IMG/VR virus record: IMGVR_UViG_3300002514_005018
Span: 10,374-46,093 of that record
DNA from: a virus
Length of the DNA: 35,720 nucleotides
Direction: 5' to 3' (one strand)
The notes beneath the pieces were generated by a model. That model did not search any database, was not told where the DNA came from, and saw nothing but the letters and a program-made list of their open reading frames with translations. Position numbers and translations under genes: made by a program. Below are positions 1 through 35,720 of this stretch, piece by piece. Every line of letters starts with the position of its first letter. The first letter of the stretch is position 1.

Positions 1-204
1 ACAACAGAGAAAGATATCCAACTTGTTCATGACCTTGAATTTTGGGGAAGATGTCTATTCTCTGGACTCAATTTTTGTACGTTGGAAACTCCCTTGATAA
101 AATATAGAATTAATAGGAATGGTCTAACTTTTGGTAGATCTTCAGAAATGAGAATGTCTCATCAGATGTTATTAAAACGATGGCGAGAGAAAGGATTAAT
201 ATGA
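1..204 (+). CDS. C-terminal end of a probable GT2 family glycosyltransferase (5' truncated)
   Basis: Frame 1 is open from the first base to the TGA at 202-204, giving 67 residues. The stretch resembles the C-terminal part of GT2 (GT-A fold) glycosyltransferases: a DLEFWGRCLFSG segment recalls the ED-x-DLW-x-RL-x-x-x-G region, and a PLIKYRIN segment recalls the conserved P-L-x-x-YR that follows it. Its stop overlaps the next start as ATGA (201-204), which supports a real translated gene. If correct it would transfer a sugar, perhaps to a capsule-like or phage glycan, and it fits with the sugar genes at the other end of the window. Family assignment rests only on this tail; the catalytic DxD region lies outside the window. 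Confidence 0.6.
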   Translation, partial: TTEKDIQLVHDLEFWGRCLFSGLNFCTLETPLIKYRINRNGLTFGRSSEMRMSHQMLLKRWREKGLI

Positions 205-1424
205 GTAAAAGTAAGAGTAAGAGTGGGAAGCAAGTCGGACCTAGACCTTGGACTGAACACGAAGAAATAATGCTATATAGTATGCGAGAGGATGGAATTC
301 CGTATCGTATAATCTCTTCAGAGTTGTTTGATCGTTCTGTTAGTGCCTGTGAGAAGAAGTATAGAAATACTATTTGGGTTAATAAACCTTTTTATGATAC
401 GACTAGACATACTATCAAAGAGGGTTTGAAAAAGGCTTATCTTGAGAGACTTGCGAATCTCAGAGACAAAAGAATCTCTGTTTCTAAAGTAAAGGCAGAT
501 ATTATAGGAGATAGGATAGTTAGAGCGGTAGAGGCTCTCCCAAGGGTTCCTGCCCCTAGAAAATCAAAGCGTAAACATGTTAAAAAAGACCATATCGAAG
601 ATGTCGGACTAATTCTCAGTGACTGTCATATAGGACAGGAATTCTCCTTGGAAGAAACAGGGGGATTAGGAGAATACAATTTAGAAATTTTTAAACAGAG
701 AGTTGAGAATCTCCAATACGCTGCAACAGATATTGTTGAACTTCATTCTAAACTGTATGCTTTAGATACGTTGCACCTGTTTTGTTTGGGAGATATCGTT
801 GCTGGCATGAATGACGTTGGAGCATGGTCTCCCATTTACATCAATATGCCTATATTTGAACAGTTCGTTGAAGGAGTTGAAGCTCTTGCTGGCATGATAG
901 ATCATTGGTTAAGTATTTTTAAGGAGATCAAATTTTACGGTGTATATGGTAATCATGGTAGAGCTTCTAAACGAGGTTCAGAAAAAGAATACGTCAATTG
1001 GGATTTTATGACTTATCAGTTTTTGATGAGTAGATTCAAAAATAATCCAAGAGTTAAATTTAATGTTCCTAAAACATGGTGGATATTTGAAGAAATAAGA
1101 AGTCACAAATTTCTTGTGGTTCATGGAGACGATATGAGAGGAATGTCCTGGCCAGCAAAAAGTCTGTTGGATTTCGAACAGAAGATGATGGCTATTTTAA
1201 GAGATATTCCAGATTATACTCTAGCAGGACATTATCATAGTGCTGCTGAATTATCTACAAATCATGGTAAAGTATTACTAAATGGAAGTTTTGTTGGCGG
1301 CGATGTTTTCTCTTTGAAAAATCTTCAAAGATCATCTATCCCTGAACAGAAAATGTTTGGGATACACGATAGACGAGGCATTACATGGACTTACGACCTT
1401 AACCTTAATATAGACAGAAGATAA
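201..1424 (+). CDS. Metallophosphoesterase with N-terminal SANT/Myb-like domain
   Basis: A 407-residue calcineurin-like phosphoesterase. The ordered metal-ligand motifs are visible: SDCHIG near residue 141, LGDIV near 196, GNHGR near 250, VVHGDD near 306 and GHYH near 343. Residues 15-65 look like a SANT/Myb helix-turn-helix (PWTEHEE, then a second helix and a KKYRN segment), so the enzyme is probably brought to DNA. The substrate is unknown; nuclease or phosphodiesterase activity is possible. An ATG at 180 is also in frame, but the ATG at 201 has AAGGA at 191-195 and overlaps the upstream stop as ATGA, so 201 is preferred. No second subunit such as SbcC is adjacent, which argues against a simple SbcCD pair. 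Confidence 0.85.
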   Translation: MSKSKSKSGKQVGPRPWTEHEEIMLYSMREDGIPYRIISSELFDRSVSACEKKYRNTIWVNKPFYDTTRHTIKEGLKKAYLERLANLRDKRISVSKVKADIIGDRIVRAVEALPRVPAPRKSKRKHVKKDHIEDVGLILSDCHIGQEFSLEETGGLGEYNLEIFKQRVENLQYAATDIVELHSKLYALDTLHLFCLGDIVAGMNDVGAWSPIYINMPIFEQFVEGVEALAGMIDHWLSIFKEIKFYGVYGNHGRASKRGSEKEYVNWDFMTYQFLMSRFKNNPRVKFNVPKTWWIFEEIRSHKFLVVHGDDMRGMSWPAKSLLDFEQKMMAILRDIPDYTLAGHYHSAAELSTNHGKVLLNGSFVGGDVFSLKNLQRSSIPEQKMFGIHDRRGITWTYDLNLNIDRR

Positions 1425-1434
1425 AAGGAGTTTG

Positions 1435-1459
1435 AACTTATTTGTTGAAATAATAAGTT
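1435..1459 (+). promoter_or_regulatory. 8-bp inverted repeat just upstream of the zinc-ribbon gene
   Basis: AACTTATT (1435-1442) and AATAAGTT (1452-1459) are perfect inverted repeats around a 9-base loop. The hairpin lies between a ribosome-site-like AAAGGAG (1424-1430) and the GGAG (1460-1463) that serves the start at 1470. It could shape access to that ribosome site. It has no U tract, so it is not a terminator. It could be chance in AT-rich DNA. Confidence 0.35.
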
Positions 1460-1469
1460 GGAGTTTAAT

Positions 1470-1946
1470 ATGATAGATTTACCGCAATGGTTAGAGGATA
1501 AGATTCAAGAAATAGGGATGGAATGCCCTAATTGTGGGAAAAACATAAAGTTGGAGTCCATTGTAGCTATCGGAGTCAAAGAATATGATGAATCCAAGGA
1601 TAAAAAAAAGAAAGATCGGATTCCATATCTTGTTATGGAGCATATATGCGAGTATTGCCACAAGACTTATGGGTTTGATATAACCGAATGCGATGTCAAA
1701 AAATTCGTATTCGAGATGATGGAAAAATATGGACTAATAGACACCGATCAAGATAAACTGGAATTCGTGGAAGAGAAAAAACCAAAAGTAAAAAAGAATG
1801 CAAAAAGCGGTATTTCGCAAAAAGAAGTTGATAATTTTACGAATATGATGAAAGATTGCAAGAATTGGACAGATGTAATGGAAAAGGCCGGTATTTCTAG
1901 AGAAGACATGGAAAGGTATACAAAAGACAGTGCGAAAGGTAAGTGA
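1470..1946 (+). CDS. Zinc-ribbon protein of unknown function
   Basis: A 158-residue protein with a four-cysteine zinc ribbon in its N-terminal half: CPNC near residues 20-23 and CEYC near 60-63, separated by a lysine-rich insert. The C-terminal half (about 90-158) is charged and lysine-rich. I do not recognise the family. A TTG at 1458 is in frame, but GGAG at 1460-1463 sits six bases before the ATG at 1470, so that start is used here. The end overlaps the next gene by 17 bases, suggesting coupled translation. Confidence 0.75.
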   Translation: MIDLPQWLEDKIQEIGMECPNCGKNIKLESIVAIGVKEYDESKDKKKKDRIPYLVMEHICEYCHKTYGFDITECDVKKFVFEMMEKYGLIDTDQDKLEFVEEKKPKVKKNAKSGISQKEVDNFTNMMKDCKNWTDVMEKAGISREDMERYTKDSAKGK

Positions 1947-3003
1947 TTATAAGTTGTCTAAATTTCTTATAGAGTCAGCATGCGAAGGTGCTGGGTGTCC
2001 ATTCGTGGATCTCAATATAAGATTTACAGAAGATGGACAGATGGGAGATGTCCTTTCTAACGGTTCTATTTGCGTATCAGATGCTAAGAATTGGTTTGAT
2101 ATAAATAGTAAAATAGTATTGATATATTTCACTCATTTCGAGCAGATCTGTGGTAGTAGCTTGGTAATGGATCACGCCGAACTAGAAAGAGTTCTTGATC
2201 TTTGGAGATCATTTTTATTATTTCTATGCAACGACGAAGGAGCATTAGATTGTTTTAAAAATGATGAAGAATTTGTATCAAGATTATATCAATTCCCTGT
2301 CGTTTGGTTGTTAATGAAAGATATTATTTGTCCAGCGTATGAAGTCCAACTCGACAATATAGCTATCGCAGTCGTAGAGGATACGTCTTCTTGTGATGTC
2401 TCTGAATATCTTGACAAAGAAGTTTTGGATATCGAGAACAGTTTTATTGGTTTAAACGGATGCATAGGATATAAACCAGTAAGAGATGCTTTTCTTTTTA
2501 TCACTGTTTTAGAGGCTCATGATTTAAATGCTTATAAAATCATAAAAGAAATAATGTCATCAGAGTTGCAGACTAAGATTTGTGGAGCAATGAAATTAGT
2601 ATATGGTGACGATAAAAAGGTTAACGACTTCCTGATGATACTTTTGACATATGTTGGTATAGAAAATAAGATAGAACATTTGGTTGTTGATTCGGTCAAA
2701 GAAGCTAGTAGTGAGAGTATGATCAAAGAGGCTCAGTTCATGAACAATCTGACTAACTCGTTTTGGTTCTTTGGTCTGATAGAAAAAATGTTAGAACCGT
2801 CTAGAGGAACGGATTGGTCTGTTTATGAAGGGCTTAATCCTTGGTTCCAAGAGATACAAGATCGCATTGAAGTTGAACAAAAGAAGGCTGGTAGAGACGG
2901 AGTTACATATGAGTCTTTGCTCAGAGTAAAGTCGGGTGAAAACACGAAAGAAGAGAATAATACCATACTAGAAAAAAATCTAGGCTCTGATAGAGTTTGG
3001 TAG
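1930..3003 (+). CDS. Hypothetical protein, 357 residues
   Basis: A long open frame with phage-like codon use and no recognised domain. It is acidic, appears largely helical and has several cysteines near the N-terminus (CEGAGC). The C-terminal 40 residues are charged and probably disordered. The start is uncertain. GTG at 1930 is used but has no well-spaced ribosome site; TTG at 1954 is an alternative, with AAAGG at 1935-1939 rather far upstream. The gene overlaps its 5' neighbour and is followed closely by two tiny genes, so it is probably in one transcript with them. No transmembrane segment was seen. Confidence 0.7.
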   Translation: MRKVSDYKLSKFLIESACEGAGCPFVDLNIRFTEDGQMGDVLSNGSICVSDAKNWFDINSKIVLIYFTHFEQICGSSLVMDHAELERVLDLWRSFLLFLCNDEGALDCFKNDEEFVSRLYQFPVVWLLMKDIICPAYEVQLDNIAIAVVEDTSSCDVSEYLDKEVLDIENSFIGLNGCIGYKPVRDAFLFITVLEAHDLNAYKIIKEIMSSELQTKICGAMKLVYGDDKKVNDFLMILLTYVGIENKIEHLVVDSVKEASSESMIKEAQFMNNLTNSFWFFGLIEKMLEPSRGTDWSVYEGLNPWFQEIQDRIEVEQKKAGRDGVTYESLLRVKSGENTKEENNTILEKNLGSDRVW

Positions 3004-3014
3004 AGGAAGGCAAA

Positions 3015-3200
3015 ATGAAAAACGCAGATACGATACAGATTTTACGTAGAATACTTGAAAAATTTAACGTTGCTAGGAGATTGCTTATCGATGGCAAGGA
3101 GATCCCAGCATATAAAAAGTTTCAAGGAGTTTACGATAACCTTGAAAAATTGGTTAGTTTATTAGAAGAAGAAGAAGATGAAAATAATAAAGACAAGTGA
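3015..3200 (+). CDS. Small hypothetical protein, 61 residues
   Basis: The start at 3015 has GAGGAAGG at 3003-3010. An in-frame TTG at 2997 is less likely. The protein is helical and ends in a run of glutamates followed by a lysine-containing tail. No family is recognised. It overlaps the next gene by 23 bases, and that gene starts inside its glutamate-coding run, which is purine-rich and can act as a ribosome site. Confidence 0.6.
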   Translation: MKNADTIQILRRILEKFNVARRLLIDGKEIPAYKKFQGVYDNLEKLVSLLEEEEDENNKDK

Positions 3201-3378
3201 ATACATTAAAATAGCCTCAGGCTGGGACATATATCCAAATTTCTGGAAAAGCAGAGATATAGGACAGCAAGGTCATGTATTGTTCAAATCACCTGAACTA
3301 CCTGAGACTGAAGACGAAATTAAGAAGCTTTGGAAACCGAAGAACACTAGAAAGAATAAAAATAGAAGTAACGCATAA
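3178..3378 (+). CDS. Small hypothetical protein, 66 residues
   Basis: A short basic protein with tryptophans (GWDIYPNFWK) and a lysine/arginine/asparagine-rich tail. The ATG at 3178 is preceded by a GAAGAAGAAG stretch within the previous gene, so translation is probably coupled. No family is recognised. It ends two bases before the helicase start. Confidence 0.55.
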   Translation: MKIIKTSEYIKIASGWDIYPNFWKSRDIGQQGHVLFKSPELPETEDEIKKLWKPKNTRKNKNRSNA

Positions 3379-3380
3379 AT

Positions 3381-6287
3381 ATGTCTGAAGAAATATCTTT
3401 AATAATTACTAATACCACTACGTTCGTGCAGGGTAGACTCAAGTCTGAAGTTTATCAAGGACTTAAAAGAACTTTGGGATATATGCCCGAAGATGCTTTT
3501 CATAAAATTCAGCGAATACAGTTGGACCCTGATATTGAAAATAAGCCTTGGCTTAAAGAGTATGATGGTCATGTAACTACAGTTTGTTATAACAGTGCAA
3601 AATGTAAATGTGCTGTTAAAAAACAAGGAACTCATTTCCCAACTGGTCTAGCAAGTAAAGCAATAGCTTATTTCAAAAGCCAATATATGTCATGTAGGGT
3701 ATATGACAAAAGAGAGAAGGTTAGCAAATCTCTTCCGCTTACAATGGATACGGGAGAGTTTGAAGATAGAGAATATCAAACAAACGCCATTAATAAATCT
3801 TGTAATGTAGAGAGGGGAGTTATCCAAGCGGCTACAGGCAGCGGAAAATGTATCAATGAAAATTCTTTGTGTTTATTTGAAGATGGACTCATGTCTTTTA
3901 ATGAAATAATTGAAGAAAGCGATTTAATTTTTAATGATAGCTATGCTCCAATTCAAAAACACGTTATAACAAACATGCGAAATAATGGTTGGGATAAAAC
4001 TAGTCATTTATATAAAAATGGCATTAGCGATAATATTAAAATAAAAACAAAAATTGGATTCGAGTTAGAAGGAACTCCTAATCACAGAATAAGAGTCCTT
4101 TCGTCTGAATATCCTAATATAGCGTGGAAAAAATTAAAAGATATAAAAAACGGTGATAATGTTCTTTTCATGAAAGGAACTGATCACTTTGGGTCAAATG
4201 ATATTCTTTCTGAGGATGATGCTTTTTGGTTTGGACTTTTAGTTGGCGATGGATGCTTGACATCTAAAAATCGTATAGCTCTTTCGACACAAGATGAGCA
4301 TATTGTTGATTTTGCAAAAAAATATTTAGAAAGCAAAAAATTAAAATATAGTATATATAAAGATAAGAGAAGAGAGAGATTAGTTTCTATAAATGTTTTT
4401 AATAATTCATATAAAAATGATATTGTTAAATTAGGATATAAAGACGTATATTCCTATGAAAAGGATATACCTTTAATCGTTAGAAAATCTCCTAAAAAAA
4501 TTGTTGCTTCATTCATTAGAGGATTATATGAAGCAGACGGTTTTTGTGCTTTTGAGAAAAGTAGAGTAAATTTAAGCATAGGATTGTCAAGCGAAAATTT
4601 AATTAACCAGTTGCAATTGATGTTATTGAATTTTGGAATAATATCTCACAAAAGAGTTAAAAAAACGACACATAGAGATTCTTATATATTGTCTGTTTAC
4701 AATAAGAATGTTAAATTATTTTTAGAACTGATTGGTCTGGATAAAAATGGTTATAAGTATAGCAATGCTATTAAAGGACTTAAGGGATTGTCTGATTTTG
4801 AAAATAGTAACATTGATGTGATGCCATGCGTTAATTTTTATGTATATTCGTTATTAAAAGAATTTAAAAAATTCAACAACTTGAGTAAGATTAAAAAAAC
4901 TTTGGAAGAATTTGGTTTAAAATATCAGACTTTACGTTCATGGAGCGGTAATTGTGCGTGGAGAAAACCTAGTAGGTATAGATTTAAATTATTTTTAAAC
5001 TGGGCTAATAGTGTTTATTCTGATATGCGAGAAAGTGAGTTTGATTCAGAGTATTGTTTGATTAGGCGAGTATTATCCGTTTTAGAGATTATATCTTCTG
5101 ATTCAATATTTTATGACGAAATAACAACAATTGAAGAATCAGTTAGTAAGACTTATGATTTTGTTGTTCCTGAAAGTCATAGCTTTCTTGCTCAAGGAAT
5201 GATTAATCATAACACCTTCATAGGGGCTGGCATTATTGCTCAACTAAGCGTTAGCCCATTTATTTTTTATGTCACATCAAAGGATCTTTTAAGACAGGCT
5301 CAAGATGAATTGCAGCGTTTTATTTCCTATAACAAATCGCCTCTAGAAGTAGGGATTATAGGAGATGGGAAGTGCAACATAAGAGATGTAAATATTATGA
5401 CCATACAGACTGCTGTTAGAGCTTGCGGCATGAAGTATAAAAAGTTCGACAGCGAATCAAAAATGGTTAAGGAAAAAGGCGTTTCTGAGCAGAATAAGAC
5501 AGAGATCAAAGAACTTATTACATCTGCAAAGGGAATGATATTTGACGAATGTCAACATGTAAGGTCAGATTCATGTCAGGTTATTTCTAACATGTCATTG
5601 AGTTGCAGATATCGTTATGGTATGTCAGCAACTCCATTCAGAGACGCTGGTGACGACATATTAATAGAAGCGTGTTTTGGGAGGACTATTTGTAATATTA
5701 CTGCATCTGATTTGATTAGGCAGAATTATCTTGTAAAGCCAGATATTTATTTTGTCCCTATGTCTAATATGAGAGGTAAAGGATTTGGGACATATGCGAC
5801 AGCTTACAAAGAGGGTATAGTAAATAATCCGGCTAGAAACGATATAATTGTTCAAGTGGCTAAGCAAATGAAGGATAATGGTAGAGTCATTCTTGTCCTT
5901 TGTACACAGATTGCACATGGGAAACGATTAGAGGAACTTATCCCTGATAGCGTTTTTATTCATGGAAAGCATTCATCTAAAGTTAGAAAGGCTCACTTGG
6001 ATAAAGTTAGAGCAAGAGACGCATCTGTTACAATCGCTAGTACAATTTTCGATGAAGGCGTAGATGTAAAGCCGTTAGATACTTTGATTTTAGCTGGGTC
6101 TGGAAAATCTAAAACTCGTGCTTTACAGCGTGTAGGTAGAGTTCTTAGAAAATCACCTGGCAAAGAAGAAGCAACAGTTATAGATTTTATGGATAATTGT
6201 AAATACATGATGGCTCATAGTCAAACGAGAAAAAGAATATATCAAACAGAACCAGAATTTACTATCGATGAATTGAAAATAAAATGA
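3381..6287 (+). CDS. UvsW/XPB-like SF2 DNA helicase interrupted by an intein
   Basis: The precursor is 968 residues. Removing the 455-residue intein leaves 513, close to the size of phage T4 UvsW. Superfamily 2 motifs are visible: REYQTNAI (Q-like), ATGSGK with T after the intein (motif I), DECQH (II), SATPF (III), a DEGVD motif V and QRVGRVLR (VI). UvsW-type helicases remodel branched DNA and help move from origin-dependent to recombination-dependent replication; that role here is inferred. The first 120 residues form a separate N-terminal domain with several cysteines. The Walker A lysine and threonine are separated by the intein, so the unspliced precursor should be inactive. The stop overlaps the next start as ATGA. 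Confidence 0.9.
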   Translation: MSEEISLIITNTTTFVQGRLKSEVYQGLKRTLGYMPEDAFHKIQRIQLDPDIENKPWLKEYDGHVTTVCYNSAKCKCAVKKQGTHFPTGLASKAIAYFKSQYMSCRVYDKREKVSKSLPLTMDTGEFEDREYQTNAINKSCNVERGVIQAATGSGKCINENSLCLFEDGLMSFNEIIEESDLIFNDSYAPIQKHVITNMRNNGWDKTSHLYKNGISDNIKIKTKIGFELEGTPNHRIRVLSSEYPNIAWKKLKDIKNGDNVLFMKGTDHFGSNDILSEDDAFWFGLLVGDGCLTSKNRIALSTQDEHIVDFAKKYLESKKLKYSIYKDKRRERLVSINVFNNSYKNDIVKLGYKDVYSYEKDIPLIVRKSPKKIVASFIRGLYEADGFCAFEKSRVNLSIGLSSENLINQLQLMLLNFGIISHKRVKKTTHRDSYILSVYNKNVKLFLELIGLDKNGYKYSNAIKGLKGLSDFENSNIDVMPCVNFYVYSLLKEFKKFNNLSKIKKTLEEFGLKYQTLRSWSGNCAWRKPSRYRFKLFLNWANSVYSDMRESEFDSEYCLIRRVLSVLEIISSDSIFYDEITTIEESVSKTYDFVVPESHSFLAQGMINHNTFIGAGIIAQLSVSPFIFYVTSKDLLRQAQDELQRFISYNKSPLEVGIIGDGKCNIRDVNIMTIQTAVRACGMKYKKFDSESKMVKEKGVSEQNKTEIKELITSAKGMIFDECQHVRSDSCQVISNMSLSCRYRYGMSATPFRDAGDDILIEACFGRTICNITASDLIRQNYLVKPDIYFVPMSNMRGKGFGTYATAYKEGIVNNPARNDIIVQVAKQMKDNGRVILVLCTQIAHGKRLEELIPDSVFIHGKHSSKVRKAHLDKVRARDASVTIASTIFDEGVDVKPLDTLILAGSGKSKTRALQRVGRVLRKSPGKEEATVIDFMDNCKYMMAHSQTRKRIYQTEPEFTIDELKIK
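3849..5213 (+). mobile_element. Intein with LAGLIDADG homing endonuclease in the helicase Walker A motif
   Basis: This in-frame 455-residue insertion starts with cysteine directly after GSGK and ends with INHN before threonine. Block A is at the N-terminal cysteine, block B carries GTPNHR, block F is seen as TYDFVVPESHSF, and block G ends with His-Asn. Two LAGLIDADG-type motifs, GLLVGDGCL and FIRGLYEADGF, indicate an endonuclease in the middle, so the element may be able to home. The +1 residue is threonine, an accepted splicing nucleophile. Boundaries follow from rejoining the helicase P-loop as GSGKT. Confidence 0.92.
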
Positions 6288-7387
6288 GAGCACATTCACC
6301 AATGCATATTAATTTCGAGTCCGGCGAATGCGAAGAGACTTTTAGCTCTAAGGTTAAATACGTTGAGGGCAGAGTAAAAGGTTTGCCTAATCCTTACGCT
6401 GGAAACAAAAGAAAAATCGTATCTAATATATTAGAGTCCATCGAGAAAAGAGGTATCAAATATGAATCTGCTTTAGACCTGTTTAGCGGAAGTGCCTGTG
6501 TTTCTCTTGTTATGAAGTACATGGGAAAAAGGGTAATAACAAACGATATATTGTTAAGCTCTTATTTTTATGCCAACGCATTTGTTGCCAACAATTCTGT
6601 TGTCTTGTCTCAAGAACAAAAAGATTATTTATTAAAGAATGACAATAACAACAAGGTTAAATTTGTTGGGGAAGAATATAAAGAGAGATTCACTTCAGAT
6701 GAGGCGAATATTTTAGACAACTATCGTGCTAATATCGATGATCTAGATAATGATTATGAAAAGGCATTAGCTTTTGCTAATATACAAATTTATATTAGTA
6801 AGCATTGTTATCTGGGAGGTAGACTTAACAGCGGTCAAATTTTAGCTGAATTAAATCATCGTCTTGCTCATCCTAGAAATGGCGGTTATCCTATGTCGTT
6901 CAATAATATTCATTGGTATTCATTTGTGGGAGATGATTCGTTGAAATGTGTAGAGGGAAACAAAGCTTTCTGCCTTGATGCTATTGATTTTCTTAATTCT
7001 AAAGAATATAAGGAAGAGCAAATTGATTTGGTTTATGTCGATCCTCCATACGGAGGGCAGCAAAGTGACTATGGTTTTATGTTTAATTTCTTTGAGTCTT
7101 ACGCTCGTCAGCAGACGATGGATAAATGGGATATTGCTTCTTCGATGAAGAAATTCGCCAAGAAAAAGAATTACGAAGAACATTTTATTTCTGTATTAAA
7201 AGCTTTATCTGATATTCCGTGTCTTGTTATAAGCTATAATGATTCTAGTTGGACCGACATTGATAACATAAAGAGGATCGTGTCGGAAGTAAGAGAAGAT
7301 GTAGATGTAGAGGCAATAGATTATGAATACAATTCTCGTTCTGAAGAGAATAGGAAAGCTGTTGAATATGTTATATTTGCAAAATGA
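6284..7387 (+). CDS. D12-class DNA adenine-N6 methyltransferase
   Basis: A 367-residue alpha-class (Dam/D12) methyltransferase. PNPYAGNKRK near residue 35 is the family's N-terminal SAM-binding motif, DLFSGSACVS near 64 is motif I, and VDPPYGG near 252 is the catalytic DPPY. It should transfer a methyl group from S-adenosylmethionine to adenine N6 in phage DNA; the target site cannot be read from sequence. No restriction endonuclease is adjacent, so protection against host restriction or methylation-based regulation is more likely than a complete restriction system. The start and stop overlap neighbouring genes as ATGA. Confidence 0.88.
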   Translation: MRAHSPMHINFESGECEETFSSKVKYVEGRVKGLPNPYAGNKRKIVSNILESIEKRGIKYESALDLFSGSACVSLVMKYMGKRVITNDILLSSYFYANAFVANNSVVLSQEQKDYLLKNDNNNKVKFVGEEYKERFTSDEANILDNYRANIDDLDNDYEKALAFANIQIYISKHCYLGGRLNSGQILAELNHRLAHPRNGGYPMSFNNIHWYSFVGDDSLKCVEGNKAFCLDAIDFLNSKEYKEEQIDLVYVDPPYGGQQSDYGFMFNFFESYARQQTMDKWDIASSMKKFAKKKNYEEHFISVLKALSDIPCLVISYNDSSWTDIDNIKRIVSEVREDVDVEAIDYEYNSRSEENRKAVEYVIFAK

Positions 7388-8250
7388 CAAAGAATAAGAA
7401 AACGAAAAACATGCTTATGGGCATTGTAGGGGATAAGCAGCAGAATCTAAAACCCAGAGGCAAGGAGAAAGCTGTCGAAGTTTATGGGTCTCCCACTTCA
7501 GTGAGAAAAATAGCGATATCTGATATCAAAAATAGTTCTAACTGGAAGGTTAGGGACGATTTATCAGAATGGAAAAACTCTGATTTTACTATCTATTTTA
7601 TACAGCAATTCAAGAAAAATGTAAACAATGAATGGACTGGGAGTAGGGTCGCAATGATCCTATTTTTTGGCAAAATATTTGATAGAGTCGCTGAAATACT
7701 TGGATTTTGTGACAATATAGTGCTTAGAGATTATATAGATTTTTTCATTAAAGAATGGGGTATGTATTATTGGAAGAGAAAAGGCAATTTTACACTTTGG
7801 TATTTAAAGGATGATCGTCCCATTAGGGCTTTCGTTGAAAAGTATGATTATAGTGATAGCTTTAATAAATTTATGGCTGAAAAAAATGGATGTCAAAGCA
7901 AGATCAAAGAGCGAAAAGAAATATCCCAAAAAAATATAGAGCAATATTATTTGGCTGGTGGGGAGAATTTGATTTTAGAATATGGGATGCTTATCCCGCT
8001 TAATTGGCTGATAACGTGTAAGAATTATTCAATCGAACATGCCAATTTACATATCATGGGAGCATTTGGTTCCTTACATTCAAGAGGGAAACATCAAAGT
8101 GTCATTAATAAAACAGAATCATTAAACCCGTATCCCGATTCTTTTGTGATCAAGGATTGCGATATGATTTTTAAAAAGTTTAATATCGAAGTAGATTTAA
8201 AGTTAACGTTTTCAAAAGAAGATTGGTGCAATTTAGGAGAAAAAGATTAG
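7384..8250 (+). CDS. Hypothetical protein, 288 residues
   Basis: The start overlaps the methyltransferase stop as ATGA. The protein has a basic N-terminal tail (about 40 residues) followed by an aromatic-rich globular region (WGMYYWKRKG near residues 123-132). No catalytic motif or family is recognised. Its last codons contain the ribosome site (8235-8239) and overlap the start codon of the IF3 gene, so its translation is likely tied to that of IF3. Confidence 0.7.
   Translation: MTKNKKTKNMLMGIVGDKQQNLKPRGKEKAVEVYGSPTSVRKIAISDIKNSSNWKVRDDLSEWKNSDFTIYFIQQFKKNVNNEWTGSRVAMILFFGKIFDRVAEILGFCDNIVLRDYIDFFIKEWGMYYWKRKGNFTLWYLKDDRPIRAFVEKYDYSDSFNKFMAEKNGCQSKIKERKEISQKNIEQYYLAGGENLILEYGMLIPLNWLITCKNYSIEHANLHIMGAFGSLHSRGKHQSVINKTESLNPYPDSFVIKDCDMIFKKFNIEVDLKLTFSKEDWCNLGEKD
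8235..8248 (+). promoter_or_regulatory. Ribosome site AGGAG and AUU start codon of the IF3 gene
   Basis: AGGAG at 8235-8239 is followed after six bases by ATT at 8246-8248. The same frame has a TAG at 8234-8236, and no ATG, GTG or TTG occurs between that stop and the conserved IF3 N-terminal region. Spacing matches other genes here, for example those at 16332, 23517, 23735 and 26391. The ATT shares its last base with the upstream TAG at 8248-8250. Bacterial infC genes commonly start with AUU and are controlled by IF3 through that codon; transfer of this loop to the phage is inferred. Confidence 0.82.
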
Positions 8251-8758
8251 TAAAGACAGAAAAATAACGAACGAAAGAATCAAAAGTAAGCAAGTATTTT
8301 TGATTTTAGAGAATGGAAATAAGAGGGGAGTAGTTTCTAAGTATGAGGCATTAAATTGTTCTCGTGAAGCTGGTTTGGATCTTGTCCTTGTCTCGTCTCA
8401 GGGGGATGATAAGCCTCCAATATGCAAGATAATGGATTATGGCAAAGTTAGGTACGAAGAGAATAAGAAAAGGTCAAAAAAGAAGCAAACGGTCACTAAA
8501 GAGGTCCATCTTCGTAACGGTTTGGGTATAGATATTCATGATCTACAGACCAAGCATAGGCAAATCAAAAAGTTTATTGAAAAGAAGAATAAAGTCAAAT
8601 ATATATTCTCTGTCCGAGGAAGACAGAAAAGAGATATGCAAGAAGCACTAAAAAGATGCAATGAGAATATCTCGGAATTTGATGACATTGCTGTATGGAG
8701 TCCTCCTAAAATTGCTGGAGGTTCAATTGTTGTAGTGCTATCTCCAAAAAGTGGATAA
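8246..8758 (+). CDS. infC: Translation initiation factor IF-3
   Basis: The 170-residue product matches both IF3 domains and has normal family length. The N-terminal domain includes ITNERIKSKQV, a GVVSKYEAL segment, EAGLDLVLVS and the signature PPICKIMDYGK. A lysine-rich linker follows. The C-terminal domain has VHLRNG, QTKHRQIKKFIE, VRGRQ and a terminal VVVLSPK. IF3 binds the 30S subunit, keeps it apart from 50S and favours canonical start codons and initiator tRNA. A TTG at 8300 gives only 152 residues and would cut off the conserved first strand, so AUU 8246 is chosen. The basic residues expected to contact 16S rRNA are largely kept. Possible roles are preferential translation of phage mRNA or relaxed start choice; both are inference. 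Confidence 0.93.
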   Translation: MSKDRKITNERIKSKQVFLILENGNKRGVVSKYEALNCSREAGLDLVLVSSQGDDKPPICKIMDYGKVRYEENKKRSKKKQTVTKEVHLRNGLGIDIHDLQTKHRQIKKFIEKKNKVKYIFSVRGRQKRDMQEALKRCNENISEFDDIAVWSPPKIAGGSIVVVLSPKSG

Positions 8759-8777
8759 ATTTTATGTTACGATGTTG

Positions 8778-8806
8778 TTGACGAAGAAGAATTAGTTTTT
8801 TAATAC
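8778..8806 (+). promoter_or_regulatory. Possible sigma-70-type promoter before the AAA+ gene
   Basis: TTGACG (8778-8783) and TAATAC (8801-8806) are 17 bases apart in one of the few gaps (8759-8825). The -35 matches well and the -10 only partly (three of six). The position between the IF3 gene and the ATPase would suit a new transcript start. This is a weak prediction in AT-rich DNA. Confidence 0.3.
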
Positions 8807-8825
8807 TGAAGAAGAAAGGCCAATT

Positions 8826-10265
8826 ATGCCAGAAGCAGAAAACAGCACTAGCGAAAGCCAGAAGATTCTAGAAACGATGGCGACTCCAGATTTCACTAAT
8901 GAGCTTACCGCTCTAATGAAAATTCGCGCTCCAGTCGTTTTCCTTACATGTCGAGAAGAAAAACGAATGTTGAAATACCTACAGTATCTTGTTGTTACGA
9001 GAGGTTTTAGAGCTTCAACTTGGGATTGTTATACTGGAATGTCTAATCTATTAACGGGAGAATTAGACAAAACAGTTTCAGATGATGTTTTAGACCCAGA
9101 TATGGCTTTGCATTATATTATACAAGACGCAAAGTCAGATTCGCAGAAGTCAGATGGTTACGAATCTCAGAGTATTAATGGCAAGATCTATGTCATGTTA
9201 GATTTTTATAATTTTCTTGACAATCCAGACACAGAGCGTAGAATTAAGACTTTCGCTCAGATCGATTCCATGACTATGATTATTATTACTGGTCATTCTT
9301 TGTCAATCCCACCTGGTTTAAATAATCTTTTCAGCGTTTTAGATTTCCCATATCCTAATAAGAACGAAATTAAAGGTACTGTCAAATCTCTACTTAACGC
9401 TGTTGGCAAAGAGTCTGTCAAGTTCGAAAAATCTTTGATGAAACAGTTCAAAGATAATGAGCATGAGATCATCGGTTCTGTCAATGGGCTAACTTTGACT
9501 GAAGCTCAAAAGGCTTTGTCGAAGTCAGTTGTTGTCCACAGAGGATTTGATACTAACGCTATTCTAGGCGAAAAGAAACAATATATTCGTCAACGCGGAA
9601 CTTTAGAATTCTACGAACCAGATTTGACGATGGATGATGTCGGAGGTCTTGCTAATATGCGTTCATGGTTAGAGCGTAGAAAGGCAGTATTTGATCCTAA
9701 AGCAAGAGAATTTGGTCTTCCTGCTTTGAAAGGAATTCTTGCAGTTGGAGTCCCAGGTGGTGGTAAGTCTTTGATCGCTAAAGCATCTGCTGCTTTTTAT
9801 GGTATTCCTCTTTTGAAACTTGATTTTGGAACGCTATTCCGAAGTCACGTTGGAGAGTCGGAAGAAACAACTAGAGCCGCTATCCAGTTGGCAGAGGCTT
9901 TAGCTCCGTGCGTATCTTTTGAGACAGAGATAAAAACATGCGATGGATCTATAATTGTAGGAAAAGAGTTTAATCAAACAAATAATAAGTTTAATATATC
10001 CGTTGGAACAGATATAGCAGTATTAGATGATCCTATTGATATCCCATCATTTGATATGGAAAAAGATGAAATTGTTAATTCTAAACTGAAAGCGATCATA
10101 CGAAGAAAAGTTAGGACTGGAAAGAAAGTTTATAAAGTTACTTTATCGAACGGATCGACAATTAAGGTTTCTGAAGATCATAAATTTTTGGTTTTAAATA
10201 ATGATAAAAAAGAATGGAAAAAAATGAAGGATATCAGTGAAAAAGATAAAATTATAACTCTATAG
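8826..10265 (+). CDS. Ycf46-like AAA+ ATPase, N-terminal part fused to split-intein N half
   Basis: The first 361 residues (8826-9908) are the N-extein. They comprise an N-terminal regulatory domain, then LEFYEPD, DDVGG and Walker A GVPGGGKS near residue 309, followed by a VGESEE segment. The order and wording match the Ycf46-type AAA ATPases of cyanobacteria and plastids. Function there is poorly known; a remodelling or regulatory role is likely. After LAP the sequence turns into an intein N half (118 residues) ending in a stop. Walker B and the arginine finger are encoded separately at 11290-11874. The spliced protein would be 556 residues, joining LAP to CCLWIDEID. ATP hydrolysis should therefore depend on trans-splicing. 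AAAGG at 8815-8819 serves the ATG. Confidence 0.88.
   Translation: MPEAENSTSESQKILETMATPDFTNELTALMKIRAPVVFLTCREEKRMLKYLQYLVVTRGFRASTWDCYTGMSNLLTGELDKTVSDDVLDPDMALHYIIQDAKSDSQKSDGYESQSINGKIYVMLDFYNFLDNPDTERRIKTFAQIDSMTMIIITGHSLSIPPGLNNLFSVLDFPYPNKNEIKGTVKSLLNAVGKESVKFEKSLMKQFKDNEHEIIGSVNGLTLTEAQKALSKSVVVHRGFDTNAILGEKKQYIRQRGTLEFYEPDLTMDDVGGLANMRSWLERRKAVFDPKAREFGLPALKGILAVGVPGGGKSLIAKASAAFYGIPLLKLDFGTLFRSHVGESEETTRAAIQLAEALAPCVSFETEIKTCDGSIIVGKEFNQTNNKFNISVGTDIAVLDDPIDIPSFDMEKDEIVNSKLKAIIRRKVRTGKKVYKVTLSNGSTIKVSEDHKFLVLNNDKKEWKKMKDISEKDKIITL
9909..10262 (+). mobile_element. Split intein, N-terminal half (in AAA+ ATPase)
   Basis: 118 residues begin with cysteine after LAP. Block A is CVSFETEIKTCDG. 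Block B is seen as NGSTIKVSEDHKF, with the conserved histidine but serine where threonine is common. The fragment stops shortly after block B, exactly where natural split inteins break. Its last 20 or so residues are lysine-rich (KKEWKKMKD). The matching C half is at 11176-11289. Confidence 0.9.
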
Positions 10266-10290
10266 CGTTAGTATACGAGGAGGTAGAGTT

Positions 10291-11166
10291 GTGGTTAATA
10301 AGGTTTGTTTAAATTGCGGAGTAATTTTTAGAGTTGCGAATTATAGAAAAGATACGGCAAAGTATTGTAGTCGTTCATGTAGTTCTGCTCGAAGTAGAAC
10401 CTCTAAAGAATGTAAATTTTGCAAAGAGAAATTTGAAACATGGAAATCTACATTTGATAGAACCAAGTTTTGTTCAAAAAAATGTCAACTGGCATATAAT
10501 AAAGATAGAAGTTCGAAAATTATATGTTTGAATTGCAAGGATAGTTTTGTTGTTCCTTTTTTTAAAAGAAATAGTGCTAAATTCTGTTCTAAGCGATGTC
10601 AAAGAGAGTTCACTAACAGCGATACAAAGTTGAAATGTTTTGTTTGCGGTGAAAATTTTACAAGAAAAAAGTGGGCAACTATTAATAAGAAAAATGTACA
10701 TTACTGTTCTGTAGATTGTTATCAGAAAAGATCTCCATCAACTTACGAAACATGTAGTTGCGGTAATGTTTTTAAGGTTTATGCTAGTAGAAAAAAATAT
10801 TATAAAAATTTGTATTGTTCAGTAGAATGCCGTAATAAATATGGAATTATTGGAAGGCTAACTTCTAACATTAATTTTAACAAGCAGTATCAGAAATTTG
10901 TTCGAAGCGTTAGGCATTCGTCAAAATACTACGAGTGGAGAAAAAAATGTTTAGAAAGAGATAATTATAAATGCAATATTTGTCATGGAGATAGAGGTCT
11001 TACAGTTCATCATGGAATTAAGACAATGTATGACTTTGTTAAAGAACATGGATTTAACAAGAAAAAAATATATAATGATTGTATGTTTTTTGATGTCGAT
11101 AATGGTTCAACTTTATGTAGAAAATGCCATCTAAATAAGCATTCGAATAGAAATTTGAAAGATTAG
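10291..11166 (+). CDS. HNH homing endonuclease with five zinc-finger-like repeats
   Basis: A free-standing 291-residue gene lying between the two split-intein halves. Residues 6 to about 180 contain five repeats of the form C-x2-C (C-x-C in the last) followed by Y/F-C-S-x2-C, about 35 residues apart, likely zinc-binding and DNA-binding. The C-terminal HNH nuclease starts with CNICHGDRG, has VHHGIK, then asparagine and LCRKCHLNKH. It should cut an intein-less allele of the ATPase gene and so promote homing of the locus. Start GTG 10291 has a perfect AGGAGGT (10278-10284), the strongest ribosome site in the window. Cutting specificity is inferred only from position. Confidence 0.85.
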   Translation: MVNKVCLNCGVIFRVANYRKDTAKYCSRSCSSARSRTSKECKFCKEKFETWKSTFDRTKFCSKKCQLAYNKDRSSKIICLNCKDSFVVPFFKRNSAKFCSKRCQREFTNSDTKLKCFVCGENFTRKKWATINKKNVHYCSVDCYQKRSPSTYETCSCGNVFKVYASRKKYYKNLYCSVECRNKYGIIGRLTSNINFNKQYQKFVRSVRHSSKYYEWRKKCLERDNYKCNICHGDRGLTVHHGIKTMYDFVKEHGFNKKKIYNDCMFFDVDNGSTLCRKCHLNKHSNRNLKD

Positions 11167-11175
11167 GAGAAGAAA

Positions 11176-11289
11176 ATGAATGTAGCTGAAGTTGTAAAAG
11201 TTGAAGAAGTAAATGAAATTGAATATGTTTATGATCCTTGTTGTGAATCGCCTAACAATTATGTTTCAAATGGGATAATAAGTCATAAT
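11176..11289 (+). mobile_element. Split intein, C-terminal half (in AAA+ ATPase)
   Basis: 38 residues with block F (EYVYDPCCESPNNYV) and block G (NGIISHN) followed by cysteine. The penultimate histidine and terminal asparagine are canonical. The peptide is strongly acidic (seven acidic and one basic side chain by my count), opposite to the usual basic C half of DnaE split inteins. Confidence 0.9.
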
Positions 11290-11877
11290 TGTTGTTTGTG
11301 GATTGATGAAATCGACAAGGGGTTATCTGGTACTCAATCTAGCGGTTCGACCGATGGTGGAACGACTGATAGAGTTGTGAGTACATTCCTTACATGGATG
11401 CAAGAGAAGAAAAAAGACGTTTTTGTTGTCGCAACTGCCAACGAAATAGAAAAAATTCCAACTCCGTTTTTCAGGCGTTTTGATGAAATCTTTTTCGTTG
11501 ATTTTCCCAACGTAGATGAAAGGGAAGAGATAGCTTCTGTATTGATAAGAAGATATGGTAGGGTCGCTGCAAACTTCGATCTTAAGAAGATTGCGAAGGC
11601 ATCTGACGGTTGTAGTGGATCAGAGATTGAGAAGGCAATTCATATTGGATTGTTTGAGGCTTTTGCCGATAGTAGGAGAGAGCTAACAACTAAAGATATC
11701 GTAAACGCTTTCAAAACTTTTACTCCTCAGTACAAAATGCGTCCAGCTTATTTTGATACAATGACTGAGGTTGCTCACCAACGTGGTTTCGTTTTTGCAA
11801 ACAAGGCTCCTAAAATTAAACCACAAAAAGTACAGAAGGAAGAAGACGCAATCGGTATCATTTTGGATGAAAATTGA
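11176..11877 (+). CDS. Split-intein C half fused to Ycf46-like AAA+ ATPase C-terminal part
   Basis: The first 38 residues are the intein C half and the remaining 195 (11290-11874) are the C-extein. The extein opens with Walker B CCLWIDEIDKG. It continues with DGGTTDRVVSTFLTWMQEK, sensor-1-like VVATANE and the arginine-finger segment FFRRFDEIFFVDFP, then a C-terminal lid domain. Its own ribosome site (AGGAG near 11165) and ATG show independent translation, so this is not a decayed frame. Splicing would use cysteine 11290 as the +1 nucleophile. The stop overlaps the next start as TTGA. Confidence 0.88.
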   Translation: MNVAEVVKVEEVNEIEYVYDPCCESPNNYVSNGIISHNCCLWIDEIDKGLSGTQSSGSTDGGTTDRVVSTFLTWMQEKKKDVFVVATANEIEKIPTPFFRRFDEIFFVDFPNVDEREEIASVLIRRYGRVAANFDLKKIAKASDGCSGSEIEKAIHIGLFEAFADSRRELTTKDIVNAFKTFTPQYKMRPAYFDTMTEVAHQRGFVFANKAPKIKPQKVQKEEDAIGIILDEN

Positions 11878-12680
11878 AAGACATAACAAAAACAAAACTA
11901 AAATTAGAGTGTTATTACGCCAGTAAATGTGAACACTGTTCTGGCGACGATATTTCGAAATGCTCTAAACCAGACGGGTGTATATGTAAAGTAGCCGCAG
12001 AAGCAAAAGCCTATATGTGTTCCATTATCCCTAATCCATACCATAAATATACAATTTGGGATTTTAATGGGCTTACAGACAGCGGAACAACACTGTCTCC
12101 AACAGTAGTTAGTAATGCAAAGTCGATCTTACTCAAATATTGTTGGAGCGGTGTTACACTCGAAGACTTGCAGATTAATAGCTATAAAAAGAAAGATCTC
12201 GATCTTGATAAAAAATCTATTATGGATAAGAGGTTGACGCATGGTACGAACGTTTTAATCCATTCTCTCAACGGTTCTCAGACAGGCAAAACGTTTGTTG
12301 CATCTATTATCATGCGAGAAGCAATTAAACAAAGAGTAAAGCCTGGTGGAGCAGTTGAAACGTATGATTGGATTCCGTTTGTCAAACTGAAACATCTCAT
12401 ACGAAAAGATGACGAAACTATATCTCATTTAGAATCATGCGATTGGCTAGTTGTTGATGACATCCCTTATAGTTCTGGTACAACTCCCGGAGCAGAAGCA
12501 TATATGTCATCTTTGATAGATCCTTTTTTTGCTGAAAGGCTTGATTCGGGATTGCCAACGATATTTGTTTTTAAGTTTGATATAGACGAACAGTCGAATC
12601 GATGGGAGGATGTGTTTGGTCTGTCCATCGCTAGTATAGTAAAAGATAAGCATTCATGTAAGATAAGATTATTCGAGTAA
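11874..12680 (+). CDS. DnaC/DnaI-like AAA+ helicase loader
   Basis: A 268-residue ATPase immediately upstream of a DnaB-type helicase. Walker A is the variant GSQTGKT near residues 134-140, Walker B is LVVDDI near 193, and a sensor-1-like FVFKF follows. The N-terminal 35 residues contain seven cysteines (CEHC, CICK and others) that may bind zinc, as in DnaI-type loaders. It should load the replicative helicase onto single-stranded DNA. The start is TTG at 11874, overlapping the ATPase stop as TTGA; no ATG precedes the conserved region because the frame is closed by TGA at 11868. The loader role follows from motif set plus context. Confidence 0.75.
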   Translation: MKDITKTKLKLECYYASKCEHCSGDDISKCSKPDGCICKVAAEAKAYMCSIIPNPYHKYTIWDFNGLTDSGTTLSPTVVSNAKSILLKYCWSGVTLEDLQINSYKKKDLDLDKKSIMDKRLTHGTNVLIHSLNGSQTGKTFVASIIMREAIKQRVKPGGAVETYDWIPFVKLKHLIRKDDETISHLESCDWLVVDDIPYSSGTTPGAEAYMSSLIDPFFAERLDSGLPTIFVFKFDIDEQSNRWEDVFGLSIASIVKDKHSCKIRLFE

Positions 12681-14165
12681 ATGATAGATAATAAGAAAAA
12701 AATACAAAACGAAATTAGTTTCATAAGTTTATTACTAAAGCATCGAGGGGCTGTTGACATCTGGGCTAACGAGGGTCCAGATATTAAATATTTCGATAAA
12801 ACACATCACCCAATTTTAAATGCTATAATCATAGCCAACAATCAAAATGTATTGCTTACACGTAGACAATTGTCTAGCATTTTAAAAGATGGTCCGTTTA
12901 GCAAGTTAGACGTTATATCTCAAGAGGCTCTATACAACAGAATAAACCTCAACATAGCAAACGTCAACGAAAACGACTTCCATCATTTGAAATCAAAAAT
13001 TGTTGAGCATCATGTTACTAAAAATATAATAAATTATATTGATAGATATAGAACTAACGTAGCAGACAAGGGAGGATTGTTTGCTGCTAAAGATTTGATA
13101 TCGTCTTTGATGCGTATGGAATTGAACAATGAGGATGGGAGTAGAAAAACCATTTATGAGGATATACATGATTATTATCCTAAATTCATAGAGTTTTTAA
13201 AAGATAAAGCGTCTAGGGGAGACGCTGACGTAGTTACATGCGGCATTAGAGAGATAGACAGTGCTATGGTTGTGGGTTTCGCTCCTGGGACTTTAACGTT
13301 GTTCTGCGGCGATGTTGGAGCGTATAAGTCAGCGATGATGTTAAATGTCGCTGTTGAGATATGGAAAACGCAAGGTAAAAAAGTTCTCATTGTTCCTCTT
13401 GAAATGCCTAGAGATAAATGGGTACAGAGAATGGTATCAAGGGAAACTAAAATACCGTTCGAGAAAATTGAACATCCTAATCAATTGCAAAAAGAAGAGT
13501 GGAGTAAAATACAAGAGAATTGTGATGAGATAGCAGCTTATGATCAATTCTATATAATGGAAACATCAGAGCGAATTCCAGTTTCTTTCCTAAGAAAAGA
13601 AATAGAAGCTCATATAGATATATTTAAACCAGATGTTATCGTAGTTGATTATATCGCAAACCTTATTCCAGAGGCAGGCTCAAACAATGCAAGAAATGAT
13701 TTGCAAATTGGTGAGATGCTCAAGGATTTAAGACAGATGGGCAAGCCTAAAATGGGTATTCATGAAAATGGATTCGCTGTTATATCTGGTGCTCAAATAG
13801 GCAGAGAAGGATTGAAACGTTTCAGAAAAACGGGAGCTATAAAAGGGAGCTTCCACTCTGAGGACTTGCGAGGCTCTCAAGAATATTCTGCTGATGCTGA
13901 TAATATTTTTGGTCAAATGAAAGACCCTAACAATAACGGCAGATTACATTGTTATGTTATAAAGACTAGATATGGTACTGGCGTTTTCCCAAATGGTTCC
14001 ACAAAAACATCTTTGGAAGTACAAGGAAATATTGGACTGATTGAAGGCGACAATAAAGATTGGATCACCGAAGTAAGTCAAGAAAATATTTTAGAGAAGG
14101 TAGACGATCCAATTGCCGACTTCGACAGTAGTGAATTAGATCTACCGTTCGAGGGATATCAATGA
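12681..14165 (+). CDS. DnaB-type replicative DNA helicase
   Basis: A 494-residue RecA-fold helicase with an N-terminal helical domain (about 1-150) and a C-terminal ATPase. FAPGTLTLFCGDVGAYKS near residue 210 is the P-loop region, VLIVPLEMP is the motif 1a region and DVIVVDYIA near 320 is Walker B. An SAQIGREG segment and a DLRGSQEYSADADN segment match DnaB motifs 3 and 4. It should unwind the fork 5' to 3' as a hexamer. The P-loop has tyrosine where glycine normally precedes the catalytic lysine. It starts directly after the loader stop, and its own stop overlaps the primase zinc-domain gene as ATGA, so loader, helicase and primase domain form one unit. Confidence 0.87.
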   Translation: MIDNKKKIQNEISFISLLLKHRGAVDIWANEGPDIKYFDKTHHPILNAIIIANNQNVLLTRRQLSSILKDGPFSKLDVISQEALYNRINLNIANVNENDFHHLKSKIVEHHVTKNIINYIDRYRTNVADKGGLFAAKDLISSLMRMELNNEDGSRKTIYEDIHDYYPKFIEFLKDKASRGDADVVTCGIREIDSAMVVGFAPGTLTLFCGDVGAYKSAMMLNVAVEIWKTQGKKVLIVPLEMPRDKWVQRMVSRETKIPFEKIEHPNQLQKEEWSKIQENCDEIAAYDQFYIMETSERIPVSFLRKEIEAHIDIFKPDVIVVDYIANLIPEAGSNNARNDLQIGEMLKDLRQMGKPKMGIHENGFAVISGAQIGREGLKRFRKTGAIKGSFHSEDLRGSQEYSADADNIFGQMKDPNNNGRLHCYVIKTRYGTGVFPNGSTKTSLEVQGNIGLIEGDNKDWITEVSQENILEKVDDPIADFDSSELDLPFEGYQ

Positions 14166-14818
14166 TCAAAGAGCAGTCTCTACATCTAATCAGAAACAAA
14201 CATAGTATAGTTGATTATTTGGCTTCAAAGGGTATTCATCCAGCAAGATGTTTGGGAGATAGAACTTCTTATATTTGCCCTATTCATAAAGATACCAAAC
14301 CATCTTTTATCGTATATGCTGCAAATGATGAAAGTGAGAATGAGAACTATTTTTGTTTTGGGTGTAAGAGATCTGGTTGTATAATATCTCTTAAAGCTGA
14401 GATGGAAGAGATTACTTGGGGAGAGTCTATTTCTATCCTTGGCAAAGATGTAAATATAACAGAAGATAGCGAAATAGAGTTTCTTGTTAAAGCTTTAAAA
14501 AAGCAAATGAATGGAGAGGACTCAGAATTCGCTGGCGAGATAGGGAGACTATCTTTAAATATAAGCTCTATGGGTTTTCTTTACTCTCAGAAGATAAACA
14601 GAGATGAGAAAGAAGAGACTGATTTTTTAGAAAGGCTATATAAGAAAGTTGATTATCTGGTTAAAACCGAAGATTTAGAAGGCATGATCAAGCTGTATGA
14701 TTTTATTTCTGATATGAGAGTTGATGGGCTAAGTCCTTTTGAGTACAGATTTAAGAAGTGGGAAGAAAAAAAAATAAAAGAAATGCAGGAATGTGCAAGG
14801 GCTTATGGTAATATCTAA
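14162..14818 (+). CDS. Primase zinc-binding domain protein (CHC2-type), separate from the catalytic part
   Basis: A 218-residue protein whose N-terminal 80 residues match the DnaG CHC2 zinc ribbon: CPIHKDTKPSF near residues 39-49 and YFCFGCKRSGC near 64-74, giving the Cys-His-Cys-Cys set. This domain recognises primer start sites. The rest (80-218) is helical with no RNA polymerase or TOPRIM core. The catalytic core is encoded 12.7 kb away at 27553-28299, so the two may form a two-subunit primase. The ATGA overlap with the helicase gene suggests the helical part could contact DnaB; that is inference. Confidence 0.82.
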   Translation: MIKEQSLHLIRNKHSIVDYLASKGIHPARCLGDRTSYICPIHKDTKPSFIVYAANDESENENYFCFGCKRSGCIISLKAEMEEITWGESISILGKDVNITEDSEIEFLVKALKKQMNGEDSEFAGEIGRLSLNISSMGFLYSQKINRDEKEETDFLERLYKKVDYLVKTEDLEGMIKLYDFISDMRVDGLSPFEYRFKKWEEKKIKEMQECARAYGNI

Positions 14819-14821
14819 GTT

Positions 14822-15682
14822 ATGAATATATTAAACACAATAATAAACAAAGACGTATTAGATGGACTGAAAGATATTTCTGACGAAACCGTTGCTTTAA
14901 CGGTTACTAGCCCTCCCTATAATCTCAAGATTGATTACGATTCTATAGAAGATGATCAGCCTTATGCAGATTATCTTGTATGGCTAAAAGAAGTTTTTTC
15001 GGAAGTCTATAGAGTTACTAAGCATGGCGGTAGATGTGCTATCAATATAGACGCTATGACCAACAGACAAGATGATAAGGACCAAGAATATGTGCGATGC
15101 ATATATGCTCATCTATACAATCTCATGAAAGAGATTGGCTGGAAGTTTCGAACCGAGATTTGCTGGTATAAACAAAATGCAGTTGGGAAGCAGACTGCTT
15201 GGGGATCGTGGGTTTCATGTTCTAATCCAACGATTAGAAGAACGCATGAGTATATTCTGGTTTTCTCTAAAGGAGATTGGAAATTGGAAGGTGATAGCGA
15301 ACTCTCTGATATGACTAAAGATGAATTTTGTGAGTATACTCTTAGCACATGGTTTATCTCTCCTGAGACTAGGAAAATGGCTGGTCATCCAGCAACATAT
15401 CCAGAAGAATTAGTTAAACGTTTAGTCAAATTATTCTCATATCGAGATGATGTTGTTCTTGATCCTTTTAATGGTTCTGGGACTACTACATACGTTGCGA
15501 CTAAATTTGCTAGACAATATATCGGGATAGATGTTAGCGAAGATTATTGCCAATATGCTCGTGAGAGGATAGAGACAGTTGTTGATTTATTCGATAATGA
15601 ATATATCCCAAGATCTAAGAGATTAGGAAAGAAAAAGAAAGTCGAAAAAGAGAAAGAGGAAGATCTTTTTAATGGAATTTGA
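14822..15682 (+). CDS. Beta-class DNA methyltransferase (N4-cytosine or N6-adenine)
   Basis: A 286-residue methyltransferase with the catalytic motif TSPPYN near residue 29 and the SAM-binding motif DPFNGSGTT near 213, the motif order of the beta class. It continues as GIDVSEDYCQYARERI, which fits the SAM pocket. TSPPY is common in m4C enzymes but also occurs in m6A enzymes, so the base is unresolved. The lysine-rich tail (KKKKVEKEKEE) is probably disordered. No restriction partner is seen. It is the second methyltransferase in the window. The start has no clear ribosome site, so it may rely on re-initiation from the upstream gene. Confidence 0.85.
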   Translation: MNILNTIINKDVLDGLKDISDETVALTVTSPPYNLKIDYDSIEDDQPYADYLVWLKEVFSEVYRVTKHGGRCAINIDAMTNRQDDKDQEYVRCIYAHLYNLMKEIGWKFRTEICWYKQNAVGKQTAWGSWVSCSNPTIRRTHEYILVFSKGDWKLEGDSELSDMTKDEFCEYTLSTWFISPETRKMAGHPATYPEELVKRLVKLFSYRDDVVLDPFNGSGTTTYVATKFARQYIGIDVSEDYCQYARERIETVVDLFDNEYIPRSKRLGKKKKVEKEKEEDLFNGI

Positions 15683-16133
15683 AGGACAAGAGTCTAGTCT
15701 AAATTTTACGGATCATACTATACTTGAAACTGAAGGTAAGTATGATGACGTTAAACAAATAATGGAGGAAGAATCTTTTGTCGGTTGTGAATGGATGATC
15801 CGTTCTCATTTGACAATAGATTTTCCAACTAATTCTTGTATGTTCGTTTTACATTTCTATCAAAACAAAGATATAATCATAGCTGAATATCAATCAACTG
15901 TTGCTGATGTCTTTTATAATTCAGATATTCCATGCGTTTCGATCTGGGCACAAGACAATGGATGGAATTGTCCGCAACCACATCCTGATTTAATCAGAGA
16001 TGGACTTGAGTTTTGGAAACATTTCTGGGAGACAGGAGTACTCGATTCTGAGTATCTTGATGAAAGATATGGGGAGCGAGTCATCGATTATTCCGATTAC
16101 ATAGATGAGGACGACGAGGACGACGATGAATGA
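15672..16133 (+). CDS. Acidic hypothetical protein, 153 residues
   Basis: The protein has alternating hydrophobic strands in the middle (MFVLHFYQNKDIIIAEY) and an aromatic-rich segment with three tryptophans. It ends in a very acidic tail made almost entirely of aspartate and glutamate. Acidic tails can mimic DNA or bind basic proteins, but no function can be assigned. It overlaps the methyltransferase by 11 bases and the next gene by ATGA. Confidence 0.65.
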   Translation: MEFEGQESSLNFTDHTILETEGKYDDVKQIMEEESFVGCEWMIRSHLTIDFPTNSCMFVLHFYQNKDIIIAEYQSTVADVFYNSDIPCVSIWAQDNGWNCPQPHPDLIRDGLEFWKHFWETGVLDSEYLDERYGERVIDYSDYIDEDDEDDDE

Positions 16134-16339
16134 GAACTATAGTTTGCCCACATTGCGGAGCTAAATACCAACTTGCATTTGATCATTTTTATGGTAAAGT
16201 TTGTAAGTGCGGAGAATTTATTCCGACTAGTGATGGGGAAATAGATTGGACGAAAGAAAACAGAATAAAAAATAACAAGACAATAAAGCAAGCATTAGAT
16301 TCTGTAGTTAGAAAAATGCGAGGAGATAATAATGATTAA
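16130..16339 (+). CDS. Small zinc-ribbon protein, 69 residues
   Basis: CPHCGAKY near residues 6-13 and CKCGEF near 30-35 form a compact zinc-ribbon, followed by a basic helix. Start and stop overlap the neighbours (ATGA with the upstream gene). Such tiny ribbons are often nucleic-acid or protein adaptors; no specific role is known. Confidence 0.65.
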   Translation: MRTIVCPHCGAKYQLAFDHFYGKVCKCGEFIPTSDGEIDWTKENRIKNNKTIKQALDSVVRKMRGDNND

Positions 16340-16937
16340 TTCTGATAAAAAGAAAGTAACAGTTGACTTCCATTGGACAACCGAAAGCGAAGATGGGACT
16401 ACGGGATATGGCGTTTTCGTAAAACACCATTATACAGAAGAATATGGTCCAACCATATCTGTTTCTGAAACCGAAGGTGATTATATATCCTTCCCATCGA
16501 AAATGTTTGCAGAGGTTGTAGATTTTTTGCGTAGGGAGGGACATATAGAGCCTAGCGAAACATTTAAAGCAGCAGCCGAAGCGTCAGCGAAGCGTACACT
16601 AGAGATGGGTAAAGTCGGATATGCCGTTCCTAAAACGGTTTTAGCTCCACCTATTATTGAGAATTCTACTCAACAACAGGAGCAAGTAGAACAGCAAGAA
16701 GAACCTCCAGAGATCATTATTGACAGTAGTAATCCAATTGGTTCGTTCGATGGCGAGGAAACGCCTTATTTGTCCCCAGGAACGTTCCAGACTACCCCAG
16801 AATCGCCTCAAACCAATAAAACATCTAACGGTCTATCTTCGCAAGATATGGCTTTAGAAAGGCAACAAGCAGTAGATAAGCAGCAAAGTGGAGCAAAGAC
16901 AATTAAAAGCATACATAAAGAAGAAACAGAGGAATAA
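16332..16937 (+). CDS. Hypothetical protein with disordered glutamine-rich C-terminus, 201 residues
   Basis: AGGAG at 16321-16325 serves the ATG. The N-terminal 90 residues look folded and beta-rich; residues 105-201 are rich in Q, E, P, S and T and probably disordered. No family is recognised. Its stop overlaps the next start as TAATG. Confidence 0.65.
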   Translation: MINSDKKKVTVDFHWTTESEDGTTGYGVFVKHHYTEEYGPTISVSETEGDYISFPSKMFAEVVDFLRREGHIEPSETFKAAAEASAKRTLEMGKVGYAVPKTVLAPPIIENSTQQQEQVEQQEEPPEIIIDSSNPIGSFDGEETPYLSPGTFQTTPESPQTNKTSNGLSSQDMALERQQAVDKQQSGAKTIKSIHKEETEE

Positions 16938-17152
16938 TGGAGTATAAGTGTCAAACAATTTCGTTGCAAAAGATGTTATATGGACCTAAAGGAGTTGTTG
17001 ATCCTCTTTGCAATAGTTGTAAGTCAAAAGATTGCAGTAATCCGGTAATGTGGCAAAAAATCAGTATAATAGGTATACAGAAGAAACATAGAATATACGT
17101 TCGAGGAAATGAATGTTCTGCCGTAATACAATGTGAAGGATTTTTACCGTGA
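16937..17152 (+). CDS. Small cysteine-rich protein, 71 residues
   Basis: Cysteines at CNSCKSKDC suggest a metal-binding knuckle, with further cysteines near both ends. The gene is linked to its neighbours by TAATG (start) and GTGA (end) overlaps. No family is recognised. Confidence 0.6.
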   Translation: MEYKCQTISLQKMLYGPKGVVDPLCNSCKSKDCSNPVMWQKISIIGIQKKHRIYVRGNECSAVIQCEGFLP

Positions 17153-17958
17153 GAAAAAGATGGACTAATAAAGATGTACTAAACTACAAAAGAGCAAGAA
17201 GTTTGGCTCAACAAGGTCAGTCTGAACTTTCAGCCGAAAGGATGAAAAAGGTTCAAGGTCATCCTAAGACAGAAAGTATTACATATTCTGAAAAGTCAAG
17301 GTATAAAGCATCATATGATTATGTAGATGAACTTTTTCCGAATGTCGGTATTAAAAATGTAACTGTATATAGAGCAGCGAAATCTTGTCTTGATAGATTG
17401 GGACTAAAGAAAATTGGTGGTTGTTATGATAAGATTTCTAGAATAGTTGTTATATCAAAAGAGTTAGAATTTTCAGCTTCTACCAAAGATGAAACATGGT
17501 CAACAATAACTGCAAAAATTACTGATGATGAAGTGATTGTTCACGAACTTCTTCATTATGTTTCTATGCATGACAATAGGGGAGGGGGAATGCAGATGGA
17601 AGAAGAATTTGCATATGGTAACTCTCTTGAGTATTTAAGAAGTAAAGGACACAGCGATGATAGGATCATTGTATATAATTTTCTCCCTTACTTCATGTCC
17701 GTTTCTTATTCAAAACAGATAGTAAGAAAAGTTCTTGTAGACAACGGATACGATATTGACGATGTAATGGTTAAGACAGATCAAGCTCGAAAAAAGATAT
17801 TCAAGAAGTTAGATAAAGAACTTTTTAAAGCTACGAAAAAAGTAGCGATAGCATCAGCAAGACAACTTATTCGTATATACTCGAAAGATGAGAACGAAGA
17901 AGTAAAGATTAAAGATGATGGTGGTTCTAAGTTTGGGATGATGGATTTTGGATTTTAG
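17149..17958 (+). CDS. Putative HExxH zinc metallopeptidase
   Basis: A 269-residue protein with VIVHELLHYVSMH near residue 128, the HExxH zinc-binding and catalytic motif. A downstream EEEFAY segment about 25 residues later could supply the third ligand. The flanking sequence resembles gluzincin-like or SprT-like phage metallopeptidases, but I cannot name the family. No signal peptide is visible, so it probably acts in the cytoplasm; cutting of a host or phage protein is possible. The C-terminal third is lysine-rich. The start is GTG 17149 with AAGGA at 17136-17140, overlapping the previous stop as GTGA. Confidence 0.7.
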   Translation: MRKRWTNKDVLNYKRARSLAQQGQSELSAERMKKVQGHPKTESITYSEKSRYKASYDYVDELFPNVGIKNVTVYRAAKSCLDRLGLKKIGGCYDKISRIVVISKELEFSASTKDETWSTITAKITDDEVIVHELLHYVSMHDNRGGGMQMEEEFAYGNSLEYLRSKGHSDDRIIVYNFLPYFMSVSYSKQIVRKVLVDNGYDIDDVMVKTDQARKKIFKKLDKELFKATKKVAIASARQLIRIYSKDENEEVKIKDDGGSKFGMMDFGF

Positions 17959-17960
17959 TT

Positions 17961-17984
17961 ATGGCAGATTTAATGAAAGGATAA
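17961..17984 (+). other. Seven-codon mini-ORF (MADLMKG) before a non-AUG gene
   Basis: ATG at 17961 opens a seven-codon frame ending with TAA at 17982-17984. Its last codons contain the AAAGGA that serves the next gene, whose apparent AUC start lies four bases after this stop. It could be a leader that delivers ribosomes by re-initiation, a +1 frameshift product, or chance. Confidence 0.3.
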
Positions 17985-17988
17985 TATT

Positions 17989-18261
17989 ATCTCACCGATT
18001 TATTGCTACATACACCCAGAGACAGAAGAGATTTTTGAGATTATGCGTCCTATGAAGGATAGCAAGAAAAAATACAAAGCCCCAGACGGAGTTTGGTGCA
18101 AGAGACATATGCAAGCTGAAGGCAAAGGCTATTGTGGTCTTGCTGCGAGTGAGCGAGAAGGTTTTGAGATGGACCCAAAATTATATAGGAAAAGAAATCC
18201 GAAATATGTTCGTCTAAGAGACGGCACTCGCGTTAGGTACGACCCCAATAAACATTATTAA
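17989..18261 (+). CDS. FmdB-like small zinc-ribbon protein with apparent AUC start
   Basis: The frame is open from just after TGA 17974-17976. A conventional ATG at 18043 gives 72 residues, but upstream codons encode SPIYCYIHPETEEIFEIM, which resembles the PIYEY...FE N-terminus of FmdB-type zinc ribbons. AAAGGA at 17976-17981 fits a start at ATC 17989 with the same aligned spacing as the IF3 gene; ATT 17986 would be too close. The product would be 90 residues and basic, with cysteines near residues 5, 37 and 49. The similarity is only to the N-terminal pattern, so the family call is tentative, but coding upstream of 18043 looks real. Confidence 0.6.
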   Translation: MSPIYCYIHPETEEIFEIMRPMKDSKKKYKAPDGVWCKRHMQAEGKGYCGLAASEREGFEMDPKLYRKRNPKYVRLRDGTRVRYDPNKHY

Positions 18262-18264
18262 TAG

Positions 18265-18627
18265 ATGAGATATAAGAAGACACAGGTTGTACATCAGGTA
18301 GTAAGAGATGAAGAAATTGAAGACCTAGAGTCAATTAGAAAATTGCTCGAAAATATATGCTCTTCATATATAGACATTTCTTTAGGATATCAACAGCCTA
18401 ACGCTGATATAACAACTACATGGAGCAAAGTTCGTATAGATACTGTTGGAGGGGATGATGTAGACATAAAGATATTCGCAGGCAAATACATAACAAAAAC
18501 AACAATTAAAATAGATAGAATAAAATTTATTGAAATTGTGACTGACAGATTTGGTATACTAGCAAAGAAGTCAGAAGTAACTTCATATGACTTTTTAGAT
18601 TTAAGTGAAAATAAAAATGATAAGTAA
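18265..18627 (+). CDS. Hypothetical protein, 120 residues
   Basis: The ATG at 18265 lies three bases after the previous stop, suggesting re-initiation; no clear ribosome site is seen. The protein is charged with mixed helices and strands and has no recognised motif. Its last 11 bases overlap the DNA polymerase start at 18617. Confidence 0.6.
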   Translation: MRYKKTQVVHQVVRDEEIEDLESIRKLLENICSSYIDISLGYQQPNADITTTWSKVRIDTVGGDDVDIKIFAGKYITKTTIKIDRIKFIEIVTDRFGILAKKSEVTSYDFLDLSENKNDK

Positions 18628-21403
18628 TAAAAGTTTCGTACATCTTCATGTCCATAGTGACTATTCAGAATTCGACGGTCTTGCAAGCGTCAAAAGTCTT
18701 GTAATGGCTGCAAGAAAAGGCGGTTTCCCCGCCTTAGCTTTAACAGATCATGGAAATCTTGGTGGACTAATAAAGTTCATTCAACTCTGCGAAGCTACCA
18801 AAGATAAAAACGGAGAAGATATTCCATACGACACCATCAAGCCCTTGCTTGGCGGTGAGCTTTATATGTCTGCGAGTAGGTTTAATAAGAGTTCAGAAAC
18901 TCAACCGTCAGGACAAGGCGGTAATTTCCATCTTATTTTAATCGCTCAGAATTGGAAAGGATATCAGAACCTATGCTCTCTTTCTAATTTTGCTTATACA
19001 GAAGGTTTTTACTTCGCTCCGAGAATAGATTTTGAATTACTTGCCAAACATTCAGAAGGGCTAATTTGTTCGAGTGCATGTTTAAAGGGGATTGTAAATC
19101 AAAACCTATTATATGATAAATATGATGAGGCTAAAAAAGCAGCAATGATGTTCAAAGATATTTTTGGAGACAGATTCTTCCTTGAGGTTATGTATCATGG
19201 AATACCGGCCGAGCTAAAAATCGTTCCAGAGATTTTTAAATTAAGTAAAGAATTGGATATCCCTGTTATAGCTACAAACGATGTTCATTACGTTACTCAA
19301 GATCAAGCTCTATCTCAAGAAGTTCTTACTTGCATGTCAACAAGAACGTGTTTATCTAACCCCAAAAGGTTGAGACAACCATATTCAGAATTCTATCTAA
19401 AGTCTGCTGACAAAATGCATCAGATGTTTAAAAAGAATCCTAATTGTATTACGAATACAGTTTCTATTGCAAATATGGTAGATCATGAAGATATCAAGAA
19501 AAATCTTTTTGTTAAAAGGATGAGACTTCCAGAGTTTGAAACCCCAGATGGGTTTAACAGTCCTATGGAATATCTTATAGATTTGGCAGATAAAGGGATG
19601 AAAGATCTTGGATGGGATAAAAAACCAAAATACGTAAAAGCTTTGAAAACAGAATTAGAAGATGTTCAGGTCGCAATAGACAATAATGATTATGATTTTG
19701 CTACCTATTTTTTGATCGTTTGGGATATAGTTAATTTCGCAAGAAAGAGTGGCATTTTTATGGCACCTGGTAGAGGATCGGGATATGCTTCTGTTTTACT
19801 TAGATGTTTAAAAGTCTGTTATGGTCCTCCTCCGTTTAGTGAAGATGGAGAGGGGCTTGATTTGCTCTGGGAAAGATTCCTTGCTTTCAAAACAGATGAA
19901 AAGACAGGAAAAAGAGTTTTTGCTAGACCTGGTTTTCCAGATATCGATTCGGACTTTGACTTCTTCCGTAGGGGGGAAATATATGATTATATTATTGAAA
20001 AATATGGAAGAGAAAATGTAGAAAATATAGGGACTTATATAGGTCTCAAATTAAGAATGGCTCTAACAAGAACTATTAAAGCTCTTGATATAGCTCAAGC
20101 TTTTCATAAAGGAAAGCAAGAATTTGTTTCAGAGAATGTGGCAAAAGTCGAAGAGATTTTAGGTCAGCTTCCTAAACCTCAGGGGGCTTTTATGAAAGCA
20201 AAAGATGAGGATGGGAAAGAAGTATTCATTAAAACTATAGAAGACGCTATCAAATATTGTCCTGATTTTAAATATTACATGGACAAATATCCAGATATTG
20301 TGACTCATACTAAAAATGTTCAAGGTCTTTTATCTTCGTTCTCTAAACATCCTGCTGGTATCGTAATTGCGGACGTTCCTGTACATACACTTGCTCCAGT
20401 TCGTAGGTCTAAAAAGGATCAGTATGCTTCGCAGTATGATATGAATGATTTGGAATCTATGGGTCTTATTAAAATGGATATTTTGGCTACATCTATTTTA
20501 ACGGTAATAGATCGAACTGTCAAAATGGTGAAAAGTAATTATGGGATAGATATAGACATAGAGAATTTAAGTCTTGAAGATGAACCGACATTTGAGTTGT
20601 ATCGAAAGGGGAAACTAAAGGGTGTTTTCCAATGCGAAAATGGCGGCATGCAACAGACTATGAGAGATATAGGAGTGTCTTCTTTTAACGATGTTGTTGC
20701 TGCTATTGCTCTTTATCGTCCAGGTCCGATGGGAAGTATCCCAGAATATTGTGAGAGGAAGAAAGGTTTAACTCCTGTCTCTTATTTCCATCCAACTATT
20801 GAGCCTTTTGTGAAACCTCACCTTAAAAGAACTTATGGGATATTGACATACCAAGAACAGGTGATGCAGATATGTAACTCTTTAGCTGGCATTTCTGTCA
20901 CAGATGGTTATATATTGATTAAAGGTATTGGTAAAAAGAAAGAGCATCTGATTAGTCAATATAAAGTGCAGTTCATAGATGGTTGCGTTGGGAATGGCGT
21001 TCCAGCGAATATAGCAGAGCAGTACTGGGATACATTTATAATACCGTTTGCATCTTATGGATTTAACATGTGTCTAGACGGATCTATGAGGATTAAGAAT
21101 AAAAAAACAAATAAATTTTACACAATAGAAGAGATGGAAAAAAGATTTAGAGACAATAAAAATACATCTATAGTTCTTGACAGTTATAGAAACGGAGAAA
21201 TTATCGAAGATAAGTTAGTTGATGTTTTTAAAACCGGAGAAAAAGACATATATGAGGTCGAACTTGAGAATGGAACTGTTTTAAAATGCACTTTAGATCA
21301 CAAGTTTATTTGTAAAGATGGAAAGAAGTATTCTGTTCAAGAAATAATAGATAACGATTTAGAAATAATTTGTTTTGAAGAAGGAAATAAGCTTTTGTTG
21401 TAA
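18617..21403 (+). CDS. dnaE: DnaE-type DNA polymerase III alpha, N-terminal part fused to split-intein N half
   Basis: The first 818 residues are the polymerase N-extein. The PHP domain is at the N-terminus (HLHVHSDYSEFDG, LTDHGNLGG). Polymerase motifs follow: PGRGSGYAS near 384, the catalytic FPDIDSDFD near 441, LIKMDILA near 619, GVFQCENGGMQ near 668, and ALYRPGPMGSIPEY near 700. No inserted exonuclease domain is present, so it is DnaE- rather than PolC-type. After YGFNM the sequence becomes a 110-residue intein N half ending at TAA. The C-terminal 182 extein residues are encoded at 22700-23245. The spliced enzyme would be 1000 residues. ATG 18617 is preferred over GTG 18605 because the PHP motif starts soon after. 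Confidence 0.92.
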   Translation: MISNKSFVHLHVHSDYSEFDGLASVKSLVMAARKGGFPALALTDHGNLGGLIKFIQLCEATKDKNGEDIPYDTIKPLLGGELYMSASRFNKSSETQPSGQGGNFHLILIAQNWKGYQNLCSLSNFAYTEGFYFAPRIDFELLAKHSEGLICSSACLKGIVNQNLLYDKYDEAKKAAMMFKDIFGDRFFLEVMYHGIPAELKIVPEIFKLSKELDIPVIATNDVHYVTQDQALSQEVLTCMSTRTCLSNPKRLRQPYSEFYLKSADKMHQMFKKNPNCITNTVSIANMVDHEDIKKNLFVKRMRLPEFETPDGFNSPMEYLIDLADKGMKDLGWDKKPKYVKALKTELEDVQVAIDNNDYDFATYFLIVWDIVNFARKSGIFMAPGRGSGYASVLLRCLKVCYGPPPFSEDGEGLDLLWERFLAFKTDEKTGKRVFARPGFPDIDSDFDFFRRGEIYDYIIEKYGRENVENIGTYIGLKLRMALTRTIKALDIAQAFHKGKQEFVSENVAKVEEILGQLPKPQGAFMKAKDEDGKEVFIKTIEDAIKYCPDFKYYMDKYPDIVTHTKNVQGLLSSFSKHPAGIVIADVPVHTLAPVRRSKKDQYASQYDMNDLESMGLIKMDILATSILTVIDRTVKMVKSNYGIDIDIENLSLEDEPTFELYRKGKLKGVFQCENGGMQQTMRDIGVSSFNDVVAAIALYRPGPMGSIPEYCERKKGLTPVSYFHPTIEPFVKPHLKRTYGILTYQEQVMQICNSLAGISVTDGYILIKGIGKKKEHLISQYKVQFIDGCVGNGVPANIAEQYWDTFIIPFASYGFNMCLDGSMRIKNKKTNKFYTIEEMEKRFRDNKNTSIVLDSYRNGEIIEDKLVDVFKTGEKDIYEVELENGTVLKCTLDHKFICKDGKKYSVQEIIDNDLEIICFEEGNKLLL
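21071..21400 (+). mobile_element. Split intein, N-terminal half (in DNA polymerase)
   Basis: 110 residues start with cysteine after GFNM. Block A is CLDGSMRIKN and block B is seen as NGTVLKCTLDHKF with the conserved threonine and histidine. The fragment ends shortly after block B. Its last 23 residues are acidic (VQEIIDNDLEIICFEEGN). The matching C half is at 22565-22699. Confidence 0.92.
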
Positions 21404-21438
21404 TATATTAAATATAAGCATATTATAAGGAGTGTACT

Positions 21439-22593
21439 ATGACGAGAGTAGCTTGGAATAAAACGGTTTTAGATCATAGCAAGAAAACAATTCTTAGGAA
21501 AATGTTTTTCCAGAAGAAAACAGCAAGAGAAATCACAAAAGAGATTGGGATTTCTTACTCTGTATGTAATAGGTTATATAACAAATATAATTGGTATAAA
21601 AAGAGAGAAAGATATTATAGATATTTGTGTTATTTGGCATACAAACAGGGAATTTCAGTTGTTGATATATGTTGTATTGCTGGTTGTAATTATAGATATG
21701 CCAGTTATGTCAAACGCAAATATAAGGTTGCAACAAAAAGATTTGTTTATAACAAACGTATGACAAAAGAACTCGAAAAAAAAATAGTGTGTGATTATAT
21801 TGGAGGCATTCCTTCTAGAAAATTATCAAAAAAATATGGGTTTAAAACAGGAAAAACTGTTACTGATGTTTTACGAAAATACGGAATAAAGTTTCGTCAT
21901 CCCAGTAAAATAACTCATTACAATGAAAGTTGTTTTAAAAAAATAGATTCCCATGAAAAAGCTTATATTTTAGGATTTTTTCTAACAGACGGTTATGTGA
22001 TCAAAGATTATAAAGGTGTAGCAATTCAATTGACTATAAGTGACCGTTATATTCTTGAAAAAATGGTGAAAATATTTGGAATTTCTTCTACGGTTATAAA
22101 TATAGATTGTAGTAAAAAAAGAAAAGAATTTTCTAAATTAAGCAAGAAGGTTGCGAGGGAAAGAATGATATTCAATTCAAAAGATATGGCAAGGCTTTCT
22201 GTTTACAATCAACAGATATCGCATGATATGAGATCGTATGGATGTATTAAGGATAAGACTTATAAACTTGAATGTCCGTTAATCCCTAAAAAATATCATT
22301 CGTCTTTTTCTAGAGGCGTTTGGGACGGAGATGGAACTGTTGGAATTGCAAAGAATGGGAACATTTGGTGTCAATTTGTCACTGTTTCTGAAAAATTCGC
22401 ATATGGTTTTATTGATAGAATTAAAACTCCTTCTATTCTCGTTTTACAAAACCCGTGTAAAGATAACAAGTATACTGTGAGAGTTTCTGGTGGGAATAAG
22501 CGTACAATTAGGTTTCTTAGATGGATGTATAAAGATAAAGGAGATTTATATCTTAGGAGAAAGTATGAAAAAATCAAAGATCAAATCAATTAA
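21439..22593 (+). CDS. LAGLIDADG homing endonuclease between the DNA polymerase halves
   Basis: A free-standing 384-residue gene with AAGGAG just upstream of ATG 21439. The first 150 residues contain repeated helix-turn-helix-like segments (AREITKEIGISYSVCNRLY; a second around SRKLSKKYGF) that probably bind DNA. Two LAGLIDADG motifs follow: ILGFFLTDGYV near residue 176 and SRGVWDGDGTV near 291. It should cut intein-less dnaE alleles and spread the interrupted locus; the target is inferred from position. It overlaps the start of the polymerase C part by 29 bases. It is basic and rich in Y and K, unlike its neighbours, consistent with a selfish element. Confidence 0.88.
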   Translation: MTRVAWNKTVLDHSKKTILRKMFFQKKTAREITKEIGISYSVCNRLYNKYNWYKKRERYYRYLCYLAYKQGISVVDICCIAGCNYRYASYVKRKYKVATKRFVYNKRMTKELEKKIVCDYIGGIPSRKLSKKYGFKTGKTVTDVLRKYGIKFRHPSKITHYNESCFKKIDSHEKAYILGFFLTDGYVIKDYKGVAIQLTISDRYILEKMVKIFGISSTVINIDCSKKRKEFSKLSKKVARERMIFNSKDMARLSVYNQQISHDMRSYGCIKDKTYKLECPLIPKKYHSSFSRGVWDGDGTVGIAKNGNIWCQFVTVSEKFAYGFIDRIKTPSILVLQNPCKDNKYTVRVSGGNKRTIRFLRWMYKDKGDLYLRRKYEKIKDQIN

Positions 22594-22699
22594 AAAGATT
22601 GGTAAGAAAAAAACTTACAATTTAACGATGGAATCGGATCAACATAATTATGCTATTTATTCTGCTAGTGATGACGACAGTTTTGTTTTTAGTGCGAAT
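22565..22699 (+). mobile_element. Split intein, C-terminal half (in DNA polymerase)
   Basis: 45 residues, with nine lysines and no acidic residue in the first 20. Block F is represented by KKTYNLTMESDQHNYAIYS and block G by FVFSAN before serine. The penultimate residue is alanine where histidine is usual; other active split inteins tolerate serine there. The +1 nucleophile is serine 22700-22702. Confidence 0.9.
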
Positions 22700-23248
22700 A
22701 GTCATTCGTCCGCTTATGGTTTTACTTCTTGGATCAGTGCTTATCTGAAGGCTAATTATACGGCAGAGTTTATGGTCTGTTCTTTAGATGTGGCTAACGA
22801 AGATAAAAAGCATGATAAGATTATAGACCTTGAGCGAGATCTCAAAAAGATGAATATAAAACTTGCTGATAGAGATTTGAATAATTGCGATGTCAATTAT
22901 AAAATAGTAAGAAAAGAAGACAAGGCTAACGGAGTAGATCAGACGATAGTTTCACCTAGTTTAATGGTTAAAGGCGTTGGTCTTCCTACCGCACAAAATA
23001 TCGCAGATAATAAACCTTATAAATCTTTAAAAGAACTTGCTTCAAAAACTGATTTTAAATTAGTTAATAAAGATACAATAGCTTCGTTAGCTGAAGCTGA
23101 TTTCTTCAAAAATATGATAAAAGAACATTATAAGACAACGAATAAAAGACTCTCCAAAGGTAAACTTGTGGCTCAATTTATGGTCATTCGTAATGATTTG
23201 AAGAAGGCTGCTAAGAAGGGCGTGGAGTCTATGGACCTATTTGAATAG
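22565..23248 (+). CDS. dnaE: Split-intein C half fused to DNA polymerase III alpha C-terminal part
   Basis: Start ATG 22565 has AGGAG at 22555-22559. The first 45 residues are the intein C half. The extein begins SHSSAYGFTSWISAYLKANY, the direct continuation of the YGFNK-SHS motif of DnaE. It then covers the fingers/tHhH region with VKGVGLPTAQNI and ends in SMDLFE. That end resembles the beta-clamp-binding motif (QxxLxLF-type), so the spliced polymerase may bind a host or phage clamp; no clamp gene is in this window. The in-frame region upstream of 22565 belongs to the overlapping endonuclease gene. Confidence 0.9.
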   Translation: MKKSKIKSIKKIGKKKTYNLTMESDQHNYAIYSASDDDSFVFSANSHSSAYGFTSWISAYLKANYTAEFMVCSLDVANEDKKHDKIIDLERDLKKMNIKLADRDLNNCDVNYKIVRKEDKANGVDQTIVSPSLMVKGVGLPTAQNIADNKPYKSLKELASKTDFKLVNKDTIASLAEADFFKNMIKEHYKTTNKRLSKGKLVAQFMVIRNDLKKAAKKGVESMDLFE

Positions 23249-23258
23249 GAGATTTAAA

Positions 23259-23507
23259 ATGGAAAAGGTAACAATAAGAGTTTATCTTCGAAATGGTGGC
23301 GGTGTATATGAATATGATATAACTGGTCCAACTAACGAAGAGGTAGGAGTTAAGGCGAGAGAACATGTTGGAGCAATCGCTGTTGGAGGATATCGTCATA
23401 ATGATGGAGAGACTGTTATGGAATGGTTTCCTCCCCATTGGATCGATAAAGTTAAAGTAGTCGGTAAAGTCCCTACGGCTTATCCCGATAGACCTAGCGG
23501 GACATAG
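23259..23507 (+). CDS. Hypothetical protein, 82 residues
   Basis: AGGAG at 23247-23251 serves ATG 23259; a TTG at 23241 is less likely because it precedes that site. The protein has beta-strand-like patterns (KVTIRVYLRNGGGVYEYDI) and no cysteines. No family is recognised. It follows the polymerase C part by ten bases and may share its transcript. Confidence 0.65.
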   Translation: MEKVTIRVYLRNGGGVYEYDITGPTNEEVGVKAREHVGAIAVGGYRHNDGETVMEWFPPHWIDKVKVVGKVPTAYPDRPSGT

Positions 23508-23516
23508 GAGAATAAA

Positions 23517-23621
23517 ATGGATAAAATAAGAAAAGGCTCATTGGCTTTATGCGGATTGAAATGTTTGGGAATGATCACTCAAGATGAGCCTAAAGAGATA
23601 ACGTATGGGGGATGGAAATAA
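23517..23621 (+). CDS. Tiny ORF, 34 residues
   Basis: AGGAG at 23506-23510 sits six bases before ATG 23517, a strong ribosome site. The 34-residue product contains LALCGLKCLGM and a polar tail. It overlaps the next tiny ORF by 17 bases. Function is unknown. Confidence 0.5.
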   Translation: MDKIRKGSLALCGLKCLGMITQDEPKEITYGGWK

Positions 23622-23745
23622 GGGTGTTGCCTACGTTGGTATTCATCTGACAGACAAGATTACGGATATAGGTCGTCCTTGGTCTTCTAGAAATCCGATA
23701 ATTGTAGGACACATTGACGATATAGGAGAGAAAAATGAAGATTAA
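23605..23745 (+). CDS. Tiny ORF, 46 residues
   Basis: ATG 23605 overlaps the previous tiny ORF; AAAGAG at 23592-23597 may be its ribosome site. The product begins MGDGNKGVAYVG and is not similar to anything I recognise. Its end overlaps the next ORF by 11 bases. The chain of overlaps makes translation plausible. Confidence 0.45.
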   Translation: MGDGNKGVAYVGIHLTDKITDIGRPWSSRNPIIVGHIDDIGEKNED

Positions 23746-23908
23746 AATAAAAGATAAGATTTATGACGGTGACGATGAGCCTGTAATGGTTATTTTGACG
23801 AATAAAGATAAAGAGAATATAGCAAATATGGCAGAAGGATGCCAGAAATATTGCGAACATCCAGATACGATGGACGATGAAGAAATTTATAAATGGATGG
23901 CTGAATAG
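23735..23908 (+). CDS. Small acidic ORF, 57 residues
   Basis: AGGAG at 23724-23728 lies six bases before ATG 23735. The acidic product has DGDDEP near residues 11-16, two cysteines (CQKYC) and ends KWMAE. No family is recognised. Confidence 0.55.
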   Translation: MKIKIKDKIYDGDDEPVMVILTNKDKENIANMAEGCQKYCEHPDTMDDEEIYKWMAE

Positions 23909-23939
23909 GATTAATTAACATTTAATAGGAAGTAATAAA

Positions 23940-24239
23940 ATGAGTGAAAAAAGAAAGTCGGGAATTTCGAAGTCTATCAAAAGAATTTACAATGTAGCAC
24001 AATATGAGAGTCTTGAAGTCATTGTTCATTATGAAGATGAAATAGAATGGGAGAATGTAGCAGAAAGGCAGAAAAAGTCAGATGCTATTAGCAAGCTTCT
24101 TTTGAATGATTTCAAGAAAACTACATTAGAAGTATTTAAACAATTGAACGAGTCTGAGAAGAAAGCGTTTTTCAAAAATGCTCTTAAATCTATGGGAAAT
24201 GTTTCTGAAGAAGACGTTCTTGGACAGATAGAAGGGTAA
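23940..24239 (+). CDS. Hypothetical protein, 99 residues
   Basis: AGGAAG at about 23927-23932 precedes the ATG. The protein has a basic N-terminus (SEKRKSGISKSIKR) and a predicted helical, heptad-like middle, which may mediate oligomerisation. It is followed four bases later by the acidic protein gene, so the two may act together; that is only positional. Confidence 0.6.
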   Translation: MSEKRKSGISKSIKRIYNVAQYESLEVIVHYEDEIEWENVAERQKKSDAISKLLLNDFKKTTLEVFKQLNESEKKAFFKNALKSMGNVSEEDVLGQIEG

Positions 24240-24243
24240 TAGA

Positions 24244-25605
24244 ATGGAAAATGATATTCAAGACATTGCAGATATCTTTGGCTTTCCTAAAGTCAAGAGA
24301 GAGAGAGAAGAGGCTCCAGCAAATGAAGATTTTACTGACAGAATGCTGGACGTAGCAGAAGCTATGAAGGATACTGATGAAACTCCTTCTGTCTCTGGTC
24401 TTGATCTCGTAGAGGAAACCCCAAAAGAAGTTGAAGTCGAAGAAGTTAAAATTGAAGAAACAATATTTGGCGAGATGGGCGACGAAGACCCAGAGATTCC
24501 AGATATTACAACTGACGTTACTGAGACTGTATATGGCGAGGCAGATGACACGATTTCTTATAAAACTCCATTAGAAGATGGTCCATTAGATGAGCCTCTG
24601 CCCGAAAAGATAGATGATGTTGATATGGATGCCATGGATGCTATTTTAGGGATCGAAACGCCTGAGTCTACGAAAACTGCTTTGGAAAATACTTTGGCAG
24701 AAACTGGGATGGTGTCTCAAACAGCAGAAATAAAAGAAGAGATTTTTCTGGACCCTGTAAAAGAAAATGAACTGTTAACAGAAGAACAGTCGGTTCTTGA
24801 AAAAGAAAACGCAGAAAAACGAGCGGAGTACATGAAAAATCATATAGCTGAACACGATAAAGCTGCTGCTAAAATGCATGGAAGTGGAAATGACGATGAC
24901 GATTATACAAATCATATTGATTTGCCGGAAGGTGAAATAACTTGGATTACTTCAAGCGAAAATGCAAAGTTCGATTATTTCTACAGTCAAAAGATTTCTA
25001 TCATCAAGGATCTTTTGCGAGGAAGACAGCTTCCGTTTGCAGAGTATGAACAAGAACTTAGGAATAGTTATTGTGAAACTAGGTCGAATATTTATGATCT
25101 GCAAAAGTTGTATGAGAACATGACAAATGTTCAAAGACATCGTGATCGAGTTTGTCAAATACAGAGTGACGTTAATTCACAATATTATAAATGGGATAGG
25201 ACTGTTGAGCTTTTGAGAGGCGTTTTAGCTAGAACTCAGTATGAAAGAGGCAAGCAAGAAGGCATCCAATTCGAGCACCTGCGAGACATGGAATTATATT
25301 TAGAAAGTTTAAAGTCTATCCATAAAACTGCCGATATTATACATAAGAACCTAGATGCTGCTTTTGATTTATTGTCGAGACAGGTTACGATCTCTCAAAA
25401 CGATAAACCAATAGACAGACAAGGTTCTTATAACAGTAATGTTTCTTCTTCTTATCCTACAGAGACTTGTACCGAAAAAGAAACCCCTGAAACATTAACA
25501 GATTATGACGATCTGCCAGTTAATGGAGGAACCATTAACACAGGGCCAAAAGTCAAAAAGAAATCTGTTCAGGGAGTAGAATCTAAAAATTGGGATAAGA
25601 TGTAG
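24244..25605 (+). CDS. Acidic hypothetical protein with coiled-coil region, 453 residues
   Basis: Residues 1-220 are strongly acidic and low in hydrophobics (many E, D, T, P), probably disordered. Residues 230-380 are helical and charged (for example RNSYCETRSNIYDLQKLYENM) and may form a coiled coil. The tail is polar and ends in a lysine-rich stretch. No catalytic motif is visible. It lies directly before the SSB gene, so a replication or recombination accessory role is possible but not shown. Confidence 0.65.
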   Translation: MENDIQDIADIFGFPKVKREREEAPANEDFTDRMLDVAEAMKDTDETPSVSGLDLVEETPKEVEVEEVKIEETIFGEMGDEDPEIPDITTDVTETVYGEADDTISYKTPLEDGPLDEPLPEKIDDVDMDAMDAILGIETPESTKTALENTLAETGMVSQTAEIKEEIFLDPVKENELLTEEQSVLEKENAEKRAEYMKNHIAEHDKAAAKMHGSGNDDDDYTNHIDLPEGEITWITSSENAKFDYFYSQKISIIKDLLRGRQLPFAEYEQELRNSYCETRSNIYDLQKLYENMTNVQRHRDRVCQIQSDVNSQYYKWDRTVELLRGVLARTQYERGKQEGIQFEHLRDMELYLESLKSIHKTADIIHKNLDAAFDLLSRQVTISQNDKPIDRQGSYNSNVSSSYPTETCTEKETPETLTDYDDLPVNGGTINTGPKVKKKSVQGVESKNWDKM

Positions 25606-25637
25606 TATGAGTCTCCATAAAAGTAGTGAGGTTTAAT

Positions 25638-26303
25638 ATGAGTCAATTGATCGATTGGAAAGACGTAGGCGGTGAAGGTAAGGGCAAGTCAGGCAAATCA
25701 AATTTTTTAAGGTTGAGTGCTGGAACCCATGTCGTAAGGCTTCTAGGTGGTCCTGTAGTTATGAATAAATTCATGGTACAAGGATCTGACGGACGTTGGA
25801 GAAGTGCGGTATGTGAAGATGCTACAAACAATCCTGTAACGAAAAATCATGGGATCAATCCATCTGAGCGTTATGCTATCAATGTTATTGATAGATCGGA
25901 TGGAGAGCTTAAAATTCTTGAAGGTGGTGTATCTGTTTTTGGCGAGTTTAAAAAGTATGCTAAGATCTCTGGCACTAATCCAGGAAAGACAGTTGGAGCC
26001 GATTTCAAGATTGTCGTCACTGGTGCTGGCAGGACTAAAAAGATCAACACTGAGTTCGACAGAAAGAACAGTTTGACAGAAGACGAAATCGCTTATGTAA
26101 AGGGTCGTGGAGGTCTTAATAAATTGCAAGAAATTTTTAAAGTCACTCCTGACGACGAATTAGAAGCAAAGCTTTTTGGAGAAGACGTTGTAGCTTCAGT
26201 AAGCTCCTCTCCGCAGACCGCTTCGGCAGACACAGGCATAGAGGCTCCGACGAGCAACATTGCCCCTAATACTGAAGAAGTCGGCGACGATTTACCCTTC
26301 TAA
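25638..26303 (+). CDS. Single-stranded DNA-binding protein
   Basis: A 221-residue protein with a beta-rich core (HVVRLLGGPVVMNKFMVQG; a basic GRTKKINTEF segment), then a disordered serine/alanine linker and the acidic tip EEVGDDLPF. The tip mirrors bacterial SSB tails ending DDIPF, which recruit repair and replication proteins. The core is more like phage SSBs than host OB-fold SSB, so the identification rests on tail, size and position next to recA. ATG 25638 has GAGG at 25628-25631; a GTG at 25626 overlaps that site and is unlikely. Confidence 0.78.
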   Translation: MSQLIDWKDVGGEGKGKSGKSNFLRLSAGTHVVRLLGGPVVMNKFMVQGSDGRWRSAVCEDATNNPVTKNHGINPSERYAINVIDRSDGELKILEGGVSVFGEFKKYAKISGTNPGKTVGADFKIVVTGAGRTKKINTEFDRKNSLTEDEIAYVKGRGGLNKLQEIFKVTPDDELEAKLFGEDVVASVSSSPQTASADTGIEAPTSNIAPNTEEVGDDLPF

Positions 26304-26318
26304 ATAGAATTTGATTGA

Positions 26319-26355
26319 GAGGGGGAGGGCAACCTCCCCCTTGATATCTTTTTTT
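26319..26355 (+). terminator. GC-rich hairpin terminator after the SSB gene
   Basis: GGGGGAGG (26321-26328) pairs perfectly with CCTCCCCC (26333-26340) around a GCAA tetraloop, flanked by one A-T and one G-T pair. Seven Ts occur at 26349-26355, eight bases after the stem. The hairpin is unusually GC-rich for this window. The offset U tract makes efficiency uncertain. Confidence 0.75.
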
Positions 26356-26370
26356 ATGCAAATGTGTAAA
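26341..26370 (+). promoter_or_regulatory. Possible promoter for recA
   Basis: TTGATA (26341-26346) and TGTAAA (26365-26370) are 18 bases apart, directly after the terminator stem and just before the recA ribosome site (GGAG, 26381-26384). It would start a new transcript with a very short leader. The match is moderate and the phage could use its own promoters. Confidence 0.35.
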
Positions 26371-26390
26371 CGAAATGAACGGAGAGAAAA

Positions 26391-27623
26391 ATGGCAAAAA
26401 AAAATAATAGTGATGTAATAGTTGACAATTTAAAAGGTTTTATCAGAAAAGGTGCTGCTACAACTCCAGTAGGCTATGTCCCAACTGGGCATTTCAGTTT
26501 AGACTTTGCTATCAATTATGGCGAACTGCCAGAGAAAATAGATCTATCAACGTTAAAGGGATATGATCCTTCTAATGCTCTTGGACTTCCTCTCGGTAAG
26601 TTAGTTATGTTGTATGGCGAAGAGGGTGGTGGCAAATCTTCTTTAGCTTATAGAATATCTGGTTTTGCTCAGAAATTGGGCTATCCAGTTGCTTGGCTTG
26701 ATACGGAACATAGTTTCGCAGAGGGTCTTGCTATAATCAATGGCGTAGATATAGATAATATTTATTATTCTACTATGTCTAATCCAGGTGACCCTGATAA
26801 AGTTTATTATGCAGAAGATGTTTTTGATGCAATTATTGAATTGATAAAATCTGGCGTTAAAGTTGTTGTTCTTGATTCTGTTGCGAATCTTGTTACTAGA
26901 GAACGTGGAGAAGCTACAGCGGATAAGATAGTTATTGGCAAGCTTGCAAGATTGATGAGCGAGAATTTAGGAAAGCTTGTTTCTTACGCTGATAAACATG
27001 GAGCTTTGTTGGTTTTCATTAATCAGCTTAGGTTTAAAATAGGACAGAAGTTCGGCAATCCGGAAACTACACCAGGAGGTATGAGTCTTAAACATAATGC
27101 ATCGTTAATCATAAAGATTACCAAGAAAAAAAGTAAAGAAGCTCTCATAGAAATTCCTGGTGAAGATGGCAAGATGAAAATTATTGGCAGAAAGTCTTAC
27201 ATGAGACTTGAGAAGAACCGATTCGCTAAACCTTGTGAGGATAGCGTAGAAGTTCCTGTCTATTATGTAGCTCACTTTCCCAATATTGAAGAACTTATGT
27301 TTGAAGCAGGTCGTCAATTAAAGGTTATCTCTGTACGTAAGGGGATCTTTAAATGGGCAGATAGCGATGGACAGAAGCATGAAGCAGAAGGCAAAGCTAA
27401 TTTTACTGCATACATAAAATACAATGAATTGCAGTATTCTCTCGGTAAAGATCTTATAACTGCCGCAGAGGAAAATACTACAATATTGCCTCCTGAAATC
27501 AGCAAGTGGATAAATGACTACGAGTCAACGAAGAAAAAAGAAAGTAAAATAGATGAGAAACGAAGCACCGAGAATAAGACTAGCGGAACTAGAAAGGCAA
27601 AAGGTAAAAAAACTGGCGATTGA
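26391..27623 (+). CDS. recA: RecA-family recombinase
   Basis: A 410-residue recombinase. GEEGGGKSS near residue 76 is Walker A, VVVLDSVANL near 158 is Walker B, and INQLRFKIGQKFGNPETTPGG near 210-230 is the L2/ATP-cap region typical of RecA. It should form filaments on single-stranded DNA and drive strand exchange for repair and recombination-dependent replication. The C-terminal 40 residues are lysine-rich, unlike the acidic tail of E. coli RecA. The core is closer to bacterial RecA than to T4 UvsX. GGAG lies six bases before ATG 26391. The last 71 bases overlap the primase gene. Confidence 0.93.
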   Translation: MAKKNNSDVIVDNLKGFIRKGAATTPVGYVPTGHFSLDFAINYGELPEKIDLSTLKGYDPSNALGLPLGKLVMLYGEEGGGKSSLAYRISGFAQKLGYPVAWLDTEHSFAEGLAIINGVDIDNIYYSTMSNPGDPDKVYYAEDVFDAIIELIKSGVKVVVLDSVANLVTRERGEATADKIVIGKLARLMSENLGKLVSYADKHGALLVFINQLRFKIGQKFGNPETTPGGMSLKHNASLIIKITKKKSKEALIEIPGEDGKMKIIGRKSYMRLEKNRFAKPCEDSVEVPVYYVAHFPNIEELMFEAGRQLKVISVRKGIFKWADSDGQKHEAEGKANFTAYIKYNELQYSLGKDLITAAEENTTILPPEISKWINDYESTKKKESKIDEKRSTENKTSGTRKAKGKKTGD

Positions 27624-28299
27624 AACCTTGTCTTCGCCAGAAGGGAAAGAAGCTCTTGATTACCTAAAACTCAAGAGAGGGTTTTCAGATAACGTAATTG
27701 ATAATTTTGGATTAGGATATGTTCCTTCTCATGTAAATAATCTTTATGGAGATCCTCATGAGTTCGCTGGAAGAATAGTGCTGCCGATTCATGATCCTTA
27801 CGGAGAATTGGTAGCACTCTCTTCTCGTGATTGGAGGGAAAATGCATACAGCAAATTCTTCCATGAGCAATATATAAAGTCAAACTATCTTTACGCTCTT
27901 GATATAGCGAAGGACTATATAATTAAGAGCAATCAAGCAATTATTGCAGAGGGTGAATTAGATGTTATGAAAATGCACTCTATAGGGATAAAACGAGCGG
28001 TCGGCATGTTAGGTAGTTCTTTAAGTATAAAACAAATCTCTCTTCTTTCAAGATACTGCCAAGAAATATTTTTGATGTTCGATGGTGATGAAGCCGGGAA
28101 GAAATCTATGGACAGAGCTATGCAGTTGAATGTTAAATACGGTCTAAGACAGTTTTATGATATTCTAATTATCCCTGTAGCTATGCCAAACAATTTAGAC
28201 CCAGACGATTTTATTAAAACAGAAGGGAAATTAGCCCTCGTCAATTTACTTAAAAAATCTAAAATTGATATAATGAAGACAATAGGAGAAATAGCATGA
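27553..28299 (+). CDS. Primase catalytic core (RNAP basic subdomain plus TOPRIM), without zinc domain
   Basis: A 248-residue protein matching the DnaG core. GFSDNVIDNFGLGYVP and GRIVLPIHDPYGELVALSSR belong to the N-terminal subdomain; AEGELDVMKMHS near residue 132 has the catalytic glutamate, and MFDGDEAGKKS near 176 has the TOPRIM aspartates. It should make RNA primers. The CHC2 zinc domain and the helicase-binding C-terminal domain of DnaG are absent; the zinc domain is in a separate gene at 14162-14818. Start ATG 27553 lies inside recA and has only a weak upstream GAAAG. A TTG at 27628 would also keep most of the core, so the N-terminus is uncertain. Confidence 0.88.
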   Translation: MRNEAPRIRLAELERQKVKKLAIETLSSPEGKEALDYLKLKRGFSDNVIDNFGLGYVPSHVNNLYGDPHEFAGRIVLPIHDPYGELVALSSRDWRENAYSKFFHEQYIKSNYLYALDIAKDYIIKSNQAIIAEGELDVMKMHSIGIKRAVGMLGSSLSIKQISLLSRYCQEIFLMFDGDEAGKKSMDRAMQLNVKYGLRQFYDILIIPVAMPNNLDPDDFIKTEGKLALVNLLKKSKIDIMKTIGEIA

Positions 28300-29309
28300 C
28301 AAACGCAGCAGTAGCATATATCCCACCAGAGTTACAGAATATAATGGGAACAGTTGACACTCATATCAGACATGACGCAAAAGGAAATACAAGACAATAT
28401 TTCAAGTATCACCCAAGTGCGTTTGGTAAATGTCTGAGAAACATGCAATACATGAGGTATGTTGCACTGGGTCTAATTAAAGTCGAGCAAGAAAGTTTCG
28501 ACAGCAAGCTACTTAGGCTCTTTGGCAAAGGACACAACATGCACGCTCGTTGGGAGAGTTACTTTGCTGGGATGGGAGTCCTTAGAGGCGTATGGCGATG
28601 CCTGAACCCTTTATGTAGTATGTTTGATGATAAAGGTAGTTTGATGGTTGGAGTTGATCCTAAAGGGGCATACAAGGCTCCAGTAAGGAAGTATGGGTTA
28701 GATGAGAAACTCGGCGTATTTAAGCCAGAGAAATGCATATGCGGTTGTAATAAATTCGCATACGAGGAAGTTTGCGTTGTTAGCGAAGAGATGAACATGT
28801 TTGGTCACGTTGACTTGATTGTTGATTTTTCTAATCTTACAAATGATAGATTCGATGGCGTTCCTATATCTTTTGATATTGATAAGCTTCCGAAATCGCC
28901 AGTTGTTATTGATATGAAGACTATGAATGATTATCGTTGGAAAAATTCTCTAATGAGAACTGGACCTGATTTAGGGTACAGAGTGCAGCTTTGTATCTAC
29001 GCCAACCTTCTTGACCTTGATTATGGAATGCTCATATACGAAAATAAAAATAATTCCGAAGCTCGTCCATATAAAATTGAAAAAGCTTCAGATACTATGT
29101 TTGACTTGATTAAAAAGCAGGCTATTTCTATGAACGAGATGGCTGAATGCAAACCTCCGAAGCTACCTCCACCGAGATGTTCAGATAAAAGCGACTATGA
29201 ATGTGTTAATTGTGCTTTCAAACCGTTATGTCATAAAAGTGCGATTTGGAAAGATAAAAAAGGGTTAAGCGACAAGCAGAAAAAGTTTTACGGCAATCTC
29301 ATCAAATAG
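28296..29309 (+). CDS. PD-(D/E)XK nuclease, Cas4/RecB-like, likely iron-sulfur
   Basis: A 337-residue nuclease. GHVDLIVD near residue 170, VVIDMKT near 202 (the D-x-K half of the active site) and YRVQLCIYAN near 229 (the Q-x-x-x-Y motif) define the fold. One cysteine near residue 46 and the C-terminal CVNCAFKPLC (303-312) match the four-cysteine iron-sulfur cage of Cas4/AddB-type enzymes. An extra CLNPLC/CICGC insert may bind zinc. It probably resects DNA for recombination beside RecA and SSB. No cas1 or CRISPR array is present. The start overlaps the primase stop as ATGA, with AGGAG upstream. Confidence 0.85.
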   Translation: MTNAAVAYIPPELQNIMGTVDTHIRHDAKGNTRQYFKYHPSAFGKCLRNMQYMRYVALGLIKVEQESFDSKLLRLFGKGHNMHARWESYFAGMGVLRGVWRCLNPLCSMFDDKGSLMVGVDPKGAYKAPVRKYGLDEKLGVFKPEKCICGCNKFAYEEVCVVSEEMNMFGHVDLIVDFSNLTNDRFDGVPISFDIDKLPKSPVVIDMKTMNDYRWKNSLMRTGPDLGYRVQLCIYANLLDLDYGMLIYENKNNSEARPYKIEKASDTMFDLIKKQAISMNEMAECKPPKLPPPRCSDKSDYECVNCAFKPLCHKSAIWKDKKGLSDKQKKFYGNLIK

Positions 29310-29397
29310 GTGGAGATAAATCTTTACTGTGTACGATATAGATGTGTGCATTGAAGTTAAGTAATAATTTTTAATAGTCGCTAAACAGGAGAGAAAC

Positions 29398-29739
29398 ATG
29401 AGTACCGAAGAACGAAAGCCTTACGTAAATTCTGACGATCAAACATTGCTTTTAATTAAAGGAACCATCGCAGACAGAGATGATGCTAAACGTTATGTAA
29501 AACGAACTGCTAATGCTATTTTGCAAGTCATACAGAAACATGGACTTGCTCATCTCAGATGTGTAGGAGCCGCAGCTTTAAACAACGCTATCAAAGCTTC
29601 CATTATAGCCAGCGGAGACGCTAAAACTAAGGGCATGGATCTTGTTATGTCTCCTAGTTTTCAGACAGTTACTTTTGGAGATTCTGGAGAAAAGACAGCA
29701 GTTGTCTTGAAAGTTTTTGATTTCGGAGATGAAGTCTAG
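29398..29739 (+). CDS. SpoVS-like Alba-superfamily protein
   Basis: The 113-residue protein matches SpoVS along most of its length: AILQVIQKHGLAHLRCVGAA, then ALNNAIKASIIASGDA, GMDLVMSPSF and a TAVVLKVFDF strand. SpoVS is a small Alba-fold protein known from sporulating Bacillota and some other bacteria, where it affects sporulation and division; Alba proteins bind nucleic acid. In a phage it might bind DNA or RNA or interfere with host development; this is inference. It carries about 25 extra N-terminal residues compared with SpoVS. AGGAG lies upstream of ATG 29398. The 88-base gap before it is the longest between intact genes up to 34375 and shows no convincing promoter. Confidence 0.82.
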   Translation: MSTEERKPYVNSDDQTLLLIKGTIADRDDAKRYVKRTANAILQVIQKHGLAHLRCVGAAALNNAIKASIIASGDAKTKGMDLVMSPSFQTVTFGDSGEKTAVVLKVFDFGDEV

Positions 29740-29750
29740 GAGATAAAGAA

Positions 29751-30344
29751 ATGGATAAAAAAGATATTGTAACAATGTTGACGAGTGAAGACGTTACCCC
29801 TTTAGAATCAGAGTGCGACATAGAAGAACTCATTCTATCTATCAGTGGTATAGATAAAACGTTAGAATGGTACAAAGAATTAAAGAAAAAGAGGATAGAA
29901 AAAATAGCAGTAGAGGTTGATAAACTTTCTAAGAGAAAAGAACGTCTTCAAGAAGTGATAAAAGCTACTCTTAATAAGAATAATAAAAAATCGCTTAATT
30001 TTCCTGGTGTTGGTAAAGTTTCTACGAGGAATGTAAAAGGTAAATGGGAGTGGGAAGACGAAGACAACGATACTCTGATAGCTTACTTACAGAAAGAGCT
30101 AGAGGGAGATGAACTCGATAAAATCGTCGTTGTTAAACCGACTATAGCAAAAGCTCCATTGAAAAAAGTTTTAGATCTATGGGAAAAGAATGGGTCTCTT
30201 CCGTCAACTGTAACGAGAACAGACGAGAAACAGTCATTGTCCGTCACAGTTGATAAGTCTTTTACAGATACTCAGAAAATGTTAGATGCTTTGCAATCTG
30301 TAGAGGATATTGACGTAGAAGATATGGATGATTTGGAAATCTAA
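29751..30344 (+). CDS. Gp157/Gam-like host-nuclease-inhibitor family protein
   Basis: The 197-residue protein has a long charged coiled-coil (about residues 35-80, KKKRIEKIAVEVDKLSKRKE) followed by FPGVGKVSTRN and a tryptophan-containing WEWEDE segment. This order resembles phage Gp157/Gam-like proteins, some of which block host RecBCD-type nucleases. The acidic tail ends DIDVEDMDDLEI. Its position among recombination genes fits. Family assignment is moderate, from pattern only. AGGAG overlaps the upstream TAG. Confidence 0.55.
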   Translation: MDKKDIVTMLTSEDVTPLESECDIEELILSISGIDKTLEWYKELKKKRIEKIAVEVDKLSKRKERLQEVIKATLNKNNKKSLNFPGVGKVSTRNVKGKWEWEDEDNDTLIAYLQKELEGDELDKIVVVKPTIAKAPLKKVLDLWEKNGSLPSTVTRTDEKQSLSVTVDKSFTDTQKMLDALQSVEDIDVEDMDDLEI

Positions 30345-31084
30345 TGAAAAAATATGCCCACGATGCTCCGAAGTTAAAAGGAGCACATAGAAAGTTAAGA
30401 GCCTTATATAAAAAAATTCCGTCAACTGATGGTTGTATGGATAATCTTGATACATGCAAGTCTTGGTGCTGTTCTTGCCAAACCCCGCAAGTACTTTACG
30501 TAGAGTTTTTGCATACTTGGAAGGATATTATAAAGTATTGGGCGTTACCGGACATTTTAGATTTAATTGAGCGTGCCGTTAACGCTTATCTCAATAATAA
30601 TCCAGTTAAGGGGTGCATATTCCACAATAAAGAGACAGGTTTATGCACCCAACATAAAACTAGATGTTTTAATTGCTATATTTATGGGATAACACCCAAA
30701 GATAAGTTCACTGAGAGGTTTAATAGATTCAAAGAGATGTATAAAGACCGCCCAGACGTTATTCTCCACGATCAATGTCCTTTAGTTACTGCTAAAAAGA
30801 AGGTAACTCAAAAAGATATAGATAAATGGTGGAATGAACTTGTAGAGATTGAAAAATCTATAGGCATTAAGAAAAAGAATATTAATGACAAGGATGAAGG
30901 GTCTTATAGGTCTTATCATGACCATCTTCTTTTACATCTGTTCCCAGATGTAGTTCTCAATCAGATGACTGTTGTTAAAGGGACTGTCAAAGATCCAGCA
31001 GAAAAAGCTGCGTGCGTTAGGTCTTTGATAGAATGCTTAAGAGGAAATATGGAGGCTATTATTTCTGGAGAATCAAATGAGTGA
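30344..31084 (+). CDS. YkgJ-like cysteine-cluster (metal-binding) protein
   Basis: A 246-residue protein with two cysteine groups: C31, C38, C42, C43 and C45 (TCKSWCCSC), then GCIFHNKETGLC and RCFNCYIYG near residues 90-115. This spacing matches the YkgJ/UPF0153 CxxCxxxxCC zinc- or iron-binding family, whose biochemical role is mostly unknown. The C-terminal half is helical. The start overlaps the previous stop as TAATG. Confidence 0.7.
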   Translation: MKKYAHDAPKLKGAHRKLRALYKKIPSTDGCMDNLDTCKSWCCSCQTPQVLYVEFLHTWKDIIKYWALPDILDLIERAVNAYLNNNPVKGCIFHNKETGLCTQHKTRCFNCYIYGITPKDKFTERFNRFKEMYKDRPDVILHDQCPLVTAKKKVTQKDIDKWWNELVEIEKSIGIKKKNINDKDEGSYRSYHDHLLLHLFPDVVLNQMTVVKGTVKDPAEKAACVRSLIECLRGNMEAIISGESNE

Positions 31085-31418
31085 AACAAAAAGGATTAAG
31101 ATTCTGGAAACAGAATATAAAGAAGAAGAAAAGCTAGTTTATTGGACTGTTAAAGTTTTAGATGAAGATAAGACTGTTAAACTAGCTATGCGTAGTAAAG
31201 AGTTGATGGACGGATTTGGTATTGTCGGAGATGTTACTGATGAGCAGTTGATTAAGTTTTTGTCCGATATAAAGGACAAAGAGTTAAAATGGGTTTTTGA
31301 TGTCAAGATCAAAGAAATGCCAGATAAAATGGATGAAAATAATGTATCGTCATTCGTAGACGCTATAGATGAGTATCCTTTTCCTGAAGTTTTGAGTGCG
31401 GAGTCTAGAGAACAGTGA
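31077..31418 (+). CDS. Hypothetical protein, 113 residues
   Basis: GGAG at about 31067-31070 serves the ATG, which overlaps the preceding gene by eight bases. A beta-rich N-terminus (LVYWTVKVLDEDKTVKLAM) is followed by helices and an acidic tail. No family is recognised. It is linked to the thioredoxin-like gene by a GTGA overlap. Confidence 0.62.
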   Translation: MSETKRIKILETEYKEEEKLVYWTVKVLDEDKTVKLAMRSKELMDGFGIVGDVTDEQLIKFLSDIKDKELKWVFDVKIKEMPDKMDENNVSSFVDAIDEYPFPEVLSAESREQ

Positions 31419-31780
31419 AGATATTATTTTTTGCAAGCCAAGAGTGCGAGACATGTGAACAATGGATTTCTGCTTTTGGAGCAGAAATGTTTCCCCCCTC
31501 CGTTACAGGTGAAAAAAATACTAAAATAGATTTTGTTTATATAGACGCATTTGCAGATGATCAACAAAAGCTTTGTGACGAACATGGCGTAGATGAACTA
31601 CCTCACATAAAGATATATGATTCTAATAACAGAATTGTGTTAAATAAGATAGGTTTTTTCCATCCTAGTAATTTATGGAAAGTGTTTTATGCATCTGATA
31701 GAATAAGAAAGAAGGCTTATTCCATGTTTGACCATATGCGTCCACAAGTGAAGAGCTTTAATTTATCCAAAAAAAGTTAG
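31415..31780 (+). CDS. Thioredoxin-fold protein with CxxC active site
   Basis: The 121-residue protein begins with a strand and CETC at residues 11-14, the redox pair of thioredoxin/glutaredoxin proteins. ELPHIKIYD near residue 63 supplies the conserved cis-proline strand. It could supply reducing power, for example to a ribonucleotide reductase encoded elsewhere, or reduce other phage proteins. The start is GTG 31415 in a GTGA overlap. The C-terminal 30 residues are basic and not part of the core fold. Confidence 0.75.
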   Translation: MKILFFASQECETCEQWISAFGAEMFPPSVTGEKNTKIDFVYIDAFADDQQKLCDEHGVDELPHIKIYDSNNRIVLNKIGFFHPSNLWKVFYASDRIRKKAYSMFDHMRPQVKSFNLSKKS

Positions 31781-31793
31781 AAGAAAGAACAAT

Positions 31794-33689
31794 ATGTTAT
31801 TTAATGAGAAGCAGCAAGAAGTAGTAAATTCTACAACTGGTCAATATGTGGTAACTGCCTGTCCTGGCAGCGGTAAAACAGCTTGTATTGTAGAGCGAGT
31901 CGCAAATCTTATTGACAAGGGTATTCCTCCATCTCGTATTTTATGTCTTACATTCACCAATAAAGCAGCAAATGAAATGCGTGAACGTATTTGTAAGAGG
32001 CTCAATATTGAAGATGCTACATTTTATATTGGAACGTTCCATTCTCTTTGCGTTAAAATCTTGCGTAGAGTAGGAACTAAGATAGGATACACTCCAGGTT
32101 TTAGTATCTTCGACAGCAATGATCAAACATCTTTGTTAAAGAGTCTAGCTCGTCAGATGGGATTTGATGTCAAGAAATTAAATTTCTACGGTATCGGACA
32201 TAAAGTAAACTTTGGCAGAGAAGTATTAGAAGACGAAAATACGATAATGCAAAGATTTGATGATAGCGTTGAATCAAGTATCGCTAAGAAATATCTCAAA
32301 GAGATCAAAGAACAAAATGCCATTGATTTTAGCGGGTTGCTATATGAGACGGTTAGACTTTTAAAGGCTGAAGAAGACATTCTAGGAAGATTGCAAAATC
32401 AGTTTGAGTACATATTGGTAGACGAGATACAAGACACCAACTATGCTCAGTTCGAGCTTGTTAATCTTTTCGCTGGGAAGCATAAAAATGTTATGGTCGT
32501 TGGCGATGTATCTCAATCAATCTATAAATTCCGTGGAGCGAGATATCAAAATGTCTTAGATTTCATTAAAAAGTACGAAGATTGTAAAGAGATATCGTTG
32601 GGGAAAAATTATAGGTCAACACCTGAGATTGTTAAAATCGCAGAAAATCTGATTAAGAAAAATAGCAGTTTTACAGGTATGAAGTTTGAGACGGATAATC
32701 CGAGCGGTCAAAAGCCTGAATATTCTAGACATTATGATCAGAAGGCAGAAGCCAATTCAATAGCTAGGAAGATTAAGTTTTTAGTTGAAGATGAAGGTTG
32801 GGACTATACCGATATTGCCGTGTTTTATCGGTTAAATAGAATGTCTCTTGAACTTCAAACGGCATTTGCTAAAGCGTATATACCGTTTACAGTTATTGGT
32901 GGACCTAACTTTTTTGACAGAAAAGAAATCAGAGATTGTTTAGGAATGCTTCGATGGCTTGCTAACTCTTATGACAAACTTGCTTTTCATCGCGTTATAG
33001 ATTTGTTTAGTGATATAGGAGAGGTAACGTATAGTAGAATAGTAGAAGTTTCTCAAGACAACAATATATCTTTGATGGAAGCTTGTTCGAAGATAAATGA
33101 TTTGACGAATCGTAAAAGTATTATCAAAGCAGCTAAAAGGATACAAGATGTTTTCGATTTTGATTTTTCTTCTATGCATGCTGGCAAGGCTCTATCACTT
33201 CTCATCTCCAAGATTAATTATTATGGGCATTTGGAGAAAGCGTCCAAGAATAATAAAGACTACGAGGATAGAAAGAGTAATGTCGAAGAGCTTATAAATA
33301 ATGCTTCGGTTTTTGGTCAAACGAATTCATCTATCTCTGATTATCTCCATAATATCGCTTTGATCTCGTCTTCAGATAAGGAATCTACTGAGTCTGTATC
33401 TTTGATGACGATGCATGCCTCAAAAGGTTTGGAATTCCCCGCTGTTTTCGTTATAGGAGCAGAAGAAAATATACTTCCTCATGTTATGGCATTGAAGGAT
33501 GCTAAGACTCCAGAAGAGAGGATAGAGGCAGTTGAGGAAGAACGAAGAATATTTTATGTCGGGATTACAAGAGCTAAAAGGAGACTGTATGTTTCTAGTT
33601 GTGAGAATAGATTAGAATCTCCATGGGGAAGACCAAAATTAATTAAAGTTGAACCAAGTCGTTTCGTTTCTGACTCTGGATTAAAATGA
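31794..33689 (+). CDS. UvrD/PcrA-like SF1A DNA helicase
   Basis: A full-length 631-residue helicase. Motifs in order: CPGSGKT near residue 24 (I), LTFTNKAANEM (Ia), GTFHSLCVKILR (Ib), VDEIQDT near 210 (II), GDVSQSIYKFRGA near 237 (III), NYRSTPEIV near 272 (IV region), MHASKGLEFP near 541 (V) and YVGITRAKRRL near 589 (VI). It should move 3' to 5', removing proteins or recombination intermediates, or unwinding in repair or replication. It lacks the long C-terminal tail of host UvrD/PcrA. No intein is present in its P-loop, unlike the helicase at 3381. The stop overlaps the next start as ATGA. Confidence 0.93.
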   Translation: MLFNEKQQEVVNSTTGQYVVTACPGSGKTACIVERVANLIDKGIPPSRILCLTFTNKAANEMRERICKRLNIEDATFYIGTFHSLCVKILRRVGTKIGYTPGFSIFDSNDQTSLLKSLARQMGFDVKKLNFYGIGHKVNFGREVLEDENTIMQRFDDSVESSIAKKYLKEIKEQNAIDFSGLLYETVRLLKAEEDILGRLQNQFEYILVDEIQDTNYAQFELVNLFAGKHKNVMVVGDVSQSIYKFRGARYQNVLDFIKKYEDCKEISLGKNYRSTPEIVKIAENLIKKNSSFTGMKFETDNPSGQKPEYSRHYDQKAEANSIARKIKFLVEDEGWDYTDIAVFYRLNRMSLELQTAFAKAYIPFTVIGGPNFFDRKEIRDCLGMLRWLANSYDKLAFHRVIDLFSDIGEVTYSRIVEVSQDNNISLMEACSKINDLTNRKSIIKAAKRIQDVFDFDFSSMHAGKALSLLISKINYYGHLEKASKNNKDYEDRKSNVEELINNASVFGQTNSSISDYLHNIALISSSDKESTESVSLMTMHASKGLEFPAVFVIGAEENILPHVMALKDAKTPEERIEAVEEERRIFYVGITRAKRRLYVSSCENRLESPWGRPKLIKVEPSRFVSDSGLK

Positions 33690-34375
33690 ATCTAAAGCCA
33701 TATACTCTATTAAAAGACAAGCATATAGGAGAGTCCGCTTTTGTTGTGGGTTCTGGGACTAGCTTGAATAATCTGGATATCTCTGGAATTCATAAGCATG
33801 TAGTGATTTGCGTCAATTCGTCTATCCTTTTAATGGATTGGAAGAAAGGTAAGGCAGACAAAAGGTATTGGATATCTAATGATGCTTTTTGTAGGAAGTG
33901 GAGCTATTGGAAACATGTCTTGGAAGCAAAAGCTAATAGAATTGTTCGTGACAGTTGGAGAAAATATTTCAGAGAGCTTGAGGGATTTTATGTATTCAGT
34001 CCTCGTCCTACTGACGAAAATGGTTTGAATGTTGAAGATGAGGGTCTTTGTCATTGTTCGAGCGTTCCTTCTGCTTTGGATTTGGCATTACAAATGGGCT
34101 GTAAGAAGATTTTTTTATTGGGGGCTGATCATTACATAAGGGGTCGTCGTTATTTTTGGGAGCATTGGGATAGAAAGAAGCGTCCTCATTTTAAAGGAAT
34201 AATTCATTCTAGGCATCATCAAATGAGAATTTTTATATTAAACAATAAAATGTACAACCATTTAGATAGGTTCGCTACCTATAAAAAAGCTTCTGTGTAC
34301 AATTGCAGTCTTTCTAGCCAGATAGACGCATTTAAAAAGATAAGTTTAGAAGATGCGTTGAAGAGGATAGGCTAA
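33686..34375 (+). CDS. DUF115/MptE-like Rossmann-fold protein, possible glycan enzyme
   Basis: A 229-residue protein. FVVGSGTSLNNLDIS near residues 19-33 is a nucleotide-binding-like loop; VVICVNSSILL and SVPSALDLALQMGCKKIFLLGADH (about 127-150) match the DUF115/MptE-like and some sialyltransferase-like proteins. With the CMP-sugar synthetase downstream, it may act in making or transferring an acidic sugar. The exact enzyme cannot be fixed from sequence. The start overlaps the UvrD-like gene as ATGA. Confidence 0.6.
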   Translation: MNLKPYTLLKDKHIGESAFVVGSGTSLNNLDISGIHKHVVICVNSSILLMDWKKGKADKRYWISNDAFCRKWSYWKHVLEAKANRIVRDSWRKYFRELEGFYVFSPRPTDENGLNVEDEGLCHCSSVPSALDLALQMGCKKIFLLGADHYIRGRRYFWEHWDRKKRPHFKGIIHSRHHQMRIFILNNKMYNHLDRFATYKKASVYNCSLSSQIDAFKKISLEDALKRIG

Positions 34376-34393
34376 AAAAACCGATCATTATGT

Positions 34394-34465
34394 ATGATAA
34401 ACGGTAAGAAAGTATTGGCTATTATTACGGCTCGTGCTGGTAGTGTTTTTTTTGGTAAGAAGTAA
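34394..34465 (+). pseudogene. Truncated N-terminal fragment of a second CMP-sugar synthetase-like gene
   Basis: The 23-codon frame encodes MINGKKVLAIITARAGS, closely similar in protein to the start of the complete gene 198 bases downstream (MINNKKVLAVVTARANS) but with many synonymous DNA changes. It then runs into an eight-T tract, a GKK echo of the family GKN, and a stop. This is best read as the remains of a diverged paralogue, not a recent repeat. Confidence 0.65.
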
Positions 34466-34602
34466 AAATTAAAGAGGAGCAAAAAAAGAAATTAAGTTTA
34501 GCGTGTAAAGGGAGAAAACAAACAAAAGAAACAAGAGCTAAAAGAAGCGAGTCTATGAAAAAAGCATGGGCTAAAAAGAAAAAGGAAAAAGATGATAAAT
34601 AA
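34459..34602 (+). pseudogene. NUMOD3-like tail of a degraded homing endonuclease
   Basis: An open stretch without a normal start codon encodes CKGRKQTKETRAKRSESMKK followed by AWAKKKKEK. The GRK-T-ET-AK-SE-MK pattern is like the NUMOD3 DNA-binding repeat found in the C-terminal part of GIY-YIG and HNH homing endonucleases. It overlaps the start of the CMP-sugar synthetase gene, whose ribosome site (AAGGA) it contains. A low-complexity lysine-rich coincidence is possible. Confidence 0.4.
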
Positions 34603-35368
34603 TAAAAAAGTTCTTGCTGTCGTAACGGCGAGAGCGAACAGCCAGGGTCTTCCAGGAAAAAACTATAAGGATCTGCTGGGTACTCCGTTGTTTGCATGGT
34701 CTGTAATGTCTGCCATAAGATCTCATCATGTCGATGCCGTTATCATTAGTTCTAATTGCGAACATGTCAAAAAAATATCATTAAAATTGATCAGTGAAAT
34801 AAATGACGAATCTGATACTCGTTTTAAGGATTTAGTTAGATGTAAGAATGTAAATTTCCTTCAGCGTCCAGACGAATACGCTACAGGTATCAGTAAGAAC
34901 GAAGATTCATTGATACACGCTTATAATTACGCAAAAGAACATTTAGGGATTGACGCTGATATTATTGTTAATCTACAACCTACATCTCCGATTCGTGATA
35001 ATGAAGGCAGTCATTTGATCGATGAATGTTTGGAGAAGATGGACAATGAAAAAGCAGATAGTTTATTTACCGCAAGCGTTCATACTCCATTTTATTTTAA
35101 AGTAGTCGATGGAGTAGTTACCGCCGAATGGGACTACAAAAATAGACCAATGCGACAAGAAATTGCCGCAGAAGAATTTCTTTGGCATGACGATGGAAAC
35201 GTATACATCACTTCTGTTCCATTGCTTTTATCAGAGCGTTGTAGACTTGGTGGTAAAATGTCTGTATATGAGCTTACCCATGCACAGAGCTTACAAATAG
35301 ACACTGAAGAAGATTTTAAAATTATTGAAGGATTCTTAAAGGAGGAAGTGTCAAGATATAGAATATAA
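34592..35368 (+). CDS. CMP-sugar (N-acylneuraminate-type) cytidylyltransferase
   Basis: The 258-residue protein has the nucleotide-binding motif TARANSQGLPGKN near residues 12-24, FLQRPDEYA, LQPTSPIRD near 129 and a FLWHDDGNVYI segment, as in NeuA and related cytidylyltransferases. It should join CTP with an acidic sugar such as a sialic or related acid to give the CMP-sugar donor; the sugar is not determined. The product may feed glycan decoration of phage or host surface, together with the DUF115-like and GT2-like genes. AAGGA at 34582-34586 precedes the ATG. Confidence 0.85.
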   Translation: MINNKKVLAVVTARANSQGLPGKNYKDLLGTPLFAWSVMSAIRSHHVDAVIISSNCEHVKKISLKLISEINDESDTRFKDLVRCKNVNFLQRPDEYATGISKNEDSLIHAYNYAKEHLGIDADIIVNLQPTSPIRDNEGSHLIDECLEKMDNEKADSLFTASVHTPFYFKVVDGVVTAEWDYKNRPMRQEIAAEEFLWHDDGNVYITSVPLLLSERCRLGGKMSVYELTHAQSLQIDTEEDFKIIEGFLKEEVSRYRI

Positions 35369-35417
35369 ATATTAACATAGTAGTTTTTATTTAGTTTATA
35401 TTTTATAGGAGGAAATA

Positions 35418-35453
35418 ATGGCGGCTTTAATAAGAGATTTATCTTTTCAGTAA
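35418..35453 (+). other. 11-residue mini-ORF, open in frame beyond its TAA
   Basis: AGGAGG lies just before ATG 35418, an excellent ribosome site, yet the frame ends after MAALIRDLSFQ. Beyond the TAA the same frame continues FGDLSTSDGGK and stops at 35487-35489, overlapping the next start as TAATG. It may be a leader peptide, a gene broken by one stop, or a readthrough site. The gap before it (35369-35417) is very AT-rich and may hold a promoter that I cannot define. Confidence 0.4.
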
Positions 35454-35488
35454 TTCGGTGATTTATCTACAAGTGATGGAGGAAAGTA

Positions 35489-35720
35489 ATGAAAAGACAA
35501 CTAATACCAGAAGGTTATTATAATAGCAATACAAAGGACTGTGATGTATTTTGTGTAAAAGGCACAATACAAGATCAACAGAAATTCTATTTTAGACAAG
35601 ACAGTTGTGTCAAATATTCAGCGGGTGCTGATGTTAAATGGAGCATTACAAACAAACAAACATTCGATCATTGCATTTCAGTTACCGATACAGTCACTGT
35701 TGAAGCAGGTGCCGGAGGAG
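35489..35720 (+). CDS. Unknown protein, N-terminal part (runs off the window)
   Basis: GGAGG at 35478-35482 serves ATG 35489. The 77 visible residues include several cysteines (CDVFC) and then beta-rich, threonine/valine-rich sequence (SVTDTVTVEAGAGG), which looks like an extracellular, structural or tail protein. No family can be assigned from the part seen. Confidence 0.55.
   Translation, partial: MKRQLIPEGYYNSNTKDCDVFCVKGTIQDQQKFYFRQDSCVKYSAGADVKWSITNKQTFDHCISVTDTVTVEAGAGG

Follow-up and report, generated by a model that had tools for sequence, protein, structure and literature searches.

A canonically split intein with an HNH endonuclease gene between its halves in a fractured AAA+ ATPase gene of an uncultured phage

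The origins of split inteins have been inferred mostly from isolated cases. Dassa et al. 2009 (NAR 37:2560) reportedly described fractured phage-type genes in which a homing endonuclease gene lies between the parts of a split intein; the title of that work is said to name a new endonuclease family. Another case is the PolB gene of Pseudomonas phage MIJ3, where an HNH gene lies between the halves of a split intein, and an unbroken mini-intein related to the MIJ3 PolB intein is present in Salicola phage SCTP-2 (PMC6892783). Canonical split inteins have an IntN of 100-120 aa and an IntC of 35-50 aa, and atypically split inteins are represented by AceL TerL and VidaL (PMC13014065). A further type of insertion is the 'ShiLan domain', in which an HNH sequence lies out of frame within a host gene that stays open, and which has no splicing domains (PMC11855218). 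The locus analyzed here resembles MIJ3 PolB most directly: the host gene is divided over two ORFs, the intein is split, a free-standing HNH gene lies between the halves and an unbroken relative of the intein is found elsewhere.

Anatomy of the fractured ATPase gene

The analyzed stretch of DNA (the window, 35,720 nucleotides) covers positions 10,374 to 46,093 of IMG/VR virus record IMGVR_UViG_3300002514_005018, and the locus was read from this 46,093-base record, which is a single metagenomic contig. In window coordinates the locus comprises the following features.

8826..9908, + strand: N-extein, AAA+ ATPase, 361 aa, with Walker A (nt 9747-9767); PHROG 8638 positions 16-375, gapless alignment to uninterrupted homologues
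9909..10262, + strand: IntN, 118 aa, with Cys1 and block B with SEDH, followed by stop TAG (10263-10265); Pfam Intein_splicing 1.2e-10, TIGR01445 3.8e-10, homologous to the contiguous intein of locus L068
10277..10284, + strand: Shine-Dalgarno-like GAGGAGGT for the HNH gene, from reading the sequence
10291..11166, + strand: HNH endonuclease gene, free-standing, 291 aa, GTG start at 10291; PHROG 1271 2.2e-25, Pfam HNH 0.033 (below cut-off)
11164..11169, + strand: Shine-Dalgarno-like TAGGAG for the C half (ATG at 11176), overlapping the HNH stop codon, from reading the sequence
11176..11289, + strand: IntC, 38 aa, ending in ...GIISHN, with Cys at +1; Pfam Intein_splicing 4.8e-6 (below cut-off), TIGR01443 7.7e-4, 53% identity to the C part of the L068 intein
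11290..11877, + strand: C-extein, AAA+ ATPase, 195 aa, with Walker B, sensor and lid; PHROG 8638 positions 365-538, Pfam AAA 2.4e-12

The first ORF (8826-10265) thus encodes 479 aa (361 aa of extein and 118 aa of IntN) and the third (11176-11877) 233 aa (38 aa of IntC and 195 aa of extein); the joined exteins would amount to 361 + 195 = 556 aa. Both halves match the AAA and PHROG 8638 profiles, the latter at complementary positions (16-375 and 365-538 of 568). The N half contains Walker A (GVPGGGK); beyond the break are Walker B (WIDEID) and conserved Asn and Arg residues. Moreover, the GC content changes stepwise at the splice junctions, from 39.3 and 39.5% in the exteins to 27.7% in IntN, 29.1% in the HNH gene and 28.1% in IntC, so that the last three form a sharp AT-rich block against the extein surroundings. 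A first-pass annotation of the window had listed three ORFs with the HNH gene between the intein halves, had assigned each part its own ribosome site and start, and had placed the split between Walker A and Walker B. Its coordinates proved exact, the sites were recovered as GAGGAGGT before GTG 10291 and TAGGAG before ATG 11176, and the two Walker motifs indeed fall in different halves.

An unbroken intein with the HNH domain in frame could give a similar picture through a sequencing or assembly error, considering that a single contig is involved and that the HNH protein and IntC have a common frame, in which one TAG (11164-11166) forms the weaker of the separations. However, the frame of the N half meets 53 stops on its way through the gap, and a single error cannot restore that frame. 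The ribosome-binding sites are separate, and an arrangement of the same kind recurs in DnaE of the window, in the ATPase of the related loci L068 and L079 and in DnaE of the related record G010. An artefact is therefore considered extremely unlikely.

The intein halves were recognized by profiles from two databases, with matches beyond what chance would give. Pfam Intein_splicing matched IntN as well as IntC, the IntC match lying below the Pfam cut-off, and the NCBIfam profiles intein_Nterm (TIGR01445) and intein_Cterm (TIGR01443) were both matched above cut-off. According to the profile matches and the alignment the canonical residues are kept, i.e. Cys1, the block B His of SEDH, the YDP block, the terminal SHN and Cys at +1, and the sizes of both halves are within the canonical range; the gap falls where the unbroken intein of L068 has its loop. 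At the junction LAP|CCLWIDE there is no gap and no extra residue in comparison with seven uninterrupted ATPases (from Agrobacterium, Rhizobium, Mycobacterium, Rhodobacter and Pseudomonas phages and a Streptococcus satellite); the join of LAP to CCLWIDEID put forward in the first-pass annotation is hence a gapless fit. From these conserved residues, trans-splicing is expected according to established intein chemistry.

HNH genes are commonly found in phage introns, and the insertion might conceivably be an RNA intron of this kind with its HNH gene. It was rejected, as the HNH gene is flanked by protein-splicing motifs in frame with the exteins and an Rfam search of the region gave no match even at an E of 1. 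We attach practically no probability to this explanation.

The insertion site in related viruses

Two alignment-driven scans of IMG/VR and one IntC-centred scan yielded 152 loci on 151 contigs (L### labels denote the loci or contigs found). The exteins abut at the window's site in 148 of them, and also in L079 and L105, whose insertions are elsewhere; the intein site of the window is empty in 150 of the 151 related contigs. The empty sites include those of the closest relatives, L105 (61% identity in the N part and 68% in the C part), L099 (51%) and L013 (49%), and the gene order around the ATPase is common to the window, L105 and L013. The uninterrupted gene at the same site, for which a search among related phages had been suggested, is thus present and is syntenic in close relatives. 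The family match of the ATPase is to PHROG 8638; for the Ycf46-like assignment proposed in the first-pass annotation, the DUF1257 and DUF2997 genes that a related Rhizobium phage has nearby are a lead only.

The sole exception is L068 (found again as L170), which has a contiguous mini-intein of 177 aa without endonuclease at the identical junction. IntN and IntC of the window align end to end with this intein (38% and 53% identity in tblastn segments), and the gap between them coincides with the short linker of the L068 intein, where the endonuclease loop usually lies. The two inteins group together with a support of 0.965 in a tree of ten short sequences; the AlphaFold model of the L068 intein was poor (mean pLDDT 37). 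An IntC-centred search of IMG/VR for other split copies returned the L068 contig only, a single-protein search of IMG/VR with the N half gave no relatives and blastn of the locus against phages gave no match. The IntC-centred and N-half searches revealed no other virus with the exact combination of this split and an HNH gene.

The HMMs, the gapless fit of the exteins, the unbroken intein of L068 and the uninterrupted syntenic gene all support the earlier claim that the AAA+ gene is fractured by a split intein and an intervening HNH gene. Judging from these sequence comparisons, the ATPase intein is genuine and split in the canonical way, and the simplest account is that an HNH gene fractured a once contiguous intein. 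Insertion of the HNH gene into a contiguous mini-intein would be the simplest history, by parsimony from few sequences; the reverse, a fusion with loss of the HNH gene, is possible but less simple.

One might argue that the two halves act as separate subunits without splicing, as with NrdA of phage Aeh1, which is a case of genes in pieces, and that the intein halves are remnants. Indeed, enzymes can be split by a homing endonuclease gene and still work, with no intein involved (cited in PMC10448857), and in three relatives DnaE consists of two pieces, parted near residue 430, that lack an intein. Nevertheless, all catalytic positions are kept in both halves, an unbroken intein can still be aligned with them over their full length, and the break parts Walker A from Walker B inside one ATPase fold. 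We consider separate subunits very unlikely.

The reading that we prefer, and that as a whole we regard as highly probable, is the following. In a PHROG 8638-family ATPase gene an intein sits after Walker A and before Walker B, and a free-standing HNH homing-endonuclease gene would have been inserted into the endonuclease loop, thereby breaking the intein. The locus would give rise to three proteins, ATPase-N+IntN, HNH and IntC+ATPase-C. The intein halves are predicted to associate and to splice in trans by means of Cys1, the block B His, the terminal His-Asn and Cys+1, which would yield the 556-residue ATPase with the junction peptide ...LAEALAPCCLWIDEIDK. Because neither half has a complete ATP site, restoration of the ATPase would need splicing, and we infer that the enzyme works only afterwards. 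The HNH protein most likely cuts insertion-less alleles; repair would then copy the AT-rich block into them, and in this way the enzyme would drive homing.

The endonuclease and other inteins of the lineage

The HNH protein consists of five Cys4-type repeats (aa 6-180), in agreement with the five zinc-finger-like repeats reported before, and an HNH domain (about aa 216-288). The repeats follow the pattern CxxC...[YF]CSxxC, with CxC in the fifth, and the HNH motif elements are CNIC, VHH, N, CRKCH and KH. The assignment rests on the PHROG 1271 match, that of Pfam HNH being below cut-off. A comparison with the PDB sequences gave no match, and the AlphaFold model was poor (mean pLDDT 56). Related zinc-repeat proteins were found by scanning at 43 loci. 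No intein was detectable beside HNH relatives in a screen of 46 loci with ad hoc HMMs, for which the window served as a positive control that was recovered, and a search of six related records, without such a control, did not find the HNH gene. The HNH enzyme of the window appears to be a common free-standing nuclease type that entered an intein.

These properties also bear on what the HNH protein cuts. It could be a second-level parasite with its target in the intein DNA, which homes only into unbroken copies, the intein itself having been spread earlier by other means. The gap lies inside the intein, an unbroken endonuclease-free intein occupies the same site in L068 and the HNH relatives are free-standing, with no intein detectable beside the 46 screened loci. 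Cutting of the intein-free allele, as in the preferred reading, would however spread the full block equally, and IntN, HNH and IntC have one common composition. The second-level parasite is a possibility to be taken seriously, though we lean against it.

The gene for DnaE (DNA polymerase III alpha) of the same genome is fractured as well.

18605..21070, + strand: DnaE N-extein; TIGR00594 9.5e-197
21071..21400, + strand: DnaE IntN, 110 aa, followed by a stop (ORF 18605-21403); TIGR01445 9.9e-9, 58% and 54% identity to the unbroken DnaE inteins of two relatives
21439..22593, + strand: LAGLIDADG endonuclease gene, free-standing, with HTH-like N-terminus; Pfam LAGLIDADG_3 5.9e-11
22565..22699, + strand: DnaE IntC, 45 aa, ending in SAN, with Ser at +1, its start overlapping the end of the LAGLIDADG gene; alignment to the unbroken inteins of G001 and G010
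22700..23248, + strand: DnaE C-extein; TIGR00594 1e-19

The record of L104 (G010) has an unbroken DnaE intein at the same site (FNL|SHS) that is 58% identical to that of the window, and the record of L013 (G001) has one two codons further (54% identical). The three group with a support of 0.997 in a tree of ten short sequences. In the record of L105 DnaE is uninterrupted, and a single-protein search of IMG/VR with the LAGLIDADG protein gave no relatives. DnaE and the helicase intein in the window have a GC pattern like that of the ATPase locus, with 34-36% in the exteins versus 27-30%. The ATPase and DnaE inteins of the window are 24% identical. Two nucleases of unrelated families thus seem to have fractured two dissimilar inteins in one genome. 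The charges of the halves are opposed (ATPase IntN +3, its last 60 aa +11, and IntC -6; DnaE IntN -4 and IntC +4), a polarity that would disfavour cross-pairing.

Other states of inteins were found in the relatives. In L068, L079 and L105, Walker A of the same ATPase contains another, atypically split intein with an IntN of 24 aa. Its gap holds a NUMOD3 / TnsA-like PD-(D/E)XK gene in L068 and L079, and in L105 the halves are 52 bases apart with no nuclease. In DnaE of G010 a further intein, located at SHAAG, is split, and its gap holds an ORF with a zinc finger that is probably a nuclease. The helicase intein of L013 and the DnaE intein of G003 are continuous, despite an ORF of about 321 aa inside them in another frame; that of L013 encodes a clear LAGLIDADG protein (Pfam 3.3e-24), and for that of G003 the LAGLIDADG assignment is weak. 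When synonymous codons were permuted with the inner protein fixed, the outer frame was open in 0.04% (L013) and 0% (G003) of the trials. A general proposition would be that contiguous inteins of this lineage are repeatedly broken by free-standing endonuclease genes from unrelated families (in the window HNH for the ATPase and LAGLIDADG for DnaE, in relatives PD-(D/E)XK and a further probable nuclease), that a split can outlast its nuclease (L105) and that the steps of split-intein birth are preserved. We judge the case for and against this proposition to be evenly balanced.

Comparison with described systems

An HNH enzyme with five zinc-finger-like repeats in a Ycf46-like host gene had at first been taken as unusual for such a gap. 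This view was not upheld: an HNH gene inside a split intein is already reported for MIJ3 PolB (PMC6892783), on which ground we do not regard the enzyme as new in this position, and HNH enzymes with zinc repeats are often encoded by free-standing genes in phages.

The L068, L079 and L105 inteins at Walker A, with their short IntN, are comparable to AceL TerL and VidaL, whereas the ATPase intein of the window is split at the canonical endonuclease loop and not near the N-terminus. The nested out-of-frame endonuclease ORFs in the open host genes of relatives resemble ShiLan, but those of L013 and G003 are located inside inteins, whereas splicing domains are absent from ShiLan. The same layout is reported for the genes of Dassa et al. 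2009, with a new endonuclease family there versus HNH and LAGLIDADG in the window.

Compared site by site in these genes, the related uncultured phages have the empty site, the unbroken mini-intein and the split intein with endonuclease gene; a split intein whose gap holds no gene is found at a different site. With these states side by side the origin of the splits becomes directly testable. In addition, one genome provides two natural split inteins that are predicted not to cross-react, and their opposite charge polarities could serve protein-ligation tools.

The arrangement as such is already known; what is new is the host gene and the unusually informative set of relatives. The host gene is PolB in MIJ3 and an AAA+ ATPase in the window. 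Moreover, the MIJ3 case concerns one gene in two phages, whereas the genome of the window has two fractured genes, of which both the empty and the unbroken states are found in related viruses.

A second fractured gene: DnaE

DnaE constitutes the second fractured gene of the window:

18605-23248, window: DnaE with a split intein whose halves flank a LAGLIDADG gene

An unbroken intein homologous to this split intein occupies the same site in the related virus record G010, an unbroken homologue lies at a near but not identical site in G001, and the site is empty in the record that holds locus L105. The window intein (site 21070/22700) and that of G001 (locus L093) are 54% identical and their positions in the host protein are two codons apart (FNM|SHS and FNRAH|SCS); the insertion site looks as if it had moved between the two. 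A comparison of the two split inteins of the window showed that the charge polarity of the N- and C-terminal halves is opposite in the ATPase (9909-10262 and 11176-11289) and in DnaE (21071-21400 and 22565-22699).

Other breaks in DnaE of related viruses

2-3213, L179 (G010): DnaE with a split intein that breaks it at SHAAG
272-1132, L179: zinc-finger-bearing ORF in the gap of that intein
3242-3889, minus strand, L093 (G001): region of a two-gene break in DnaE

Downstream of the SHAAG break the DnaE of L179 carries a second intein, which is unbroken. In G001, G002 and G003 DnaE consists of two genes, with a break near window residue 430 that involves no intein and that in G001 accommodates a ClpP-like protease gene; the window DnaE is fused at this point.

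The ATPase and its surroundings

In three related loci an atypically split intein, the N-terminal half of which has 24 aa, interrupts the ATPase at Walker A:

4998-8806, L068
2699-5783, L079
4956-7113, L105

The gap of this intein holds a TnsA-like PD-(D/E)XK gene in L068 and L079; that of L105 holds none. Directly upstream, the window ATPase is adjoined by an IF-3 gene, and L013, L068 and L105 have ORFs resembling it at the equivalent position.

8300-8758, window: gene for translation initiation factor IF-3; the IF3_N and IF3_C domains are both present

Continuous inteins

3849-5213, window: helicase with a conventional contiguous intein, LAGLIDADG domain in-frame
764-1729, L013, within ORF 3-2570: LAGLIDADG ORF nested in another frame
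513-1478, minus strand, L098, within ORF 1-3618: endonuclease-like ORF (weak match only) nested in another frame

Both nested ORFs lie inside continuous inteins, the frames of which stay open for about 320 codons across them, against 6-18 stops expected.

What the first reader, a model, noticed from the sequence alone, without database searches (positions are those of the whole stretch)
18617..23248. DNA polymerase III alpha broken by a second split intein, with a LAGLIDADG endonuclease gene inside
DnaE is cut after YGFNM and resumes at SHSSAYGF, with intein N (110 residues) and C (45 residues) halves and a free-standing LAGLIDADG gene between them. LAGLIDADG enzymes usually sit inside contiguous inteins, as in the helicase here. 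A free-standing one at the split point may be an intermediate between contiguous and split inteins. Replication would depend on trans-splicing.
Basis: partly seen in the sequence, partly recalled or inferred. Interest (0 to 1): 0.88.

Follow-up and report, generated by a model that had tools for sequence, protein, structure and literature searches.

The report
Phage polymerase gene split by endonuclease
A phage's DNA polymerase gene is cut into two genes by a selfish DNA-cutting gene sitting inside a self-splicing insert (intein), so the two protein pieces probably have to be stitched together after they are made; the arrangement is of a known type, but relatives show this same site in almost every stage from empty to contiguous to split.

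Summary
In a phage contig, dnaE is encoded in two ORFs (18617-21403, 22565-23248) that end and begin with intein halves IN (110 aa) and IC (45 aa). A separate 384-aa HTH+LAGLIDADG gene (21439-22593) lies between them. Removing the intein restores a colinear 1000-aa polymerase; the closest relative (L002, 72%) has it unbroken. Protein trans-splicing is the best explanation (inferred; residues intact). There is no room for an intron.

This is the known 'fractured gene' arrangement. The same codon junction (YGFNK|SHS) carries related inteins in many phage contigs: 24 further split loci, 21 of them with Vsr/DUF559-like endonucleases, and 8 contiguous ones. The window is the only LAGLIDADG case found. 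Its intein groups (100/100) with two contiguous mini-inteins, L251 and L023.

The idea that the endonuclease is an intein nuclease caught half-freed is not favoured: it scores 202 bits against stand-alone/intron-type enzymes and 32 against intein nucleases, and none of about 108 relatives sits in an intein. More likely a free-standing gene invaded a mini-intein or replaced an earlier endonuclease. Deep phylogeny and the order contiguous-to-split remain unresolved.

The parts
18617..21403 (+). dnaE N part, 928 aa: N-extein 18617-21070 (818 aa) plus intein N half
   Evidence: Pfam PHP, DNA_pol3_alpha, DNA_pol3_finger; colinear with L002
21071..21400 (+). Intein N half (IN), 110 aa; Cys1 at 21071-21073, block B TLDH at 21290-21301
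   Evidence: 58% to contiguous intein L251, 46% to L023
21427..21432 (+). AAGGAG, likely ribosome-binding sequence of the endonuclease gene
   Evidence: sequence
21439..22593 (+). Free-standing HTH + LAGLIDADG homing endonuclease gene, 384 aa
   Evidence: LAGLIDADG_3 5.9e-11; AF2 model pLDDT 79, PI-PfuI Z 18.6, I-Tsp061I Z 17.1
21964..21993 (+). First LAGLIDADG motif YILGFFLTDG, acidic residue D184
   Evidence: invariant in 30 relatives
22306..22335 (+). Second LAGLIDADG motif FSRGVWDGDG, acidic residues D296/D298
   Evidence: invariant in 30 relatives
22555..22559 (+). AGGAG, likely ribosome-binding sequence of the dnaE C part, inside the endonuclease gene
   Evidence: sequence
22565..22593 (+). 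29-base overlap: endonuclease C-terminus (RKYEKIKDQIN*) and start of IC (MKKSKIKSIK) in two frames
22565..22699 (+). Intein C half (IC), 45 aa, ends in Asn (22697-22699); next residue Ser+1
   Evidence: 56-59% to L251 and L023
22565..23248 (+). dnaE C part, 227 aa: IC plus C-extein 22700-23245 (182 aa)
   Evidence: HHH_6 1.8e-8; 67% to L002

Best explanation
A phage DnaE replicase gene is 'fractured': a split intein sits at the conserved fingers motif YGFN(K)|SHS, and a mobile HTH-LAGLIDADG homing endonuclease gene lies between its halves. The three ORFs are translated separately from one strand. IN and IC of the two polymerase pieces associate, Cys1 and the terminal Asn/Ser+1 carry out protein trans-splicing, and a full-length DnaE is released. 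The endonuclease would cut dnaE alleles that lack the insert, so that repair copies IN, endonuclease and IC together into co-infecting phages. The endonuclease most likely comes from the stand-alone/intron-type lineage and entered the loop of a mini-intein like that of L251 or L023, or replaced an earlier endonuclease there. Shown: gene order, motifs, site, homology, empty and contiguous alleles in relatives. Inferred: splicing, cleavage specificity, homing, direction of the split.
For: Colinear extein of 1000 aa against the unbroken 998 aa of L002 (72%). Splicing residues present: Cys1, TLDH, terminal Asn, Ser+1. Related contiguous inteins at the same junction (L251, 57-60%) and two codons away (L023, 46/59%); the L251 model matches the NpuDnaE intein (TM 0.84). 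Intein tree: window + L251 + L023 100/100. The extein tree puts the window with intein-less L002 and L251 with intein-less L004, a patchy pattern that fits a mobile element. The endonuclease keeps both acidic residues and the double-LAGLIDADG fold; 202 vs 32 bits for stand-alone vs intein HMMs; 0 of about 108 relatives lie in an intein. Related HEGs interrupt DnaE-type genes elsewhere: L085 at YGFNKGH|S, L083, L086, L029. Own ribosome-binding sequences for endonuclease and C part.
Against: No experiment. The residue before the terminal Asn is Ala, not His (Arg in L251 and L023, Ser in most others at the site), so splicing competence is not certain. The target site of the endonuclease is unknown. 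The AU test does not exclude grouping the endonuclease with intein enzymes. Whether contiguous or split is ancestral in the window/L251/L023 group is open: L251 has a Met exactly where the window's C part starts, which would also fit re-fusion after endonuclease loss. Intein divergence is about as large as extein divergence, so recent transfer is not indicated.
Confidence: 0.83

Rival explanations
1. The endonuclease descends from the nuclease domain of this intein itself: a contiguous LAGLIDADG intein broke up and its nuclease became a separate gene.
For: LAGLIDADG is the usual intein nuclease; PI-PfuI and TliVMA are among the best fold matches; the AU test does not exclude grouping with intein nucleases (p 0.587).
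Against: 202 vs 32 bits; N-terminal HTH units as in stand-alone enzymes; 0 of about 108 relatives in inteins; the closest contiguous inteins carry no nuclease; other split inteins at the site carry unrelated Vsr-like genes.
Confidence: 0.1
2. The two polymerase pieces work as a non-covalent two-subunit enzyme without splicing (gene in pieces).
For: Split functional reductases are known (Friedrich 2007, cited in PMC10448857). Relatives L003-L008, L023, L040 and L251 encode DnaE in two genes at another place (about residue 428) with no intein.
Against: Both intein halves keep the catalytic residues and match contiguous inteins; the break lies inside a strongly conserved fingers motif, YGFNxxH.
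Confidence: 0.05
3. The pieces are joined at RNA level (group I intron with an endonuclease ORF) or by ribosomal bypassing.
For: Related enzymes in L085 and L086 appear to lie in group I introns.
Against: Only 35 bases between the IN stop and the endonuclease start, and a 29-base overlap at the other end, leave no intron core; no Rfam match, though Rfam also misses the probable introns in L085/L086; intein halves flank the gene.
Confidence: 0.02
4. Misassembly or a decaying, non-functional polymerase.
For: A single metagenomic contig without reads to inspect.
Against: All three ORFs are open, with catalytic motifs and ribosome-binding sequences; C- and N-exteins are about equally conserved to L002; independent contigs show the same layout with other endonucleases.
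Confidence: 0.03

Closest known systems
Fractured genes with split inteins (Dassa et al. 2009, NAR 37:2560; full text not held here, known from citing papers and memory)
   Same: Gene for a DNA-metabolism enzyme broken by a split intein with a free-standing endonuclease gene between the halves, in phage
   Different: Here dnaE at YGFNK|SHS with an HTH-LAGLIDADG enzyme. From memory, half of the 26 published loci had Vsr-like enzymes; whether any had LAGLIDADG could not be checked
Split PolB intein with HNH endonuclease gene in Pseudomonas phage MIJ3 (PMC6892783)
   Same: Split intein in a phage DNA polymerase with a free-standing homing endonuclease gene between the halves
   Different: PolB instead of DnaE; HNH instead of LAGLIDADG
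dnaE inteins at the same junction in phage contigs L253-L296
   Same: Same codon junction; homologous, mostly split inteins with an endonuclease gene between
   Different: 21 split loci with Vsr/DUF559-like endonucleases and 3 without an intact one; separate intein clades
Contiguous mini-inteins L251 and L023
   Same: Closest inteins; L251 at the same junction, 57-60%
   Different: Single ORF, no endonuclease; L023 is inserted two codons downstream
Cyanobacterial split DnaE inteins (Npu/Ssp DnaE)
   Same: DnaE split intein, same fold (L251 model vs NpuDnaE, TM 0.84)
   Different: From memory: inserted a few residues upstream (Y|CFNKSH), gene halves far apart, no endonuclease
Stand-alone or intron HTH-LAGLIDADG_3 enzymes of phages; fold of I-Tsp061I
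   Same: Domain order, conserved motifs, fold
   Different: Relatives lie in introns or between genes; this one lies between intein halves

Membership tests
Fractured gene with split intein | Conserved enzyme gene broken into two ORFs colinear with an intact homologue | tested here: met
   L002 998 aa unbroken, 72%
Fractured gene with split intein | Intein N and C halves with splicing motifs at the break | tested here: met
   Cys1, TLDH, block F, terminal Asn, Ser+1; homologues L251 and L023. Pfam Intein_splicing 1.9e-4 is below its cut-off
Fractured gene with split intein | Separate endonuclease gene between the halves | tested here: met
Fractured gene with split intein | Trans-splicing restores the enzyme | not testable with these tools
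   needs expression
LAGLIDADG homing endonuclease | Two LAGLIDADG helices, each with its acidic residue, and the double-motif fold | tested here: met
LAGLIDADG homing endonuclease | Site-specific cleavage of the empty allele | not testable with these tools
   no biochemistry
Intein-embedded LAGLIDADG endonuclease | Nuclease encoded in frame within the intein polypeptide | tested here: not met
   own start, other frame, stop after IN
Intein-embedded LAGLIDADG endonuclease | Phylogenetic grouping with intein nucleases | tested here: inconclusive
   quick tree separates it (SH-aLRT 95), AU test does not exclude grouping; HMM 202 vs 32 bits
Group I intron in dnaE | Intron core around the endonuclease gene | tested here: not met
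   35-base spacer and 29-base overlap leave no room; no Rfam match (Rfam also missed the probable introns in L085/L086)
Cyanobacterial-type split DnaE intein | Insertion at Y|CFNKSH with distant gene halves | not tested
   site and arrangement recalled from established knowledge; here YGFNM|SHS with adjacent halves

The most novel reading that the evidence does not exclude
The window records an independent birth of a split intein: a LAGLIDADG gene of the stand-alone/intron lineage broke a mini-intein of the L251/L023 type at a dnaE junction where, in other phages, unrelated Vsr-like genes did the same. One codon junction of phage dnaE would then preserve the series empty, contiguous, contiguous with the endonuclease in another reading frame (L275, L279), split with intact endonuclease, and split with decayed endonuclease (L284), showing that split inteins arise repeatedly by endonuclease invasion.
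Probability: 0.45. Interest if true: 0.72.

Novelty: new member of a known kind. Interest (0 to 1): 0.55.

Why it matters
How split inteins originate is an old question. This site offers natural before-and-after forms at one codon junction: L002 and L004 empty, L251 contiguous, window split with LAGLIDADG, others split with Vsr-like or decayed endonucleases. That makes it testable whether endonuclease invasion creates split inteins and whether the split form outlives the endonuclease. The intein halves are also candidates for new trans-splicing tools.

Tried and rejected
A single-sequence scan of viral contigs with the endonuclease found no relative; alignment scans did. Group I intron: none by Rfam in the window; Rfam also found none in L083-L089, so a negative there says little. 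A tree of 85 stand-alone-type enzymes (the window's among them) and 10 intein nucleases separates the groups, but the AU test does not exclude joining the window enzyme to the intein group, so the tree is not used as proof. Fold search does not discriminate: intein and intron nucleases score alike. An intein scan of bacterial and archaeal genome contigs found no relative. An intein search in named phages gave only weak terminase and reductase matches. The Dassa 2009 paper is not held. My first reading of L023 as having exactly the same site was corrected: it is two codons downstream. One alignment call failed for wrong frames. No held paper combines 'intein', 'homing endonuclease' and 'alternative reading frame'.

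Full report
What is there. The window is part of a 46,093-base IMG/VR virus record. Three ORFs on the + strand make up the locus: dnaE N part 18617-21403, endonuclease 21439-22593, dnaE C part 22565-23248. The N part ends in 110 residues that begin with Cys after ...FASYGFNM and hold TLDH (block B). The C part begins with 45 residues ending ...SAN, followed by SHSSAYGF. Joining the flanks gives 1000 residues, colinear with the unbroken 998-residue DnaE of L002 at 72% identity. The endonuclease gene starts 35 bases after the IN stop behind AAGGAG, is in another frame, and overlaps the C part by 29 bases; the C part's AGGAG lies inside the endonuclease gene.

What it is. IN and IC are halves of an intein of the HINT fold. 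Pfam alone is weak (1.9e-4, below cut-off), but a scan with IN found 49 loci, nearly all of them dnaE genes, most broken at the same junction, YGFNK|SHS. L251 (297-kb contig) has a contiguous 149-residue intein exactly there, 58% identical in IN. L023 has a contiguous mini-intein two codons downstream. The AlphaFold2 model of L251's intein (pLDDT 91) matches the NpuDnaE intein (TM 0.84); for the window's halves this holds by homology only. The junction is a target for several elements: L028 has a contiguous HNH-bearing intein a few residues upstream, and in L085 (Dulem virus 36) a related LAGLIDADG gene interrupts a DnaE-like gene at YGFNKGH|S without intein coding; by eye this is a group I intron, although Rfam does not report one.

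State of the site in other phages. By hand classification there are 24 further distinct split loci: 9 with 'IEVDGDYxHSNP' and 12 with 'IEFDGPxHF' type Vsr/DUF559-like ORFs (Pfam matches weak or marginal), and 3 without an intact endonuclease, one of which (L284) keeps only a 61-residue remnant. Eight are contiguous, one with HNH (L291) and two (L275, L279) with an endonuclease ORF in a different reading frame of an unbroken intein ORF. For these two, synonymous shuffling of the endonuclease codons gives about 18 stops in the intein frame where 0 are seen (0 of 20,000 shuffles). In L282 the C half was not found within the locus. Because loci were found by similarity to IN, these counts are not frequencies. 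The window is the only LAGLIDADG case among them.

Origin of the endonuclease. Its nearest relatives by search are mostly stand-alone ORFs of about 255-400 residues with HTH units; the closest in the tree (L110, L116, L121) interrupt a RecA-like ATPase gene without intein coding. Sister phages L002 and L005 carry a related gene on the other strand a short way upstream of dnaE. The window enzyme scores 202 bits against an HMM of stand-alone enzymes (itself left out) and 32 against one of 10 intein nucleases, and none of about 108 loci with relatives has intein parts around the gene. The tree separates the groups (SH-aLRT 95), but the AU test does not exclude grouping with intein enzymes (p 0.587). 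I therefore hold a stand-alone or intron-type origin as likely, not shown.

How it works, and history. Best explanation: trans-splicing restores DnaE, and the endonuclease spreads the whole insert by homing. Both are inferred from intact residues, conserved relatives and a patchy distribution: the extein tree puts the window beside intein-less L002 and L251 beside intein-less L004, both at 100% bootstrap. In the intein tree window + L251 + L023 form a 100/100 group. Whether the window's ancestor was contiguous and was broken by the LAGLIDADG gene, or was already split and swapped endonucleases, or whether L251 re-fused (it keeps a Met exactly at the window's C-part start), cannot be decided here.

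Relation to known systems. The arrangement is that of 'fractured genes' (Dassa et al. 2009, not held; cited in PMC10448857, PMC6892783, PMC6801210). PMC6892783 reports a split PolB intein with an HNH gene in a jumbo phage. PMC10448857 discusses free-standing endonuclease genes, collaborative homing and genes in pieces. The window is a new member; the LAGLIDADG enzyme at a dnaE site otherwise held by Vsr-like ones is the distinctive point.

Noticed in passing
L275:6188-7210 and L279:6251-7216: Vsr-like endonuclease ORFs (341 and 322 codons) lie in an alternate reading frame inside CONTIGUOUS dnaE inteins; the intein frame has 0 stops where about 18 are expected by synonymous shuffling, so both frames appear selected. 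Possibly a route by which an endonuclease enters an intein without splitting it.
   Followed up: partly
L284:6151-6522; L280:6208-6443; L265:6190-6408: Split dnaE inteins at the same junction with no intact endonuclease; L284 keeps a 61-residue C-terminal fragment of one, suggesting that split inteins outlive their endonuclease.
   Followed up: partly
window 8826-11877: A second fractured gene: AAA ATPase broken by a split intein with an HNH-like ORF (10291-11166) between. In sister phage L002 (L246) the same ATPase is split at a different place, at the Walker A motif, by another split intein whose two ORFs overlap.
   Followed up: partly
L003-L008, L023, L040, L251: dnaE of these relatives is also two separate genes at about residue 428, just before the catalytic PDID motif, without any intein and with unrelated genes between in some.
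   Followed up: partly
L006:8000-10478; L040:7678-12469; L251:2972-6978: Another split intein in dnaE, at ANFG|CHAAG (about residue 600): without endonuclease in L006, with a C2H2/nuclease-like ORF between in L040 and L251. L040 also has a contiguous LAGLIDADG intein at YGVL|CYQEQ.
   Followed up: no
L083, L085, L086, L029: HTH-LAGLIDADG genes interrupt DnaE-type polymerase genes at conserved motifs in other phages, probably within group I introns that Rfam does not report.
   Followed up: partly
L002:11111-13450: RecA-like gene with a contiguous intein after KIGIMFG in the sister phage; the window's homologue (26391-27623) has none.
   Followed up: no
L275:5974, L262:4544, L268:5905: Inteins at this dnaE site that begin with Thr or Ser instead of Cys; nearly all at the site lack the penultimate His (Ser, Arg or Ala there).
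   Followed up: no
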